This document shows positions 1 to 64,000 of a stretch of DNA of 64,000 nucleotides, piece after piece (within the stretch, counting starts at the first letter, position 1; each line of letters starts with the position of its first letter). The notes beneath the pieces were generated by a model. The model had not been told where the DNA came from, did not search any database, and was given only the letters and a program-made list of their open reading frames with translations. The position numbers were made by a program, and so were the translations under genes. The stretch comes from Herminiimonas arsenitoxidans (GTDB lineage Bacteria; Pseudomonadota; Gammaproteobacteria; Burkholderiales; Burkholderiaceae_D): positions 3,472,001-3,536,000 of the forward strand of contig NZ_LT671418.1 in the NCBI RefSeq assembly GCF_900130075.1, in the 5' to 3' direction.

Positions 1-702
1 GATTTGATCGTCAATGACAGGCCGTATGCCGGCTGGCTTTACCTTGGACTTGCCTACAACGCGCGCAATGACAAGGATATGGAAGTTACCGAAATCGATA
101 TCGGTATGGTGGGGCCGGCATCACTGGCAAAACAGTCACAGGACTTTATCCATCGCATACGCGGCATCGATCGCTTTCAGGGCTGGAGTAATCAACTCAA
201 CAATGAGTTAGGCATTCAGTTCGTGAAGGAAAGAAAAACCAAGATATTCAATTACTCAAGGCCAAATGGGCCGAAGATCGACGCGATTACGCATTACGGC
301 TATAGCCTGGGTAATGTGAAGACATATCTGAATACCGGGATGGAAGTGCGTATAGGTACTTATTTGCCTAACGATTTTGGTACTTCGCCGATACGTCCAG
401 CCAGCGATAGCAATGCGCCATTGCCGATGAATGTGTCGCATCGATTAGCGGATGGCGGCATACATGCTTTTGTCTCAGTGGATGCACGTGCCGTGGCGCG
501 CAATATTTTTCTGGACGGGAATACCTTCTCCGATAGTCATAGCGTGTCGAAGCGCTATTTCGTCGGGGATGTCGCAGCGGGTATTGCGTGGCAGTGGGTA
601 GGTGGAAAAATCACTTACGCACAATATTTGCGCAGCAAGGAATTCCGTGGCCAGGTCAAGCCGCAAAGCTATGGCTCGATCACGCTCAGTCTGGAATATT
701 GA
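1..702 (+). CDS. LpxR-family lipid A deacylase (DUF2219), 5' truncated by window edge
   Basis: This is the C-terminal 233 residues of a protein whose start lies before the window; the reading frame is open from base 1, so the TTG at position 4 is not a real start. The visible part begins with the DRPYAGWLYLG signature typical of the LpxR/DUF2219 outer-membrane beta-barrel family, followed by alternating aromatic and polar strands and a C-terminal aromatic-ending strand (SLEY at the stop). LpxR enzymes remove the 3'-acyloxyacyl group of lipid A in the outer membrane and so remodel LPS. The catalytic Asn/Asp/His residues described for the family lie partly upstream and cannot be checked. Function is assigned from family resemblance only. 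Confidence 0.8.
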   Translation, partial: DLIVNDRPYAGWLYLGLAYNARNDKDMEVTEIDIGMVGPASLAKQSQDFIHRIRGIDRFQGWSNQLNNELGIQFVKERKTKIFNYSRPNGPKIDAITHYGYSLGNVKTYLNTGMEVRIGTYLPNDFGTSPIRPASDSNAPLPMNVSHRLADGGIHAFVSVDARAVARNIFLDGNTFSDSHSVSKRYFVGDVAAGIAWQWVGGKITYAQYLRSKEFRGQVKPQSYGSITLSLEY

Positions 703-711
703 TAGACAGCT

Positions 712-737
712 CGCAGGATGGCATCAGCGATCCTGCG
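712..737. terminator. Inverted repeat between convergent genes
   Basis: CGCAGGAT (712-719) and ATCCTGCG (730-737) form a perfect 8-bp stem with a 10-nt loop, sitting between the convergent lpxR-like gene and the carbonic anhydrase gene. There is no clear T-run on either side, so intrinsic termination is only suggested by position. Confidence 0.4.
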
Positions 738-758
738 CGTATTGAAGTGTAGCGAACG

Positions 759-1382
759 TCAGAAGCCGGCAGGGATGCCGTCGAAGAATTCCACTTCACC
801 GGTTTCCAGTGAATACTCGGCACCGACCACTAGCAAACCTTCGTTTTGAATCAGGTTTTCCAGCAATTCCGAACCGTGGCGCAAGTGGTTGACCGAAGCG
901 CGGATATTCGCGCGTACCGATTGATGGACCAGCGCATCATGATCGTGTTTCAGGTCGGTTTCCATCAGGGTTTCGACGGAAGGACGGATGCGGTCAACGA
1001 TGGATTTCAGGTTGCGTGACTGGTTTTCACTTGGACGCTTGAGTTCTTCCAGTGTTGCGAGGATGGCGCCACATTGCGAATGGCCGAGTACGACCACCAG
1101 CTTGGTGCGATATCGTTCGGCAGCGAATTCCACACTACCTACCTGCGATGGCGCCACGATGTTGCCGGCGACGCGGATCACGAATAAATCACCCAGCCCC
1201 TGATCGAACACCAGTTCTGCCGGTACGCGAGAATCCGAGCAGCCGAGAATGATGGCGAACGGTTCCTGGCCATCGACGACTTCGCTGCGGCGTGCGAGAG
1301 ACGAGGCATTTTTACGGATATCTGCGACGAAACGGCTGTTGCCATCGCGCAGACGCTTCAGTGCGGCTTTTGCTGTATCCAT
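759..1382 (-). CDS. can: Beta-class carbonic anhydrase
   Basis: A 207-residue beta carbonic anhydrase that interconverts CO2 and bicarbonate in the cytoplasm; length is normal for the family. The zinc-site signatures are both visible: CSDSRVP near residue 49 (zinc Cys and the Asp/Arg catalytic dyad) and HSQCGA near residue 101 (zinc His and Cys). The family supplies bicarbonate to biotin-dependent carboxylases; two such CO2/bicarbonate users occur elsewhere in the window (the urea/guanidine carboxylase and, producing CO2, malonate decarboxylase), but it is not in an operon with them. It is monocistronic and convergent with the upstream lipid A deacylase. Confidence 0.93.
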   Translation of the reverse strand: MDTAKAALKRLRDGNSRFVADIRKNASSLARRSEVVDGQEPFAIILGCSDSRVPAELVFDQGLGDLFVIRVAGNIVAPSQVGSVEFAAERYRTKLVVVLGHSQCGAILATLEELKRPSENQSRNLKSIVDRIRPSVETLMETDLKHDHDALVHQSVRANIRASVNHLRHGSELLENLIQNEGLLVVGAEYSLETGEVEFFDGIPAGF

Positions 1383-1647
1383 GAATTTCTTTCTTTCGTT
1401 TGCTGTTCTGGTGCCTGCGTGAGGAGTGCATTTGCTTGGGGAGGCACGAAGGCGCGCAGGCGCAGGATCGTGTGCAAAGGCAGGCGTTCGCTACTTTAAA
1501 GCATTCCTTGGCAGCTTGCTGCGGAAATTTTTCAAATTTAAGGCGTGTGAGCGGTCATTGCATCCTGATGAGAGCTATGCAAAATAACGATTTTTAGATG
1601 TATTTAAGCGGAGTAGTGCTGCGATATGAAGAGGATATTGCGAGGAT

Positions 1648-1680
1648 AAAGAAAGATCGATGGCGAAGTTGCCATCGATC
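1648..1680 (-). terminator. Rho-independent terminator of the zinc-ribbon gene
   Basis: A perfect 10-bp stem, GATCGATGGC (1655-1664) and GCCATCGATC (1671-1680), lies 13 bases beyond the stop of the minus-strand zinc-ribbon gene. Read on the minus strand it is followed by TTTCTTTAT, so it works as a terminator in that direction. Confidence 0.75.
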
Positions 1681-1692
1681 CATACAGACTAT

Positions 1693-1977
1693 TCAGAAAT
1701 CGAATAATTCGCCGATCAGGTCTTTTTTATTCTTTTGCCCGTAGCCTTCTTTGTTGTAGCCGTGTTGTGTTGTGCGCACTGGAGTGCTGCGTTCGCCACG
1801 ATAACGCGGCAGCGGCGGTGGTGCTTCTGGCGGCATGGCATTGGCGGATCTATCGATCAGCTTGTCGAGTTCGCCGCGATCCAGCCATACACCGCGGCAG
1901 TTCGGGCAGTAATCAATTTCAATTCCGTGGCGATCAGATGTGATCAGGTGCATTTCATTGCAAGCCGGACATTTCAT
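1693..1977 (-). CDS. Zinc-ribbon (TFIIB-type zinc finger) protein
   Basis: A 94-residue protein. Its first half is a zf-TFIIB-type zinc ribbon: CPAC at residues 3-6 and CPNC at about 24-27, followed by the family's GVWLDRGELDKL segment. The C-terminal half is low-complexity, rich in Pro, Arg and Gly (residues ~50-80), ending in an acidic/hydrophobic tail. Proteins of this type are widespread in Proteobacteria and are of unknown function; the ribbon suggests nucleic-acid or protein contacts. It is divergent from nhaR, with a 123-bp shared upstream region, and has its own terminator. The family call is firm, the role is not. Confidence 0.8.
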   Translation of the reverse strand: MKCPACNEMHLITSDRHGIEIDYCPNCRGVWLDRGELDKLIDRSANAMPPEAPPPLPRYRGERSTPVRTTQHGYNKEGYGQKNKKDLIGELFDF

Positions 1978-2100
1978 GTTGATATCCTCGTGGTTAGCTC
2001 GCTATTTCTAGCGATACCGTGCACTCTAGCCGCTCTTTAACTGCTTGAGAATTCGAATATAATCAACTTTTCATTCGAAAAAACAGAAGAGGGATGTTTC

Positions 2101-3000
2101 ATGAGTGGAATAAATTACAAGCATTTGCATTACTTCTGGGTGGTCGCAAAATCCGGTGGCATAGGCAAGGCCAGTGAGCGTCTGCATTTGACGCCGCAAA
2201 CCATCAGCGGCCAGATCAGTCTGTTTGAAGACGTGCTGGGTTATAAATTATTCAATCGCATTGGGCGGCGACTGGAGTTGAACGATGCCGGGCGCGTCGT
2301 ACTGGGTTACGCGGATGAGATTTTTACCCTGGGCGAAGAGTTGCAGGAAGTGCTGCGCTTCCGTCCAGGCGGTTGGCCTTTGCAATTCCGGGTTGGTGTT
2401 GCTGACGCCGTGCCGAAGGCGATTGCCTATCTGTTGCTGGAGCCGGCGATGGAGTTGCCGGAATCGCTACGTATCGTGTGCCGCGAAGGCAAGCTGACGA
2501 ATCTGCTGGCCGATTTGGCCGTACATCGCCTGGATATTGTGATTGCCGATAGTCCTATGCCGGCAAATATCGATGTGCGCGGTTATAACCATTTGCTGGG
2601 CGAATCCGGCATGACTTTTTTTGCAACCGATGAGCTGGCAAAAAAATACAAGAAGGATTTCCCGAAAAGTCTGGATGGCGCACCTTTCCTCATGCCGGGC
2701 GAGGATGCCGCAGTGCGTCCGCGTTTGATACGCTGGTTTGAAAAAGAAAAAGTACGTCCGCGCATCATTGGCGAATTTGATGACGGTGCTTTATTGCAGG
2801 CATTTGGTGAAGCTGGCAAAGGTATTTTTGCCGCGCCATCCGCCGTGGCCGATCAAATTAAAAAACAATATGGCGTGACAGAGATTGGACGCACCAATGC
2901 AGTTTCCGAACAGTTCTATGCGATTTCAGTGGAAAGACAATTGACGCATCCTGCCGTCGTGGCCATCAGTTCTGCTGCGCGTGAAAGTTTGATTCGATGA
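2101..3000 (+). CDS. nhaR: LysR-family transcriptional activator NhaR
   Basis: A 299-residue LysR-type regulator. The N-terminal helix-turn-helix spans roughly residues 5-65 (YKHLHYFWVVAKSGGIGKAS..., with the TPQTISGQI recognition region), followed by a periplasmic-binding-protein-like effector domain. The opening NYKHLHYFW and the FRPGGWPLQFRVGVADAVPK segment are characteristic of NhaR, the sodium-responsive activator of the NhaA Na+/H+ antiporter gene. No nhaA gene lies in the window, so the target is elsewhere or different. The start ATG is preceded by AGAGGG. A stem-loop terminator follows directly. Confidence 0.85.
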   Translation: MSGINYKHLHYFWVVAKSGGIGKASERLHLTPQTISGQISLFEDVLGYKLFNRIGRRLELNDAGRVVLGYADEIFTLGEELQEVLRFRPGGWPLQFRVGVADAVPKAIAYLLLEPAMELPESLRIVCREGKLTNLLADLAVHRLDIVIADSPMPANIDVRGYNHLLGESGMTFFATDELAKKYKKDFPKSLDGAPFLMPGEDAAVRPRLIRWFEKEKVRPRIIGEFDDGALLQAFGEAGKGIFAAPSAVADQIKKQYGVTEIGRTNAVSEQFYAISVERQLTHPAVVAISSAARESLIR

Positions 3001-3005
3001 TGAAA

Positions 3006-3041
3006 TGCGATGCCATTGGATAAACGGCATCGCAACTTTTA
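3006..3041 (+). terminator. Rho-independent terminator after nhaR
   Basis: TGCGATGCC (3006-3014) and GGCATCGCA (3026-3034) form a perfect 9-bp stem with an 11-nt loop, followed by ACTTTTA, immediately after the nhaR stop codon and before the convergent monooxygenase gene. Confidence 0.7.
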
Positions 3042-3058
3042 CGTGAGCTGAATGCTCT

Positions 3059-4306
3059 CTATTTAGCTAGAGGAATCGCTGGTGTATGTACATGTTCTGG
3101 ACGTACGCCAATACCGACTATGTATGCCGGTATGCTGCGTAGTAAAGACCAGCGATTCAGCATACGCAAGGGGAATGGAATGGTCAGTGGTCGATCTGCT
3201 GCGCGATTGACTACTGGTACCAGTATGCGGTTTTGTATCGCGACTTGCAGTGCTTGCGTGACACGTGTCGGGAACAGGCGGCGTGCTTCTACTTGTGCCA
3301 GCAACGGTGTTAGGGACTGCGCACGGATGCTTTTATCTGCCAAAGAACGTGCCAGAATATTCGCCGTTGCAACCGCATCTTGAATCGCCAGATTGATGCC
3401 TATGCCACCTATCGGCGACATCGCGTGTGCAGCATCGCCTATGCACAATAATCCTGGCTTCCACCAGCGTTCCAGCCTATCAACGGTGACACTCAACAAC
3501 TTGATATCGTCCCAACTTTGCAGCGTATCTACCCGATTGCTAAACATGGGGGCGATCTTGCTCAACTCTGTGCGGAAGGCATCCAGTCCACGTGCATGTA
3601 CTACCTCAATCCCGCCTTTGGGAATCACATACGCGCATTGCCAGTAAGTCCCGCGATGCAGCATGACGAAGAATTGTCCTATATCCAATCGTCCACCCAT
3701 GCCGGGCGGATCGCCTGCTTCCATCGGCATGCGTAACCACAAGACATCGATAGGCGCGCCTAGATTGCGCACGGTCAGCTTGGCGATATCGCGTACGACA
3801 GAATGTCGACCATCGGCACCGATGATCAGATCTGCATGCACGATCAACGGACCTTCAGATGTGTCGACACGTACGCCCGTTACGCGATCTGCATCTTCCA
3901 GCAAGTCGATGACTTCAGCGTTTTGCATCAGATGAAAATTGGGATAGAGCACTGCATGATCACGCAGGAAATCGAGGAATTCCCATTGCGGCATCAAGGC
4001 GATGAATTTGCACTGCGTACGCAGTCGTGAAAAATCAGCTATCGCCAATGACTGCCCAGAAACGTTAATACTGAGCTCGCGTGCTTCATCGTGTGGACGT
4101 TGCAAGAAGGCTTGCAACAAGCCTAGTTCATGCATGACTTCCAGTGTGGATGGATGCACCGTGTCACCGCGAAAATCACGTAGAAAATCGCCATGCTTTT
4201 CCAGCACGATGACATCGATACCTGCACGTGCCAGCAACAAGCCCAACATCATGCCAGCTGGACCGCCTCCGGCTATACAACAACGCGTATGGATCTCGTT
4301 CGACAT
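3059..4306 (-). CDS. FAD-dependent monooxygenase (PHBH/UbiH-like)
   Basis: A 415-residue flavoprotein of the aromatic hydroxylase (PHBH-like) superfamily. Visible motifs are the N-terminal FAD dinucleotide fold GGGPAGMMLGLLLARAG with the acidic end of strand two (LEKHG), the DG motif (ADLIIGADGRHSVVR, around residue 160), and the second FAD motif GDAAHAMSPIGGIGINLAIQDA split over residues ~290-315. Such enzymes insert one oxygen atom into an aromatic or polyketide substrate using NAD(P)H. It stands alone, so the substrate cannot be read from context. The start ATG is preceded by AAGGAGGA (minus strand), a strong ribosome site. Confidence 0.82.
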   Translation of the reverse strand: MSNEIHTRCCIAGGGPAGMMLGLLLARAGIDVIVLEKHGDFLRDFRGDTVHPSTLEVMHELGLLQAFLQRPHDEARELSINVSGQSLAIADFSRLRTQCKFIALMPQWEFLDFLRDHAVLYPNFHLMQNAEVIDLLEDADRVTGVRVDTSEGPLIVHADLIIGADGRHSVVRDIAKLTVRNLGAPIDVLWLRMPMEAGDPPGMGGRLDIGQFFVMLHRGTYWQCAYVIPKGGIEVVHARGLDAFRTELSKIAPMFSNRVDTLQSWDDIKLLSVTVDRLERWWKPGLLCIGDAAHAMSPIGGIGINLAIQDAVATANILARSLADKSIRAQSLTPLLAQVEARRLFPTRVTQALQVAIQNRILVPVVNRAADRPLTIPFPLRMLNRWSLLRSIPAYIVGIGVRPEHVHTPAIPLAK

Positions 4307-4457
4307 GCTGTCCTCCTTGTAGGTGGATGTGCATCATGCAACGGCCGACGGAACGACAATGTTCTTAGAGGCTTGGTAGATATTAATTCTTAATACTTGG
4401 AATGATTATGGTCATTGTTGCTTATGCAAGCAAAGACATTCATGACGTATATGCAAT

Positions 4458-4492
4458 TACGCCTTGCCGATGCGTTGATCGCAGGCAAGGCG
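4458..4492. repeat. Stem-loop with 10-bp arms
   Basis: TACGCCTTGC and its complement GCAAGGCGTA flank a loop of about 15 nt in the space between the monooxygenase promoter region and the small minus-strand ORF. No T-run follows in either direction, so a terminator role is unproven. The 291 bases from 4307 to 4597 hold nothing else that I can recognise. Confidence 0.4.
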
Positions 4493-4597
4493 TAAAGCGT
4501 GAGGGACGGGAGTAATCGGACAATCAGCAAGTTTGAAGAATGGCTGACTTACCGATGATCAGCCCGCGCTAGGCGCAAGGAGCTGATCGAGAGTGGC

Positions 4598-4801
4598 TTA
4601 TTGAAACGAGCCGGTTTGCGTTTTGCTGAAAGGAACCACGGTGATGGTGCTGGACGATTCGGATTTATCTTTCAGATCCGAGCATGGTTCGTCTTTGCTG
4701 TCTTGTTCGTTGCCAATCTGAGCATGATCCATATCAGGGATGTGTTTGCTGGTTTTGATTGAGAACGTTGGATTGTTGATTGCATCGTGGTGGTTATACA
4801 T
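4598..4801 (-). CDS. Small hypothetical protein (67 aa)
   Basis: A 67-residue hydrophilic ORF rich in Asp, Lys, Ser and Thr with no signal peptide or membrane segment and no motif that I recognise. The support is a good ribosome site (AAGGATATCGACC then ATG on the minus strand) and the lack of any competing gene. It lies between the FAD monooxygenase and the sulfate transporter genes, separated from both by several hundred bases. It could be a real small protein or a chance ORF; I cannot assign a function. Confidence 0.4.
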   Translation of the reverse strand: MYNHHDAINNPTFSIKTSKHIPDMDHAQIGNEQDSKDEPCSDLKDKSESSSTITVVPFSKTQTGSFQ

Positions 4802-5215
4802 GGTCGATATCCTTATTGATCACAGCAATCAAATTTCGAAAGCTGCTGATGGTTGTGATGACATATCGCACGGCTTGCGCCAGTTAATTCCTTGGGCGCG
4901 ACCTGAGTTGCGAGAATAAAGGAGCCATCGTTTGATGGCGATCAGCGATCATCCTAAAACTTTGTAGGAAGGCGCTGACTTGATTGTGCAAATGGCATGC
5001 TTACTTGCCAAGTTGCCGACTATGGTTGGAAATGAAGGCACACAGATGTGCCGGCGAACGATGCTTGATTGAACATTTTCGCAAAACGAAAATGTTTGCT
5101 GCGTATTGGTTTAACTGCAGCGGTGCGTAATGATAGTTGATTTTGAAGCGGGATGGGGATTCACACTGATAGTTGCCTTGTTGCTATTCCTCTGTGTGAT
5201 CCCGCTTCGTGAGCA
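4802..5215. other. Gene-free stretch with three inverted repeats
   Basis: No coding region is supported. Three stem-loops occur in a row downstream of cysW: GGCACA/TGTGCC (5037-5052), AACATTTTCG/CGAAAATGTT (5072-5096, perfect 10-bp stem, 5-nt loop) and GAAGCGGGAT/ATCCCGCTTC (arms near 5142 and 5207). None is followed by a good T-run on the minus strand, but together they probably mark the 3' end of the sulfate operon transcript. Confidence 0.4.
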
Positions 5216-6067
5216 TTAACCCATGTGGATGTTGTCTGGTTCTGCTTCGCGTCTTTCTTGACGCCATTCCATTGCGGTTTTCAAAATCAATGTGAGCAAG
5301 GCCATGCAAGCCAGTAATGCTGCAGCGGTGAATGCGGCTGCTGTCTTGTAATCATTGTTGAGTTGCTCGACCAGTAAAGGCAGCGTCAAGGTTTGATTCA
5401 TGATCGTGCCGGATACGACGGCGACGGCACCGAACTCACCGACGGCACGTGCATTGGTAATGACTGCGCCGTAGAGCAATGCCCATTTAATATTTGGCAA
5501 AGTCACGCGCCAGAAAATCTGCCAGCCGGTCGCACCTAATGACAGTGCTGCAATTTCTTCTTCCGTACCTTGCTTTTGCATCAGCGGCATCAGGATGCGT
5601 GCAATGTAAGGTGCGGTAACAAATACCGTGACCATGATGATGCCTGGCCATGCAAACATCAATTGCACATCGTTGGCGTACAACCATTTACCGATGGTGC
5701 CTTCCAATCCATATACCACCAGATAACAGAAGCCGGCAACGACAGGCGATGTTGCGTATGGAATTTCGACCAGTGTGATCAACAGGCGGCGACCGAAGAA
5801 GTCGTAGTGCGTAACGCACCACGCCAGCAAGATGCCGAACACCAGATTGATCGGTACAGTCAGCACGGCAGCCGTTAAGGTCAGGCCGAGCGCGTGCTTC
5901 ATGAAGTCTTCATTTAGGTTGGCCCACAAGAGTTCGAGGCCGCCGCTGAAGGCTTGCGTGAAAATCAGGACCAATGGCAGAACCAGCAACAGTATCGTCA
6001 TGACGATACCGAGGCCGATCAAAATCCATTGATGTGTTTCGTTAGGGTGCTTGATTGCTTTCGCCAT
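5216..6067 (-). CDS. cysW: Sulfate/thiosulfate ABC transporter permease CysW
   Basis: A 283-residue inner-membrane permease with six predicted membrane segments. The cytoplasmic EAA loop that docks the ATPase is visible around residue 190 (EEIAALSLGATGWQIFWRVTLP). It forms the heterodimeric channel with CysT and imports sulfate or thiosulfate for cysteine synthesis. An in-frame ATG 42 bases upstream exists, but the chosen start has AAGGGG eight bases before it and begins MAKAIKHPNE, as expected for CysW. It lies 10 bases after cysT and is the last gene of the visible operon; the usual cysA ATPase gene does not follow. Confidence 0.93.
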   Translation of the reverse strand: MAKAIKHPNETHQWILIGLGIVMTILLLVLPLVLIFTQAFSGGLELLWANLNEDFMKHALGLTLTAAVLTVPINLVFGILLAWCVTHYDFFGRRLLITLVEIPYATSPVVAGFCYLVVYGLEGTIGKWLYANDVQLMFAWPGIIMVTVFVTAPYIARILMPLMQKQGTEEEIAALSLGATGWQIFWRVTLPNIKWALLYGAVITNARAVGEFGAVAVVSGTIMNQTLTLPLLVEQLNNDYKTAAAFTAAALLACMALLTLILKTAMEWRQERREAEPDNIHMG

Positions 6068-6077
6068 GTTTATCCCC

Positions 6078-6914
6078 TTAAGCTTTCTTGAAGAATCGTC
6101 CCTGCACAACTTGCAGCAGGAACAAGAGGATGAGCGAGGCCAGCAGCACGACCGAAGCGATGGCGGCAGCGGCAGGGTAGTTGTACTCCTGCAGGCGCAC
6201 GAACAGCATCAGCGAAGTCACTTCAGTTTCGAACGGAATATTGCCGGCGATCATGATGACGGCACCGAATTCACCCAAGCTGCGGATGAAGGCTTGTGAC
6301 GAGCCAGTGATCAACGCAGGGATCAGCGTCGGCAAAATCACACGCCAGAAAATCTGCCACTTGTTCGCACCCAGCATCAGCGCAGCTTCTTCCAGCTCCT
6401 TCTCCATATCTTCCAGCACCGGTTGTACCGAGCGGACGATAAAAGGCAGACTGGTAAAAATCATCGCGACAACAATGCCGGGGAATGCGTATGAAATCTT
6501 GATACCGAATATTTCAAACCATTGCCCGAGCCAGCCGGTCGGTATGAACAGCGCGGAAAGCGTGATGCCGGCGACAGAAGTCGGCAAGGCAAACGGCAAA
6601 TCAACCAGCGAGTCGATCAAGCGACGGCCGGGAAAATCGTAACGGGTAATGATCCACGCCAGCAGAAAACCGATAAAGGTCACGACGACGGTGGAATAAA
6701 ACGCACCTTGTATCGTGATCTTGTAGCTTTGCAGCACGCGTGCATCGGTAATCGCGAACCAGTATTGATCCCAGCTCATGCTGCTGACGTACAGCAACAG
6801 CGCCGAAATCGGCAACAGGATCACCAGGCTGATATACAGCGTCGAAAAGCCGAAGCTCATCGAAAAGCCCGGCAGGATAGGCGTACTACGGAAGAAGCGA
6901 AGAGACAGGTTCAC
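6078..6914 (-). CDS. cysT: Sulfate/thiosulfate ABC transporter permease CysT (CysU)
   Basis: A 278-residue permease with six predicted membrane helices; the EAA loop EEAALMLGANKWQIFWRVILP is near residue 180. The N-terminal segment LPGFSMSFGFSTLYISLVIL is typical of CysT. It pairs with CysW to form the membrane channel for periplasmic sulfate delivered by Sbp. It follows sbp on the minus strand after a 169-bp gap that contains a terminator-like hairpin, so its expression is probably lower than that of sbp. Confidence 0.93.
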   Translation of the reverse strand: MNLSLRFFRSTPILPGFSMSFGFSTLYISLVILLPISALLLYVSSMSWDQYWFAITDARVLQSYKITIQGAFYSTVVVTFIGFLLAWIITRYDFPGRRLIDSLVDLPFALPTSVAGITLSALFIPTGWLGQWFEIFGIKISYAFPGIVVAMIFTSLPFIVRSVQPVLEDMEKELEEAALMLGANKWQIFWRVILPTLIPALITGSSQAFIRSLGEFGAVIMIAGNIPFETEVTSLMLFVRLQEYNYPAAAAIASVVLLASLILLFLLQVVQGRFFKKA

Positions 6915-6962
6915 GGTATGTGCGGGTCAGGGCAGTGCGGCGTCACTGCAAAACGGTACAGG

Positions 6963-6996
6963 TAAAAACAAACGACCATCCAGTAACGGATGGTCG
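6963..6996 (-). terminator. Intra-operon terminator/attenuator between sbp and cysT
   Basis: On the minus strand a perfect 9-bp stem CGACCATCC/GGATGGTCG with a 6-nt loop is followed by TTTGTTTTT. It stands between sbp and cysT, so part of the transcripts should end after sbp, giving more binding protein than permease. Confidence 0.75.
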
Positions 6997-7083
6997 CGTG
7001 GATGGCGGCATTGTAAACCACCATCATCCTGTATGACAAAAGTGATGCTGACGAAGCGGTTTATTCACGTCGTCAGCCCACTA

Positions 7084-8091
7084 TCAACGACGTTGCGACA
7101 GCAACTGGTCGAGTACGGCACCACCGGCAAAATGCTTGGCTTGAATGTCATCCCATGAGCCCAGCACTTTGGTTGGATCGATCAAGCGTACTTTTGCGTA
7201 ACGGTCAGCAACTACTTTAGCGATATCTGGATGATGGACGCGGTAGTTGAAGGTGGTCAGCAACAATTGGATTTCACGCGAGTATTCATAGTTCAGGTAA
7301 GCCGTAGCGACTTTACGTGTACCTTTTTCATCGACAACTTTGTCAACGATAGCAACCGGGAATTCAGCCAATACGGAGACTGGTGGTACGACGATTTCGT
7401 AAGCACCGGACTTGAATTCATCGCTCTTGGCGATATTGATCACTTCCGATTCAAAGGTCAGCAATGCATCGCCTTGATTGTTCTGTGCAAATGCTACGGT
7501 TGCACCACGGCCACCGGTAGGGAAGTTCACAACGTTGTGCAGCAGTTTGCCGACGAATTGCTTGGTTTTAGCTTCGTCACCCTTGAACTTCTCGTTCGCG
7601 TACAGCCATGCGCCGAGGTAGGTGTAGCGTGCATTACCGGAAGTTTTCGGGTTAGGGAAAACGACTTTCACGTCATCACGTACCAGGTCATCCCAGGTCT
7701 TGATGTTTTTAGGATTGCCCTTGCGCACCAGGAAAGCGATGGTGCTGTAGTAAGGCGAGCTATTGTTAGGGAAGGCTTTTTGCCAATCCTTACGCACCAG
7801 GCCGCGTTGCGCCAGGATGTCGATGTCGGTGACTTGGTTAAAGGTCACGGTATCCACTTTTTTGCCCTGGATGATGTCTTGCGCCTGACGCGAGGTGCCG
7901 GCAAACGATTGATCGATCTTCAGATCCTGGCCGGTTTCGGCTTTCCATTTAGCCTGGAATTTAGGGTTGATGGCAGCGAACACTTCACGCGCCACGTCAT
8001 AGGATGCATTCAGCAAAGGCTTTTCTTGCGCGTGGGCTGTACCAGACAGCACGACTGCCGCTGTGGAGAGCAAGATAATTTTTTTAAACAT
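7084..8091 (-). CDS. sbp: Periplasmic sulfate-binding protein
   Basis: A 335-residue secreted solute-binding protein. A classical signal peptide (residues 1-21, ending AHA-Q) is followed by LLNASYDVAREVF, and the family signature NPKTSGNARYTYLGAW is present near residue 150. Sbp/CysP proteins hold sulfate through hydrogen bonds in the periplasm and hand it to CysTW. It is first in the minus-strand order sbp-cysT-cysW. The start ATG is preceded by AAGACGGAG (minus strand). Choice between sulfate and thiosulfate preference cannot be made from sequence. Confidence 0.94.
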   Translation of the reverse strand: MFKKIILLSTAAVVLSGTAHAQEKPLLNASYDVAREVFAAINPKFQAKWKAETGQDLKIDQSFAGTSRQAQDIIQGKKVDTVTFNQVTDIDILAQRGLVRKDWQKAFPNNSSPYYSTIAFLVRKGNPKNIKTWDDLVRDDVKVVFPNPKTSGNARYTYLGAWLYANEKFKGDEAKTKQFVGKLLHNVVNFPTGGRGATVAFAQNNQGDALLTFESEVINIAKSDEFKSGAYEIVVPPVSVLAEFPVAIVDKVVDEKGTRKVATAYLNYEYSREIQLLLTTFNYRVHHPDIAKVVADRYAKVRLIDPTKVLGSWDDIQAKHFAGGAVLDQLLSQRR

Positions 8092-8483
8092 GGATAACTC
8101 CGTCTTGATAAGAATTCAGGGCTGCCAACGATCATTTCGATCTACACCAGGCAGTAACAATATGGCTGGTACAACTGACAAGAAATGCCGGGAAGTAAGA
8201 AATATAACAAATTTGCTTATGCAGCCAAACGATCCTTTTTGCATGTAGCTATGCGGAAATAGTATATAGAACGCTTTTTCTCACTATAGCTGCGAATTTG
8301 AATACTGCTATTTATATAAGCAAAACAGTTCCCCGCATCATCAGCACAGTGGTGAACCGTAGTAGGGACATGCGTGAAGCGTTTGTTTGTAAACGCACTA
8401 TTTCTGCGCGCGCTCATCTTGATTTTTGCGTCATCGCAATGCAAGCCACGGCTTTTATGACTGCTTTTATACCGTAATAACCC
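8092..8483. other. Divergent intergenic region (sbp promoter / guanidine operon enhancer region)
   Basis: No gene is supported in these 392 bases; a minus-strand ORF from 8217 to 8669 overlaps the riboswitch and has no recognisable product. The region must hold the sbp promoter and, at 8394-8410, an NtrC-like dyad described separately. Confidence 0.5.
8394..8410. promoter_or_regulatory. NtrC-like binding site upstream of operon 1
   Basis: CGCACTATTTCTGCGCG resembles the NtrC consensus TGCACY-N5-RGTGCA with several mismatches (half-sites GCACT and GCGC at the right spacing). It lies about 100-115 bases before the predicted sigma-54 start point, the usual enhancer distance. It is a visual match only. 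Confidence 0.35.
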
Positions 8484-8499
8484 TGGCACCAATGTTGCT
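8484..8499 (+). promoter_or_regulatory. Sigma-54 promoter of guanidine operon 1
   Basis: TGGCAC-CAATG-TTGCT matches the sigma-54 -24/-12 consensus, with exactly 10 bases between the invariant GG (8485-8486) and GC (8497-8498). Transcription should start near 8510, just ahead of the riboswitch. This predicts nitrogen-limitation control through NtrC. Confidence 0.8.
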
Positions 8500-8550
8500 A
8501 TAGAAGGGATAACGAGAGGCGAGTCTAGACGAAAGTCGAAGCGCTTCTTG

Positions 8551-8664
8551 AGCATGGAAGCTAGGGTTCCGGTCGCGCAAGCGATGACTGGTCCGAGAGC
8601 ATCCGGTTTCGAACAGGCAGCCCATCGTTCGGAGCTACACGGAGGGATAAAAACCCGGGAGGCC
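8551..8664 (+). promoter_or_regulatory. Guanidine-I (ykkC) riboswitch 1
   Basis: The conserved ykkC/guanidine-I blocks appear in order: CTAGGGTTCCG (8561-8571), CTGGTCCGAGAG (8588-8599), ACGGAGGGATAAAA (8639-8652) and CCCGGGAG (8654-8661). This RNA class binds guanidinium and switches on guanidine-handling genes. The GGGAGGC at 8657-8663 can pair with GCCTCTC at 8686-8692 to form a terminator-like stem that would compete with the ligand-bound fold. It precedes an operon that carries guanidine carboxylase-type genes, which supports the guanidine subtype rather than the ppGpp or PRPP subtypes of ykkC. Confidence 0.9.
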
Positions 8665-8697
8665 ATCACAAGGATGTGATCGCTCGCCTCTCATTTT
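8657..8697 (+). terminator. Riboswitch 1 expression platform (terminator)
   Basis: GGGAGGC (8657-8663) pairs with GCCTCTC (8686-8692), enclosing a smaller ATCACA/TGTGAT hairpin (8665-8680), and is followed by ATTTTAT. The 5' half overlaps the conserved GGGAG of the aptamer, so ligand binding and termination are mutually exclusive. Confidence 0.55.
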
Positions 8698-8718
8698 ATC
8701 CACTCCGGGGAAGCTGTC

Positions 8719-8907
8719 ATGCGTTCATTATTTGCTTCGCGCGTCCTGCGCACATTGTCTGCAAGTCTACTTCGTCTATTGCCTGCCTGGTTTGTATCGG
8801 GAAGAGCAGATGGCGATATCCATATAGATCATTTCACGTTGGAAGAAGAGTCGGCATTTCTGCCGGAAACGCGCTTCTTCATTATCACCGCTGCCTTGAA
8901 AAGCTGA
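8719..8907 (+). CDS. Small ORF (62 aa) between riboswitch and ABC permease
   Basis: A 62-residue ORF that starts 27 bases after the predicted terminator, with CGGGGAA ten bases before the ATG, and ends 8 bases before the permease start. The first 26 residues are basic and hydrophobic (MRSLFASRVLRTL...), the rest is acidic and mixed. I recognise no family. Its position, ribosome site and tight spacing to the next gene suggest translation, perhaps as a leader coupled to the permease, but a chance ORF is possible. Confidence 0.4.
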   Translation: MRSLFASRVLRTLSASLLRLLPAWFVSGRADGDIHIDHFTLEEESAFLPETRFFIITAALKS

Positions 8908-8915
8908 GGCGCGCC

Positions 8916-9764
8916 ATGACCAAACTTCCTCCCTTGGAACGCGCCGTGGTGTTACGCAACACGCCGCGCAATCGTCGCTCACCGTGGGCAGTGCGCGGCG
9001 CGATACCGCGCAGTGTGATGCTGACGCTCGCAGTGTCCGGTTTTTTGCTGCCCTTCATCGGCTGGCTCATTTTGTCGGCCTCGGCCTGGGTCGATCCCGT
9101 CTTCTTGCCGACACCGATGAAAGTCTTGCAGCGCATGACTGACTGGTTGATCAATGACGATTTGATGAGCGACGTCGGCATCAGTATCGGTCGCGTGTTT
9201 GGCGGCTTCATCGCGGCGACCGTACTCGCGCTACCAGTCGGCATCATGATCGGCACCTATGCACCAGCCAAAGCCTTGCTGGAGCCGCTGACTGACTTTA
9301 GTCGCTATCTACCGGCGGTCGCGTTTATTCCACTCATTCTGTTGTGGGTCGGCATTGACGAGAGCGCTAAGGTAACCGTCATTTTTATCGGCACCTTTTT
9401 CCAAATGGTGTTGATGATAGCCGCCGATATCGTACGTGTACCCAACACGGCAGTGGAAGCTGCCAAGACCATGGGTGCCACTGATGGCGAAGTGCTGCAG
9501 TACGTACTGATCCCGGCAGCACGTCCGGCCATGCTGGACACCATGCGCTGCAATATGGGTTTGGCCTGGACTTATCTGGTGGTGGCGGAATTGGTGGCGG
9601 CCAATTCGGGATTGGGATTCTCGATACTGAAGGCGCAGCGCTTTCTGCAAACCGACAAGATCTTCGCCGGCATTCTGCTGATAGGTTTGGTCGGTCTGTT
9701 GACCGATCTGGCCTTCCGCTGGCTGCATCGCCACTGCTTCCGTTGGCACCATCTGCGAGGCTGA
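8916..9764 (+). CDS. ABC transporter permease (NitT/TauT/SsuC type), guanidine operon
   Basis: A 282-residue integral membrane permease of the nitrate/taurine/sulfonate (SsuC/TauC) family with about six membrane helices from residue ~35. The EAA-type ATPase-docking loop EAAKTMGATDGEVLQYVLIP is visible near residue 185. An in-frame extension to 8676 exists but would start inside the riboswitch expression platform; ATG 8916 has GAGG at 8906-8909. It pairs with the ATPase gene 2 bases downstream and, by inference, with the binding protein at 17306. The imported compound is probably guanidine or a guanidine derivative, inferred from the riboswitch and the enzymes that follow. Confidence 0.9.
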   Translation: MTKLPPLERAVVLRNTPRNRRSPWAVRGAIPRSVMLTLAVSGFLLPFIGWLILSASAWVDPVFLPTPMKVLQRMTDWLINDDLMSDVGISIGRVFGGFIAATVLALPVGIMIGTYAPAKALLEPLTDFSRYLPAVAFIPLILLWVGIDESAKVTVIFIGTFFQMVLMIAADIVRVPNTAVEAAKTMGATDGEVLQYVLIPAARPAMLDTMRCNMGLAWTYLVVAELVAANSGLGFSILKAQRFLQTDKIFAGILLIGLVGLLTDLAFRWLHRHCFRWHHLRG

Positions 9765-9766
9765 TC

Positions 9767-10639
9767 ATGGCAAATATCAAAATCAGTATCCGCAGTCTGG
9801 ATAAATATTACGGCCAGGGCGCACGTCGCACGCATGCATTAAATAACGTCAATCTGGAAGTGCAAAGCGGCGAGTTCATCACGCTGGTAGGCGCATCCGG
9901 TTGCGGCAAGTCGACGCTGCTGCGCACGCTGGGTGGGCTGGAAGAATATGCCGACGGCGATATCTTCTGCAACGGAAAAATGGTCGACGGTCCCGGCTCG
10001 GATCGCGCGATGGTGTTCCAGAGTTACAGCCTGTATCCGTGGCTGACCGTGACGGAGAACATCAAGTTTTGTCGTCGCCTCAAACACCATAGAGAGAACA
10101 CGACATCCAGCGATGTGGAATTCGCTGCTGGTCGTGCCGATGCCTTGATCGAACTGATGGGTTTGTCGCATGTCGCCGATTCCTACCCGGCGGAATTGTC
10201 CGGTGGTATGCAACAGCGCGTGGCGATTGCGCGAGCCTTCATGGTGCAGCCTGACGTGCTGCTGATGGATGAACCCTTCGGCGCACTCGATGCACAAACG
10301 CGCGAAGTGATGCACGACCTGATCCGCTACGTCTACAAACTGGAAAAAACCACCATCGTGTTCGTCACGCATGACGTGGAAGAAGCGATCTATCTCGGTC
10401 AGCGCGTCGTCGTGATGGCACCGCGTCCCGGCCGTATCGACAGCATCGTCGAGGTGCCGTTCGGCGCCGAGCGTCATCTGGACATGAAGCTGACGCCAGA
10501 ATTTGCCGCACTCAAGAAGCAGATCCTGGACCGCATACGCGAAACCTCAGGCATGAAGACCGACCTTGCGCAATTGAGCAAGCTGGTGCGCACTGCCGAT
10601 CCCGCACTGAATAACTCATCGAACCATGGAGACCTCTGA
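9767..10639 (+). CDS. ABC transporter ATP-binding protein, guanidine operon
   Basis: A 290-residue ATPase of the NitT/TauT family. Visible are Walker A (GASGCGKST, residue ~44), the Q-loop (VFQSYSLYPWLT), the signature LSGGMQQR (residue ~148), Walker B (VLLMDEPFGALDA) and the switch His (VFVTHDVEEA). It powers the permease encoded just upstream. The start at 9767 has GAGG eleven bases before it; an upstream in-frame codon at 9743 lies inside the permease gene and is less likely. The stop overlaps the start of the next gene by one base, so translation is probably coupled. Confidence 0.93.
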   Translation: MANIKISIRSLDKYYGQGARRTHALNNVNLEVQSGEFITLVGASGCGKSTLLRTLGGLEEYADGDIFCNGKMVDGPGSDRAMVFQSYSLYPWLTVTENIKFCRRLKHHRENTTSSDVEFAAGRADALIELMGLSHVADSYPAELSGGMQQRVAIARAFMVQPDVLLMDEPFGALDAQTREVMHDLIRYVYKLEKTTIVFVTHDVEEAIYLGQRVVVMAPRPGRIDSIVEVPFGAERHLDMKLTPEFAALKKQILDRIRETSGMKTDLAQLSKLVRTADPALNNSSNHGDL

Positions 10640-11421
10640 TGACAACTACCATCAATCAGGCAACGTTTGACCTGCCAGAACATGCGCAGGAATTCGCATC
10701 CGATCTTCCGCGCGAAAAAATATTGTGGACTGAACTCTTTCCCGGCGGTGGCCACTGGTCGTATCGCGTGCGTCGCGGCACGACTTTGCGCTTTGTCGAT
10801 CTGGAAGGTGGTGCCAATGTCGCCGTCTTGCTGTACCGCGCCGACGAGCGTCAGGACCGCTTGAATGTGCCCGACACGCTGAAGGCGCAACACACAGCGC
10901 ATCTGACGACCGGCAATGTGCTGTATTCCGATATGGGTCGCATCCTGGCATCCATCAGCGCCGACACCGTTGGTTGGCACGACCCTTTGTGTGGCTTGTC
11001 CGATGCCGCATTGGTACAGAAGAAATACGGCGAGCACCGTTATCAGGAACACCGCAATGCGATGTATCGCAACGGCAAGGACAGCATGCTGGTGGAACTG
11101 GGTAAATGGGGATTGGGACTGCGCGATCTGATACCCAACATCAATCTGTTTTCCAAAGTCGCGGTCGATAGCGACGGTCGCTTTCAGTTCGTTCCAGATC
11201 ACTCGAAAAAAGGTGGTTTCGTCGAATTGCGTTTCGAGATGGATACCTTGATCGCGCTATCGACGGCACCGCATCCGCTCGATCCTCATCCCGAATACGC
11301 ACCGAAAAAAGTCGCCGTCATCGCATGGGAAAGCGGCACCGCCGGCGCGGACGACATCTGTCGTTTGTCCTGCCCGGAAAACGGTCGCGGCTATAACAAC
11401 ACCGAATTGGTTTATCGCTAG
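10639..11421 (+). CDS. DUF1989 protein, urea-amidolyase-associated / carboxyguanidine deiminase subunit (first of pair)
   Basis: A 260-residue protein of the DUF1989 family, one of the two proteins that regularly accompany urea/guanidine carboxylase genes (UAAP pair). Published work on guanidine assimilation assigns this pair as carboxyguanidine deiminase (CgdAB), which converts the carboxylase product to allophanate and ammonia. Family features visible are VRRGTTLRFVDLEGGANVAV (residues ~50-70), SADTVGWHDP (residue ~110) and a conserved Cys/His-rich region. It overlaps the ATPase stop codon and precedes its paralogue by 14 bases. Which subunit name (A or B) applies I did not decide. Confidence 0.85.
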   Translation: MTTTINQATFDLPEHAQEFASDLPREKILWTELFPGGGHWSYRVRRGTTLRFVDLEGGANVAVLLYRADERQDRLNVPDTLKAQHTAHLTTGNVLYSDMGRILASISADTVGWHDPLCGLSDAALVQKKYGEHRYQEHRNAMYRNGKDSMLVELGKWGLGLRDLIPNINLFSKVAVDSDGRFQFVPDHSKKGGFVELRFEMDTLIALSTAPHPLDPHPEYAPKKVAVIAWESGTAGADDICRLSCPENGRGYNNTELVYR

Positions 11422-11435
11422 GAGGCTAGAAAAGC

Positions 11436-12083
11436 ATGAACACATTACGCACAAGCACATTGCAAGCATCCACCGCCGTTCTTGATCATTACCAGCCAGC
11501 CGGTGAACCATGGCTGCATACAGTCAAGCGCGGACAGATTTTTCGCATCGTTGATCTGGAAGGCAATCAGGCAGTCGATACGATTTTCTACAACGCTGAC
11601 GATACCGCTGAAAGCTACAGCGTCACCGACACCTTGCAACATCAGGGCGGCATTTATCTGAGTACTGGTTCGGTGCTGATGTCCAATCGCGGCCGGCCGT
11701 TGTTGACCATCACTGCCGACACTTGCGGTCGCCACGACACTCTGGGTGGTGCGTGCGCAGCTGAGAGCAACACGGTGCGCTATTCGCCGCAAAAGAAATT
11801 CATGCATAGCTGTCGCGACAACTATCTGCTCGCATTGGCGCATGCAGATAACGGCATGGGCAAGCGCGATCTGGTGCCGAACGTGAACTTTTTCATGAAC
11901 GTGCCGGTGACGGCAGCAGGCGGCCTGACCTTTGAAGACGGTTTGTCTGCACCCGGCAAGTATGTGGAAATGCGCGCCGAGATGGACGTGCTGGTGCTCG
12001 TATCGAACTGCCCGCAACTCAACAATCCCTGCAACGCATACAACCCGACGCCAGTGCGCTTTCTCGTCTGGGATCAAACATAA
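11436..12083 (+). CDS. DUF1989 protein, urea-amidolyase-associated / carboxyguanidine deiminase subunit (second of pair)
   Basis: A 215-residue paralogue of the preceding protein. The shared core is plain: [20 protein letters not shown] (residues ~28-48), [17 protein letters not shown] (~90-106), [11 protein letters not shown] (~123-133) and a C-terminal PVRFLVWD. Cys and His residues in these blocks are likely zinc ligands. It should form a heteromeric deiminase with the upstream protein, acting on carboxyguanidine. A strong ribosome site (AGGAGG) precedes the ATG. Confidence 0.86.
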
Positions 12084-12133
12084 ATTCAGGTAGCAATCAC
12101 ATACCAGCCAAAAAACTCAAATCGGCCAAAAAC

Positions 12134-15100
12134 ATGTTCACAAAAATTCTAATCGCCAATCGTGGGGAAATCGCCTGCCGTGTCATTCGTACCGCACGCA
12201 GCATGGGTATCAAGAGCGTTGCCATCTATTCGGAAGCAGACGTCGAATCATTGCATGTGCGTCTGGCAGATGAAGCCGTGTGCGTCGGCCCGGCCGCCGC
12301 CAGTGAAAGTTATCTCTCCGCCGAAAATGTATTGAACGCAGCCAAGCAAACGGGCGCGCAAGCGATCCATCCAGGTTACGGCTTCATGAGCGAGAACGCG
12401 GCATTTGCTGAAAGCTGTGCCGCTGCCGGTATCGTCTTTATCGGACCGACACCGCAGCAGATGCGTGCCTTCGGACTTAAACATACCGCGCGTGAATTGG
12501 CGCAACTGGCCAAAGTGCCTTTGCTTAGCGGTACCGGTTTGTTGAACGATGCAGATGAAGCATTGCGGGAAGCGCAGCGCATCGGTTACCCAGTCATGTT
12601 GAAGAGCACGGCGGGTGGCGGCGGCATCGGCATGCGTCTGTGCAAGGATGCGGAGGAATTACTGAGTGCATACGCATCGGTCAAGCATCTGTCGGAAAAC
12701 AACTTCAAGAACAGCGGCATCTATCTGGAAAAATTCGTCCAGCATGCGCGTCACGTTGAAGTGCAAATTTTTGGCGATGGACGCGGCAATGTGGTGTCGC
12801 TGGGCGAGCGTGATTGCTCGGTGCAGCGTCGCAATCAAAAAGTGATAGAAGAAACACCCGCGCCGGGTTTGCTGGAAACCACACGCCAGGCTCTGGCAGA
12901 AACTGCAGTGCGCCTCGCGGAATCGATTTCATATTTATCCGCCGGCACGGTGGAGTATGTGCTCGATGCTGACACCGGCGAGTTTTACTTCCTCGAAGTC
13001 AATACACGCTTGCAGGTTGAGCATGGCGTGACGGAAGAAGTGTTCGGTGTCGATCTGGTTGAGTGGATGATACGTGCGGCCGATGGCAACTTCATCTTGC
13101 CCAAGCAAACCGATCTGCGCTCGCAAGGGCATGCGATGCAACTGCGTGTGTATGCGGAAGATCCGGCGAAAAATTTCCAGCCATCGTCCGGTGTCTTGAC
13201 TGCGGTTGAGTTTGCCGCCGGTTTGCGCGTTGATACCTGGGTAGAACGTGGTGTTACCGTCAGCCCTTACTACGATCCGCTGCTGGTCAAATTGATCGTC
13301 AAGACTGATGACCGTGCGGCCTCGATCAAGGCGCTGAGCACGGCTTTACAGACCACACGCATAGACGGCATAGAAACCAATCTCGCCTACCTCGCGACGA
13401 TACTTGGCTACCGCACATTTGTCGAAGGCAAACAGATCACGCAGATGCTGGCCGGCATGCCGTATCAGCCGCGCACTGTTGATGTGATCGATGGCGGCAT
13501 ACAAACCACAGTGCAGGATTATCCCGGTCGTCTGGGTTTGTGGGCAGTTGGTATTCCGCCTTCCGGTCCGATGGATGCTTATGCGCATCGCTACGCCAAT
13601 CATTTGCTAGGTAACGATCTCAAGGCAGCAACGCTGGAGCTGACCTTGCAAGGCGCGACCTTGAGTTTTAACTGTGCGTGCACGATTGCACTGACTGGTG
13701 CCGATCTGGGTGCCAGCGTGAGCGGGCCGGATGGCAAGCGTGCGCTGAAAAATTGGCAGGCACATCAGATCAAGGCTGGCGAGACTTTACGCTGCGGCAA
13801 TGTCAGCGGCGCTGGTGTACGTGCTTATCTTGCTTTCGCTGGTGGTTTGGATACGCCGGAATATCTGGATAGTCGTGCCACCTTCACGCTCGGTAATTTC
13901 GGCGGACATGGTGGACGCGCATTGCGCGCTGGCGATGTCTTGAAACTGAATGCCGTCGATGTAACTCCGCGTGCAGCCGAACCGCAAGCCGTGCCTGAAT
14001 ACACACACGCATGGGAAGTTGCCGTCCATTACGGCCCGCACGGTGCGCCTGATTTCTTCACCGATGAAGATATCGCGATGTTCTTTGGTACGGATTGGCA
14101 GGTGCATTTCAACTCCAGTCGCACTGGCGTGCGTCTGATCGGACCCAAGCCGCGCTGGGCGCGTAGCGATGGTGGCGAAGCTGGCTTGCATCCATCGAAT
14201 ATTCACGACAACGCGTATGCGATCGGCTCGATAGATTTTACTGGCGACATGCCGGTGATACTCGGCCCCGACGGTCCGAGTCTGGGCGGCTTTGTGTGTC
14301 CAGCGGTGATCGTCTCGGCAGACTTGTGGAAGATAGGCCAGTTGAAACCGGGCGATACCGTGCGCTTCATCCGCGTGTCGGTAGAGCAGGCTGCTGCGAT
14401 GCGCGAGTTGCAGGAAAGCGTGTTTGAAAATGGTGTATCTGCTGCGCCGACATTTGTGCCGACAGTCAGTGACGCCGGCACGCAATCGACCGCCATCATT
14501 AGAGAAACGACACTGGACGATGGCACGCGCATCATCTACCGCCGTGCCGGCGACGATTACCTGCTGGTTGAATTTGGCGAGCTGGTGCTGGATATCAATC
14601 TGCGCTTCCGCGTGCATGCCTTGATGCAGGCGATAGCAGATGCGAAGTTGCGCGGCGTGATCGATCTGACGCCGGGCATACGTTCGCTGCAAGTGCATTT
14701 TGATCACAGGCAATTGCCAGGTAATCAGTTGATCAGCTTGATCGATGATCGGATCAAGCAATTGCCGGCTGTCGATGACATGGTGGTGCCGTCGCGCATC
14801 GTGCATCTGCCGCTGGCGTGGAACGATACGCAAACACGTCTGGCGATACAAAAATATCAAACCACAGTGCGGCCGGATGCGCCCTGGTGCCCAAGCAATA
14901 TCGAATTCATTCAGCGCATCAACGGACTGGATTCGATCAAGGAAGTCTACGACGTTGTCTTCAACGCCAGTTACATGGTGCTGGGTCTGGGCGACGTTTA
15001 TCTGGGTGCGCCGGTCGCCACGCCTATCGATCCGCGTCATCGTCTGGTCACCACCAAGTACAACCCGGCACGTACCTGGACGCCGGAAAACGCCGTCGGC

Positions 15101-15763
15101 ATCGGTGGTGCCTATCTGTGCGTGTACGGCATGGAAGGGCCGGGCGGTTATCAATTCGTCGGTCGCACCGTGCAGATGTGGAATCGCTACAGACAGACCG
15201 ACAGCTTCCGCGACAACAAACCGTGGCTGTTGCGCTTCTTCGATCAAATCCGTTTTTACGAAGTCAGTGAAGAACAGTTGCTGGAACACCGACGCGATTT
15301 TCCGCTCGGGCGCTTTGATGTGCGGATAGAAGAGACGACCTTCTCACTAGCCGACTACAACAAGTTCCTGGCACAGGAACAGGTATCCATTTCTTCCTTC
15401 AAGGATAAGCAGCAAGCCGCATTCGAGGCCGAGCGCGATCGCTGGCGTCATTCCGGTCAGGCCGAATGGGTCAGCGAAGAAGCCGTTGCCAGCACCGGTA
15501 CCGAAGTGGAATTGCCGGAAGGCAGTCGCTACCTGTCCGCCATCGTACCGGGCAGCGTGTGGAAGATCGTGGCGCAAGTCGGCGACACGCTGGCCGAGGG
15601 CGACACGATCGCCATTCTTGAATCAATGAAGATGGAAATTCAGTTGACCGCTACCGATACCGGCGTACTCGCCGAATGGCTGGTAGGCGAAGGCACGCCG
15701 GTTGCCGCTGGTCAGCACATCGCTGTTTTTAATGTAGTACCCCCTGTCGTTGCTGTTCAATAG
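12134..15763 (+). CDS. Biotin-dependent urea/guanidine carboxylase
   Basis: A 1209-residue multidomain carboxylase. Order: biotin carboxylase (residues 1-450, with the ATP-grasp loop [15 protein letters not shown] and [11 protein letters not shown]), an AHS2/KipA-like carboxyltransferase half (~455-760, [15 protein letters not shown]), an AHS1/KipI-like half (~790-1010) and a C-terminal biotinyl domain with the target Lys in [12 protein letters not shown] (~1165). The allophanate hydrolase domain found in fused urea amidolyases is absent. With a guanidine riboswitch and the DUF1989 pair in the same operon, the substrate is more probably guanidine than urea: ATP and bicarbonate give carboxyguanidine. 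Urea activity may also exist, and specificity cannot be proved from sequence. No clear Shine-Dalgarno precedes the ATG. Confidence 0.92.
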
Positions 15764-15807
15764 TCGAGGCGCCTTGCCTTTGTTTACATACTTTTAAAGG
15801 AATTGTT

Positions 15808-16713
15808 ATGTCTTTCTATCGCACTCTTGGATTAACGCTGGCGGGCGCCAGTATTTTTGTCACTGGTGGTGCAATGGCGCAGGAAGCGGCTACTGCGCCC
15901 ATCGCTGATGCATCGTCGTGGACCGGGCACATTGATGTAGTCAATCGCTACATCCTGCGCGGTATCACAGACACTTATGGCCCGAGCAAACCGGGACTCG
16001 GCAATGCAGGTGCTGATGCACCTGAATCCGATAAAGCGGCCTTACAATGGGGCGCAGACTGGACGCATCCATCCGGCTTCTATGCAGGTTACTGGGCATC
16101 GACAGTCAACTATTCCTACAAGCGTTTGGGACAGTCTTATTACGATCGCAGCATCACTGATTTTCAATCGGACAAATCAATTGAAAATGATTTCTACGGC
16201 GGTTACACCGGCAAGATCGGCGACTTTGGCTACACGGTAGGCATGACAGGTTATGTGTACATCAATGGCAAGGATGCGAATGCGCTGGAAACCAAACTCG
16301 GTGTCAGCTATGGCGACTTCGCATTGAATGCGCAAACCTTGTTGAATGATGTGGTCTGGGGTAACAAGGGTGATACCTACTGGACGCTGAACTACACCAA
16401 GCCATTGCCGTATGACATCACGCTCAATGCATCTCTCGGTTATTACACGTACAAGAAGGAAGGCAAGTTCCTCGGTACCGTTGATACCGCCAGTGGCACA
16501 GCTTGCGCGGCTGGAGAAAGCTTCAACGTCAGTGCCTGCGTGGCTGGTAATGCACCTAGCGGCAGTGGCTTCCGTCATCTGATCGTTGGCATCACCCAGC
16601 CTATCGGCAAAACCGGTTTGACCTGGGGTCTGCAAGGTTTGATCGGTGGTGAAAACCGTTTTGCAGTTCATCAAAGTAGCAAGGTCACCGCTTCCCTCAG
16701 CTACGGTTTTTAA
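15808..16713 (+). CDS. Outer-membrane porin-like protein (TIGR02001/TorF family)
   Basis: A 301-residue beta-barrel protein: signal peptide (residues 1-24, ending AMA-Q), then many short amphipathic strands rich in Tyr, Trp and Gly (GADWTHPSGFYAGYWAS, DFYGGYTGKIGDFGYTVG) and a C-terminal aromatic strand ending SLSYGF. This matches the TIGR02001 family of putative porins. It is the last gene of operon 1, 44 bases after the carboxylase, with AAAGGAAT before the ATG and a terminator behind. I infer that it lets guanidine or a related cation cross the outer membrane; this is not demonstrated for the family. Confidence 0.82.
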   Translation: MSFYRTLGLTLAGASIFVTGGAMAQEAATAPIADASSWTGHIDVVNRYILRGITDTYGPSKPGLGNAGADAPESDKAALQWGADWTHPSGFYAGYWASTVNYSYKRLGQSYYDRSITDFQSDKSIENDFYGGYTGKIGDFGYTVGMTGYVYINGKDANALETKLGVSYGDFALNAQTLLNDVVWGNKGDTYWTLNYTKPLPYDITLNASLGYYTYKKEGKFLGTVDTASGTACAAGESFNVSACVAGNAPSGSGFRHLIVGITQPIGKTGLTWGLQGLIGGENRFAVHQSSKVTASLSYGF

Positions 16714-16730
16714 TTGATCAGTGCTTAATC

Positions 16731-16769
16731 AGAGCGGTCGCGTATAGATGTACGTGACCGCTTTTTTAT
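16731..16769 (+). terminator. Rho-independent terminator of guanidine operon 1
   Basis: AGCGGTC-GCGTA...TACG-GACCGCT-type stem (arms 16733-16744 and about 16750-16763, one bulge) followed by TTTTTTATT, 20 bases after the porin stop codon. Confidence 0.8.
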
Positions 16770-16820
16770 TGCTGATGCTGCAGGCAATGCAGCGTCATTA
16801 ACACGATGCAAAAACAGCGA

Positions 16821-16837
16821 TGCACTTTGATAGCGCA
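16821..16837. promoter_or_regulatory. NtrC-like binding site upstream of operon 2
   Basis: TGCACTTTGATAGCGCA fits the NtrC dyad TGCACY-N5-RGTGCA with one mismatch in the right half. It lies about 117-133 bases before the predicted sigma-54 start point. Another half-site, GTGCAC, is at about 16852. Confidence 0.5.
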
Positions 16838-16927
16838 AGTGTGACGAAGTAGTGCACAAGGAAGTATACAAATCACGAAATGGGTGCCGTTTGCGAGCCA
16901 AATCGAGGATAAAAGCCGGTTTTTGAT

Positions 16928-16943
16928 TGGCACCGTTTTTGCT
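16928..16943 (+). promoter_or_regulatory. Sigma-54 promoter of guanidine operon 2
   Basis: TTGGCAC-CGTTT-TTGCT carries the invariant GG (16929-16930) and GC (16941-16942) separated by exactly 10 bases. The motif is nearly the same as that of operon 1. Transcription should begin near 16954. Confidence 0.8.
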
Positions 16944-16997
16944 ATTAAAAGCATGCAGGAAGAGCGAGTTGCAATTGTGCTTAATTGCAAGTCGTCT

Positions 16998-17141
16998 AGA
17001 ACCCGTTTGCGATCTTACTGCGAGGCCATGATCCGGCGTCGGGCGGTGCTCGAAATCCTCACGTACTTATGTACGTTCCGGTTTCTGCGCTCCGGCCGCC
17101 ACCAGCTGATGACCTCTCGCTACAGATCGTAAACAGGTTCT
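16998..17141. repeat. Hairpin-forming repeat element (MITE/REP-like) in operon 2 leader
   Basis: Terminal arms 16998-17015 (AGAACCCGTTTGCGATCT) and 17124-17141 are inverted copies with two mismatches. Inside is a nested palindrome ACGTAC-TTAT-GTACGT (17061-17076) and further imperfect pairing, so the whole 144 bases can fold into one long hairpin. It carries no gene. It sits between the sigma-54 promoter and the riboswitch. I think it is a non-autonomous mobile or dispersed repeat, but copies elsewhere in the genome cannot be seen here. Confidence 0.6.
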
Positions 17142-17147
17142 TACTTA

Positions 17148-17252
17148 GAAGTACTAGGGTTCCGATCATGTGCCTGCGTGCAGATGATGCCTGGTCCGAG
17201 AGTACTTCGGCCTCGATGGTGAGGCTCCACGGAGGGATAAAAGCCCGGGAGA
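17148..17252 (+). promoter_or_regulatory. Guanidine-I (ykkC) riboswitch 2
   Basis: Conserved blocks in order: CTAGGGTTCCG (17154-17164), CTGGTCCGAGAG (17191-17202), ACGGAGGGATAAAAG (17229-17243) and CCCGGGAG (17244-17251). The P1-type stem GAAGTAC (17148-17154) with GTACTTC (17202-17208) is perfect. GGAGAAC (17248-17254) can pair with GTTCTCC (17267-17273), giving an alternative hairpin that overlaps the aptamer end; no good T-run follows, so the output mechanism is less clear than in riboswitch 1. Confidence 0.9.
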
Positions 17253-17305
17253 ACAATTGCAGCACCGTTCTCCTTGCGCCCACTTATTCGACCAGGAGTT
17301 TTGCC

Positions 17306-18340
17306 ATGCCTTTTTCTACCAGTACGCAAGCCCCCATCACATTCAAGAACGATGTCTATCGTGCGCTGTGCCGTGTTGCCGTCGGTGCTGTGCTGCTCAT
17401 TGCTGCCAGTGCATCTTTCGCCGCGAGCAAGATCAATGTCGGCACAGTGGTATGGATAGGCTACGGCCCTTTCTATGTCGCAGAGTCGCTCAATCTGTAC
17501 AAAAAATACGGCCTCGACGTCAAGCTGAACGTCTTCAGTGATCCGGCATTGATTCCTGCCGCGCTGGCCAGCGGTTCGGTGCAAGGTGCGATGCTGACGT
17601 ATGACCAGGTGATCGGCCAGGTCGCGCTGGGCATGCAGCAGCGTGTGGTGATGCCTATCGATTATTCAAACGGCGGCGATGCAATTGTTGCGGCCAACAG
17701 CATTACTAAAGTTAGTGATTTCAAAGGCAAGAAAATCGGCTTCAATCCATTGTCACCATCTGATTTTTTGCTGTCGTATGCGTTGAAAAAAAATGGCATG
17801 ACCGACAAGGACATCACCTCAGTTGCCATGACACCGGAATCGGTGCCGGCAGCCATGGCCTCGGGACAGATGCCGGTCGGCGTCACTTATGAACCTAGCC
17901 TGTCGCAGATCGTCAGCCAGGGCGGTGGCAAGAAATTCCACGTCGTGTATTCGTCGAAAGATGCACCTGGCCTGATCGCCGACGTGCTGGTGTTCAACGA
18001 CAAGTACATCAAGTCCAATCCGAAAGAAATCAAAGGCATTATCCAGTCCTATCTCGATGGGCTCGCTTACATGAAAGCCAAGCCAGATGAAGCTGCCAAG
18101 ATCATTGGCAAGTTCATGGGTATCTCGGCCAAGGAAGTGAAGGAACAACTGTCCGGCGTCTACAACATTCCATTGGCTGAAATGCCGAAGGCTTATGTGA
18201 AGTCAAGCGAGACCACGTCCTACTACGCCAGCGGCGACATCATCAGCAGCATTCTGAAAGCGAAGGGTCAGATCAAGACCATTCCGCCGACCGAATCGAC
18301 CATCGATGCACAGTTCGTCACCGAATTGCAGAAGAAGTAA
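17306..18340 (+). CDS. ABC transporter substrate-binding protein (NitT/TauT/SsuA type), guanidine operon 2
   Basis: A 344-residue periplasmic binding protein. A long signal peptide (residues 1-40, hydrophobic run VAVGAVLLIAASASFAA) precedes INVGTVVWIGYGPFYVAESL, the family's typical first strand. The start at 17306 has CAGGAG eight bases before it; the longer in-frame reading would run through the riboswitch. Operon 1 has a permease and ATPase of the same family but no binding protein, so this is the likely partner. The ligand is probably guanidine or a guanidino compound, by context. A gap of 100 bases with no clear terminator separates it from the next gene. Confidence 0.88.
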   Translation: MPFSTSTQAPITFKNDVYRALCRVAVGAVLLIAASASFAASKINVGTVVWIGYGPFYVAESLNLYKKYGLDVKLNVFSDPALIPAALASGSVQGAMLTYDQVIGQVALGMQQRVVMPIDYSNGGDAIVAANSITKVSDFKGKKIGFNPLSPSDFLLSYALKKNGMTDKDITSVAMTPESVPAAMASGQMPVGVTYEPSLSQIVSQGGGKKFHVVYSSKDAPGLIADVLVFNDKYIKSNPKEIKGIIQSYLDGLAYMKAKPDEAAKIIGKFMGISAKEVKEQLSGVYNIPLAEMPKAYVKSSETTSYYASGDIISSILKAKGQIKTIPPTESTIDAQFVTELQKK

Positions 18341-18440
18341 TGAGAGCGGCCGGGTCGGCCTATGCGTGACATTCCATCGCTTTGCAGATGGATGTCAGAC
18401 GCGGACCGATCTCGGCCTGTCTTGATATAGAGAGGTAACA

Positions 18441-19457
18441 ATGATTGCGCAATACTATCGATATCCAGATGGCACCTTGCCGAACACGGCAGCGATGGCA
18501 TTTACATTGCTGGGTTATCCATTGGGTATAGCTTTGCTGGTACAGCCGTTCTGGCTGGCCAAGGCGGCCGGCTTTTTGCTGGTGACGCTGACGCTGATCT
18601 GGTCTGCCTACTTCATCCATGAATACGCGCATCAGGCGATTTTCAAGACGCCTGAAGCAAACGCGCGTTGGGGCACGGTCATGACGTGGATCAATGGCAG
18701 CTGCTATGCGAAGTTTGCCGATTTGCGCCGCAAGCACATGCGACATCACGTCGAACGCGCCGATGTTATTACCTTCCATGTGCAGGGTTTTCTGAACAAC
18801 GGACCGGCCTGGCTGCGCAAGTTGGTGCTGGTGCTGGAATGGGCGTATATCCCTGCGGTTGAATTCATCATGCACGCCTATGTGATGGCGCTGCCCTTCA
18901 TCAAGCCGAGTGCAGATAAATCGCGCACCCGCATCATCGCCATTTTTATCGTACGCACTGTTGCGTTTGCGGCACTGGCCTGGTATTCGTTGTCGGCGCT
19001 GGTGCTGTATGCGATTGCGTATGTCGTGTTCATTACCGTGCTGCGTTTTGCCGATTGCTTTCAGCATACATACGATGCGTATCCGATACTCGACGAGTCG
19101 CCGATACCGAACGACAAGGTGCGCGATCGTGCTTACGAGCAAGCCAATACCTACAGCAATGTGGTTGGCATCGACAGCAAATGGCTGAACATGCTGTGGC
19201 TCAATTTTGGCTTTCACAACGCGCATCACGCACGGCCCACGATCCCGTGGTACCGACTGCCTGCCTTCCATCGCGAACTGTACGATGCAGCTAACAGCCA
19301 GGTGATCCCGGTACGCATACTGCTGAAAAGTTTCCACATCAATCGCGTCAAGCGCGTGCTGTCCGCAGATTACGGACAGGTGTTGCCACCGGACGTCAAT
19401 GGTCGCGCCGATGGTTTTCTTGGTGCAGTTGGCGTGTCGTTTCTAACTGCCATTTGA
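18441..19457 (+). CDS. Fatty-acid-desaturase-superfamily (diiron, membrane) oxygenase
   Basis: A 338-residue membrane protein with the three histidine boxes of the desaturase/hydroxylase superfamily: HEYAH (residue ~56), HMRHH (~97) and HNAHH (~257), and about four membrane helices. The boxes bind two irons that activate oxygen. The family includes lipid desaturases but also alkane, sterol and N-alkyl hydroxylases. Being inside a guanidine-riboswitch operon with two dehydrogenases and two C-N hydrolases, it is more likely to hydroxylate a small alkyl or cyclic guanidino substrate than a fatty acid; that is inference. Good ribosome site (AGAGAGG). Confidence 0.85.
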   Translation: MIAQYYRYPDGTLPNTAAMAFTLLGYPLGIALLVQPFWLAKAAGFLLVTLTLIWSAYFIHEYAHQAIFKTPEANARWGTVMTWINGSCYAKFADLRRKHMRHHVERADVITFHVQGFLNNGPAWLRKLVLVLEWAYIPAVEFIMHAYVMALPFIKPSADKSRTRIIAIFIVRTVAFAALAWYSLSALVLYAIAYVVFITVLRFADCFQHTYDAYPILDESPIPNDKVRDRAYEQANTYSNVVGIDSKWLNMLWLNFGFHNAHHARPTIPWYRLPAFHRELYDAANSQVIPVRILLKSFHINRVKRVLSADYGQVLPPDVNGRADGFLGAVGVSFLTAI

Positions 19458-19470
19458 GCAAGCGCAGCAC

Positions 19471-20241
19471 ATGACGATCAACTACGGATTGACCGGCCGC
19501 TCAGTGTTGATTACCGGCGCTGCCAGCGGCATTGGTTTGGCGATTGCGCAGGCATTTGCGGCACAAGGTTGCCGCACGCTGCTGCTCGACCGTAATGCTG
19601 AAGGTCTGGCGACTGCGTTGCAGACGATGCCGAATGCCGACGTGAGCGTTTTTGCATGCGATCTTTCTTCCGATGAGGAAGTCGCTGCGCTGGCCGAACA
19701 AATTCCAAACATCGATGTGCTGGTCAACAATGCCGGCGTTGAATATCCGACGCCGCTGACTGCGGCCGTCGATGTGGCAGCCAGCTTCGCCCGACTGCTG
19801 GATAACAATGTGACCAGCATGGCGCGCCTGACCAACGCGCTGCTGCCGCACATTCCCGATGGCGGATGTGTGATCAATCAGGCGTCGATCTGGGGACGCA
19901 TAGGCGTCGCGGAGTTCTCCGCTTACGTTGCCAGCAAACATGCGGTGATCGGTCTGACGCGCTCGCTCGCGTGGGAACTCGGCGCACGCAACATACGCGT
20001 CAACGCAGTGTGTCCGGGCTGGGTATTTACCGATGCGGCAGAGCGTTCGCTGACGGCGATGGCGGCACGCGATGGCTGCGATATTGCAACAGCACGACGT
20101 ACGGTACTCGCGCAACAGGCGATCCAGCGCGAAATTCTGCCGGCCGAGATCGCGCGCAGTTTTCTTTTCCTTGCATCCGATGATGCAGCTGCCATTACCG
20201 GTCAGTCACTGGTCGTGAGTCGGGGCGAGGTGATGGCATGA
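19471..20241 (+). CDS. Short-chain dehydrogenase/reductase (SDR) 1
   Basis: A 256-residue classical SDR. Visible are the NAD(P) motif TGAASGIG (residues ~15-22), Asp at the end of beta-2 (LLLDRN, suggesting NAD preference), NNAG (~87), and the catalytic Ser/Tyr/Lys set (INQASIWG, then YVASK at ~151-155). It starts 13 bases after the desaturase-like gene and its stop overlaps the start of the second SDR by 4 bases. It probably oxidises an alcohol or hemiaminal-type product of the oxygenase; substrate unknown. Confidence 0.9.
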   Translation: MTINYGLTGRSVLITGAASGIGLAIAQAFAAQGCRTLLLDRNAEGLATALQTMPNADVSVFACDLSSDEEVAALAEQIPNIDVLVNNAGVEYPTPLTAAVDVAASFARLLDNNVTSMARLTNALLPHIPDGGCVINQASIWGRIGVAEFSAYVASKHAVIGLTRSLAWELGARNIRVNAVCPGWVFTDAAERSLTAMAARDGCDIATARRTVLAQQAIQREILPAEIARSFLFLASDDAAAITGQSLVVSRGEVMA

Positions 20242-20993
20242 TCAAGCTCGATTTGTCAGGGCAGATTGCCTGTGTCACCGGTAGCGCTACTGGTATCGGA
20301 CGTGCGTGTGCAATGGCATTGGCGGCAGCGGGAGCCAAAGTGGCATTGAATCATTTCGGCCAGCCTGCATTGTCGCTGCAGTTGGAACAGGCGATACGCG
20401 AGCAGGGTGGGTCTGCGTTTTCGTTCGATGCCGATGTCACCGATGCCGCCGCTGTAGAACAGATGTTCGAGCAGATAGAAACCACGATGGGACCATTGAA
20501 TATCTTGGTCAACAACGCCGGCATCCTGTTGCAAAAACCGTTTCTGCAAACCACCGAAGAAGAATGGGATCGTGTCATCGCTACCGATCTCAAATCGGTA
20601 TTTCTTTGCAGTCGCGCCGCGCTGTCGCGTATGGTGCCGCGCGCTGCCGGCTGTGTGATCAATGTCGCATCCGAACTGGCCTATCTGGGCCGCGATGAAT
20701 TCGGCGTGTACTGCGCAGCGAAAGCCGGTGTGATCGGATTGACCAAGTCGCTGGCGCGCGAGTTCGCACCGGCCATCCGCATCAATGCCGTTGCGCCCGG
20801 CCCGACCGATACCGCGATGTTGTCACTCGACCAGATCAGTGCGGAATGGCAAGAGAAAGAGTTGGCGATTCCGGCCGCGCGCGCGGCGCATCCGAACGAA
20901 ATTGCATCAACGGTGGTTTTCCTCGCCAGTGATCACGCACGCTTTTTCTATGGACAGACATTAAGTCCGAATGGTGGCGCGTTGATGCTGTGA
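20238..20993 (+). CDS. Short-chain dehydrogenase/reductase (SDR) 2
   Basis: A 251-residue classical SDR with TGSATGIG (residues ~12-19), NNAG (~92), the catalytic Ser (VINVASELA) and YCAAK (~156-160). Beta-2 ends in LNHFGQ rather than an Asp, so NADP is possible. It is translationally coupled to SDR 1 by an ATGA overlap. Two different SDRs in tandem suggest two successive oxidations or a dehydrogenase-reductase pair in one pathway. Substrate unknown. Confidence 0.9.
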   Translation: MIKLDLSGQIACVTGSATGIGRACAMALAAAGAKVALNHFGQPALSLQLEQAIREQGGSAFSFDADVTDAAAVEQMFEQIETTMGPLNILVNNAGILLQKPFLQTTEEEWDRVIATDLKSVFLCSRAALSRMVPRAAGCVINVASELAYLGRDEFGVYCAAKAGVIGLTKSLAREFAPAIRINAVAPGPTDTAMLSLDQISAEWQEKELAIPAARAAHPNEIASTVVFLASDHARFFYGQTLSPNGGALML

Positions 20994-21049
20994 ACACTGC
21001 ATGGTCGCAAACGCTGCTTACGTTGCAATAGCTTCTAATGGAGAGATGT

Positions 21050-21820
21050 ATGGATAATTCGAGAATGGATCATTTGACCTGGGTGACGTACGAGCAGCGC
21101 ATACAGGACCCCAACGTCATCGTGTTGCTACCGGTCGGTGCACTGGAGCAGCACGGTCCGCATTTGCCGCTGGGCACCGATGCTTTGCTGGCGAATGCCG
21201 TATCGCAGTCGGTCGCCGCGCAGATAGGTGCTATCGTCGCGCCGCCGATCAACTTCGGCTACAAGTCACAACCTAAATGCGGTGGTGGTCAGCATTTCCC
21301 CGGCACCACCAGCCTTGACGGTAGCACGCTGGCCAGCCTGACCTGCGACATCATCGCGGAATTGGCACGGCACGGTGTACGCAATGTGGCAGTGGTATCC
21401 GCTCATTATGAAAATCAGTGGTTTCTGACGGAAGGCATAGACCTCGCGCGACGTCGTGTCGGACCGAATTCACCACTGCGCGTAATGCGTCTGGAATACT
21501 GGGATTTCATCACCGAAACAACGCTGGAAAAAATTTTCCCTGAAGGCTTCCCCGGCTTTGCACTGGAACATGCGGCCGTGATCGAGACCTCGATGATGTT
21601 GCATTACTTCCCTGATCTGGTACGACTTGATCAACTGCCGGAACATCCGGCTGCCGTGTTCCCACCGTACGACATGTATCCGACCTGCACGCACTGGGTG
21701 CCGTCGTCCGGTGCCTTGTCGTCAGCCAAGGGAGCGACGGCAGAAAAAGGCGTGCTGATGATAGATGAAGTGACTACGCGCATAGCCGCAGCCTTGCGCA
21801 AGGAGTTCATCGATGGCTGA
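21050..21820 (+). CDS. Creatininase-family amidohydrolase
   Basis: A 256-residue metal-dependent amidohydrolase of the creatininase family. The metal-binding block LLPVGALEQHGPHLPLGTDA (residues ~26-45, with Glu, His and Asp ligands) and the second block SAHYENQWFL (~118-127, His and Glu) are present. Family members open cyclic amides such as creatinine or act on related C-N bonds. ATG 21050 is preferred over the ATG at 21038 because GGAGAG at 21040-21045 is correctly placed for it. It overlaps the following hydrolase gene by 8 bases. In this operon it could open a ring in a cyclic guanidine such as creatinine; the exact substrate is not readable. Confidence 0.88.
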   Translation: MDNSRMDHLTWVTYEQRIQDPNVIVLLPVGALEQHGPHLPLGTDALLANAVSQSVAAQIGAIVAPPINFGYKSQPKCGGGQHFPGTTSLDGSTLASLTCDIIAELARHGVRNVAVVSAHYENQWFLTEGIDLARRRVGPNSPLRVMRLEYWDFITETTLEKIFPEGFPGFALEHAAVIETSMMLHYFPDLVRLDQLPEHPAAVFPPYDMYPTCTHWVPSSGALSSAKGATAEKGVLMIDEVTTRIAAALRKEFIDG

Positions 21821-22478
21821 AAGAACGGCACTGATCGTGATCGACATGCAGCGCGATTTTTGCGCAGCGGGTGGTTATGCGGCGCAAGCCGGGCTGGATG
21901 TGACGCGTCTGACTTCGGTAGTGAGCAACATCAGCTTGCTGCTGGATGCGGCAAGACAGGCACAGCTTCTGGTCCTGCATACGCGCGAAGGTCATGTGCC
22001 TGATCTGTCGGATTGCCCGCCGCAAAAAATGGCCCGCAGCATACATGCAGGTGCCGCTATCGGTAGCGTCGGACCGATGGGACGTTTGCTGGTGCGCGGC
22101 GAATACGGCCACGACATCATCGATGAACTGTCGCCCTTGCCGGAAGAAACCGTGATCGATAAACCCGGTTACGGCGCTTTTTACCAAACGGCGCTGCAGG
22201 AGATATTGCAAGATCATGAAATCGATACCTTGATTTTGTGCGGCGTCACAACCGAGGTCTGCGTGCATTCGACGCTGCGTGAAGCGGTCGATCGCGGCTA
22301 CAACTGCATCGTGGTTGGTGATGCCTGTGCGGCCAGCAATCCGGCACTGCAACAGCCTGCGCTGGACATGATAGCGGTGGAGGGTGGCATCTTTGGATCG
22401 GTAGCCACGGCGGCTGCGATTGCCGCAACCATCTATCCAGTGACGAACACAACTGAGAAAACGGCATACGCAAATTAA
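21813..22478 (+). CDS. Isochorismatase-family cysteine hydrolase (amidase type)
   Basis: A 221-residue cysteine hydrolase. The catalytic triad is visible: Asp in ALIVIDMQRDF (residue ~11), Lys in VIDKPGYGAFY (~116) and Cys in LCGVTTEVCVHSTLR (~152). The family includes biuret hydrolase, guanylurea hydrolase and N-carbamoylsarcosine amidase, all of which cut urea-like or guanidine-like groups. With a creatininase homologue overlapping upstream and a guanidine riboswitch in front of the operon, a role in splitting a carbamoyl or guanyl group is likely. It is the last gene clearly belonging to operon 2. Confidence 0.88.
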   Translation: MAERTALIVIDMQRDFCAAGGYAAQAGLDVTRLTSVVSNISLLLDAARQAQLLVLHTREGHVPDLSDCPPQKMARSIHAGAAIGSVGPMGRLLVRGEYGHDIIDELSPLPEETVIDKPGYGAFYQTALQEILQDHEIDTLILCGVTTEVCVHSTLREAVDRGYNCIVVGDACAASNPALQQPALDMIAVEGGIFGSVATAAAIAATIYPVTNTTEKTAYAN

Positions 22479-22571
22479 AAAAGATTGCGCACCCAGTAGG
22501 CGTTCAAATTTAGTTGAATCACGACTTCGTGTTTTATCGCGGTTTGCATACTTTTCGAAATGGCATGAACG

Positions 22572-23375
22572 ATGAATATGATGAGCAAGATGGAAGCTAT
22601 GGATGCAGTACAGGATGTAGTACCAGCGCGTTATCGAGGCGTCTGGCGTCGCAGCTTGCTGGAAGCGCCCGGCGTTCACGATACGACGACGACAGTTTTC
22701 TGGCTGCAATGCGGACGCTGGCATGCTGATATTCGGATACCGGCAGCGCGCCCCGATTTTTCGCAGACGCGTAGTTTGGATGAGTGCAATGCGGAACAGC
22801 TGGCATGGCTGGCGCGGCAGCAGGGATTTGCCGGCATCACGGAAGTTGTCGCTACGCCGCAAGCTGAGATATGTAGCTGGCATAGACTGGTCGATTATCA
22901 ACCGCCGGCCGCAACGCCGGATGCTGGCGTGATGCGATTCGAGCCTGAGAAATTGGTTGAAACCGGCGTGCATGGCGTGTATCTGGAAGACTGGCATCAC
23001 TTGCCGGATTCTGCCGCAGCCTTTGCCGTATTGCAAAAAATGGATGCAGCATCGAATTGCACAACGCCCAAAGAATTTGTGATGATCGCCGGTGTATATG
23101 TGATGCACGTGCGCGAACGCAGCGTGGCATGGCCTGAAGGAATAGTGATGGCAGACATCGCGCAAATCGATGATGCCCAGCGCCTGCTGGATTTTGAAAT
23201 CTCATTCGGCAGACGCAACGCCAGCGGCTGGCGCATAGAACATTCGACCTTGCCGTGGTTGGAGAATAAGCAGATGGAAGTCAGTCTGCTTGCTGTAGCG
23301 GAAGACGAACTGGAAATGTCATGGAATGGTGTGTCCTCGCAGTGGAAGATACTGGAATGGGAAGCGCCGCGCTAA
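22572..23375 (+). CDS. Conserved hypothetical protein, possibly HRI1-like
   Basis: A 267-residue cytoplasmic protein without signal peptide or membrane helix. The segments YRGVWRRSLLE, WLQCGRWHADIRIPAARP and YLEDWHHLP recall a family of unknown function that includes yeast Hri1 and bacterial homologues with paired beta-barrels, but I make this link only tentatively. The start is uncertain: ATG 22572, 22590 and 22599 are all possible and none has a strong ribosome site. It lies 93 bases after the cysteine hydrolase without an obvious terminator, so it may be the distal gene of operon 2. It is convergent with the autotransporter. Confidence 0.6.
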   Translation: MNMMSKMEAMDAVQDVVPARYRGVWRRSLLEAPGVHDTTTTVFWLQCGRWHADIRIPAARPDFSQTRSLDECNAEQLAWLARQQGFAGITEVVATPQAEICSWHRLVDYQPPAATPDAGVMRFEPEKLVETGVHGVYLEDWHHLPDSAAAFAVLQKMDAASNCTTPKEFVMIAGVYVMHVRERSVAWPEGIVMADIAQIDDAQRLLDFEISFGRRNASGWRIEHSTLPWLENKQMEVSLLAVAEDELEMSWNGVSSQWKILEWEAPR

Positions 23376-23394
23376 GAGTGTGTTCGTATAGCTC

Positions 23395-26300
23395 TTACCA
23401 GCGACTGCGTATTCCCACCAACAGCGCCACATTGCTCTGTCTGCTGTTGTACTCGCCCTGAACATCAGCGAAGAGGGACAGGTTGCTGTTGCTGCCTTTG
23501 CTGATATTACTGCTGAGTCCCAAACCTGCAATCACACTATTGCGTGGCAACTTCACGCCAGAGACCAGGAAAGACGGTGCGGCCGATCCTGCAAATTGCA
23601 TCGTCATCGGCGCATTCGCATCGCCAAACTCATGTCCCCATGCCAGACGTGGTTCCAGTTTCACTTGTCCGACTTCAAACTGTGCTTTCGCACCGAACAA
23701 GGTTTTAACCGAATTGGTCGTCTGTCCTGCTACCTGCAGATTCAAGGCACCGGCACCTTGTTCAGTAAAGCCATCCGTCTTGCTACGACTTAAAGACAAA
23801 GCTGCCAACGGTTGCAACATCCAATCCTGCATCTGAATATCGTAGGTCGCTTCGCCATAGGCAGAAGCGGTATGACCATCAAAGGCAGATGTCGCTGTAC
23901 GCGTCAACGCACCGACTACGATCTGTCTTGCCATATTGCTGCTGTTAAAAGCAAAGTTCGCCGAACCATTGAAGTTCCACGGTCCCGTCTTGTAACTCGC
24001 ATAAGCAGCAATCGCCCGATCACGCGAACGACCGGTATCGTTGCTATCGAAACGCAAGCTGGATTTGCCGAAGGTACCTGCCACACCGACGATCAAACCT
24101 TCACTGACTTCCGTATCAAAACCCAGACTCAAGCCATTGCTGCGCACCGTACTAGCGACACCATTGCCATCGCTGCTGGTCGATTGATAGTTGCCGTAAC
24201 CACGTAACCAGAAACCACGACCATAACTATTCAAGGAAGTGTCGGCTGAAGCGCCCAGACCGGTGAGGCTGGAAGAAGCAGAGGAAGACTGCGATGCAGT
24301 AGGAGTAGCAGCAGAGAACAAGTCATAGACATGATCCTTGCCTGTCAACTGCACTGGTGTGCCAAAAGCATAGGCTGAAGTGCTGTTACCGCTGACTGCT
24401 GCCAGACGTGCTCGCATTTGACTGCCGACGCCAGCAGAGAAGCCAGCGCCAGCACGACTCATCGCGCTCAAGCTGGCACCGCTCATCGCGTCATAACTGG
24501 CACGCGCTTGTTCGGCTGACAGACCAGTCAAGGCAGTAATGATAGTGTTCATGTCTCCAGTGGCGGCTATGCCCAGACTCTGCAAAGAATTCGAGATGGC
24601 GATCTGATTCTGTGTGTTGGCGACGGAATTAAAACTGATGTCATTACGCGCCAGATTCAGGAAGACATTGTTGGCGTCGTAGCTCAATGTCGGTGTCAGG
24701 AAGGCGAGGTTGGACGTCACGCCATCAAAGGTGCCAGCACCGAACAGACCACTCGAAGCATTGAGTATGGTGTAGGTGGTGTTGGCCGCATAGTTGCCCG
24801 AACTGGCGCGTACATCGACTGTGCTGCCAGCGAGTATGGCGCTATCGGTGTTGACACGATCTGCATGACCGTCGGCATCGACTTGTACGCGATAGGAGGA
24901 GCCCGGCGCGAAGGCCAACACGCCATTAACAGTCAAGGTGCCGCTGGTATTGCCTGGCGCCAGCACGCCACCTGTGTTCACCTCCATACTTGCCACCGTA
25001 CCGCTACCGCTTAGCGTGCCGCCGTTGTTGACGTTGATGAACGAGTTGTTAATGGAACCGTTGACGATGAGGGTGCCGTTGTTGATGGCAGTGTCACTGA
25101 CGTACGTGTTGACGCCGGAAAGCGTCAAGGTACCAGCCCCGGTTTTCGTCAGCCAACCGCTGCCGCTGATGCCGCCAGCGTAAGTGCCGGTACCGGCCTG
25201 ATCAAACACGAGTGCAGCGTTGTTGGTGATGTTGCCTTGCAGGCTGAGACTGTCGCCTTGCAGTGTGCCGGCGTTGATGAAGGTGCCACCTGCGTAATTG
25301 TTGCTGCCGGCCAGGATCAATGTTCCTGTGCCGGTCTTGGTCAACCTTCCCGAACCATCCATATTTCCGGCATAGGTGCCGTTGCTGGCCTGGTTAAAAA
25401 TCACGTTGGCGTTGTTGGTGATGGCGCCTTGCAGACTGTTGCTATTGCCTTGCAGTGCACCTGCACTGACGGTAGTGCCGCCGGTGTAGTCGTTGGCACC
25501 AGTGAGAGTCAACGTCGCTGTGCCCACTTTGTTCAAGGACCCGTTGCCAGTAATCGTACCGCTCAGAGCAAGATCGTTGTTACCCTGCACCGTCAGCCCA
25601 CCTGTGCCCAGGGCGATAGCATTGAGCAGATTGAGACCGCCGTTACTGGCCTGTACCGTCCCTCCGTTGGAAGTGAGTGTGCCTGTACCAAAGGTGCCGT
25701 TGTAATTGAACATTGCAGTACCGCCATTCAAGGTGGTGCTGTCACTAACCAATGGACCCTGCAAGTTCCAGATGCCGGCATTGACTGTGAGCTTGTTGAA
25801 GTTGGTGTAGACGGCAGACGAGGCGATGCTTGTGCCATTGCCGTCCAGAATCAGCGTATTGTTGCCGCCGGCCCCGCCATCCACAGTGCCGGTGGCGGCG
25901 AATGTCAAACCAGCGTTACCCGTCACGGCGAGGCTGGAAGCGGTGCCGCCTGCTGCACTGATGATTGAGGTAGTCATCGCGGTAAAGGTGTTATTACCGC
26001 TGGCACCGAGAGAGACGCTGCCCATGATGATCCCGGCATTGAGGAAGCTGTTACCGTTGGTCGAAGACTCGAATGCTACTCGACCAGTGATGATACCCAT
26101 GCTCGAGTTGGTCATCTCAACGGATGATCCACCTCGAACTGCCACTACAGCGGCATCGGCAAGTTGTACGCCCTGTGCACCTGACAGCGCACTTGAAGAG
26201 ATGCTGCCATTATTGACTATCCTGGTCGTGCCGTTAGTGCCGTTGTTCACGTTCAGGGCCATGCCGTTCAGATTGGGCAGGGTCGAGCTTATCAAGCCTG

Positions 26301-26790
26301 TTGTCCCCTTGATGACTCCGTTGCTATCGTTGGTAATATTGACCGTTGAGTTATTGGCATTGCCAATGACTGCGCCGCTACTCAAGATGCTCGAATCTCC
26401 TAAAACCGACGGATCAATCGTCCCACTGTTGATCAGCGTGATGTTATTGCCAGTCAAGGACAGCGCCGTGCCCCCAACCCCACTCAAAACACCGAGTTCG
26501 GCTGACGAGATAATGTTGACGGACAAATTATTCGCACCGCTTGCATAGTTGGGAGCTACTGGATTCGCACTTCCTGTACAGATCACTGTCAATCCAGTCG
26601 CAGTACATCCTGCCATCGCCGAAGGGCTGGCCAGACCGGCAAGCAAGCTGACTATGGCTACGCGTATCGATAAGGATATCCGTCCACACCTGCCACCTCG
26701 GCTACGCTTGCCGCGAGTGCGTGTGAGTTCAGAAACGGCGACCCAGGTGCCGAGGACAGGATTCCATAGATTGCGGTAAGACGTGTTCAT
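23395..26790 (-). CDS. Type Va autotransporter with extended signal peptide
   Basis: A 1131-residue secreted surface protein. It begins with an extended signal peptide region (MNTSYRNLWNPVLGTWVAV..., then a basic stretch and a hydrophobic core ending SAMA). The passenger (about residues 45-700) is rich in Gly, Asn, Thr and Ser with autotransporter-associated beta-strand repeats (GTLTLTGANDYTGGTTV type), forming a beta-helix. The C-terminal ~280 residues are the translocator barrel, ending in the aromatic residue of GIRSRW. The start at 26790 is chosen because it gives the canonical signal; an in-frame extension to 26964 has no homology. No RGD or protease motif was seen, so adhesion is a guess. 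Confidence 0.88.
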   Translation of the reverse strand: MNTSYRNLWNPVLGTWVAVSELTRTRGKRSRGGRCGRISLSIRVAIVSLLAGLASPSAMAGCTATGLTVICTGSANPVAPNYASGANNLSVNIISSAELGVLSGVGGTALSLTGNNITLINSGTIDPSVLGDSSILSSGAVIGNANNSTVNITNDSNGVIKGTTGLISSTLPNLNGMALNVNNGTNGTTRIVNNGSISSSALSGAQGVQLADAAVVAVRGGSSVEMTNSSMGIITGRVAFESSTNGNSFLNAGIIMGSVSLGASGNNTFTAMTTSIISAAGGTASSLAVTGNAGLTFAATGTVDGGAGGNNTLILDGNGTSIASSAVYTNFNKLTVNAGIWNLQGPLVSDSTTLNGGTAMFNYNGTFGTGTLTSNGGTVQASNGGLNLLNAIALGTGGLTVQGNNDLALSGTITGNGSLNKVGTATLTLTGANDYTGGTTVSAGALQGNSNSLQGAITNNANVIFNQASNGTYAGNMDGSGRLTKTGTGTLILAGSNNYAGGTFINAGTLQGDSLSLQGNITNNAALVFDQAGTGTYAGGISGSGWLTKTGAGTLTLSGVNTYVSDTAINNGTLIVNGSINNSFINVNNGGTLSGSGTVASMEVNTGGVLAPGNTSGTLTVNGVLAFAPGSSYRVQVDADGHADRVNTDSAILAGSTVDVRASSGNYAANTTYTILNASSGLFGAGTFDGVTSNLAFLTPTLSYDANNVFLNLARNDISFNSVANTQNQIAISNSLQSLGIAATGDMNTIITALTGLSAEQARASYDAMSGASLSAMSRAGAGFSAGVGSQMRARLAAVSGNSTSAYAFGTPVQLTGKDHVYDLFSAATPTASQSSSASSSLTGLGASADTSLNSYGRGFWLRGYGNYQSTSSDGNGVASTVRSNGLSLGFDTEVSEGLIVGVAGTFGKSSLRFDSNDTGRSRDRAIAAYASYKTGPWNFNGSANFAFNSSNMARQIVVGALTRTATSAFDGHTASAYGEATYDIQMQDWMLQPLAALSLSRSKTDGFTEQGAGALNLQVAGQTTNSVKTLFGAKAQFEVGQVKLEPRLAWGHEFGDANAPMTMQFAGSAAPSFLVSGVKLPRNSVIAGLGLSSNISKGSNSNLSLFADVQGEYNSRQSNVALLVGIRSRW
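25110..25505. repeat. Tandem 192-bp repeats in the autotransporter passenger
   Basis: Two adjacent units, each 64 residues (192 bp), carry LQG-xSxSLQG-ITNNA...TYAG...SGxLTKTG-GTLxLxGxNxY. A partial third unit flanks them on the N-terminal side. They are in-frame PF12951-type modules and may vary in copy number by recombination. Confidence 0.75.
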
Positions 26791-27153
26791 GGCAGAAAAG
26801 AAAGAGAATTGATTTCCTGCGCATGGTTGGGGATTTCTCCGCAAGAGTAAATACTGCAAATGCAGTAGTCGATCTGACGGATAGACAGTTTTGCTAGGCA
26901 AGAGATGCCATGCCGAAAACGATGTTTCAGAGGAGAAACAGGCGAGCAAGCGTGTATATTCCACGCTTGCTGCTCACATCGTATGCAAAGAATATTTTTG
27001 AAAAAAACAGTGATGGCAGCGTCGTTTTGTGGACGAATGTGTACGTGACGCTAAACGACGGATTGCGGGGAAACGTATTTTGACAGCGGACATGGGTCGG
27101 TGCTCAAGCTTCATCCGGCAAGCAGCAATGGGATGTCAACAAAATCGCAGACG
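26791..27153. other. Gene-free stretch upstream of the autotransporter
   Basis: No supported gene; it must contain the autotransporter promoter and leader. I see no convincing -35/-10 pair or repeat. The sodB terminator begins at 27154. Confidence 0.4.
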
Positions 27154-27188
27154 TAAAAAAACCTTGCCGATAAGAGCAAGGTTTTTTT
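27154..27188 (-). terminator. Rho-independent terminator of sodB
   Basis: AAAAAAACCTTGC and GCAAGGTTTTTTT form a long stem with a short loop. On the minus strand it ends with a run of seven T, about 40 bases after the sodB stop. Confidence 0.9.
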
Positions 27189-27229
27189 GTGATCGATGCA
27201 GACCTTGAGGTCTGCATTAGACAGATGGC

Positions 27230-27808
27230 TTAAGCCAGGTTCTTCGCAACGAAGTCCCAGTTAACCAATGCCCAGAACGATTCAACATACTTAGGACGCG
27301 CATTGCGGTAGTCGATGTAGTAAGCGTGTTCCCACACGTCGCAGGTCAACAATGGTTTGTCAGCGCCGGTCAGTGGGCAGCCAGCGTTCGAGGTGTTAGC
27401 CAGATCGAGCGAGCCGTCAGCTTTTTTCACCAACCATGTCCAGCCGGAGCCGAAGTTGGTAACGCAGGACTTGGTGAATTCTTCTTTGAACTTGTCGAAG
27501 GAACCCCATTTTGCATTGATCGCATCAGCAACTGCACCAGTTGGAGCGCCGCCGCCGTTAGGCTTCAGGCCGTTCCAGTAGAACGTGTGGTTCCATACTT
27601 GAGCTGCATTGTTGAAAACGCCGCCGGAGGATTTCTTGATGATTTCTTCGAGGGATGCGTTTTCGAATTCGGTACCTTTGATCAGGTTGTTCAAATTCGT
27701 CACATAAGTTTGGTGATGTTTACCGTAGTGGAATTCGAGCGTCTCTTTCGAGATGTGTGGAGCAAGTGCATCCAACGCATAGGGCAGTGCCGGCAGGGTA
27801 TGTTCCAT
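27230..27808 (-). CDS. sodB: Iron superoxide dismutase
   Basis: A 192-residue cytoplasmic superoxide dismutase. All metal ligands are visible: His in [13 protein letters not shown] (residues ~25-37), His in VWNHTFYW (~72-79) and the Asp/His signature [13 protein letters not shown] (~156-168). Length and the FYWNGLKP and SGWTWLV segments fit the Fe type (SodB) rather than Mn SodA, though cambialistic use cannot be excluded. AAGGA precedes the start on the minus strand. It is monocistronic with its own strong terminator, next to xseA. Confidence 0.94.
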
Positions 27809-28112
27809 GGTCGTCCTTCTTTATGGGGGTTGAAAATGAAGATGTCTTTTTGAAAGGCGTTCATTGTAAAGCGGTTACGTCTTGCTTGCACACGACGTAG
27901 ATCAATTTCCAACAAGGTAGAAAATGAAGTGAAGAGAATAGCTTGAAACGTGCACTTTTGTTGCGCAGACATTCGGCGCCAGGCCAATAAACATCAGGCT
28001 TTGTACGATTTACAGGAATTTATTTCCCGTCTTATTTAATGCGAATAATTCTTATTATTATTTGTGGGTGAGTCACTGTCTCAAGCTGCCGCGTATGTGT
28101 TGTGCTGTGCAA
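27809..28112. other. Intergenic stretch upstream of sodB
   Basis: No gene is supported. At 28044-28062 the minus strand reads AATAATAATAAGAATTATT, which agrees with the Fur-box consensus at about 15 of 19 positions. It is some 235 bases before the sodB start, so a regulatory role is uncertain. Confidence 0.35.
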
Positions 28113-29474
28113 CTATTCCAGCGTCTCTTGCACGCTGGCGATGCCTACTTGCGCGGTACCTTCAGCCAATCGCACCGTCACGCTTTGTCGTGGTTGCAGT
28201 TCTTTCGGCGCGCGCACGATCTTTCCTTTTTCATCCGTGATCATGGCGTAACCACGTTCCAATGTGCGTTGCGGGTTCAGCATTTCCAGTTGGGCGGAAA
28301 GCGCGGTGAGGGTTTGGCGCTGCGTGGCGATGTTGCTATTCATTTGATTGCTCAAACGGCGCGCATGATTCACGACATTCAGCCGTTGCGCTTGCGTATC
28401 CGGTAACTGCGTCAGCCAGCGATTGCGCAGATGCGCCAGTGCAAATTGTGCCTTGCTGAGTGGAATGCGCGTAGCGTGCCCCAGACGTGCTTGCAGGTTT
28501 TGCAGCTTCATTCTTTCATGCGCGATGTAAGCCGATGGACTGATCAGACGACGCGAGAGCCAGTCCAGTGTTTGTGCGGTATCGGATAACTGTCGCTTCA
28601 CTGTCAGACGCATATCGTCAGCTTGCGCTTCCAGTCGCGCCAGCCAATCGGCACGTGGCGTCGCAGCCAATTCAGCGGCTGCAGTCGGTGTCGGTGCACG
28701 CAAGTCGGCGGCGAAATCGGCAATGGTGAAGTCGGTTTCATGGCCAACGCCAACGATGACCGGGATGTCGCAACCGACGATGGTGCGCGCGACGATTTCA
28801 TGATTGAAGGACCACAGATCTTCTATGCTGCCGCCACCGCGACAGACCAGCAGCACATCGCATTCGGCACGTGCAGAAGCAGTGGCTATCGCTTGCGCAA
28901 TCTTGTTGGCCGAGCCTTCGCCTTGTACAGGCGTCGGATACAGGATGACGTTCACATGCGGCGCACGTCGTTTCAGCGTGGTCAAAATATCGCGCAAAGC
29001 GGCTGCTTGCGGGCTGGTGACTATGCCTATCGTGCGGGCGAATGAGGGTATAGGGCGTTTGCGCGCTGGATCGAACAAACCTTCAGCATTCAGCTTTTCC
29101 TTCAATTGTAAAAAAGCTTCATACAAATTACCGACGCCGGCGCGCCGTATCGCTTCCACACTCAACTGATAATCGCCGCGCGGCGCGTACAGCGTCACCA
29201 GTGCGCGCACCTCGACTTTGTCTCCCTCGCGTGGCATGAAATCTGCATATTGAGCACGACCACGAAACATCACAGCACGTACCTGGGCTGCACTGTCTTT
29301 TAACGTGAAATACCAATGTCCGGATGCAGCACAAGTGAAGTTGGATATTTCACCGGATACCCACGATAAAGGAAAGTTGCGTTCCAGCATGCGTGAGACA
29401 GCCTGATTCAGCGCAGAGACGCTGAGCACGGCTGGTGCGGAGGGATTGTTCGGTGCTGGACGATCAGAGTTCAT
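28113..29474 (-). CDS. xseA: Exodeoxyribonuclease VII large subunit
   Basis: A 453-residue nuclease subunit. The N-terminal OB fold (residues ~15-115: [15 protein letters not shown]..., [27 protein letters not shown]) is followed by the catalytic core with [33 protein letters not shown] and the [21 protein letters not shown] stretch, then a coiled C-terminal region. With XseB it degrades single-stranded DNA in mismatch and recombination repair. The start at 29474 gives the usual N terminus; an in-frame extension of 35 residues to 29579 is not typical. xseB is not adjacent. Confidence 0.93.
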
Positions 29475-29666
29475 AAGTGTTCTTGCTTGGGATGGTTCTT
29501 GGTTGCACAGGTATTGGGCGCACGAAATGAGTGAAGTGCCATTTCTTGCTGCCCTAGGAATGTGCATAGCTGCAGACAATAAAAACAGATGGTAATGGAA
29601 TTTGAGTATTGAAATGCGCTGGCGTCTTTAAATAGATGTCGTCACGACTTGCTTGGGGAAAGAAAA

Positions 29667-31388
29667 ATGAACATCTTGAATGTAAAAATTGGCGCCCGTC
29701 TGGGCATGTGCTTCGGTCTGATCTTCGTACTGACAGCGATATTGATCGTTTTTGCATTGGTTCGTTTCTCCGATATTGGGAAAATCAATCGTCAGATGAT
29801 AGATACCGATTGGGTCAAGGCAGAAGCGGCTGCGACGATAGATGGCACCACGCTCGCCAATGCGCGCCGCAATATGGAGTTGTTCATAGAAACAGATCCC
29901 GCCAAGGTCGAGGCCATTTATGCTGCCATCACACAGAACAAGAAGACCATCGATGATGCCGTTGCCGTACTGGATAAATTGGTCACTAGCGAAGAAGAAA
30001 AAACGCTGGTGACGCAATTCAAGGCGGTACGCGCGCAGTATGTCGCTTCTTTCACCAAGGTCGGGAAAATGGTCGCCGACCGCCAGCGCGATGAGGCGAT
30101 GCACACGATGCTGACAGAAACGCTGCCGGCGCTGGATGCGGTACAAAAAGTCATTGTGCAATTGTCAGTACTGCAAAAGAAAATAGTAGAGCAGAGCGGT
30201 GACGAAGCAGCCGGCCATATTGAATCGGCAACAACCATGATGACGACGCTCGGCATCGCAGCGGCGATTGCCGGCATCGGCTTTGCCTACTGGATATCGC
30301 ACTCGATTACCAAGCCTATGAATGAGGCGGTCAAGATCGCGCAAACTGTTGCCGCTGGTGATCTGAGTAGCGTGATCGATGTCAAATACAAGGATGAAAC
30401 GGGGCAGTTATTGCAGGCATTGAAGGAAATGAATACCAGTCTGGTACGCATCGTCGGGGAAGTGCGTTACAGCACCGAAGCGATTGCGACTGCATCGACA
30501 CAGATTGCAACCGGCAATCTGGATTTATCTTCTCGCACCGAAGAACAGGCCAGTTCATTGGAAGAAACCGCATCGTCGATGGAAGAGTTGACCAGCACGG
30601 TTAAACAGAATGCAGACAACGCACGTCAGGCCAATCAACTGGCCATGACCGCTTCTGCAGTGGCGATCAAGGGCGGCACTGTGGTGTCGCAAGTGGTCGA
30701 TACGATGGGATCGATCAACGATTCTGCCAAGAAGATTGCAGACATCATAGGTGTGATCGATGGCATCGCTTTCCAAACCAATATCCTGGCCTTGAATGCG
30801 GCAGTAGAAGCGGCGCGCGCTGGCGAGCAGGGGCGCGGTTTTGCGGTCGTTGCAGGTGAAGTACGTAATCTGGCGCAACGTTCGGCTGCTGCCGCGAAGG
30901 AAATCAAGAATCTGATCGGCGATTCAGTAAGTAAAGTAAATGTGGGCGCACGTCTGGTCGATGATGCAGGAACCACGATGCAGGAAGTGGTGGCTAGTGT
31001 GCGGCGCGTAACCGACATCATGGGAGAAATCACCGCGGCCAGCCAGGAGCAAACTGCTGGTATCGAACAAATCAATCAAGCCGTCATGCAGATGGATACA
31101 GCCACGCAGCAAAATGCAGCCTTGGTAGAACAAGCCGCAGCGGCTGCCGCTTCCTTGCAGGATCAGGCCGGGAATTTGGTAAAAGTTGTCAGCGTGTTCA
31201 AGCTGGACGGCACGCAGGTTTTGCACGTGCTGCCATCAGCGTTGAATACATTGCCGGCCAAACCAAGTGCGCCTGTGTTGTCACGCAATCCGGCACCTGC
31301 TCAGCTTGCAAGCAAGGAGGCACCTGCCATCAAGAATGACAAGGTCGCGGCTTTGGCGGGTGCGGGAGATGATTGGGAACAGTTCTGA
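29667..31388 (+). CDS. Methyl-accepting chemotaxis protein
   Basis: A 573-residue chemoreceptor: TM1 (residues ~10-32), a four-helix periplasmic sensor (~33-190), TM2 (~192-212), a HAMP domain (~213-265) and the cytoplasmic signalling coiled coil with the hairpin tip IIGVIDGIAFQTNILALNAA (~365-385). Methylation-type Gln/Glu pairs flank the tip. The last residues DWEQF resemble the NWETF pentapeptide that tethers CheR/CheB, implying an adaptation-competent high-abundance receptor. ATG 29667 has GGGGAA at the right spacing; the TTG at 29649 is less likely. It is alone, without other che genes; the ligand is unknown. Confidence 0.93.
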   Translation: MNILNVKIGARLGMCFGLIFVLTAILIVFALVRFSDIGKINRQMIDTDWVKAEAAATIDGTTLANARRNMELFIETDPAKVEAIYAAITQNKKTIDDAVAVLDKLVTSEEEKTLVTQFKAVRAQYVASFTKVGKMVADRQRDEAMHTMLTETLPALDAVQKVIVQLSVLQKKIVEQSGDEAAGHIESATTMMTTLGIAAAIAGIGFAYWISHSITKPMNEAVKIAQTVAAGDLSSVIDVKYKDETGQLLQALKEMNTSLVRIVGEVRYSTEAIATASTQIATGNLDLSSRTEEQASSLEETASSMEELTSTVKQNADNARQANQLAMTASAVAIKGGTVVSQVVDTMGSINDSAKKIADIIGVIDGIAFQTNILALNAAVEAARAGEQGRGFAVVAGEVRNLAQRSAAAAKEIKNLIGDSVSKVNVGARLVDDAGTTMQEVVASVRRVTDIMGEITAASQEQTAGIEQINQAVMQMDTATQQNAALVEQAAAAAASLQDQAGNLVKVVSVFKLDGTQVLHVLPSALNTLPAKPSAPVLSRNPAPAQLASKEAPAIKNDKVAALAGAGDDWEQF

Positions 31389-31394
31389 GCGCTG

Positions 31395-31424
31395 GCCGGA
31401 CGTCTCTGTAAAGATGCGTCCGGC
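31395..31424. terminator. Stem-loop between convergent chemoreceptor and rarD genes
   Basis: GCCGGACG (31395-31402) and CGTCCGGC (31417-31424) form a perfect 8-bp stem with a 14-nt loop, followed by TTGATT. A weak terminator for the chemoreceptor gene. Confidence 0.5.
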
Positions 31425-31438
31425 TTGATTCAGCAATT

Positions 31439-32326
31439 TTACGTATCCAGATTGTGCCGCGTATAAACGGTTTTAACGCCTTCAACGATCAGGAGCAATA
31501 CCGCGATCCAGATCGGAATGTAGGTCAGCCATTCCGCGCCCTTGATGCTTTCTCCCAGCAACAAGGCAACCACCACTAGCAGTACAGGTTCGACATAGCC
31601 GAGCAGACCGAACAGGCTCAAGCTCAAGATTTGGCTCGCCAACATGTAGAAGATCAGAGCAAACGTACTGATCACGCCGAGCAATGGAATCAAGAGATAC
31701 AAGCGTGAATGATCGTGAAGCGTAGCGAAGTCCAGATTGCCGGCATAGACGAACCACAAACCAGCTGGCAGCAGGAATGCCATGTCAAACCACAATCCGC
31801 CGATATTGTTGGAACCAAGGCGACGACGCAACACGAAGTAGACCGGATAGCCGAGTGCAACAGTCAGCGTTTCCCATGAAAAGCTGCCCACTTGATACAG
31901 CTCGTTCGCCACGCCGAATGCGGCGCATAGTGCGGCCAGATTCTGCAGGCGCGATAGACGTTCCTTATAGACGATGCGGCCGGTCATCAACATCGTGAGC
32001 GGCAATAAAAAGTAGCCAAGCGACACGTTGAGCGCACGACCATGTAGCGGTGCCCACATGAACAGCCATAGTTGTACGCCGAGAAATGCGGATGTCGCAA
32101 TCGCACCGAGCAGCAGGCTGGGATTTTGCAGCATCCGTTGCGCCAGCATTTTCACCATGATTTGGCGGCCGCCAGACCAGATGAATATGGTCAGGAAAGG
32201 GAAGGTCAACAATGTGCGCCAGCCGAAAATTTCTTCGCCGCTTAGCGGTACCAGCAAGGTGGAGTAATAATAGAGAACGGCGAACAGCACGGAGCTGGTA
32301 ACTGAAAACGTAATACCTTTGGACAC
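31439..32326 (-). CDS. rarD: RarD-type EamA/DMT permease
   Basis: A 295-residue inner-membrane protein with about ten hydrophobic segments, in the two-repeat layout of the drug/metabolite transporter superfamily. The N-terminal KGITFSVTSSVLFAVLYYY and the VPLSGEEIFGWRTLLTFPFL segment match the RarD group (named for chloramphenicol sensitivity in Pseudomonas and Escherichia). The true substrate of RarD is not established. It is convergent with the chemoreceptor gene and preceded by GGAGTCTC on its own strand. Confidence 0.82.
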   Translation of the reverse strand: MSKGITFSVTSSVLFAVLYYYSTLLVPLSGEEIFGWRTLLTFPFLTIFIWSGGRQIMVKMLAQRMLQNPSLLLGAIATSAFLGVQLWLFMWAPLHGRALNVSLGYFLLPLTMLMTGRIVYKERLSRLQNLAALCAAFGVANELYQVGSFSWETLTVALGYPVYFVLRRRLGSNNIGGLWFDMAFLLPAGLWFVYAGNLDFATLHDHSRLYLLIPLLGVISTFALIFYMLASQILSLSLFGLLGYVEPVLLVVVALLLGESIKGAEWLTYIPIWIAVLLLIVEGVKTVYTRHNLDT

Positions 32327-32823
32327 TGAGACTCCGTGGCGAATTGATCTTGTTTCGTGGCCCGCTAGTATAAGGACTTTCTTTCAGTCTGGATTCTCTG
32401 ATTGTCCGAAAAGCGTATTTGAAAATATGTGCAAGTGCAGCATGGCCGGATATGCGCGCTATTTGGCTGGATATGCACTATCCCTGTCCGTATAGGTGAT
32501 GGGCCTTGGCTTCACATGCCCAAGTTATTGCTTTATGATGGACGCGGCAATGCGGTCGGGCGAATACTACGAGAAACACGAAAAAGCATTGATAACGGGA
32601 AGACATGCCAGACGTGCGCTGCTGAATCACGATTTCGGCGATAGGCATCAAACAGACAGAAGGCTTCCAGATATGGAAGCCGTTTTCTTTTGTAATATCG
32701 CACAATGATGTTTGATTGTTGACGTTTTCTGCTTTGAGTTGTCCGCATTGGCATTGCATTGATGACGCACGGATTTTATCGGGCACCCACCTGTGCCGAA
32801 CACGAAATTAGCATGGAGTTGTG
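32327..32823. other. Intergenic stretch with an orphan terminator
   Basis: No gene is firmly supported between rarD and the AAA+ gene. Short plus-strand ORFs (for example 32535-32708, 57 residues, MDAAMRSGEYYEKHEKAL...) lack a clear ribosome site. A strong plus-strand terminator at 32662-32691 implies that something upstream of it, from about 32430, is transcribed. Confidence 0.45.
32662..32691 (+). terminator. Orphan rho-independent terminator (possible sRNA 3' end)
   Basis: GGCTTCCA-GATA-TGGAAGCC (32662-32681) is a perfect 8-bp stem with a tetraloop, followed by GTTTTCTTTT. It belongs to no annotated gene and points along the plus strand, so it may be the end of a small RNA or of a small gene in 32430-32660. 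Confidence 0.65.
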
Positions 32824-34446
32824 ATGGATTTTGAAATACCGGAATCGATGGTGAATGTGCTGCTGGAGATGATAGAGAAAGAATCTCCACTGGCCAAACG
32901 GCTTTCCGAACATGGCATTTGCCATGGCCGCATGATTGTTTCCAGCAAGTTATTCGACGCGAAAGCGATGAATACCTTGTACACCTTGTGCAAAGCGCAA
33001 GACGATCGCTCCTTGATGTACCAGATGCTGGCACTGGACAATATTCTTGGTGCACCGCAGGCACGCAAGATTCCCGATCTGGATAAATTGGTACCTGGGC
33101 TGGCCGCGTATTTTTCACGTGATGTGATCGACGGCTGGCTGTACAAACGCAATAAAGATGGTGTGCTGCTGCCGTGGCTGATCCATCGTCTGCGCCATGT
33201 TGTGCCAGACCAAGGCGCGCCGTATGTCGTGATCGATCTGATCGCTAATACGATGCAAGCTGCAGGCAAGGAAGAGTCATCCGATCTGCGCATGCGCCGC
33301 TCCGGGATGACGAATGCGATCGTGATCAATTCACACGACATCGTTAATCGTACGATTCCGGAATTGTTGAGCGAGCTTGGCTATTTCAAGGAATGCGCCG
33401 AATTCAAGCAGGAATACGAAAAGCAATCCAAGCGCTTCCTTACATATCAGCGTCAATTTGGTAAGCAGTTCATCGCGCGTAATGCAGCATTCACGATGGA
33501 TGAAAAACACCGTATAGGCATGCTGACCTTGAAGGACGGCGTCGTCGCGAAATGCGTCAATGACGAAGAAATTCTGGATCGTCGCTTCGAGATGATGGCC
33601 GATGCCGAATTCTGGCGTGAGAATGGTTTTGCGCAAGGTTTCGAGAGAATTCCTCTGCATTGCTATGTGCATCTCTTCCATCTGGAGCTGCATCAGAACA
33701 TCTGGGTGCACGTACAGAATCTGACTTCATACCAATACAAGCCGGAATTACGCGAGAAGCTGATCCTGCCGACACAGCACAGAGAACTGATAGACATCCT
33801 CACCGCCGATATGAGCGTGTTGATGGAAGATATCGTCGAAGGTAAATCTGGCGGTACCACTATTCTCTGCAAAGGCGCGCCAGGTCTCGGCAAAACGCTG
33901 ACGGCAGAAGTGTATTCGGAAGTGGTTGGCAAGCCGTTGTATCGCGTGCACTCAGGCCAGCTAGGTATCACGGCGGCTTCTGTCGAACAGAATCTGTCGC
34001 AAATCCTGCGCCGCGCCGCGCGCTGGGATGCGATCCTGTTGCTGGATGAGGCGGACGTGTACATCCGTTGCCGCGACAACGATTTGCAGCACAACGCGAT
34101 CGTTGCCGAGTTCCTGCGTACGCTGGAATACTTCAAGGGTTTGCTGTTCATGACGACGAATCGTATCGGTGATGTGGATGACGCGATCTTGTCGCGTTGC
34201 ATTGCGACCATCCAGTACGAGGTGCCACCGAAGGAAGATGCCATGCGTCTGTGGAAATCGCTGGCGACGCAATTCCATGCGGATCTGTCGGACGAGTTGA
34301 TCGACTCGCTGAGTAATATCTATGCGAAGTGCAGCGGCCGCGATATCAAGGAATTGCTCAAGCTGACTTCGAAATACTGCAAGAGCAAGCAGATTCCATT
34401 TTCGGAAGAAGCCTTCAGACAGTGTGCCGTGTTCCGCGGTATTTAA
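32824..34446 (+). CDS. AAA+ ATPase of unknown function
   Basis: A 540-residue protein. The first ~330 residues match no family that I recognise. The C-terminal third is an AAA+ module: Walker A GAPGLGKT (residues 351-358), Walker B ILLLDEADVY (~404-413), sensor-type MTTNRIGDVDDAILSRC with a likely arginine finger, and a small alpha-helical lid. Such classical AAA domains remodel proteins or load partners, and no protease or nuclease domain is attached. GGAG precedes the start; GTG at 32821 is an alternative. It stands alone, with its own terminator. Confidence 0.8.
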   Translation: MDFEIPESMVNVLLEMIEKESPLAKRLSEHGICHGRMIVSSKLFDAKAMNTLYTLCKAQDDRSLMYQMLALDNILGAPQARKIPDLDKLVPGLAAYFSRDVIDGWLYKRNKDGVLLPWLIHRLRHVVPDQGAPYVVIDLIANTMQAAGKEESSDLRMRRSGMTNAIVINSHDIVNRTIPELLSELGYFKECAEFKQEYEKQSKRFLTYQRQFGKQFIARNAAFTMDEKHRIGMLTLKDGVVAKCVNDEEILDRRFEMMADAEFWRENGFAQGFERIPLHCYVHLFHLELHQNIWVHVQNLTSYQYKPELREKLILPTQHRELIDILTADMSVLMEDIVEGKSGGTTILCKGAPGLGKTLTAEVYSEVVGKPLYRVHSGQLGITAASVEQNLSQILRRAARWDAILLLDEADVYIRCRDNDLQHNAIVAEFLRTLEYFKGLLFMTTNRIGDVDDAILSRCIATIQYEVPPKEDAMRLWKSLATQFHADLSDELIDSLSNIYAKCSGRDIKELLKLTSKYCKSKQIPFSEEAFRQCAVFRGI

Positions 34447-34493
34447 TAAATCAGGGCACGCGTATGCGTGTCTGAACATCAAGTTTGTATATG

Positions 34494-34528
34494 CGCCCGA
34501 CATCGAGTAATCGATGCCGGGCGTTTTT
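34494..34528 (+). terminator. Rho-independent terminator of the AAA+ ATPase gene
   Basis: CGCCCG(A)CATCGA and TCGATGCCGGGCG form a stem with a GTAA loop (34494-34523), followed by TTTTT, 48 bases after the stop. Confidence 0.8.
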
Positions 34529-34962
34529 ATATGCGGGGTGTTTGAGGATGAGATGGCATTTGTGAACTTCTCACCACTGCGACAACTCTCTCTGATGCTG
34601 GCTGGAATGTGGCGGCCGATGTAGCTCGGAAACATGGCAGTAAGCAAAAAGAGTAGAGATATCATCAAGGATATGCACTGCCTCATTTCTATGCGCGGAA
34701 AAAATTTTCTTTGAAATCAATCACTTCGACTGCTTACACACAGTTACGCACAATGTTATCCACAGAAAATGTGCACAAGTCGTTTTGCCGGGAGGTCATG
34801 TTGTTAAAAGAATTTTCAGGCGCAGTGCGGATGCCGGTTAACATGGCGTTATCGCTCGTCATGCAAGGCTGTCAAGCCGACACTGGTAGAAACTTGCTCT
34901 CCCTGCGCCAAAACGTTACATTCTCCATCCATACTTATTGAATCCCAAAGAAGGAGCTTACT
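34529..34962. other. Intergenic stretch upstream of exbB
   Basis: No supported gene; a 76-codon ORF at 34711-34941 begins without a ribosome site and has no recognisable product. A perfect DnaA box, TTATCCACA, is at 34756-34764. The exbB promoter should lie near the right end. Confidence 0.4.
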
Positions 34963-35574
34963 TTGCTCGCCATTATTCACGCAGCAGGCTGGCCTATCTG
35001 GCTGTTGCTGATTGCTTCAGTTATTGCTTTGACCCTGATTATTGAACGTAGCCTGTATTTGCGCCGCCGCCGGATTTTGCCGCCGAACTTGTTGGACGAA
35101 GTCATTCGGGTTTATCACAACGGCAAGATCGATGCGAACGTCGTGACCACCTTGGAGCAAAACTCACCACTCGGTCGTGTGTTGGCAGCAGGTATGCGTA
35201 ACGTTGATGCGCCGCGCGATGTGATGAAAGAGTCGATAGAAGAAGCAGGGCGCGGTACTGCGCATGAGTTGGAGCGCTTCCTGACCACGCTGGGTACGAT
35301 TGCGACCTTGGCACCGTTGATGGGTTTGTTCGGTACCGTGGTTGGCATGATCGAGATTTTCGGTTCGCAGAACGCAACCGGTACAGGCGCGAATCCGGCG
35401 CAACTGGCGCATGGGATTTCGATAGCCTTGTACAACACGGGCTTCGGCTTGGCGATTGCGATGCCATCATTGGTGTTCTACCGGCACTTCCGTGCACTGG
35501 TCGATAGCTTCATTATCGACATGGAGCAGCAAGCGGTGAAGTTTGTCGATATCGTGCATGGTTCACGCAAGTAA
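34963..35574 (+). CDS. exbB: MotA/TolQ/ExbB proton channel family protein
   Basis: A 203-residue inner-membrane protein with three membrane segments (residues ~8-28, ~105-130 and ~150-175) and the family signature LGTIATLAPLMGLFGTVVGM. It forms a proton-driven motor with ExbD. The TTG start is supported by AAGGAG at 34951-34956; no other start fits. exbD follows after 15 bases, and lpxK, a Trm112 gene, kdsB and adk come next, an order common in Betaproteobacteria. No tonB is present, so the energised partner, TonB or a Tol-like system, is elsewhere. Confidence 0.9.
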   Translation: MLAIIHAAGWPIWLLLIASVIALTLIIERSLYLRRRRILPPNLLDEVIRVYHNGKIDANVVTTLEQNSPLGRVLAAGMRNVDAPRDVMKESIEEAGRGTAHELERFLTTLGTIATLAPLMGLFGTVVGMIEIFGSQNATGTGANPAQLAHGISIALYNTGFGLAIAMPSLVFYRHFRALVDSFIIDMEQQAVKFVDIVHGSRK

Positions 35575-35589
35575 GAGACTGGAAACCTG

Positions 35590-36024
35590 ATGAATTTCCG
35601 CAAGGGACAAGGTCGCGAAGATCCAGAAATCAATTTGATCGCTTTCATCGACGTATTGTTGGTGATTCTGATCTTCTTGATGGTATCGACCAGCTATAGC
35701 AAGTTCACTGCTTTGCAGATTACATTGCCGACCGCAGATGCGGAGAAGGCGATGGGCAGACCGTTCGAGATTAACGTTGGTGTCGATGCGCAAGGTCGCT
35801 ATTCGATTAACAATAATCGTGTCGCGGTGCAAAATCCGGAAGGATTGGCGGCGGAACTGACCGCAGCTGCGGCGGCTTCCGGCAAGGCTAATCCTGATCC
35901 GGTAGTCATCATCGCTGCTGATGCAACCACCACGCATCAAACCGTGATTAATGTATTGGAAGCGGCGCGTATCGCTGGTTATTCCAAGGTCACGTTCGCG
36001 GCGCAGACCAGCGGTAAAAAGTAA
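35590..36024 (+). CDS. exbD: ExbD/TolR family protein
   Basis: A 144-residue protein with a short cytoplasmic N terminus, one membrane helix (residues ~15-37) bearing the essential Asp in INLIAFIDVLLVILIFLM, and a periplasmic C-terminal domain. It works with ExbB to convert proton flow into force on TonB-type proteins. It follows exbB by 15 bases and has AGACTGGAAAC before the ATG. Confidence 0.9.
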   Translation: MNFRKGQGREDPEINLIAFIDVLLVILIFLMVSTSYSKFTALQITLPTADAEKAMGRPFEINVGVDAQGRYSINNNRVAVQNPEGLAAELTAAAAASGKANPDPVVIIAADATTTHQTVINVLEAARIAGYSKVTFAAQTSGKK

Positions 36025-36107
36025 ATCCTGTCATTTAGTAAGTTCTATAGTTTCGATGCTGTCGCTTCAGGTATGAAGGGCAGCATTTTCATTACGGGAT
36101 CACGTCT

Positions 36108-37151
36108 TTGGCTCTCCAACGCTCCAATCTCGAAGCATTTTTGACGCGCACGTGGGCGCAGCGCGGGCTAGCGGCTTGCTTGCTGTTACCGGTATCCGGC
36201 TTGTTTGGCGCGCTTTCCGCTGCGCGCAGAATTTCCTATCAATTTGGTATTGCCAAAACCCAGCGCTTGCCGGTGCCGGTCATTGTCGTGGGCAACATCT
36301 TTGTTGGTGGAACTGGCAAAACGCCGTTGACGATCTGGTTGGTGCAGGCTTTGCGTCAAGCCGGCTTCAAGCCCGGCGTGATTTCACGCGGTTACGGTGT
36401 GCATAACGATGTGCCGCAGGTAGTGACGTCGCAATCCTTGGCGCAGGAAGTTGGTGATGAGCCTTTGCTGATTGCGCACAGAGCAGAGTGTCCGGTCATG
36501 GTAGGGCGTGATCGGGTTGCTGTAGCGACCGCTTTGTTGGCTGCGCATCCGGAAGTTGACGTGTTGGTTTCAGACGATGGCTTGCAGCATTACCGTTTGG
36601 AGCGAGATATCGAAATCGTGTTGTTCGATGGCCGTGGTGTCGGTAATGGCTGGCTGCTGCCTGCTGGCCCATTGCGCGAAACAGCATCGCGTCGCCGTGA
36701 TTTTACCGTGGTGAATGGCGTGGTTTTGCCAGACGGCATGCCATCGGATACGGTCAGCATGCAGCTTGTCGGAACAGTTGCAGAAAAACTGAATGATCGT
36801 TCGCAAACGAGTGCCTTGAGTTCCTTTGTAAGTGCCGAAGGAAAACACTCTCCTACGATATTGGCGGCTGCCGGAATTGGTAATCCTGGTCGGTTTTTTA
36901 CGCTATTGCGCAATGCCGGTTTGCAGTTCGAAGAGATGGCCTTGCCTGATCATTATGATTTTGCCGATAACCCGTTTGCTGCGGTCAAAGCGGATGTGAT
37001 TCTGATGACAGAGAAGGATGCAGTAAAATGTCGGCAAAACGATGGTTTGAGAAACGATCCCCGTTTGTGGGTCGTGCCTGTAACAGCGCAGCTTGATGCT
37101 GCGTTTGCTGAAAAAATTGTGGAGAAACTCCGTGGACAATCGATTGCTTGA
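36108..37151 (+). CDS. lpxK: Tetraacyldisaccharide 4'-kinase
   Basis: A 347-residue membrane-associated kinase that phosphorylates the 4' position of the lipid A disaccharide. Visible are the P-loop-like [13 protein letters not shown] (residues ~65-77), the [19 protein letters not shown] block (~150-168) and MTEKDAVKC near residue 300. The start is TTG at 36108 with a weak ribosome site, the only candidate close to the usual N terminus. Its end overlaps the Trm112-type gene by 20 bases. Confidence 0.92.
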
Positions 37152-37311
37152 TATTCTGGTCTGCCCGATCTGCAAAGGTCCGCTTGAGCATGACAAAAAA
37201 GCGCAAGAACTGATTTGCAAGGCAGATAAGCTTGCGTACCCGATACGCGATGGCATTCCTATCATGTGGGCTGATCAAGCGCGCGATTTGCAAGCTACGC
37301 CTTCGGCTTAA
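37132..37311 (+). CDS. Trm112/YcaR-family small zinc-binding-like protein
   Basis: A 59-residue protein, [20 protein letters not shown]... with CPIC at residues 10-13. The second Cys pair of the zinc ribbon is reduced to a single Cys (ELICKADK), as in many bacterial members. GTG 37132 has GGAGAAA eight bases before it and overlaps lpxK; the longer ATG reading from 37093 is unlikely. The family is typically found between lpxK and kdsB; its role in bacteria is not settled. Confidence 0.85.
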
Positions 37312-37345
37312 GGCGACGTAAGTACCGCTATTCTGGAAGTTCTCG

Positions 37346-38098
37346 ATGTCTTTTACTGTAATCATTCCCGCACGTCTTGCTTCTACTCGATTGCCGAATA
37401 AACCGCTGGCTGATCTGGGCGGCAAGCCGATGATCGTGCGTGTGGCTGAACGTGCGATGCAATCTGGCGCGGCGCAAGTGATCGTTGCAACTGATCACGC
37501 TGATATTTTTTCCGCTTGTGTGCAGCATAAGGTAGCGGTGCAAATGACGCGTGCCGATCATCCGTCCGGCACTGACCGCATTGCGGAAGTGGCGGCCTTG
37601 ATCGGTTTGCCGGATGATGCAGTGGTGGTGAATGTGCAGGGCGATGAGCCTTTGATCGATCCATCCTTGATCGCTGCAACTGCCACCTTGATTACGCGTG
37701 ATGTGCCGATGGCAACGGCGGCGCATGCAATCAGTGATATTGAAGAAGCCTTCAATCCGAACGTGGTGAAGGTTGTGTTGGATAAAGCAGGTCGAGCCTT
37801 GTACTTCTCGCGTGCAACGATTCCTTGGCATCGCGATGGTTTTGCCTTGAGCAAGGATGCGATGCCGGCAGCGTATGCGCCTTTGCGCCATATAGGCTTG
37901 TACGCATATCGCAATGGCTTCTTGCAGGAATACCCTCAGCTGAGCATTTCTCCGCTTGAACAATTGGAAGCGCTGGAGCAATTACGCGTGTTATGGCACG
38001 GTGTTCCGATTGCCGTACACGTGACGCCACATGCGCCGGTAACTGGCGTGGATACGCCGGAAGACTTGGAGCGCGTCAGGCGGTTTTTTGGCCAATAA
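37346..38098 (+). CDS. kdsB: 3-deoxy-manno-octulosonate cytidylyltransferase
   Basis: A 250-residue cytosolic enzyme that activates KDO as CMP-KDO for the LPS inner core. The nucleotidyltransferase start [20 protein letters not shown] (residues 6-25) and the [11 protein letters not shown] block (~96-106) are diagnostic. It follows the Trm112 gene by 34 bases and is part of the lipid A/KDO gene group. Confidence 0.95.
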
Positions 38099-38208
38099 TG
38101 CATTGCAATAAAGCCAAAAACATTGATTTGATATGATTTTGTGGTAAGTTTCGTGCAAAGTTCATAGGCTAAATCTATAAATCACGACTATCCTCGGCGC
38201 CGCTTTAG

Positions 38209-38910
<702 letters not shown>

Positions 38911-38913
38911 AAA

Positions 38914-38942
38914 GAAAAGCGGACTATATGTCCGCTTTTTTC
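38914..38942 (+). terminator. Rho-independent terminator of adk
   Basis: AAAAGCGGAC-TATAT-GTCCGCTTTT forms a perfect 10-bp stem followed by TT, just after the adk stop codon. Confidence 0.9.
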
Positions 38943-39008
38943 ATGCTTGTTCAAACTGTTGTATCGCTATAGCATTAATATCGATAGCATCAAGAGACTC
39001 AGCCAGCC

Positions 39009-39277
39009 CTAGGGCCTGTTAAGCATTAATTTGGGAGATGCGTTCTAGGCAGAAAACGTGGTGGCAAGGCGCGTGGCGTGGCAGGTGGTGACCCACCTGC
39101 AAGCCATGCAACGCAGTCAGCGCGCTTTCTGCCTAGAACCCTTCGGGAACGGCTACAGGCGTCGCCTGCCGTTGTTGCAGCTCCTTGCCGTAGTGCCGCT
39201 ACGTCGCGTCGCTGCGCCTAGGCAGTCAACGCCTGTCGCGCGTTCGCACTCGCAAATTAATGCTTAACAGGCCCTAA
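39009..39277. mobile_element. MITE-like element with 23-bp perfect terminal inverted repeats
   Basis: Arms 39010-39032 and 39254-39276 are perfect inverted copies (each reads AGGGCCTGTTAAGC... inward, with TA at the outer end). A second perfect 13-bp inverted pair, TTCTAGGCAGAAA (39043-39055) and TTTCTGCCTAGAA (39126-39138), lies inside. There is no transposase gene. The TA dinucleotides at both ends suggest TA target use, as in the IS630/Tc1-mariner group. The element fills most of the 38943-39396 gap between adk and hppA. Confidence 0.7.
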
Positions 39278-39396
39278 TCCAATAATAAAAAGGGCGACAG
39301 AAAGTTTTGCAGTACGCAGTTAGCACGGGACATTCTTTATGTCTGTTGCATTGTCGTAGTGGTTAACTTAGTCGTGAAAAAACAGGAGGAGTCGAT

Positions 39397-41553
39397 ATGG
39401 CATCAAGTCTATGGTTCGCCATTGCGTGCGGCATCATTGCCGTCGTCTATGGTCTGATCTCTCGCAGTTGGATACTCAAACAAGACGCTGGCAATGAACG
39501 CATGCAGGAAATTGCTGCCGCGATTCAACAAGGTGCTGCGGCCTATCTGGCGCGCCAGTACCGCACGATTGCCATCGTCGGCGTTGTGCTCTTTATCATC
39601 ATCGCACTTGTGCCTGGCCTTGGTCTGACTACGGCGATGGGCTTCCTGATCGGCGCAGTATTGTCCGGCGCATGCGGTTTCATCGGTATGAATGTATCGG
39701 TGCGCGCCAATGTGCGTACTGCGCAAGCGGCGACCAAGGGCATGAACGAAGCATTGGATGTGGCGTTCAAGGGCGGTGCGATTACCGGCATGCTGGTAGT
39801 TGGACTGGGCTTGCTTGGTGTCGCGATTTTCTTTTTGATTCTGGTTACTTCTGCACTGCATGGCGTTGGTTACACCGTCACCTTGCATGATGTGATCACG
39901 CCGATGATAGGTCTGGCATTTGGCGCCTCGCTGATTTCGATTTTCGCGCGACTGGGTGGGGGTATTTTCACCAAAGGTGCGGACGTTGGTGCTGATTTGG
40001 TCGGCAAGGTCGAAGCTGGTATTCCTGAAGATGATCCGCGTAATCCTGCGGTGATTGCCGATAACGTAGGTGACAACGTAGGCGATTGCGCCGGTATGGC
40101 AGCTGACTTGTTTGAAACCTATGTGGTGACCTTGATTGCAACCATGTTGCTGGGTACTTTGGTGATGCGCGGCATGGAGTTGCAGGCGGCGATCTATCCT
40201 CTGTTGTTGGGCGGCGTATCCATACTCGCTTCCATCGTTGGTTGTTCGATGGTGAAGGCCAAGCCGGGTAAAAAAATCATGTCGGCTTTGTACACGGGCT
40301 TATGGTGGGCCGCTGGTTTGTCACTGATCGGTTTTGCGGTCGTGACCTGGTTGGTGATTCCGCCGGAGTTGCAACTGGCGATGATGGGTTCGGCAGTGGT
40401 CGGTATCGTGTTGACCGGTTTGATGGTCTACATCACTGAGTACTACACCGGGACTGATTTCAAACCAGTGCAGCATGTGGCGCAAGCCTCGACTACTGGT
40501 CACGGTACCAACATCATTGCCGGTCTGGGTGTATCCATGCGTTCGACTGCATGGCCGGTAGTCTCAGTGTGTGCGGCGATTCTTGCATCGTACTGGCTAG
40601 GTGGTTTGTACGGCATCGCAATTGCGGCAACAGCGATGTTGTCGATGGCCGGCATTATCGTGGCGCTGGATGCCTATGGTCCGATTACCGATAACGCGGG
40701 CGGTATTGCAGAGATGTCAGGCATGCCGGAATCGGTGCGTGCGATTACTGATCCGCTCGATGCTGTGGGTAATACAACCAAGGCGGTGACCAAGGGTTAT
40801 GCGATTGGTTCTGCTGGTTTGGCAGCGCTCGTTTTGTTTGCCGATTACACGCATGCACTGGATTCTGTCGGCAAGAGCACCTCCTTCGATTTGTCGAATC
40901 CTTTGGTCATCGTCGGGCTCTTCATTGGTGGTTTGATCCCGTATCTGTTCGGTGCGATGGCGATGGAAGCGGTGGGACGTGCGGCCGGTGCGGTAGTGAT
41001 GGAAGTGCGTCGCCAGTTCCGCGACATCAAAGGCATCATGGACGGTACAGGTAAACCGGAGTACGACAAGGCAGTGGATATGCTGACGACAGCAGCAATT
41101 AAGGAAATGATTATTCCTTCCTTGTTGCCGGTAGTGATCCCGATTTTGGTCGGCATGATACTAGGACCTGCGGCCTTGGGTGGTTTGCTGATGGGGGCGA
41201 TTGTGACTGGTATCTTCGTGGCAATATCGATGACCACCGGTGGCGGTGCATGGGATAACGCGAAGAAATATATCGAAGATGGTCATCACGGTGGTAAAGG
41301 CTCCGAAGCGCACAAGGCAGCGGTCACTGGCGATACTGTTGGTGATCCGTATAAAGATACGGCTGGTCCAGCGGTGAATCCTCTGATCAAGATCATCAAC
41401 ATTGTTGCATTGCTGATGGTGCCGCTATTGCCTGCATCGGGTTACCAAATGACGCAAAGCAGTGTGACTGCGGTCACGATAGTATCGCCGGTGACAACGA
41501 TAGTTGTTCCAGTTGAAAGCGCACCAGCGCCGCCGGCATTGGTTAAACCTTAG
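39397..41553 (+). CDS. hppA: K+-independent H+-translocating membrane pyrophosphatase
   Basis: A 718-residue integral membrane protein with about 16 helices that couples pyrophosphate hydrolysis to proton pumping. The substrate site is visible as [20 protein letters not shown] (near residue 195) with [20 protein letters not shown] behind it. The K+-dependence determinant reads [19 protein letters not shown]: Lys and Thr at the two diagnostic positions point to the K+-independent class. AGGAGGAG precedes the ATG. It is monocistronic with a strong terminator. Confidence 0.95.
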
Positions 41554-41572
41554 ACATGTGTTGACGGAGAGG

Positions 41573-41600
41573 AAAAAGGCAGCTTCGGCTGCTTTTTTCT
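41573..41600 (+). terminator. Rho-independent terminator of hppA
   Basis: AAAAAGGCAGC-TTCG-GCTGCTTTTTT: perfect stem with a stable TTCG tetraloop and a T-run, 20 bases after the stop. Confidence 0.92.
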
Positions 41601-41740
41601 TGCGCGGGATTAGTTGTTGATTCCGTCGAAGTGGCTCATCAAAATGCAATATCGCGGCTTCAACAAACTGACAGTAGGTCGCAAGCGGTTTACACTAGGG
41701 CAAACCTTGTGCTTCCATCTTTGCTTCTCCGGGACCTTGC

Positions 41741-43519
41741 ATGATTAAAACGCCTGTTATTGCCGTCGTATTGTCCGCCTTGCTTGCAGCTTGCAGCAGC
41801 GCACCTGTACACAAAAACTATATTCCGATTGAGCCAGAGGGCAGCAGTGGCTACACGGAAAAACCCGGCTGGGTCGCAAAGAAATACATGGTGGCCGCAG
41901 CCAATCCGCTTGCAGCGGATGCCGGTTATCAAATTTTGAAAGCTGGCGGCTCGGCGGTTGATGCTGCGATTGCAACGCAAATGGTGCTGGGTTTGGTAGA
42001 ACCGCAATCGTCGGGTATTGGCGGCGGTGCCTTCTTGTTGCATTACGATGGGTCGCGCGTGAAAGCCTTCGATGGTCGTGAAACTGCGCCGGACACTGCA
42101 ACGGGGAGATTATTTCAAACTGCCAACGATAAGGCGATGCCTTTCCATGAAGCGGTAGTCGGCGGTCGCTCAGTTGGCGTGCCAGGCGTGTTGCGCATGC
42201 TGGAACTGGCGCATCAGCAATACGGCAAGTTACCGTGGGCTACATTGTTTGCTCCCGCGATTCAATTAGCGACAGATGGTTTTGCCGTCAGTCCGCGCTT
42301 GGCGATTTTGCTGCAGTCTGAAACCTATCTGAAAAACGATCCTGTCGCCGCTGCCTATTTCTACGATCAAGATGGCAAGCCAAGACCAGTCGGTTATCTG
42401 TTGAAAAATCCGGCACTGGCTGCGACTCTGACGACTATTGCGAACGAAGGTGCCAATGCTTTCTACCGAGGGAAGATTGCACAGGACATCGCTGACAAGG
42501 TAAATAAACATCCGACTAATCCAGGTGGATTGAGCGTACGTGACATGGCTTCTTACAGAGCCAAGGTGCGTGAACCGATTTGTAGCGATTACAAGTCTTG
42601 GATCGTGTGTGGCATGCCGCCACCTTCGTCCGGTGGTATTGCGATTGCACAAATACTCGGGATATTGGAAACGAAAGACATGCGCGCACTTGCACCGGTA
42701 GACGGCGTGTGGAATGCCGAGGCAGTACATCTCTTTTCGGAAGCGGGACGACTGGCTTATGCAGATCGCGACCGTTACATAGGCGATCCTGAGTTCGTGT
42801 CATTTCCCGGTGGCAGCGCACGACCTTTGCTGGATAAAAAATATCTGATGCAGCGCGCCGCCTTGATACGCGAAGAATCGATGAAGAAAGCGCAACCCGG
42901 TCGACCTTTTGGTGCGCGTCTGGCATTGGGTAACAATACTTCGCTTGAATTGCCGTCCACTTCGCATATCTCGATTGTCGATGGCAATGGTCATGCAGTC
43001 TCGATGACGACCACAATTGAAAACGGCTTCGGCTCGCGTCAGATGGTGGATGGATTTTTGCTGAACAATGAGCTGACCGATTTTTCCTTCAATGCGACGG
43101 ATGCCAATGGCTTGGTTGCGAATCGCGTGCAGCCTGGTAAACGGCCGCGCAGCTCGATGTCGCCAACGTTCGTCTTTGAAAAAAGAACGCAAAAGCTGGT
43201 GTTGTCGATAGGCTCACCGGGCGGCGCTTCCATCATCAATTATGTGGGCAAGGTTCTCATCGGCACGATGGATTGGGGACTCAATGTGCAGCAGGCGATC
43301 AACTTGCCGAACGTCGGTAGTCGCAACGGCCCAACCGAACTGGAGCAAGGCCGCGTATCGAATGCCTTGGTCAATGCTTTAGTGGCGAAAGGTCATGAAG
43401 TGCAAGTGCTGGAGCAAACTTCCGGTTTGCAAGGCATCATGCGTTTGAATATACACGGTGAAGAAGTCTGGTTTGGCGGCGCTGATCCACGGCGCGAAGG
43501 TATCGCCAAGGGAGATTGA
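41741..43519 (+). CDS. ggt: Gamma-glutamyltransferase, lipoprotein form
   Basis: A 592-residue Ntn-hydrolase precursor. It begins with a lipoprotein signal (MIKTPVIAVVLSALLAAC, lipobox LAAC), so it should be anchored to a membrane facing the periplasm. The autocatalytic Thr is in STSHISIVDGNGHAVSMT (residue ~405), after which the small subunit carries NGFGSRQMV and the SPGGASIINYV oxyanion region. It splits glutathione and transfers gamma-glutamyl groups. It is followed 49 bases later by the patatin gene. Confidence 0.93.
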   Translation: MIKTPVIAVVLSALLAACSSAPVHKNYIPIEPEGSSGYTEKPGWVAKKYMVAAANPLAADAGYQILKAGGSAVDAAIATQMVLGLVEPQSSGIGGGAFLLHYDGSRVKAFDGRETAPDTATGRLFQTANDKAMPFHEAVVGGRSVGVPGVLRMLELAHQQYGKLPWATLFAPAIQLATDGFAVSPRLAILLQSETYLKNDPVAAAYFYDQDGKPRPVGYLLKNPALAATLTTIANEGANAFYRGKIAQDIADKVNKHPTNPGGLSVRDMASYRAKVREPICSDYKSWIVCGMPPPSSGGIAIAQILGILETKDMRALAPVDGVWNAEAVHLFSEAGRLAYADRDRYIGDPEFVSFPGGSARPLLDKKYLMQRAALIREESMKKAQPGRPFGARLALGNNTSLELPSTSHISIVDGNGHAVSMTTTIENGFGSRQMVDGFLLNNELTDFSFNATDANGLVANRVQPGKRPRSSMSPTFVFEKRTQKLVLSIGSPGGASIINYVGKVLIGTMDWGLNVQQAINLPNVGSRNGPTELEQGRVSNALVNALVAKGHEVQVLEQTSGLQGIMRLNIHGEEVWFGGADPRREGIAKGD

Positions 43520-43568
43520 TACAACAACGGTGTGCTTCGCTTGTCCGACATGTGAAAGGCTCAGTTAA

Positions 43569-44780
43569 TTGGTTGCTATACGAGATCAAAAGAAAATAGG
43601 TCTGGTGCTGACAGGTGGCGGCGCACGCGCTGCGTATCAAGTCGGCGTATTGGAAACCGTTTCTAGCATTCTGTGCGAAGCCGGTTGGGCGCCTGAACGT
43701 AATCCCTACGATATTATTTGCGGCACTTCCGCTGGCGCGATCAATGCGACAGCACTGGCATGTCATGCAGACGATTTTTGTGCCGGCTTGAAAAAAGTCG
43801 TGGATGTCTGGGAGCACTTCACCGCCGAGCAGGTTTATCGCGCCGATTCTCTGGGCGTGTTGCGTTCCGGTGCAAAGTGGTTGTCGCTGCTGTCCTTTGG
43901 CTGGTTGCTGCGTAAGTGGCGCGCGAATCCGCCTAACTCTCTACTCGATAACACGCCACTGGTCAGTCTGCTCAATCGGATGTTGAATCTGCCGCGTCTG
44001 GATGCGGCTCTGATGGATGGGAAATTGCACGCTTTGGCGGTAACGGCGTCTTCGTATACCGCCGGCAAGCACATGACCTTTTATCAAAGCGAAGCCGACA
44101 TCGAACCTTGGATACGGACACAACGCGTCGCGATACGTGGCCAGATTGGTGTCGAACATTTGCTGGCATCGGCTTCGATCCCATTGATTTTTCCGGCGAC
44201 ACCTATTTTTTGCGAAGGGCGGCGTGAATTTTTTGGTGATGGCTCCATGCGCCAGTTGGCACCGATTTCACCAGCGATACATCTGGGCGCAGACAAAGTT
44301 CTCGTGATTGGTGCCGGACGCTTGCTGGAACCGGCGATAGATCAATCGACCAATGCGCAATATCCGAGTCTGGCGCAAATTCTTGGTCACGCGCTTTCCA
44401 GTATTTTCCTCGACAGTATTGCCGGTGATATCGAACGCTTGAATCGTATCAATCAAACCTTGTCGGTTCTCACCGATGAGCAAAAAACCAAAACGCCGTT
44501 GCGACCGATAGAGATGCTGACGATTGCACCATCCGAGCGTCTGGACACTATCGCAAGCCGACACATCGGCAGCTTGCCGCGTCCGGTACGGATGTTGCTC
44601 TCGGGAATCGGTGCGGCTGAAGTGCGTGGTGCCGCTTTGGCATCGTATTTGCTGTTTGAAAAAAGCTACACCTGCGAATTAATCGAGCTGGGGCGCAAAG
44701 ACGCGTTGGCGCATAAAACCGAGATTCTTGCCTTTTTCTCAACGCAGGGGACAGGTATTGCAGAAAATGCGACGGTCTAA
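43569..44780 (+). CDS. Patatin-like phospholipase
   Basis: A 403-residue patatin-family lipid acyl hydrolase. The oxyanion loop GGGARAAYQ (residues ~16-24), the nucleophile elbow GTSAGAIN (~55-62) and the catalytic Asp in GDGSMRQLAP (~219-228) are all present. The start must be TTG 43569, because an in-frame TAA lies directly before it and no other start precedes the oxyanion motif. No signal peptide is seen, so it is probably cytoplasmic or membrane-associated. Substrate unknown. Confidence 0.87.
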   Translation: MVAIRDQKKIGLVLTGGGARAAYQVGVLETVSSILCEAGWAPERNPYDIICGTSAGAINATALACHADDFCAGLKKVVDVWEHFTAEQVYRADSLGVLRSGAKWLSLLSFGWLLRKWRANPPNSLLDNTPLVSLLNRMLNLPRLDAALMDGKLHALAVTASSYTAGKHMTFYQSEADIEPWIRTQRVAIRGQIGVEHLLASASIPLIFPATPIFCEGRREFFGDGSMRQLAPISPAIHLGADKVLVIGAGRLLEPAIDQSTNAQYPSLAQILGHALSSIFLDSIAGDIERLNRINQTLSVLTDEQKTKTPLRPIEMLTIAPSERLDTIASRHIGSLPRPVRMLLSGIGAAEVRGAALASYLLFEKSYTCELIELGRKDALAHKTEILAFFSTQGTGIAENATV

Positions 44781-44908
44781 AGCGCGCGCCTGCGGCGTGT
44801 GACGGGCGTGTGAATTACGTGTTGATTCGGACAACACAACACGTTACTCTCAGGTATTGCGTTCGTCAGATCGATAGGATGCGCCAATTATTACTAGAAG
44901 GAATTTCG

Positions 44909-45283
44909 GTGAAAGTTAAATTTCTCACACGTTTTTTCCTGGTTTTCGCTACATTCTTACTTTCTTATAACGCTTTTGCATTCGATTCCGGCGGACTTCA
45001 GGTCATTTCGGTCGCCGAATTGCCGCGTGAAGCGCAGCAGACTATCGCGTTGATTCGCCAGGGCGGGCCTTTCCCTTACGAGAAAGATGGCTCCGTATTT
45101 GGGAATTATGAGAAGGTTTTGCCGCAGCAAAAGCGTGGGTATTATCGCGAATACACTGTAAAAACGCCGCGCGCCCGTAACCGGGGTGCCAAGCGAATTA
45201 TTACAGGAGGCGAGCAAGCCAAGCCGCGCGAATATTATTACACCGCCGATCACTATAGAAGCTTCAAAAGAGTCATTGAGTGA
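44909..45283 (+). CDS. Secreted barnase-type ribonuclease
   Basis: A 124-residue secreted RNase of the N1/T1/barnase family. A signal peptide (residues 1-~27, VKFLTRFFLVFATFLLSYNAFA) precedes a ~97-residue mature enzyme. The catalytic elements are visible: Glu in GYYREYTV, Arg in RGAKRIITGG and His in YYTADHYRSFKRV, the counterparts of barnase Glu73, Arg83/87 and His102. GTG 44909 has GAAGGAA before it; longer in-frame starts would spoil the signal peptide. Its inhibitor gene follows after 46 bases. Confidence 0.9.
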   Translation: MKVKFLTRFFLVFATFLLSYNAFAFDSGGLQVISVAELPREAQQTIALIRQGGPFPYEKDGSVFGNYEKVLPQQKRGYYREYTVKTPRARNRGAKRIITGGEQAKPREYYYTADHYRSFKRVIE

Positions 45284-45329
45284 GCGGGGTGTGTTTCCTT
45301 GATAATAAATTGCTGGAGATGAGGGATAA

Positions 45330-45728
45330 ATGAGTTTGTTTAAAACCGTGCCGCTCAATGTAGTGCAGTCGATCCGGGCCTTCCGTGTCGCCGATTTGCA
45401 GGCCGAGGCCGCGCAGCTTGGGCAGCATTTCCTGTACGCACATTGCGCGCATGCGACGACGAAACAACAAGTGCTGGCCGCAATTGCCGAGGCATTCCAG
45501 TTTCCCAAGCATTTTGGCAAGAATTTCGATGCTTTGTCGGATTGCCTGACCAGTTTGGCGCATAAAGCAGGGCCTCAGCCTGGATTCCTGGTGGTATTGG
45601 AACAATTGCCGAATACACCCAAATTCGATAAAGAAGCGCGCGAAACCTTGCTGGACGTGTTCCGCGATGCTGCCGATTTCTGGGCAGACAAAAAGATCGC
45701 CTTCCGGGTGTTTTACTCTTTCCAGTAA
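45330..45728 (+). CDS. Barstar-family ribonuclease inhibitor
   Basis: A 132-residue cytoplasmic protein with a barstar domain. The inhibitory segment FPKHFGKNFDALSDCLTSL (residues ~66-84) matches the barnase-binding helix and loop of barstar, with the conserved acidic Asp. It should protect the cell from the RNase encoded just upstream before export. About 45 extra residues at the N terminus compared with classical barstar. GAGGGATAA precedes the ATG. Confidence 0.9.
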   Translation: MSLFKTVPLNVVQSIRAFRVADLQAEAAQLGQHFLYAHCAHATTKQQVLAAIAEAFQFPKHFGKNFDALSDCLTSLAHKAGPQPGFLVVLEQLPNTPKFDKEARETLLDVFRDAADFWADKKIAFRVFYSFQ

Positions 45729-45909
45729 GTTGATCCTACGCAGCCGCTATGCGCATGGCGGCTGACTCAATCGCCCGTTTTTCAGGCAAATCTGCTCAAG
45801 CTGTATCTGCATCACGCTCCCTGTTGGCATCCCGGCTTTGTGCTCATGGTTGCTGTCCTTACCTGTTCGAATAAGTCTGATTAGGCCGCGGTACGGTACA
45901 ATGCGCGCC

Positions 45910-46518
45910 ATGAGAAGAATCGTCATTTTGATTTCCGGGCGCGGTAGTAATATGCGGGCCGTCATCCGCGCTGCGCAAAATGAGAAGTGGCCAGCACAGA
46001 TCGCGGCCGTTATTAGCAACAAAGCGGATGCAACAGGTTTGGCTTATGCCGCCGAACATGGTATTCCCTGTGTTGCGATTTCGCATAAGGACTACCCGAC
46101 ACGGGAAGATTTCGATATTGCCTTACAAAGCAAGATTGACTCTTTTGCGCCGGATTTAGTGGTTTTAGCCGGATTTATGCGGGTGTTAACGACGCCACTC
46201 GTTACGCATTACGCCGGTCGCATGCTGAATATCCATCCATCCTTGCTGCCTAGCTTTGTCGGTTTGGCAACGCACAGACAGGCTTTGGCTGCGGGTGTAA
46301 AGCTGCATGGTGCAACCGTGCATTTTGTGACGGCTGAATTGGATCATGGTCCTATCGTGGCGCAGGCGGCAGTGCCGGTGCTAGAGGACGATACGGAAGA
46401 AACATTGGCCGCACGCGTGCTCGAACAAGAGCACATCATTTATCCACACGCGATACGCTGTTTTGTCGAGGGACGTTTATCCTTGGTCGATGGCGTCGTA
46501 CGTATAAAACAAGATTAA
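45910..46518 (+). CDS. purN: Phosphoribosylglycinamide formyltransferase
   Basis: A 202-residue folate-dependent transformylase of purine synthesis (GAR to FGAR). It begins RRIVILISGRGSNMRAVI, and the active-site region GFMRVLTTPLVTHYAGRMLNIHPSLLPSF contains the catalytic Asn and His; the Asp of the HGATVHFVTAELDHGPIV block is also visible. The start could be ATG 45901 or 45910; neither has a strong ribosome site, and 45910 gives the usual N terminus. It is followed by the methyltransferase gene. Confidence 0.94.
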   Translation: MRRIVILISGRGSNMRAVIRAAQNEKWPAQIAAVISNKADATGLAYAAEHGIPCVAISHKDYPTREDFDIALQSKIDSFAPDLVVLAGFMRVLTTPLVTHYAGRMLNIHPSLLPSFVGLATHRQALAAGVKLHGATVHFVTAELDHGPIVAQAAVPVLEDDTEETLAARVLEQEHIIYPHAIRCFVEGRLSLVDGVVRIKQD

Positions 46519-46607
46519 TTAAGTAAGATTAATCAAGACCAAGGCGGGCCGCCGGCTCGCTCATCAACAAGTCGTAGCAGACAAGAATATTTTATGAAGG
46601 AATGTGC

Positions 46608-47864
46608 ATGAGATTGCCTCCAGCGATCATTAATAACACCGAAGAAGTATTGCGCGAGATTTTGCGCTTTACCGGCCCGGCTGACGGTACCTTGTCGCGC
46701 TATTTTCGCGATCATCCAAAACTGGGTTCGCGTGAACGTGGCGTAGTGGCTGAGGCTGTATACGGTTTGTTGCGTAATAAAGCGGTGTACACCAGCTTTG
46801 CCGAATCCGGTAATGGCCCGACGATGCGTCGTATGACTTTGCTCGGTTTGGCTGATGCAGTCGGCGTTGATGCGCTGGCCGGCTTGACCGAAGAAGAAAC
46901 CGAATGGCTGAACCATGTGATGCAAATCGATCGCACCTTGTTGCCATCGCTGTTGCGTTCAAATATGCCGGAGTGGCTGTTTGAAAAACTGGTGGCACGT
47001 GATGGTGAAGCTGCCGCGCTTGAATTGGCGCATGCGGTGAACCAACCTGCGCCGCTGGACTTGCGTGTGAATGCGATCAAGGCCACGCGTGAAGATGTGA
47101 TCAAGGAATTGGCTGAAGCGCCGATACTGTGTGAGCCAACACCGTTCGCACCTTTGGGCATACGTATCATCAAGAAACCTGCGCTGCAAAATCTGCCGCT
47201 GTTCAAGAACGGTTCGATCGAAGTGCAGGACGAAGGCAGTCAGTTGCTGTCGCAAATCGTTGGCGCAAAGCGCGGCGAGATGGTGGTCGATTTCTGCGCG
47301 GGTGCAGGCGGCAAGACTTTGTCACTGGGTGCTGCGATGCGTAACACAGGTCGTTTGTACGCGTTTGATATTTCTGAAAAGCGTCTGGCTAAACTGAAGC
47401 CACGTCTGGCTCGTAGCGGTTTGTCGAATGTGCATCCAGTGCAGATCGCGCATGAAAACGATGCCAAGGTAAAACGTCTGGCCGGCAAGATTGATCGTGT
47501 ACTGGTCGATGCACCTTGCAGCGGTTTGGGTACCTTGCGTCGCAATCCTGATGTGAAGTGGCGTCAGACGCCACAATCGCTGGTAGAGTTGAACGAAAAG
47601 CAGGCATCGATTCTGGCTGGTGCAGCACGTTTGGTGAAAGCTGGCGGTCGTCTGGTTTATGCCACATGCAGTATTCTGGATGAAGAAAATGAAGGCATCG
47701 TTGCGCAGTTCCTGGCTTCACGCGATGACTTCGTGTTGATTCCGATGAGCGAAGTGCTGGCTGAGCAAAAGATCGATCTGAAAATGGATGCGTATCTGAA
47801 GCTGTCGCCTGCCTTGCATCACACCGATGGATTTTTCGCGGCGGTACTCGAACGTAAAAAATAA
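46608..47864 (+). CDS. RsmB/NOL1-type RNA m5C methyltransferase
   Basis: A 418-residue SAM-dependent cytosine-5 RNA methyltransferase. An N-terminal NusB-like helical part (residues ~1-140) is followed by a PUA-like linker and the Rossmann domain with VVDFCAGAGGKTLSLG (SAM site), VLVDAPCSGLGTLRRNPDV (motif IV Cys) and LVYATCSILDEENE (motif VI catalytic Cys). The target, 16S rRNA or tRNA, is not decided by sequence. ATG 46608 fits GAAGGA at 46596-46601. The stop is directly followed by the start of the MscS gene. Confidence 0.9.
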   Translation: MRLPPAIINNTEEVLREILRFTGPADGTLSRYFRDHPKLGSRERGVVAEAVYGLLRNKAVYTSFAESGNGPTMRRMTLLGLADAVGVDALAGLTEEETEWLNHVMQIDRTLLPSLLRSNMPEWLFEKLVARDGEAAALELAHAVNQPAPLDLRVNAIKATREDVIKELAEAPILCEPTPFAPLGIRIIKKPALQNLPLFKNGSIEVQDEGSQLLSQIVGAKRGEMVVDFCAGAGGKTLSLGAAMRNTGRLYAFDISEKRLAKLKPRLARSGLSNVHPVQIAHENDAKVKRLAGKIDRVLVDAPCSGLGTLRRNPDVKWRQTPQSLVELNEKQASILAGAARLVKAGGRLVYATCSILDEENEGIVAQFLASRDDFVLIPMSEVLAEQKIDLKMDAYLKLSPALHHTDGFFAAVLERKK

Positions 47865-49229
47865 ATGAAAGAAAACCTGCTCTCTACTCTTTGGGCTGAT
47901 TTGTGGACGGATCTGGGTATCCCGGGTTTGCGTTGGCAACTGTTCGCTCTGGTGCTGTGCTTCGTAGCGGGTTGGGGTATCGCACGCATGGTGCGTGGTG
48001 TGATTGCCTCAAAAGAGCCGCAAAAAAATGCTTTACGGCGTTTGGGAGTAGAAAGTTTCGCGCGGGTGTTGTGGCCCTTGTTAACGTGGTTGTTGTTGGC
48101 GATCGCCAAAGCCATCCTTGAGCGTTGGGATGGGGTGAATGGGGTCGATGTCTTGCGTGTGGTGATGCCGTTGGTGGCATCGTTTGCACTGATACGCATC
48201 GCCTTCTATGTCATGCGTCGCGTCTTTGCGCGCGGTGGCAAGGTCAGCGCTTTCGTTTTATTGTTTGAAAGAAGTTTCGCGACCCTGGTCTGGATCGTGG
48301 TGGCGCTGCATATCACCGGTGTGCTGCCGGATCTGATCGAATTCCTCGACGACACCTTTGTCCCGCTGGGCAAGCATAAAGTCTCCATGATGACGATGCT
48401 GCAAGCTGTCGTCTCTGTCGGGGTCACCCTCCTTATCGCCCTGTGGGCCTCTGCCTTGATCGAAGAGCGCTTGATGCGCCTCGACGGCATGCATTCATCC
48501 ATGCGTGCTGTGCTGTCGCGCATGAGTCGTGCCGTGCTGGTTCTGATTGCCTTGCTGGTCAGCTTGTCCATGGTTGGTATCGACCTGACCGTGCTGTCGG
48601 TGTTTGGTGGTGCCTTGGGCGTCGGTCTGGGCTTGGGTCTGCAAAAGATTGCCAGCAGCTATGTGTCCGGCTTCATCATCCTGCTGGAACGCAGCATGAC
48701 GATAGGCGATACGGTCACGATGGATAAATTCACCGGACGTGTGGCCGAGATTAATACCCGTTATACCGTGCTGCGCGGTGGCGATGGCAGTGACACCATA
48801 TTGCCGAATGACCTGTTTGTCTCCAATGCCGTACAGAATTTGTCGCTGAGCGATACCATGGTGCAAATGACAACGCGTATCTCGGTGGATTATCGGACCG
48901 ATATCGATTTGGCATTGCGTTTGCTGGAAGAGGCCGCACTTAGTGTTGCAGGGGTTCGACAAGGGCCTGATCGTGTACCGAGCGCGACGATGGTGGCATT
49001 CGGGGCAGATGGTATTGATTTGCAACTGGGTTTTTGGGTAAATCAACTGGATGGGCGTGGTGGTGTTCTTTCTAATGTCAATCGTGCAATCTGGCGATCA
49101 TTTCAGGCGAATGAGATCAATGTTCCGTTCCCGCAGCGCGAGATAAGGTTGATTGACGAGCAATATCGCCCGATAAAAGAGCGTTTAAATACACCTGAAA
49201 ATCCTGCAAAATCGGATATACGTCCCTAA
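47865..49229 (+). CDS. MscS-family mechanosensitive ion channel
   Basis: A 454-residue channel protein with about five to six membrane segments before residue ~280, then the MscS pore helix and beta domain (LGVGLGLGLQKIASSYVSGF, LERSMTIGDTVTMDKFTGRV, NTRYTVLRGGDGSDTILPND). Channels of this class open under membrane tension to release solutes on osmotic downshift. It starts on the base after the preceding stop codon (TAAATG), so both genes are cotranscribed and probably coupled. Confidence 0.9.
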   Translation: MKENLLSTLWADLWTDLGIPGLRWQLFALVLCFVAGWGIARMVRGVIASKEPQKNALRRLGVESFARVLWPLLTWLLLAIAKAILERWDGVNGVDVLRVVMPLVASFALIRIAFYVMRRVFARGGKVSAFVLLFERSFATLVWIVVALHITGVLPDLIEFLDDTFVPLGKHKVSMMTMLQAVVSVGVTLLIALWASALIEERLMRLDGMHSSMRAVLSRMSRAVLVLIALLVSLSMVGIDLTVLSVFGGALGVGLGLGLQKIASSYVSGFIILLERSMTIGDTVTMDKFTGRVAEINTRYTVLRGGDGSDTILPNDLFVSNAVQNLSLSDTMVQMTTRISVDYRTDIDLALRLLEEAALSVAGVRQGPDRVPSATMVAFGADGIDLQLGFWVNQLDGRGGVLSNVNRAIWRSFQANEINVPFPQREIRLIDEQYRPIKERLNTPENPAKSDIRP

Positions 49230-49335
49230 AAAGGGTACAATCCGTTTCGGAAATTTGCCAGATATCCTCGTTTTATTTCAAAGCGACACCATGTAGGGGA
49301 CACCATATATCTATGGCATTCATAATGGAGCCACA

Positions 49336-50529
49336 ATGATTGACGCAGTACTTGATTTTTTATCGAACGGCCTGACCCGCGCTAGCGGTTGGGAAGTATT
49401 CTTTTACGCGCTCGCCGTGACACACATCACGATTGCGGCCGTCACGATCTATTTGCATCGTTCCGCGACACATCGCGGCTTGGATTTACATCCTATCCCT
49501 AGTCATTTTTTCCGTTTCTGGTTGTGGATGACCACTGGTATGGTCACCAAGGAATGGGTTGCGATACACCGCAAACATCACGCTAAATGCGAAACCGAAG
49601 AAGATCCGCATAGCCCGGTAACCCGCGGCATCAAAAAAGTGTTTTTCGAAGGTGCAGAGTTGTATCGTACCGAATCGAAAAACATGGAAACCATGGAAAA
49701 GTACGGTTACGGTACACCGGACGACTGGATGGAGCGCAATGTTTACACGCGCCACAGCGCGCTCGGTATCGTGCTGATGCTGTTCATCAACGTTGCACTG
49801 TTCGGTGTGATCGGTATCTCGGTATGGGCATTGCAAATGGCCTGGATTCCTATTACTGCTGCCGGCATCATCAACGGCATTGGTCACTACTGGGGTTACC
49901 GCAATTACGAATGCAGCGATGCAGCAACCAATATCTTCCCTATCGGTATCCTGATCGGTGGCGAAGAGCTGCACAATAATCACCACACGTTTGGCACATC
50001 GGCCAAGCTGTCGTCGAAGTGGTATGAGTTCGATATCGGCTGGATGTATATCCGCATACTGGAAACAGTCGGTCTGGCCAAGGTGAAGAAGGTTGCGCCT
50101 GAGCCAAAATTCGACCATGGCAAATTGCATCTCGATTTCGACACACTGCAATCAGTGATCGCGAATCGTTATGATGTGACGGCGAAATATGCGAAGTCAC
50201 TGAAAAAGACCTGGCACGATGAAATCGAACATCTGAAAGAAAAAGCGCAACTGGAATCAGGCTTCCTGCGTTCAGTCAAAAAACTCTTGCATCGCGAACC
50301 AGCCAAGCTGGAAGCGCCGCATAAAGAGCAATTGACGGAATTGTTTGCACACAGCAAAGCACTGAAAACCATGCATGAAATGCGTGTTGAACTTGGTGCG
50401 ATCTGGGAGCGTTCACACGCTAGTCGTGATCAGTTGCTGCATCAGTTGCAAGACTGGTGTGCACGTGCAGAAGCGTCTGGCATTACTGCGCTGCGTGATT
50501 TCTCATTGCGCCTGCGTAGTTACGCTTAA
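49336..50529 (+). CDS. Membrane fatty acid desaturase (delta-9 acyl-CoA type)
   Basis: A 397-residue diiron desaturase. The histidine boxes are HRSATH (residues ~41-46), HRKHH (~78-82) and NNHHTF (~217-222), as in stearoyl-CoA desaturases, with membrane helices before and between them. About 150 residues at the C terminus beyond the usual core are charged and helical. It introduces double bonds in acyl chains and adjusts membrane fluidity. Unlike the desaturase homologue at 18441, it is not in an operon with catabolic genes. AATGGAGCCACA precedes the ATG. Confidence 0.9.
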   Translation: MIDAVLDFLSNGLTRASGWEVFFYALAVTHITIAAVTIYLHRSATHRGLDLHPIPSHFFRFWLWMTTGMVTKEWVAIHRKHHAKCETEEDPHSPVTRGIKKVFFEGAELYRTESKNMETMEKYGYGTPDDWMERNVYTRHSALGIVLMLFINVALFGVIGISVWALQMAWIPITAAGIINGIGHYWGYRNYECSDAATNIFPIGILIGGEELHNNHHTFGTSAKLSSKWYEFDIGWMYIRILETVGLAKVKKVAPEPKFDHGKLHLDFDTLQSVIANRYDVTAKYAKSLKKTWHDEIEHLKEKAQLESGFLRSVKKLLHREPAKLEAPHKEQLTELFAHSKALKTMHEMRVELGAIWERSHASRDQLLHQLQDWCARAEASGITALRDFSLRLRSYA

Positions 50530-50546
50530 GCATTCAAGTTTGTAAT

Positions 50547-50574
50547 AAAAAAGCCCGGTTTCCCGGGCTTTTTT
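50547..50574. terminator. Bidirectional rho-independent terminator
   Basis: AAAAAAGCCCGG-TTTC-CCGGGCTTTTTT: perfect 12-bp stem with A/T-runs on both sides, between the convergent desaturase and Bug-type gene. It can serve both strands. Confidence 0.95.
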
Positions 50575-50613
50575 ATTGTGCTGCGATATTGCGCTCACAT
50601 ATCGCAAACCTGC

Positions 50614-51588
50614 TTATTCAGCAGTGATACCTTTGTCTTTGACCAACTTGGCCCAACTGCTCAACTCTTTTGTTAGCTTGGCCTGTGCTTGCGCTGGTGT
50701 CGATGGTGCAGGGTCAAAACCTTCCTTGATCATGCGATCTTTCAATGCCGGTGTATTCAAAGCCTTGACCAGCGATGCATTTAATTTATCGATCAAAGGC
50801 TTGGGTGTTGCTGCCGGTGCAAAGACGATGAACCAGGTTTCAAAGCTGTAATTCGGCAGGCCGGATTCAGCAATGGTCGGAACGTTAGGCATCAACGGAG
50901 AACGATTAGGTCCGGTCACGCCGATCGCAATCAATTTACCTGCATTCACATGCGGTGCAGCTGCGGACAATACCGGGAAGCTCATATCGACTTGACCAGC
51001 AATGGTGTCGATCAAAGCCGGGCCACCGCCTTTGTACGGTACGTGCATGATGTCGACATCGGCCACCGCTTTGAACAGTTCAGCCGACATGTGGAAAGTG
51101 CTACCGGCACCGGCTGAGCCGTAGTTGTATTTGCCTGGATTCGCTTTTGCCTTGGCTAATAGTTCCTTGGTCGTGTGCGCCGGGAATTTGGTATTGACGA
51201 CCAATACGTGCTGCGAGGTTGCGACCATGCTGATAGGCGCCAAGTCCTTCAGCGTGTCGTACGGCATCTTGGGAAAAATCGAAGGATTGATCGCCAGCGA
51301 TACCGTTTGCAATCCGATGGTGTAGCCGTCTGGCTCTGCCTTGGCGACCACATCCACGCCGAGGTTGCCACCGGCACCTGCACGGTTTTCTATGTAGAAG
51401 CTGCCACCCAGTGCTTTGCCCCATTCGTCGGCAATACGGCGCGCAACGATATCAGCGCTGCCGGCTGGTGCGTAGGGCACAATCAGACGCACAGGACGCG
51501 AAGGGTAGCTGTCTGCGATGGCCGACGATACGGCGCACAGGCAGAACGGAAGGAGTGCAGCCGCAAGTATGGATGATCGTCGTTTCAT
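50614..51588 (-). CDS. Bug-family (tripartite tricarboxylate transporter) substrate-binding protein
   Basis: A 324-residue periplasmic binding protein. A signal peptide (residues 1-~25, LCAVSSAIA) is followed by the family block YPSRPVRLIVPYAPAGSADI and IENRAGAGGNLGVD. Bug proteins are numerous in Betaproteobacteria, bind carboxylates or other small molecules, and often have no linked membrane genes, as here. The start at 51588 has GGAGAC before it; the upstream ATG at 51621 is unlikely. It is divergent from a LysR regulator that may control it. Confidence 0.92.
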   Translation of the reverse strand: MKRRSSILAAALLPFCLCAVSSAIADSYPSRPVRLIVPYAPAGSADIVARRIADEWGKALGGSFYIENRAGAGGNLGVDVVAKAEPDGYTIGLQTVSLAINPSIFPKMPYDTLKDLAPISMVATSQHVLVVNTKFPAHTTKELLAKAKANPGKYNYGSAGAGSTFHMSAELFKAVADVDIMHVPYKGGGPALIDTIAGQVDMSFPVLSAAAPHVNAGKLIAIGVTGPNRSPLMPNVPTIAESGLPNYSFETWFIVFAPAATPKPLIDKLNASLVKALNTPALKDRMIKEGFDPAPSTPAQAQAKLTKELSSWAKLVKDKGITAE

Positions 51589-51683
51589 GTTTGTCTCCGA
51601 TTTTTTATGAAGGCTCATCATATTCGTAATCTACTGCCATATAATTTCCATCCATACAATTCATTCAGTCGTATAAGGAAATA

Positions 51684-52610
51684 ATGGAAGCTATCTCCGA
51701 TCTGGCTTTTTTCTCCCTGATCATGAAAAGAGGGAGTCTGGTGGCTGCTGCCCAGGAGCTGGGCGTTACGCCGCCTTCAGTCAGCAAGCGTCTGGCAGCA
51801 CTGGAGGCGCGCCTGCGTGTGCGCCTCTTGAATCGCACCACGCGACGTATCAGCTTGACGCCGGAAGGGGAAACCTATCTGGCAGAAGGTGTGCGCATCA
51901 TCAGCGATATGGAAGCGCTGGAGCAAAAGATATCGGGTGGCAACATCATTCCTAAAGGTTTGCTGAAGATCAGCGCTACTTTCGGTTTTGGGCGGCGTCA
52001 CATCACGCCGCAGCTATCCTTGTTCGCGCGTGAATATCCAGAAGTCGAAGTGCAATTGCATCTGACTGACAGGCCCATCAATCTGGTGGAGCAGGGTTTC
52101 GATGCAGTCATCCGCTTTGGTGAAATTCCCGATGCGCGGCTCACGGCGCGCAAGATAGCCGATAACCGTCGGCTGGTATGTGCGTCACCCGCTTATCTGA
52201 AACAGCACGGCATACCGACGGCACCAAGAGATTTGCAAAGGCATAGCTGCATCTTGCTGCGCGAAAGCGACGAGATCTACGGTAGCTGGCATTTCCGTTC
52301 TGGCGCGCGGCAAGAGACGGTCAAGGTGCGTGGACCGCTGAGTGCCAACGATGGCGAGTGCGCCATTGCATGGGCGCTCGATGGACACGGCATCATCTTG
52401 CGCTCGGAATGGGACGTCGCGCCGTTCTTGCGCTCAGGTCGTTTGCGCGTGTTGCTGGAAGAGTGGGAGTTGCCACCGGCCGATGTGTATATCGTCTTCC
52501 CTACCAAGAATAATTTATCGGCGAAGACGCGAGCCTTGGTTGATTTCATGGTGAGCGCATTTGCATTGCATCGTGCGGAAAAAGGAAAGACGCCAGCGGT
52601 TAATTGGTAG
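51684..52610 (+). CDS. LysR-family transcriptional regulator
   Basis: A 308-residue LysR-type regulator: winged helix-turn-helix at residues 1-60 (LGVTPPSVSKRLAALEARL) and an effector domain behind, resembling the AaeR/DmlR-like subgroup that represses or activates adjacent metabolic genes. It is divergent from the Bug-type binding-protein gene with 95 bases between, the classical layout for autoregulation and neighbour control. AAGGAAAT precedes the ATG. The inducer is unknown. Confidence 0.88.
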   Translation: MEAISDLAFFSLIMKRGSLVAAAQELGVTPPSVSKRLAALEARLRVRLLNRTTRRISLTPEGETYLAEGVRIISDMEALEQKISGGNIIPKGLLKISATFGFGRRHITPQLSLFAREYPEVEVQLHLTDRPINLVEQGFDAVIRFGEIPDARLTARKIADNRRLVCASPAYLKQHGIPTAPRDLQRHSCILLRESDEIYGSWHFRSGARQETVKVRGPLSANDGECAIAWALDGHGIILRSEWDVAPFLRSGRLRVLLEEWELPPADVYIVFPTKNNLSAKTRALVDFMVSAFALHRAEKGKTPAVNW

Positions 52611-52640
52611 CGTGTTATCAGTAGTGCTGGTTGAGGCGAC

Positions 52641-52693
52641 TGTGAATAACTCATAAAGTTATCCCCGGTTTTTGTGCACAGGCTTGTGGATAA
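52641..52693. promoter_or_regulatory. Cluster of DnaA-box-like sequences
   Basis: Three DnaA-box-like nonamers lie within 53 bases: TGTGAATAA (52641-52649, TTATTCACA on the minus strand), TTATCCCCG (52659-52667) and TGTGGATAA (52685-52693, a perfect TTATCCACA on the minus strand). They follow the LysR gene. No replication gene is near, so an origin is unlikely. Confidence 0.4.
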
Positions 52694-52802
52694 CATCAGA
52701 GCAAGTGACTTATGTCCTTGATCAATAAGGGAATTAAATTTCTGCTCAAACTGAGTCAATGTGCACGTCTGTAGCGCGTAGTTCTTGCGCGCTTTTGGAT
52801 AT

Positions 52803-53084
52803 TCAGGTGGATGATTTTGGGCTGGGTTGTGGCTTTACCCATTCGATTAACCATCCTGTAGGCGCAATCCATGCTGGCAAGTTTGTATCCTTGCTGCCGA
52901 TCACGTTTGCCTGCAGCACGATCTTGAACGCATCCATGTCTGCAATTTCTCCAATGGCTGGGTTCTCGCAGGATGTCTGAAACAGTTGAAAAGTTTTTTG
53001 GCATTCATCGACCGAACCTATCTTGATCAGATCGCCTATGCCGCCTTTTTGTTTGTCCGCTTCCCATGCAAATAATGCGTACAT
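52803..53084 (-). CDS. Small conserved-looking hypothetical protein (93 aa)
   Basis: A 93-residue cytoplasmic protein (MYALFAWEADKQKGGIGD...), with a Pro-rich C terminus and no motif that I recognise. Support comes from its position: it starts 9 bases after the GNAT gene, which itself starts 9 bases after the NUDIX gene, so the three form an operon, and AAAGG precedes the ATG. Its function is unknown. Confidence 0.6.
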   Translation of the reverse strand: MYALFAWEADKQKGGIGDLIKIGSVDECQKTFQLFQTSCENPAIGEIADMDAFKIVLQANVIGSKDTNLPAWIAPTGWLIEWVKPQPSPKSST

Positions 53085-53093
53085 ATCGTGCCT

Positions 53094-53675
53094 TTATTTC
53101 TTCCCAAGCTGCGTTGCCGGATTGTGGATGTCGTCAGTAAAGCTGGTTTGCATGACGATAGCATCTGCATCGTGTGCTGCAATGGCGGCGAAAAAATCCT
53201 TCAAGCGAGTTACTTCCGTGTAGCTGCTGTCTTGATAAATCTTGTACGCGCCTGACCATTCTGCGCTGAGTAGCAAAATCGATCCCCTTAGATGTGGCAG
53301 GCGTGTTCGCAGCATAGCTATCGATTGTTGAAAGAATCGTTTGCCCAAACCTGAGCCGCGATATTCGGGCGAGACCGTCATCGATGAGATGTAAAGCGAC
53401 TTGCCATCGGCATGATGCGTATCTTTGATGTCATGTCCGAGCGCGAAGGCGGAGACATCAAGAGCCTCGCTGCTTTCCCATAGTTCGGAACAGAGATAGC
53501 CAATCGCATCGTCAGCATCGTTTGCCAGCACCAGAAAACCTGCAGGGAAATGGCGCATGCGCTCCAGCATGACGCTCTTGCTTTCCTGAATATTTTTGTG
53601 GAAGCCACAGTCTTCCAGCGCCATGATTCTGTCTATTTCGTCAGGCCGTGCGGAGCGAACGTTCAAATTATGCAT
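53094..53675 (-). CDS. GNAT-family N-acetyltransferase
   Basis: A 193-residue GNAT protein. The acetyl-CoA-binding motif A is visible as MTVSPEYRGSGLGKRFF (residues ~98-114), after central beta strands. Substrates of the family range from amines and antibiotics to protein termini; nothing here decides. It is the middle gene of NUDIX-GNAT-hypothetical, spaced by 9 bases on each side. Confidence 0.88.
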   Translation of the reverse strand: MHNLNVRSARPDEIDRIMALEDCGFHKNIQESKSVMLERMRHFPAGFLVLANDADDAIGYLCSELWESSEALDVSAFALGHDIKDTHHADGKSLYISSMTVSPEYRGSGLGKRFFQQSIAMLRTRLPHLRGSILLLSAEWSGAYKIYQDSSYTEVTRLKDFFAAIAAHDADAIVMQTSFTDDIHNPATQLGKK

Positions 53676-53684
53676 ATCGTATTG

Positions 53685-54212
53685 TTAGAGGGCGGAAGGC
53701 TCTGATGTGTGTAATGCGCTGGCTTCCAGCATCGCTATCAGATCTTCCGGCCATACTTGTTCTGTGGTCTGTTCCAGTTCTGTGCGCGACCACCAGCGGT
53801 GAGCGGTCATGCATTCCACTTCGCTTGCGGTCCAGCCACTTTTAGATAATTGCGTGTCGGCGACGCGGATGCGGAAGTAGCGCTCATCTTCGTTGACGTA
53901 TTCGCCATTCGGCAATTGCAGTATCAATTGGCGTTGTGCGATTTGCGGGCCGACGTTATTTACCTTGATGCCGGTTTCTTCCCAGAGTTCTCTGACGGCA
54001 GCGGCTTCAAATGTTTCATCGCCTTCCACACCACCGCCCGGCGTTGCCCAATAGCTTTTGCCGGCCAGCGCGCCTGTGCGATGTTCGAAGTAGAACAGCA
54101 AGAGCTTGTCTTGCGGGTCGGTAATCAATAGGCGTGAGGCTGGTCGTTGGCGCACGGTTTCCCTGGTCGTAAAAATTGAATGTTCAGTCAATTGAGGTGT
54201 GGAGCAGCGCAA
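53685..54212 (-). CDS. NUDIX hydrolase
   Basis: A 175-residue pyrophosphohydrolase with a complete Nudix box, GX5EX7REXXEEXG, seen as GGVEGDETFEAAAVREL followed by WEETGI (residues ~60-82). Members cleave nucleoside diphosphates linked to another group, often damaged nucleotides. It is the first gene of a three-gene minus-strand operon. Substrate unknown. Confidence 0.9.
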   Translation of the reverse strand: MRCSTPQLTEHSIFTTRETVRQRPASRLLITDPQDKLLLFYFEHRTGALAGKSYWATPGGGVEGDETFEAAAVRELWEETGIKVNNVGPQIAQRQLILQLPNGEYVNEDERYFRIRVADTQLSKSGWTASEVECMTAHRWWSRTELEQTTEQVWPEDLIAMLEASALHTSEPSAL

Positions 54213-54328
54213 GTCTGTTCGTGCTGCGAGCTGACGATCAAGGCAGCTTGATCAGCGTGATATCTCATGCTCGATCACGCGTCGCATGATCGTCCAGCAT
54301 GAGAGTGTAATCCAGTCGAAGTTTTGTT

Positions 54329-54997
54329 TCAGTATCTGCTGGCCAGTGCCGCCAGCGAGGCAACCAGATCGCTGAAGCGCTGCCCTTGAATCATGATGTG
54401 CTGACGCAGCAGTTCGGCGGCACGTTCACCTTTGCCTTCGATGATGGCGTTGACTACGGCATCGTGTTCATCGAACGATACTTTCAGGCGGTCGCGTACG
54501 CGTAGTTGCAGGCGGCGATACGGACGCAGACGGCGTTGCAGGATGCGCGCTTGCTCGGCAAGAAAAGTGTTGTGGCTGCTGGTATAGATCTGTTCGTGGA
54601 ATTCTTCGTTTTTGTAGAAGTAAACATCGGTATCGGTGCTGTCGCGTGCTTCCTTACAGGCCAGATGTTTTGCCATCAGTACGGCGTGTTCTTCCAGACT
54701 CATGCGGCGCGCAGCTAGGCGGGCGCACATCGCCTCCAGCTCAGCCATGACTTCAAACATTTCTATTAATTGCTGTGGACCGATTTCGGCCACGATGGCG
54801 CTGCGTCTTGGGCGCATCACGATGATGCCCATGGATGCCAACTGGATCAGGGCTTCCCGGATAGGTGTGCGCGATACGCCGAATTTTTCGGCCAGCACCG
54901 TTTCATCGAGAGCTTGTCCAGGGCCGAGTTTGCCTACTGCAATCATCTCTTCGATCTGTTCACGCAGGGTTTCAGATCTATTTTGTGAGGTGTCCAT
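54329..54997 (-). CDS. GntR/FadR-family regulator of the malonate genes (MdcY-like)
   Basis: A 222-residue regulator: GntR winged helix at residues ~5-70 (LDETVLAEKFGVSRTPIREAL) and a C-terminal FCD all-helical ligand domain with metal-binding His residues. It is divergent from the TRAP-malonate decarboxylase operon and so probably controls it. The intergenic region holds palindromes (TTGTATACAA) like those reported for the MdcY repressor. The effector is likely malonate; this is inference. Confidence 0.88.
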   Translation of the reverse strand: MDTSQNRSETLREQIEEMIAVGKLGPGQALDETVLAEKFGVSRTPIREALIQLASMGIIVMRPRRSAIVAEIGPQQLIEMFEVMAELEAMCARLAARRMSLEEHAVLMAKHLACKEARDSTDTDVYFYKNEEFHEQIYTSSHNTFLAEQARILQRRLRPYRRLQLRVRDRLKVSFDEHDAVVNAIIEGKGERAAELLRQHIMIQGQRFSDLVASLAALASRY

Positions 54998-55064
54998 ATT
55001 CTTTACTGTCTATCCAGTGAAATAGTTGTTGTATCAGCAATTGTACTGAATTGCGCTTGACAAT

Positions 55065-55074
55065 GTATGCATAC
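55065..55074. promoter_or_regulatory. Operator-like palindrome 1 (GTATGCATAC)
   Basis: A perfect 10-bp palindrome in the GntR-TRAP divergent region, next to a TTGACA (55057-55062) that could be a -35 element. Likely half of a paired GntR-family operator. Confidence 0.5.
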
Positions 55075-55083
55075 TATAAGACC

Positions 55084-55093
55084 TTGTATACAA
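55084..55093. promoter_or_regulatory. Operator-like palindrome 2 (TTGTATACAA)
   Basis: A perfect palindrome that matches the core of the MdcY operator reported as ATTGTATACAAT in Acinetobacter. It lies 59 bases before the DctP start codon. Confidence 0.6.
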
Positions 55094-55151
55094 AAATGGC
55101 CTATAAAAAGCAAGAAGTAGAAAACATTTCTATTCTAACTAGGAGAGAGAC

Positions 55152-56168
55152 ATGACTTCGCAGAAACGTAGAACGATTTTGGGCGCACTGGCAACAACAC
55201 CTTTGTGGGGCAGCGCTGCATGGGCACAAACCACGACCTTGAAGATTTCCCACCAATTCCCTGGCGGGACTATCAATGAAGGCGATTTTCGTGATCGTCT
55301 GGTACGCGTGTTTGCTGAAGAAGTCGGTAAGCGTAGCAAAGGTGGCCTCAAGTTTGAGATTTATCCAGGTTCATCGCTGATGAAGACCAACGCGCAATTC
55401 TCCGCGATGCGCAAAGGTGCGCTGGATATGTCGCTGGTACCGCTGAACTATGCCGGCGGTGAAGTACCGGAAACCAATATCGGTTTGATGCCTGGTTTGG
55501 TGACGTCTTACCAGCAAGGTTCAGCCTGGAAAAATGCCGAAGTCGGTAAAGAGCTGTCGCGCATACTGGCTGAGAAGGGCATCGTCATCGTCAGCTGGAT
55601 CTGGCAAGCCGGTGGCGTCGCTTCGCGCGGCAAGCCTATCGTCGAGCCGGGTGATGCCAAAGGCATGAAGGTGCGCGGCGGTTCGCGTGAAATGGATTTG
55701 ATCCTGAAAGAAGCGGGCGCTGCCGTAGTCACGCTGCCTTCGAATGAAATTTACGCGGCGATGCAAACCGGCGCGATGGATGCTGCGATGACGTCGTCGA
55801 CTTCGTTCATCTCCTTCCGTCTGGAAGAAGTGGCGAAGAGCCTGACGACTGGTCGCGACAAAGCTTACTGGTACATGTTTGAGCCGCTGATGATGTCCAA
55901 GGTTGTGTTTGATCGCCTGAGCAAGGAACAACAAGACATCATCATGGGCGTTGGTGCTGACATGGAGAAATTCGCTCTGAAATCAGCGCAGACGGATGAC
56001 GTGCTAGTGGCTGCGGTCTATCAGAAAGCTGGCGCCAAGGTAGTCGATTTAAGTGCGGCGACCGTCAAGAAATGGCAAGACATTGCACGCGTGACAGCCT
56101 GGAAGGACTACGCTGCGAAGAATGCCAATTGCGCCAATCTGTTGAAACTGGCGGAGAAGCTTTTGTGA
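55152..56168 (+). CDS. TRAP transporter substrate-binding protein (DctP type)
   Basis: A 338-residue secreted binding protein, with a signal peptide that contains twin arginines (KRRTILGALA) ending AWA-Q. DctP features follow: ISHQFP, KFEIYPGSSLM and the conserved ARG-containing MKVRGGSREM and SNEIYAAMQTGAMDAAM segments. It delivers a carboxylate to the DctQM membrane complex. Being upstream of malonate decarboxylase genes, the ligand is most likely malonate, as in MatPQM-type systems. AGGAGAGAG precedes the ATG. Confidence 0.92.
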   Translation: MTSQKRRTILGALATTPLWGSAAWAQTTTLKISHQFPGGTINEGDFRDRLVRVFAEEVGKRSKGGLKFEIYPGSSLMKTNAQFSAMRKGALDMSLVPLNYAGGEVPETNIGLMPGLVTSYQQGSAWKNAEVGKELSRILAEKGIVIVSWIWQAGGVASRGKPIVEPGDAKGMKVRGGSREMDLILKEAGAAVVTLPSNEIYAAMQTGAMDAAMTSSTSFISFRLEEVAKSLTTGRDKAYWYMFEPLMMSKVVFDRLSKEQQDIIMGVGADMEKFALKSAQTDDVLVAAVYQKAGAKVVDLSAATVKKWQDIARVTAWKDYAAKNANCANLLKLAEKLL

Positions 56169-56719
56169 GCCATGGGTTTGAAATGAAGCCGGCGGCCAAG
56201 CCGCCGGTTCCCGCTAACGCAACGCTCGCTGCCGTCGCCAGATTGCTTGATAAGTACAACAAGCTGGCGGTGTTTCTCGGCATGATCGCCTTGCTCCTGA
56301 CTTCATGCATTCTGACCTACTCGGTGGTGGTGCGTTATTTCTTCCACCATCCTACTGATTGGCAGGATGAAGCATCGGTTTTCATGCTGGTTGGGGTCAT
56401 CTTTCTCTGCTCGGCGTATGTGCAGTCGTTGCGCGGTCATATCGGGATTGAAGCGCTGGCCAGCTTGTTGTCGCCAACTGCCAACCGTATTCGCATGTTC
56501 ATCGTCGATGTCGTGTCATTCGCTTTTTGCGCATTCTTCGCGTGGAAATCCTGGACCCTGTTTCATGAAGCCTGGGTCGATGGGCAAACGACGTCGTCGA
56601 CTTTTGCACCGCCATTGTGGATACCGTATTCGATGATGGCTGTGGGCATGAGCATGTTGACTCTGCAATTACTGGTACAGGTATTGACCCGTATTACTGG
56701 TACCAAGGAAGCTGTATGA
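56165..56719 (+). CDS. TRAP transporter small membrane subunit (DctQ type)
   Basis: A 184-residue protein with four membrane helices (from residue ~30) and the family DWQDEASVFMLVG segment. It joins DctM to form the sodium-driven permease. GTG 56165 overlaps the dctP stop (GTGA) and has GGAG upstream; ATG 56183 is a possible alternative without a ribosome site. Its stop overlaps the start of dctM. Confidence 0.9.
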   Translation: MSHGFEMKPAAKPPVPANATLAAVARLLDKYNKLAVFLGMIALLLTSCILTYSVVVRYFFHHPTDWQDEASVFMLVGVIFLCSAYVQSLRGHIGIEALASLLSPTANRIRMFIVDVVSFAFCAFFAWKSWTLFHEAWVDGQTTSSTFAPPLWIPYSMMAVGMSMLTLQLLVQVLTRITGTKEAV

Positions 56720-58065
56720 CACCTCTTACTCTCGGTGCCTTGTACGGCATCATTACCATTGCTGTGATGTGTTCCGGCATGCCTATCGCATTTGCGCTCG
56801 GTGTGGTGGCGACTGGTTTCATGTATTTTTTCATGCCGGAATCGTCGCTCGATACGGTGACGCAAAACGTGTATGAAGAAATTGCTTCCATCACTTTGTT
56901 ATCGATCCCGCTGTTTATTCTAAAAGGCGCAGCGATAGGCAAGTCGCCGGCCGGTAAGGATTTGTACTCGGCCATTCATGCCTGGCTCAATCGTGTACCT
57001 GGCGGCCTCGGTATCGCTAACGTGTTTGCTTGCGCATTGTTTGCAGCGATGGCTGGTTCATCTCCTGCGACCTGTTCGGCGATCGGCTCTGCCGGCATTC
57101 CGGAAATGCGTAGACGTGGTTATTCGCCTGGTTTCGCTGCCGGTATCATTGCAGCAGGTGGCACGCTCGGCATTTTGCTGCCGCCATCCATCACGATGAT
57201 CTTGTACGCAGTCGCCGCTGAGCAATCGTTGGGACGCTTGTTCTTGGCCGGCATCGGTCCTGGCGTGTTGCTGGTATTGCTGTTTGCCAGTTATGCGGTT
57301 TATCGGGCACGCAAGGAATACAAGATGGCGCATGCAATCTACCAAAGCGGCGGTGAGAAATCTGCGTATTTGGACGATGAGCATTTCACTCTGGCGCAAA
57401 AGGTAGAAATGCTGCCGCGCGTGTTGCCATTCCTGATCTTGCTGATCGGTGTGATGGTGGCTTTGTATGGCGGCTTTGCAACGCCGTCTGAAACAGCCGG
57501 ACTGGGTGCTTTGCTGGCGATTGTTTTGATCGCAATTGTCTACAAGATTTACAAGCCGCGTGATCTGGCCCCGTTCCTGAACTCGACGATTAAAGAGTCG
57601 GGCATGTTGCTGCTGATTATCGGCATGTCTCTGCTGTACTCCTATGTGATGAGCTATCTGTACATCAGTCAGTCGGCGGCGCAATGGGTGGTCGACATGC
57701 ATTTGTCGAAATGGTTGCTGTTGTCGGTGATCTTGCTGATGGTAATCGTGCTCGGATTTTTCCTGCCGCCGGTATCCATCATTTTGATGACTGCACCTAT
57801 TATCTTGCCTCCACTCAGAGAAGCTGGTTTCGATCTGATCTGGTTCGGCATCGTGATGACGGTGGTCATGGAGATGGGATTGATCCATCCACCGGTGGGA
57901 CTCAATTTGTTTGTCATCAAGAATATTGCGCCCGATATTGCTTTATCGGATGTGATCAAGGGAACGATACCGTTCCTGGCCTTGATGTTTTTGGCCGTCA
58001 TATTGCTGTGCCTGTTCCCAGGTATCGCGACGGGTTTGCCTGATATGTTAATGGGAGCAAAGTAA
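56716..58065 (+). CDS. TRAP transporter large permease (DctM type)
   Basis: A 449-residue membrane protein with about 12 helices. Typical DctM stretches are GSSPATCSAIGSAGIPEMRR, AAGGTLGILLPPSITMILYA and GLIHPPVGLNLFV. It is the transport channel of the TRAP system. It overlaps dctQ by 4 bases (ATGA), and mdcA starts on the base after its stop, so uptake and decarboxylation are one transcription unit. Confidence 0.93.
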   Translation: MTPLTLGALYGIITIAVMCSGMPIAFALGVVATGFMYFFMPESSLDTVTQNVYEEIASITLLSIPLFILKGAAIGKSPAGKDLYSAIHAWLNRVPGGLGIANVFACALFAAMAGSSPATCSAIGSAGIPEMRRRGYSPGFAAGIIAAGGTLGILLPPSITMILYAVAAEQSLGRLFLAGIGPGVLLVLLFASYAVYRARKEYKMAHAIYQSGGEKSAYLDDEHFTLAQKVEMLPRVLPFLILLIGVMVALYGGFATPSETAGLGALLAIVLIAIVYKIYKPRDLAPFLNSTIKESGMLLLIIGMSLLYSYVMSYLYISQSAAQWVVDMHLSKWLLLSVILLMVIVLGFFLPPVSIILMTAPIILPPLREAGFDLIWFGIVMTVVMEMGLIHPPVGLNLFVIKNIAPDIALSDVIKGTIPFLALMFLAVILLCLFPGIATGLPDMLMGAK

Positions 58066-59733
58066 ATGCTAGGTAGTGAGCGTGAGTGGAATCATCAGCA
58101 GAAAAACCGCGATGCGCGTTTGGCGCGTGCCGCGGCTACGTTGGGGACTGCACTCAGTGGCAAGTTGGTAGCAGCGGAACGCATGACGGATTTGTTTCAT
58201 AGCGTGATCGAATCGGGAGATCGCGTCTGCCTCGAAGGTAATAATCAGAAGCAGGCCGATTTTCTTGCGGGTGCCTTGTGCCAACTCGATCCGGCACGCG
58301 TGCATGATTTGCACATGTTGCTATCGGTACTTGCTTTGCCTGAGCATCTGGATTTGTTCGACAAGGGCATAGCGTCCAAGCTGGATTTTTCCTTCTCTGG
58401 TCCACAGGGTGCGCAGCTGGCGCGATTGGTTGCGGCTGGCAAGATCAATATAGGTGCGATACATACTTATCTTGAATTGTTTGGTCGTTACTTCATCGAT
58501 CTGACGCCGCGCGTGGCCTTGGTTGCTGCGCAGGCTGCAGATAGGCACGGCAATTTGTACACTGGACCGAACACCGAAGACACGCCAGCCATCGTAGAGG
58601 CGACAGCCTTCAAGAATGGTATCGTCATCGCGCAGGTCAATGAAATTGTGGACGTGCTGCCACGCGTTGATATTCCAGCAGACTGGGTTGATTTTGTGGT
58701 GCAGGCACCGACGCCGCATTACATCGAACCTTTGTTCACGCGCGATCCTGCATTGATTTCTGAGGTGCAGGTATTGATGGCGATGATGGCGATCAAGGGC
58801 ATCTATGCAGAGTATGGCGTCGAGCGTATCAATCACGGTATTGGTTTTGATACTGCGGCGATTGAATTGATATTGCCGACCTATGCTGAATCACTGGGAT
58901 TGAAAGGGAAGATAGGCCGTCATTGGGCTTTGAATCCACATCCTGCATTGATACCTGCGATCGAAGCAGGCTTTGTCGAATCGGTGCATTCCTTTGGCTC
59001 CGAGCTGGGTATGGAACGTTACATCGAATCGCGTCCGGATGTATTTTTTGTCGGTCGTGATGGCTCTATGCGCAGCAATCGTGCGATGTGTCAGGTAGCT
59101 GGGCATTACGCCTGCGATATGTTTATCGGTTCGACCTTGCAGATCGACTTGCAGGGCAATTCATCGACTGCGACCTTGGGACGCATTGCCGGTTTTGGCG
59201 GCGCGCCGAATATGGGTTCCGATGCGCGCGGACGACGCCATTCCAGTCCAGCCTGGTTAAAAGCTGGACAGCAGGCACAACAAGGCAAGAAAAAAATGCC
59301 GCGTGGTCAGAAGCTGGTGGTGCAAATTGTGGAGACTTTCCGCGAGCACATGCAGCCGGCTTTTGTGGAAGAGCTGGATGCATGGCAATTGGCTGAGCAA
59401 GCCAAACTGGATATCCCTCCCGTCATGATCTACGGCGACGATGTAACGCACATCTTGACCGAAGAAGGGATCGCCAATCTGCTTCTGTGCCGTACTGAAG
59501 AAGAACGTGAGCAAGCGATACGCGGCGTTGCCGGCTATACGCCAGTCGGTATGGCGCGTGATCGCAAGATGGTGGAGAACCTGCGCGATCGCGGCATCAT
59601 TCTGCGTGCAGAAGATATGGGCATCGATAAACGCATGGCGACGCGTGATTTATTGGCAGCAAAAAATATGAAAGATCTGGTACGTGCTTCCGGCGGATTG
59701 TATGCGCCGCCCAAGCGTTTCAGAAACTGGTAA
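58066..59733 (+). CDS. mdcA: Malonate decarboxylase alpha subunit (acetyl-ACP:malonate transferase)
   Basis: A 555-residue acyl-carrier-protein transferase. It exchanges acetyl for malonyl on the MdcC carrier, the first step of the cycle. Family stretches include HTYLELFGRYFIDLTPRVAL, FVGRDGSMRSNRAMCQVAGH and NMGSDARGRRHSSPAWLKAG. Length matches known MdcA proteins. It starts directly after dctM. Confidence 0.95.
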   Translation: MLGSEREWNHQQKNRDARLARAAATLGTALSGKLVAAERMTDLFHSVIESGDRVCLEGNNQKQADFLAGALCQLDPARVHDLHMLLSVLALPEHLDLFDKGIASKLDFSFSGPQGAQLARLVAAGKINIGAIHTYLELFGRYFIDLTPRVALVAAQAADRHGNLYTGPNTEDTPAIVEATAFKNGIVIAQVNEIVDVLPRVDIPADWVDFVVQAPTPHYIEPLFTRDPALISEVQVLMAMMAIKGIYAEYGVERINHGIGFDTAAIELILPTYAESLGLKGKIGRHWALNPHPALIPAIEAGFVESVHSFGSELGMERYIESRPDVFFVGRDGSMRSNRAMCQVAGHYACDMFIGSTLQIDLQGNSSTATLGRIAGFGGAPNMGSDARGRRHSSPAWLKAGQQAQQGKKKMPRGQKLVVQIVETFREHMQPAFVEELDAWQLAEQAKLDIPPVMIYGDDVTHILTEEGIANLLLCRTEEEREQAIRGVAGYTPVGMARDRKMVENLRDRGIILRAEDMGIDKRMATRDLLAAKNMKDLVRASGGLYAPPKRFRNW

Positions 59734-59742
59734 GGCTGGATT

Positions 59743-60057
59743 ATGGAAACCTTGAATTTTCGTTTTGAAAACGGCAGCAAGCGACTTGCCTTGCCTGCCA
59801 ATATGGTCGGTGTCGTCAGCTCTGGCAATCTCGAAGTCTTGATCGAGTCCGTCGAGTTGAATGGCGGCTGCGAAGTCGAAGTAAAAACTGCTGCAGTCGG
59901 CTTCGGCGCGATCTGGCAAGCAGTCATCTCCGATTTTCATCAGCGCTGGTCGCTGAAAAATGTACGCATCCTGATTAATGATGCGGGCGCAACACCTGCG
60001 GTCGTCAGCTTGCGTCTGGATCAGGCGGTGGAGTCAGTGACGGGAGCGACAGCATGA
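59743..60057 (+). CDS. mdcC: Malonate decarboxylase acyl carrier protein (delta subunit)
   Basis: A 104-residue carrier protein that bears the 2'-(5''-triphosphoribosyl)-3'-dephospho-CoA prosthetic group on a Ser in VGVVSSGNLEVLIE (residues ~23-36). Malonyl is bound and decarboxylated on this arm. It lies 9 bases after mdcA and overlaps mdcD by 4 bases. Confidence 0.93.
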   Translation: METLNFRFENGSKRLALPANMVGVVSSGNLEVLIESVELNGGCEVEVKTAAVGFGAIWQAVISDFHQRWSLKNVRILINDAGATPAVVSLRLDQAVESVTGATA

Positions 60058-60962
60058 GTAGCAACATAAGCAGCTATCTCGAAGCCAATGCGCGCCAACG
60101 TATCCACGCCTTGCTGGATGCTGGATCGTTTGAAGAATTTCTACCGCCCACCTTACGCATCGTCAGTCCGCATCTGGCGCAACTCGACACGCCAGCTTCA
60201 TTTGATGATGGCGTGGTTATTGGTCGCGGCACATTGCTGGGCAAAAATGTATTGGCCGCCGCGCAAGAAGGCGGCTTCATGGGCGGCGCAGTCGGCGAGG
60301 TGCATGGCGCCAAGCTGGTCGGTTTATTGAAGCGCGCCATTGTTGATCGTGTGGATGGCGTGGTGCTGATGCTGGAAACCGGCGGTGTGCGCTTGCATGA
60401 AGCGAACGCAGGTTTGATCGCCGTATCAGAAGTGATGCGTGCCGTACTCGATACGCGTGCAGCGAATATCCCTGTCATCGTTCTGGTTGGCGGTGCCAAT
60501 GGCTGTTTCGGCGGCATGGGCATCGTGGCTTGCTGCGCGAATGAAATATTGATGTCAGAAGAAGGTCGACTCGCCATGTCGGGGCCGGAAGTGATAGAGA
60601 CGACACACGGCGTAGAGGAATTCGATTCGCGCGATCGTGCATTGGTATGGCGCACGACAGGTGGCAAGCATCGTTATTTACTGCGCGATTGCAATGTCGT
60701 TCTACCTGACGATATTAATGCCTTCCGCCAAGCTGCGTCTGATGCCGTGGCACGTTACAAACATGAGTCTGCCGAGCTGACGCTGGATGCGCTGGAATCT
60801 GAGCATGCTCTGCTGGATCAGCGTTTGAAAGATTTTGGTGATTACTCCGAGCCTATGGATATCTGGTCGAAGTTGGGTATCGCCGAACCCGATGTGCTGC
60901 CTATGCTGGATGCTGATGCTTTTATGCAGCGCGTCGGTTCTTGCCGTGCGGGAGAACAATAA
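60054..60962 (+). CDS. mdcD: Malonate decarboxylase beta subunit
   Basis: A 302-residue member of the carboxyltransferase/crotonase superfamily. With MdcE it decarboxylates malonyl-S-ACP to acetyl-S-ACP. The oxyanion-type glycine region GGVRLHEANAG and GGANGCFGGMGIVACCANEI are visible near residues ~110-165. It overlaps its neighbours on both sides (ATGA and TAATG), as expected for a stoichiometric complex. Confidence 0.94.
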   Translation: MSSNISSYLEANARQRIHALLDAGSFEEFLPPTLRIVSPHLAQLDTPASFDDGVVIGRGTLLGKNVLAAAQEGGFMGGAVGEVHGAKLVGLLKRAIVDRVDGVVLMLETGGVRLHEANAGLIAVSEVMRAVLDTRAANIPVIVLVGGANGCFGGMGIVACCANEILMSEEGRLAMSGPEVIETTHGVEEFDSRDRALVWRTTGGKHRYLLRDCNVVLPDDINAFRQAASDAVARYKHESAELTLDALESEHALLDQRLKDFGDYSEPMDIWSKLGIAEPDVLPMLDADAFMQRVGSCRAGEQ

Positions 60963-61678
60963 TGGAATGGCAGACATTGGCATCACAGTTATTCCCGCAA
61001 GGGCATGACATCGTTGAAAAAGATTATTTTTTGCGCGGCACAGCGACGATTGGCGATCAAACTATCGCCGTTATCGGCACGACCGGCCATACGCCTATAG
61101 GTGTGGAAATCGCGTTGGCGCAAGCGAATGCGATTCTCGATACGATGCGTAACTTCCCGGGTCGCCCTTTGGTCATTCTGGTCGATACACAAGGTCAACG
61201 TTTGCGTTACCGCGACGAGATGTTGGGCATCAATCGCTATATGGCGCATTTAGGTAAATGCATCGATGTGGCGCGTCGTCGTGGCCATGCCGTGATTGGT
61301 CTGGTCTACGATCAGGCGCTGTCAGGCGGCTTCATCACCAGCGGTTTGATGGCTGATGCTTGTTATGCGTTGCCCGAGGCAGAAATCCGCGTGATGGGAT
61401 TGCCAGCTATGGCGCGCATTACCAAAGTGCCGGAAGAGAAGCTGATAGAGCTTGCGAAATCCAATCCGGTCTTTGCTCCGGGGGCAGAGAATTATCTGAA
61501 TATGGGTGGCGTCGAGGAAATCTGGCGAGGCGATTTGGCATCCTGTCTGTCCCGCGCTTTGCAACAAGCAGACAGTATCGATCACCGCAGTGCACGCGGA
61601 TTGGAAAGAGGCGGGCGCAAAATGTCCTTGCCGGTTACCCAGGCTGTGTTGGGGACGCGTGATGTTTTACCGTCATAA
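60962..61678 (+). CDS. mdcE: Malonate decarboxylase gamma subunit
   Basis: A 238-residue partner of MdcD in the decarboxylase core. Characteristic stretches are PLVILVDTQGQRLRYRDEML and VYDQALSGGFITSGLMADAC. The start at 60962 overlaps the mdcD stop; an in-frame ATG at 60941 lies inside mdcD and is less likely. It overlaps mdcG by 17 bases. Confidence 0.94.
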   Translation: MEWQTLASQLFPQGHDIVEKDYFLRGTATIGDQTIAVIGTTGHTPIGVEIALAQANAILDTMRNFPGRPLVILVDTQGQRLRYRDEMLGINRYMAHLGKCIDVARRRGHAVIGLVYDQALSGGFITSGLMADACYALPEAEIRVMGLPAMARITKVPEEKLIELAKSNPVFAPGAENYLNMGGVEEIWRGDLASCLSRALQQADSIDHRSARGLERGGRKMSLPVTQAVLGTRDVLPS

Positions 61679-62333
61679 CAGGATTTGGCTAACGGCTAGA
61701 GGATGGGAAGGTGTATCTGCAACGGTAGCGTTGGCACATGCGCAAGAATTGGCGCGCTGGGCTGACCACAACTGGCCGCTTATTGTGCGCAGGAGCGAAT
61801 ACAACTTGCTGCCCAATACGATAGGACTCGGCTTGGCGCTGCCGCCGGATCCACACACAGGTGTGAAGACGCGGATTCCCTTGTCGGTAGATCTGGATGA
61901 CATTGCACGTCATGAAGCGCCTCTCGCCCTTGCTGCTGCAAAATCGGCCTTGCCATTGGTGTGGCAGGCTGCATTTTCTGAGTTGTCCGATGAAGCCTGC
62001 AATAGGCAACTGGAGTTCCGTGTCTATGGCTCGCTCGCCTTGCAGGCTGTAACAGGCTTGCCTTATCTCACGGCCGCTTCCGATATCGACGTACTGTTTT
62101 ATCCGCACACGCATGCGCAACTGCAGCAGGGCTTGGATCTTTTGTGCTCGTATGCCAAACAATTGCCGCTGGATGGCGAAATTGTTTTTCCATCGGGACG
62201 GGCAGTGGCATGGAAGGAATGGGTAGATGCCATCGATCATCCGCACAATGTACGCGTACTGGCAAAGAGCATGTCGGTGCTGAATTTGATAGACCTTGCA
62301 AGCTTGCTGTCTGAGCTGGAAGAGTTATCGTGA
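61662..62333 (+). CDS. mdcG: Malonate decarboxylase holo-ACP synthase
   Basis: A 223-residue phosphoribosyl-dephospho-CoA transferase that attaches the prosthetic group to MdcC. Recognised by the N-terminal MFYRHNRIWL, the nucleotidyltransferase-like VYGSLALQAVTGLPYLT and SDIDVLF (paired acidic metal ligands, residue ~140). ATG 61662 has GGGGA before it. The longer in-frame reading from 61506 lies within mdcE. The end overlaps mdcB. Confidence 0.9.
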   Translation: MFYRHNRIWLTARGWEGVSATVALAHAQELARWADHNWPLIVRRSEYNLLPNTIGLGLALPPDPHTGVKTRIPLSVDLDDIARHEAPLALAAAKSALPLVWQAAFSELSDEACNRQLEFRVYGSLALQAVTGLPYLTAASDIDVLFYPHTHAQLQQGLDLLCSYAKQLPLDGEIVFPSGRAVAWKEWVDAIDHPHNVRVLAKSMSVLNLIDLASLLSELEELS

Positions 62334-63232
62334 AACAGTTAGCGCGTGCTGTGCACCTTTCATCAAGCGATGCCGAAGACAGCGATCGTGTCGCTGCATC
62401 TTTGCGGACTTTCTGTTTGCGCACCGCCATTTTCGCGATTCGAAGTCTGCATGCAGAACTTGTTCTATATCCCAAGCCAGGATTGGTGTCACCGATAGAC
62501 AATGGTAGCCACACGGATATGGATGTGGATACATTCATGCGCAGCCTCTTTTCTTTGCGCCATTATTTTATTCAAATCACCCATGCAGGCGCACAAGCTG
62601 TACCGTTCAACGTATTAAAAGAATTTGGCGTACAAGCGGAAAGACGCATGCTGGTGGCAACCGGTGGCATCAATACACATCGCGGCGCTATTTTTCCGCT
62701 GGGTTTGCTCTGCGCTGCGGCAGGTTATTGTCATGCACACGCCTTGCCTTTATCGGCGATTCGTCAGGTACTCATGCAGCAGTGGGGTGAGGACTTGGCA
62801 GCACATGCGATGCCATCGGTAGCTGGCTTATCCAATGGAATACGTGTTGCGCATCTGTATGCAGTCGGTGGCGCGCGGGCAGAAGGTGCGCAGGGATTTC
62901 CTGCTGTGTTTGAAATCGGTGTGCCGCAATTGCAGCAGTCGTTGGCAAATGGTAGTACGGCATGCGATGCGCAGACCGATGCGCTCTTCAGCTTGATGGC
63001 GCAGATGACGGATACAAATATCTATCACCGTGGTGGATCAGATGGCGCCATGCTGGTTCAACAGAGCGCGCAACGATTCATACAGTTAGGCGGAACCACG
63101 CATCCGGATTGGCGCAATACGGCACTGGAATACCATCACTTATTCGTGAGAGAAAATTTGTCGCCGGGCGGGGCAGCAGATATGCTGTCAGCCAGCTGGT
63201 TCGTGTACCAACTCACGCAAGTAGTCGTATAA
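62330..63232 (+). CDS. mdcB: Triphosphoribosyl-dephospho-CoA synthase
   Basis: A 300-residue CitG/MdcB-family enzyme that makes 2'-(5''-triphosphoribosyl)-3'-dephospho-CoA from ATP and dephospho-CoA for MdcG to transfer. Visible family blocks are ELVLYPKPGLVSPIDNGSHT and GGINTHRGAIFPLGLL, plus YHRGGSDGA near the C terminus. GTG start within a 4-base overlap with mdcG. Confidence 0.93.
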   Translation: MKQLARAVHLSSSDAEDSDRVAASLRTFCLRTAIFAIRSLHAELVLYPKPGLVSPIDNGSHTDMDVDTFMRSLFSLRHYFIQITHAGAQAVPFNVLKEFGVQAERRMLVATGGINTHRGAIFPLGLLCAAAGYCHAHALPLSAIRQVLMQQWGEDLAAHAMPSVAGLSNGIRVAHLYAVGGARAEGAQGFPAVFEIGVPQLQQSLANGSTACDAQTDALFSLMAQMTDTNIYHRGGSDGAMLVQQSAQRFIQLGGTTHPDWRNTALEYHHLFVRENLSPGGAADMLSASWFVYQLTQVVV

Positions 63233-63248
63233 GTTTTACAGGATAGTA

Positions 63249-64000
63249 ATGATGAATCGCGTTGCCATTTTATGTTCCGGGCAGGCAGGCCAACATGCCG
63301 GCATGTTCGACCTTGTGCGCGAAGATGCCGACGCCAGTCAGTTGCTGGACGCGTGGCCGCTAGAAGAACTATGCGGCCATCCCTTATCGGAAATCTTATC
63401 CGACGAACGCTTGCTGTTTTCCAATCCGATTGCACAACCTTTGGTCGTCGCGGCGATATTGGCAACGTGGGTAGCGGTAAGGAAAATCATTCCCAAGCCC
63501 GTGGTGGTTGCCGGTTATAGCATAGGCGAGTTGGCATCTTGGTCGGTCGCAGGTGCACTTGCTGCGGAAGAGACGATCAGACTAGCCGCATTGCGAGCGA
63601 AGTTGCTGCAAGCATGCATCACGCCGGATCAGCCGCAACAGATGATGGCTATTTCCCTCTCGCAATCCTTGATCCAAATGGCTGACATTCAGCCTGTGCT
63701 GAGGGCACACGGTTTTTATATTGCGATTGAAGTCGATGAGGATTCCGTGATTGCAGGCGGATTACTTAATCAGGCTGATGCGTTGGAGGCAGCGATTACT
63801 GCCGCTGGTGGCAAGGTCACGCGTCTACCGATAGAGATCGCTTCGCATACACCGTGGATGCAGACTGCGGTCAGTCCGTTCGAGCAGGCAGTCGTCGCTA
63901 GCAATATCAAGACACCATCCTTCCCCGTACTGGCTGGCATCTCAGGTGCGCGCCTGCATGACAAGGATGCTGCCGCGCCCATGCTGTCGCGTCAGTTGGC
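63249..64000 (+). CDS. mdcH: Malonate decarboxylase malonyl transferase (epsilon subunit), 3' truncated by window edge
   Basis: The frame is open to the last base, giving about 250 residues of a malonyl-CoA:ACP transacylase. The N terminus NRVAILCSGQAGQHAGMFD, the nucleophile elbow GYSIGELAS (residues ~85-93) and the catalytic His in IASHTPWM (~200) are as in FabD-type enzymes. MdcH charges MdcC with malonyl to start the cycle. ATG 63249 or 63252 can serve as start; it is 16 bases after mdcB. Confidence 0.9.
   Translation, partial: MMNRVAILCSGQAGQHAGMFDLVREDADASQLLDAWPLEELCGHPLSEILSDERLLFSNPIAQPLVVAAILATWVAVRKIIPKPVVVAGYSIGELASWSVAGALAAEETIRLAALRAKLLQACITPDQPQQMMAISLSQSLIQMADIQPVLRAHGFYIAIEVDEDSVIAGGLLNQADALEAAITAAGGKVTRLPIEIASHTPWMQTAVSPFEQAVVASNIKTPSFPVLAGISGARLHDKDAAAPMLSRQL

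Follow-up and report, generated by a model that had tools for sequence, protein, structure and literature searches.

A guanidine riboswitch-controlled gene cassette of Herminiimonas arsenitoxidans with a candidate role in releasing guanidine from substituted guanidines

Two riboswitch-controlled operons in one locus

The second of two adjoining operons headed by guanidine-I riboswitches in Herminiimonas arsenitoxidans appears, on balance, to be a cassette supplying the neighboring guanidine carboxylase operon with free guanidine made from substituted guanidines, a reading toward which we lean with some reserve. Both operons lie in a stretch of 64,000 nucleotides (contig NZ_LT671418.1, positions 3,472,001 to 3,536,000), hereafter the window, and their features are given in Table 1. 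Operon 2 reads in the order riboswitch, binding protein (SBP2), DES, SDR1, SDR2, CRN, ICH and then ORF7. The original prediction had placed six of these genes under a guanidine riboswitch; they were found where claimed, with Pfam and RF00442 in agreement. The extent of the operon was revised, as the run of genes continues into ORF7, which had been left out, and 17306, which gives a signal peptide, is the likelier start of SBP2, given that the longer frame, which opens at 17069, crosses the aptamer. The catalytic residues of all five enzymes, which had been described as kept, were conserved across the relatives of the cassette as well (residue counts refer to complete open reading frames, with the window included).

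Table 1. Features of the two operons, in positions of the window
Feature	Coordinates	Strand	Evidence
Guanidine-I riboswitch aptamer, operon 1	8550..8663	+	RF00442, 82.7 bits
Operon-1 ABC permease	8742..9764 (start approximate)	+	ORF
Operon-1 ABC ATPase	9767..10639 (start approximate)	+	ORF; gene order in relatives
Carboxyguanidine deiminase subunit A (CgdA; UAAP1 family)	10639..11421	+	TIGR03425, 355.5 bits (cut-off 205.95)
Carboxyguanidine deiminase subunit B (CgdB; UAAP2-like)	11436..12083	+	ORF; named from position
Guanidine carboxylase (urea carboxylase family)	12134..15763	+	TIGR02712, 1852 bits (cut-off 1303.85)
TorF-family putative porin, between operons	15808..16713	+	TIGR02001, 64.8 bits (cut-off 47.15)
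Guanidine-I riboswitch aptamer, operon 2	17143..17253	+	RF00442, 79.5 bits
SBP2, NitT/TauT-type binding protein	17306..18340	+	Pfam NMT1, 93.9 bits
DES, membrane di-iron oxygenase (FA_desaturase fold)	18441..19457	+	PF00487, 129.5 bits (cut-off 29.7)
SDR1	19471..20241	+	PF13561; Ser, Tyr, Lys in 58/58
SDR2	20238..20993	+	PF13561; Ser, Tyr, Lys in 67/67
CRN, creatininase-family hydrolase with altered lid	21038..21820	+	Pfam Creatininase, 200.4 bits; TIGR04448, 360.6 bits (cut-off 235)
ICH, cysteine hydrolase, biuret hydrolase relative	21813..22478	+	PF00857 Isochorismatase, 164.7 bits
ORF7, MgdL-family protein, candidate carbinol-guanidine lyase	22572..23375	+	32% identity to L108 protein

Using the Rfam covariance model RF00442 (gathering score of 63), the two aptamers of Table 1 were the only matches found in the 3.78-Mb genome. 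The components of a guanidine carboxylase pathway were all recognized: guanidine carboxylase, CgdA, CgdB (by position and tblastn only, its relatives adjoining gca in many loci) and an allophanate hydrolase (840.4 bits, cut-off 511) that is encoded at another site in the genome. It was noted that an operon-1-type ABC permease is adjacent to the cassette in some relatives, such as L042 and L119-L121. The protein next most similar to SBP2 in the genome is just 27% identical, and SBP2 probably serves the permease and ATPase of operon 1.

Recurrence of the cassette

The genome-neighborhood survey suggested with the original prediction bore out the arrangement, the gene order being common, with gene losses, to the 80 loci fetched with DES; the cassette was also encountered in other families of the same class. 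In 73 of these loci the riboswitch preceded the binding-protein match by 21-213 nt (L055 was scored as having no room). All counts overstate independence, since DES served to collect the loci, which are related to one another. Guanidine-I RNAs were present in 78 of the 79 genomes holding relatives. The recurrence of the cassette together with its riboswitch is more than chance. Its distribution is patchy, with DES detected in 6 of the 100 genomes searched around that of the window, its own included.

Gene counts out of 63 refer to loci with at least 6.5 kb downstream of DES. ICH and a metallo-beta-lactamase-fold hydrolase (Y) are usual members of the cassettes, and those of relatives also hold an EamA transporter (X); neither metallo-beta-lactamase gene was found in 12 of the 63 loci or in the window. 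The locus L084, with 6.3 kb downstream of DES, carries no ORF7, and its genome no guanidine-I RNA, and L112, in which DES is accompanied by X, ICH and Y, has no detectable ORF7 and no guanidine riboswitch in its stretch.

DES as a candidate guanidino-compound hydroxylase

DES belongs to the membrane fatty-acid desaturase superfamily, as it carries the three His boxes and passes the Pfam cut-off; H60/64, H99/102/103 and H259/262/263 were kept in all 82 sequences. The FA_desaturase fold would also suit an enzyme that truly desaturates lipids and is controlled by guanidine, acting for example in membrane protection, a role that we consider very improbable. DES reached at most 23.3 bits with the curated equivalogs for desaturases, hydroxylases and ketolases (cut-offs 350-500), and its recurrent neighbors are guanidine, transport, SDR and hydrolase genes, with no recurrent lipid gene recognized among those annotated. 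The pattern that the original prediction had named as refuting it, homologous sets with lipid genes and without ykkC RNAs, was thus not the one encountered.

DES is probably a guanidino-compound hydroxylase with a substituted guanidine as its substrate. The hydroxylation step proposed earlier is in keeping with the surrounding set, which is conserved, linked to the riboswitch, catabolic in appearance and tied to the guanidine carboxylase operon. DES homologues of 41-44% identity (L122 and L123) have a TIM-barrel protein and an ABC transporter as neighbors and lack both the riboswitch and ORF7, and the oxygenase family is therefore not confined to the guanidine pathway.

ORF7 and the proposed release of guanidine

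ORF7, for which no Pfam or NCBIfam match was obtained, was the most constant partner of DES (61 of 63 loci, against 56 for ICH). Over 228 columns it is 32% identical (E 3e-34) to the protein in the MgdL position of L108, a locus under guanidine-I and guanidine-II RNAs that comprises gca, a 2-OG dioxygenase gene and a 225-aa ORF7 homologue bearing D49 and R51. In its layout and in the numbering of these residues it matches what has been published for gca-mgdH-mgdL of Vreelandella boliviensis (PMC12508155); the L108 protein was taken as MgdL from context and residue numbers and stands in for A0A265DXW6. MgdL is described as a beta-barrel whose catalytic residues are Asp49 and Arg51 (D-x-R) and whose substrate is surrounded by Glu, Asp and Trp (PMC12508155). 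The corresponding D53 and R55 of ORF7 were found in 60 of 60 cassette proteins, as were eight other checked residues; W25, D108, E130, E139 and W141 were each present in 60 of 60. The Asp and Arg pair likewise did not vary in alignment A2, whose 59 rows take in L108, L106 and L109, and the predicted structure of ORF7 is mostly beta (pLDDT 93.9). ORF7 is thus, by homology to MgdL in its gca-mgdH-mgdL setting, assigned to the MgdL family. Two loci, L067 and L133, hold DES, SDR2 and CRN with no detectable ORF7.

The original prediction had the route release guanidine or urea-type nitrogen. For guanidine, the MgdL-family ORF7 now appears a more likely agent than ICH, from which urea-type nitrogen would be a conceivable product. 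Asp, Lys and Cys form the catalytic triad of BiuH-type cysteine hydrolases, and guanylurea hydrolase is an isochorismatase-family enzyme. ICH shares the cysteine hydrolase type and the triad with BiuH (PDB 6xix, 6xjm, 6azo), with Asp in 60 of 60 sequences and Lys and Cys in 59 of 60 each (one gap each), but it scored 260.8 bits against the BiuH model NF050097, under the cut-off of 370, and lies in a guanidine operon. Its likeness to biuret hydrolase, and the release of guanidine by guanylurea hydrolase (PMC12186494), would suit ICH as the main releaser, acting on guanylurea or an acylguanidine with DES in an unrelated role. We hold this to be improbable, as ICH is missing from 7 of the 63 DES loci and from L110, and ORF7 is the more constant of the two.

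MgdL is reported to be narrow, specific for N-(hydroxymethyl)guanidine (PMC12508155), and ORF7 may therefore act only on that compound. The cassette could then be a methylguanidine demethylase in which DES replaces MgdH and ORF7 is the MgdL, yielding guanidine and formaldehyde, while the SDRs, CRN and ICH handle formyl or other side products such as N-formylguanidine. The family membership of ORF7 would agree with this, as would the minimal operon of L110 (riboswitch-DES-Y-ORF7-X, without SDR, CRN or ICH). However, a formyl side route fails to explain why, in five loci lacking DES and ORF7, CRN and SDR2 have a guanidino-acid hydrolase of the GpuA type as their neighbor, and we regard the demethylase as rather unlikely.

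The SDR1-SDR2-CRN module

SDR2 and CRN were both present in 52 of the 63 loci and both missing from 10, with CRN lacking SDR2 in one. The pair was also found in eight loci without DES or ORF7, seven of which carry SDR1 as well, and a GpuA-type (3-guanidinopropionase-like) ureohydrolase gene adjoins it in five of the eight; the module therefore probably yields a guanidino acid. Four of these five loci also have a NitT/TauT-type ABC importer. Neither the window nor any of the 88 DES loci, many of whose stretches are incomplete, yielded a relative of GpuA (PDB 3nip); DES and ORF7 take its place there.

CRN shares with creatininase of the Pseudomonas putida type (PDB 1j2t) its family, a TIGR04448 score above cut-off, Trp155, His178, Glu183 and the metal ligands, which were kept in 58 or 59 of 59 sequences (a single gap in three columns). 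The two differ in the lid, where W174-D175..G179-G180 becomes F/Y-A..A-A: F174 (56) or Y174 (3), A175, A179 and A180 replace the P. putida residues in 59 of 59. Unlike creatininase, CRN has SDR2 in its locus (52 of the 53 CRN-positive loci). In the two creatinine-type settings, L153 (with creatinase and BCCT as neighbors) and L137 (with BCCT), W174 and the Gly-Gly pair are kept, yet position 175 is Ala; Asp175 is therefore not discriminating, nor is W174 alone, since L150, which has no SDR, combines it with Ala-Ala. CRN did not cluster with these two creatininases of creatinine operons, which split from it with 100/100 support under a long-branch warning, and the CRNs of DES loci did not form a well-supported single group (62/88). 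Creatinase and BCCT neighbors were seen only in L153 and L137, and no creatinase gene was seen beside CRN.

CRN is probably not a creatinine-pathway creatininase, because its lid differs, no creatinase neighbor was seen and it travels with SDRs even where DES is missing. Creatinine is an unlikely native substrate of the cassette. Creatones A and B are intermediates of an oxidative creatinine route, in which DES would form creatol (5-hydroxycreatinine), an SDR creatone A, CRN creatone B by opening creatone A, and ICH methylguanidine and oxalate, with DES and ORF7 then demethylating the methylguanidine. Such a route would give each enzyme class one step, CRN is a close relative of creatininase, and the conversion of creatinine with oxygen to creatol and methylguanidine is known chemistry (PMC3775425). 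We find it quite unlikely all the same, given that Trp174 and Gly-Gly of creatinine-pathway enzymes are missing from CRN in 59 of 59, that ICH occurs without SDR2 and CRN in 10 of 63 loci and CRN without ICH in 7, and that CRN and SDR2 accompany GpuA in 5 of the 8 loci outside the DES set.

Proposed pathway and significance

For the preferred reading, guanidine release from substituted guanidines, we infer the substrate, uptake route, reactions, step order and induction; the aptamers, the gene order, the family and conserved pair of ORF7, the DES-independent SDR-CRN module and the CRN lid are read from the sequence. The substrate, a small substituted guanidine, would be imported by SBP2 together with the permease and ATPase of operon 1, DES would hydroxylate the carbon adjoining a guanidine nitrogen, and ORF7 would cleave the carbinol into guanidine and an aldehyde or oxo-acid. 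DES and ORF7 would thus carry out an oxidative N-dealkylation whose product, guanidine, passes to operon 1 and serves as a source of nitrogen, with free guanidine as the inducer of both operons. SDR1, SDR2 and CRN probably form a separate upstream module that would take a guanidino alcohol or cyclic carbinol, by oxidation and then ring opening, through a creatinine-like cyclic acylguanidine to a guanidino acid, and ICH may be an additional amide-type hydrolase.

The scheme resembles the MgdH-MgdL system of V. boliviensis as described in PMC12508155, with which the locus shares a guanidine-I riboswitch, a guanidine carboxylase operon, an ABC importer and an oxygenase paired with an MgdL-family protein bearing the Asp and Arg pair, which is a beta-barrel lyase in V. 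boliviensis and a candidate lyase with a mostly-beta model in the window. MgdH is a 2-OG/Fe(II) dioxygenase, whereas here the membrane di-iron DES stands in its place, and the window has no guanidine-II RNA at the Rfam cut-off. SDR1-SDR2-CRN and ICH, and in relatives the EamA and metallo-beta-lactamase genes, are additional to the MgdH-MgdL set.

More tentatively, the pathway could be an undescribed catabolic one with a scattered occurrence in several proteobacterial families, in which DES and the MgdL-family lyase oxidatively cleave guanidino acids or alkylguanidines, yielding guanidine and an oxo-acid. SDR1-SDR2-CRN would supply guanidino acids from guanidino alcohols by way of the cyclic acylguanidine and would feed a hydrolytic GpuA branch elsewhere, giving two interchangeable ends of which the riboswitch marks the oxidative one. 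This swap between GpuA and DES with ORF7 leads to directly testable substrate hypotheses.

The source of environmental guanidine and the commonness of guanidine riboswitches are an open question in the field, and the parts of the literature drawn on here name few guanidine-producing reactions (PMC12508155, PMC12186494). Annotations such as 'fatty acid desaturase', 'creatininase' and 'hypothetical protein' are misleading for parts of what appears to be a single guanidine pathway. If the proposal is true, the MgdL lyase family would reach beyond the halophiles named in PMC12508155, a membrane di-iron oxygenase would have been brought to small polar guanidines, and the cassette would give bacteria a means of producing guanidine from substituted guanidines.

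Gene order and guanidine riboswitches in the window

Two guanidine-I aptamers were found in the window, and no further ones in the whole genome. The first is followed by operon 1, which encodes an ABC permease, its ATPase, two carboxyguanidine deiminase genes and a guanidine carboxylase (gca); the allophanate hydrolase needed to complete this route is encoded elsewhere in the genome. The second is followed by SBP2 (a NitT/TauT-type binding protein), DES (a membrane di-iron oxygenase of the FA_desaturase fold), two SDRs (SDR1 and SDR2), CRN (a creatininase-family hydrolase) and ICH (a cysteine hydrolase). The original prediction had placed this riboswitch and these six genes in one operon, and their positions were borne out; it had ended the run too early, as ORF7 continues it beyond ICH. 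Two genes of related cassettes, X (an EamA transporter) and Y (a metallo-beta-lactamase-fold hydrolase), were absent at this place in the window, and Y was not found in the rest of the genome either.

It was noted that SBP2 is without a close second copy, the closest other SBP2-like protein in the genome reaching only 27%, and that too little space separates the permease gene from the first aptamer to hold a binding-protein gene. Because of these two features, SBP2 probably works with the operon-1 transporter.

Directly 5' of the second riboswitch lies a borderline Rfam match to sX9. A large ORF closes the neighbourhood after ORF7, and its repeats suggest an autotransporter-type surface protein.

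Features located in the window
Feature	Positions	Strand	Remark
Guanidine-I aptamer of operon 1	8550-8663	+	above Rfam gathering score
sX9 match	17061-17135		44.3 bits (gathering 44)
Guanidine-I aptamer of operon 2	17143-17253	+	above Rfam gathering score
ORF7	22572-23375	same as ICH	starts 93 bases past ICH
Repeat-containing ORF	23395-26964	-	1189 aa

ORF7 and the MgdL family

Riboswitch-linked oxidative release of guanidine is already known from methylguanidine demethylation, in which a 2-OG dioxygenase, MgdH, acts with a lyase, MgdL (PMC12508155). ORF7 itself gave no match against Pfam, NCBIfam or PDB sequences. Of 8000 candidates from sequence databases that were scored with a profile built from 20 ORF7 proteins, 519 were relatives at 1e-5 or better. 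Among 369 class members searched, the profile matched 8 genomes, the window's included; the match in genome G239 was marginal (E 9.3e-4).

In two genomic stretches of relatives, L106 and L108, the ORF7 homologue was found directly 3' of a 2-OG/Fe(II) dioxygenase gene, which follows gca directly in L108 and after one intervening gene in L106. L108 is headed by a guanidine-I RNA, and a guanidine-II RNA precedes gca there; L106 also possesses a guanidine-II RNA. The gene layout reported for Vreelandella boliviensis, gca-mgdH-mgdL, is the same, and the conserved pair D49 and R51 of the L108 protein is numbered identically to the MgdL catalytic residues (PMC12508155). The L108 protein was taken as MgdL by this context and numbering; the window ORF7 shares 32% identity with it (E 3e-34), and D53 and R55 of ORF7 are unchanged in all 60 cassette proteins compared. 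The predicted ORF7 structure is mostly beta (mean pLDDT 93.9), in keeping with the beta-barrel reported for MgdL (PMC12508155). Seven clear homologues lie beyond the window: two (L104 and L110) have DES as their oxygenase partner, three (L106, L108 and L109) have a 2-OG dioxygenase, and for L105 and L107 no oxygenase was recognised among the ORF7-neighbour genes checked. Taken together, the layout, catalytic pair, identity, fold and oxygenase partners identify ORF7, on sequence grounds, as a member of the MgdL family, with DES occupying the position of MgdH.

The genome of L108 has another 2-OG dioxygenase gene paired with one for an ORF7-family protein (L109, 8804-10383); genes for an ABC transporter and a class II aldolase accompany them, and the stretch showed no relative of gca. 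In L105 (9675-19998), a gca-type run includes ORF7, genes for an EamA transporter and an ABC importer, a glutamine-synthetase-like gene and a distant member of the creatininase family (28%).

Recurrence of the cassette and its riboswitch

A scan baited with DES, using one genome per species, retained 80 loci from 86 relatives, chiefly Burkholderiales by their titles. Through an all-against-all gene comparison of the loci, we found that the fullest order is SBP2-DES-SDR1-SDR2-X-CRN-ICH-Y-ORF7. Gene content was counted by profile searches in the 63 of 87 tabulated loci (the 80 and 7 others) with at least 6.5 kb downstream of DES; only complete ORFs without internal stops entered the alignments. 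In these loci, which were collected via a single gene and are related to each other, so that the counts are not independent, ORF7 was present in 61, SBP2 in 60, ICH in 56, X in 55, CRN in 53, SDR2 in 52, SDR1 in 47 and Y in 42; the count of DES itself is uninformative because it was the bait. The loci lacking Y comprised 9 with another metallo-beta-lactamase-fold protein and 12 with neither. DES has 2705 relatives in sequence databases at E 1e-20 or better, with a patchy distribution: of 100 genomes surrounding that of the window, 6 carry it, as do 7 of 398 drawn from across the phylum, the window's genome included in both.

Guanidine-I RNAs were found in 78 of 79 genomes that hold DES loci. 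When riboswitches and loci were paired by coordinates rather than by contig number, one lay 21-213 nt 5' of the SBP2 match in 73 of 80 loci. The arrangement that the original prediction had named as refuting it, sets consistently without ykkC RNAs and with lipid genes, was not what the loci showed. Four of the other seven loci have no upstream room (L055, L065, L079 and L088), the riboswitch closest to L042 and to L067 heads a longer run of upstream genes that include ABC or gca genes, and L084 has no riboswitch. Further families of the class also have the cassette with its guanidine-I RNA (L119, L120, L121, L111 and L133), and L110 represents a minimal operon, riboswitch-DES-Y-ORF7-X. An exception was L112, which possesses DES, X, ICH and Y, with ORF7 and the riboswitch absent from the stretch.

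ORF7 had no match among plasmids. The sole plasmid match of DES was distant (34.5%), on the Gloeothece plasmid NC_014533.1 (634945-636048), where it adjoins genes annotated as ectoine synthase, tryptophan 7-halogenase and HpaB in a cluster that looks biosynthetic.

The SDR-CRN module with and without DES

SDR2 and CRN occurred together in 52 of the 63 loci, with neither in 10, CRN alone in 1 and SDR2 alone in 0 (Fisher test; 8.6e-11, which, given the relatedness of the loci, cannot be read as a probability). L009, uncounted with less than 6.5 kb downstream, carries SDR1 and CRN without SDR2. The NCBI creatininase model TIGR04448 was run on 350 genomes of the class, of which 8 were positive, and on 398 of the phylum, of which 13 were, with 3 positives common to both sets; 13 more positive stretches beyond the known cassettes were read; G832 (193.8 bits, below cut-off) was left out. 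One of the 13, L133, is a DES cassette.

Eight stretches were found to possess CRN and SDR2 without DES or ORF7 (L134, L135, L136, L151, L152, L154, L155 and L156). SDR1 is present in all except L152, a NitT/TauT-type ABC importer in six (L134, L135, L136, L154, L155 and L156), and a ureohydrolase of the 3-guanidinopropionase (GpuA) type next to CRN or SDR2 in five (L134, L135, L151, L154 and L155). At this place the other three have a contig end (L136), a Rieske oxygenase (L152) and a GntR regulator (L156). The ureohydrolases of L134 and L135 scored 540 and 467 bits against P. aeruginosa 3-guanidinopropionase, compared to 329 and 319 bits against guanidinobutyrase, and those of L151, L154 and L155 were assigned by 60-66% identity to that of L134. 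A tyrosine that determines specificity for 3-guanidinopropionate was present in four of the five, the motif being unmatched in L151. No GpuA relative turned up in the window or among 88 DES loci, of which many are truncated, and no guanidine riboswitch was seen in the 12 non-DES stretches. The riboswitch-free sets of SDR1, SDR2, creatininase-like and GpuA genes, which in L134, L135, L154 and L155 include the NitT/TauT-type importer, look like a separate undescribed guanidino-compound operon.

The Rieske ring-hydroxylating-type enzyme adjoining CRN and SDR2 in L152 (8090-10827) is a third oxygenase type in such a setting. CRN without an SDR was noted in L137, L138, L150 and L153: it lies beside a BCCT transporter in L137 and L153, in the latter also beside creatinase, and beside an amidohydrolase and a CoA-transferase in L150. 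In L138 (9137-12616), the CRN relative (44%) has a ureohydrolase 45% identical to that of L134 about 1.8 kb downstream.

CRN compared with creatininase

The window CRN scores above the NCBI creatininase equivalog cut-off, so automatic annotation will name it creatininase. The metal ligands, Trp155, His178 and Glu183 are retained. However, where creatininase has Trp174, Asp175 and Gly179-Gly180, CRN has Phe/Tyr, Ala and Ala-Ala in 59 of 59 proteins. L153 and L137 keep Trp174 and Gly-Gly with Ala at 175, and L150 combines Trp174 with Ala-Ala. In a tree of 33 rows (20 thinned cassette proteins, taken as every third and the window's, L133 and 12 others), L153 and L137 stood apart from all other rows with support of 100/100 and a long-branch warning, and the DES-locus CRNs were grouped by just 62/88. 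The earlier description as a creatininase homologue holds for the family and the metal ligands, but with its changed lid residues CRN is probably no ordinary creatininase. The lid of CRN, its place in the tree and its gene neighbours led us to reject creatinine itself as the substrate.

Known elements and a proposed pathway

In literature searches covering mostly journals outside subscription, we found no paper linking guanidine riboswitches to creatininase or desaturase, and nothing on the gene set of the cassette in work on guanidinopropionate with creatininase, ureohydrolases or guanidino alcohols. Within the same coverage, the names MgdH and MgdL occurred in their present sense only in PMC12508155 among the matches listed, judged by titles. 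Nor did these searches bring up the membrane oxygenase, the additional module, the occurrence in Burkholderiales and further families, or the link of SDR and CRN with GpuA, which does not imply absence from print since most subscription papers lay outside the search.

ICH is biuret-hydrolase-like, scoring under that family's cut-off, and neither ICH nor Y has a firm place in the pathway. The reading of DES as a genuine lipid desaturase was rejected.

In the simplest reading, with every reaction proposed, SBP2 would import the substrate together with the permease and ATPase of operon 1, DES would hydroxylate the carbon adjacent to a guanidine nitrogen, ORF7 would split the resulting carbinol into guanidine and an aldehyde or oxo-acid, and operon 1 would turn the guanidine into ammonia, while guanidine would induce both operons by way of their riboswitches. 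The SDR1-SDR2-CRN module may convert an alcohol or cyclic carbinol to a creatinine-like ring and then to a guanidino acid, which would be hydrolysed by GpuA in other bacteria and cut oxidatively by DES and ORF7 here. A module feeding either GpuA or DES with ORF7 would explain the joint occurrence of SDR2 and CRN, the altered lid of CRN, and the exchange of GpuA for DES and ORF7 between the two kinds of loci.
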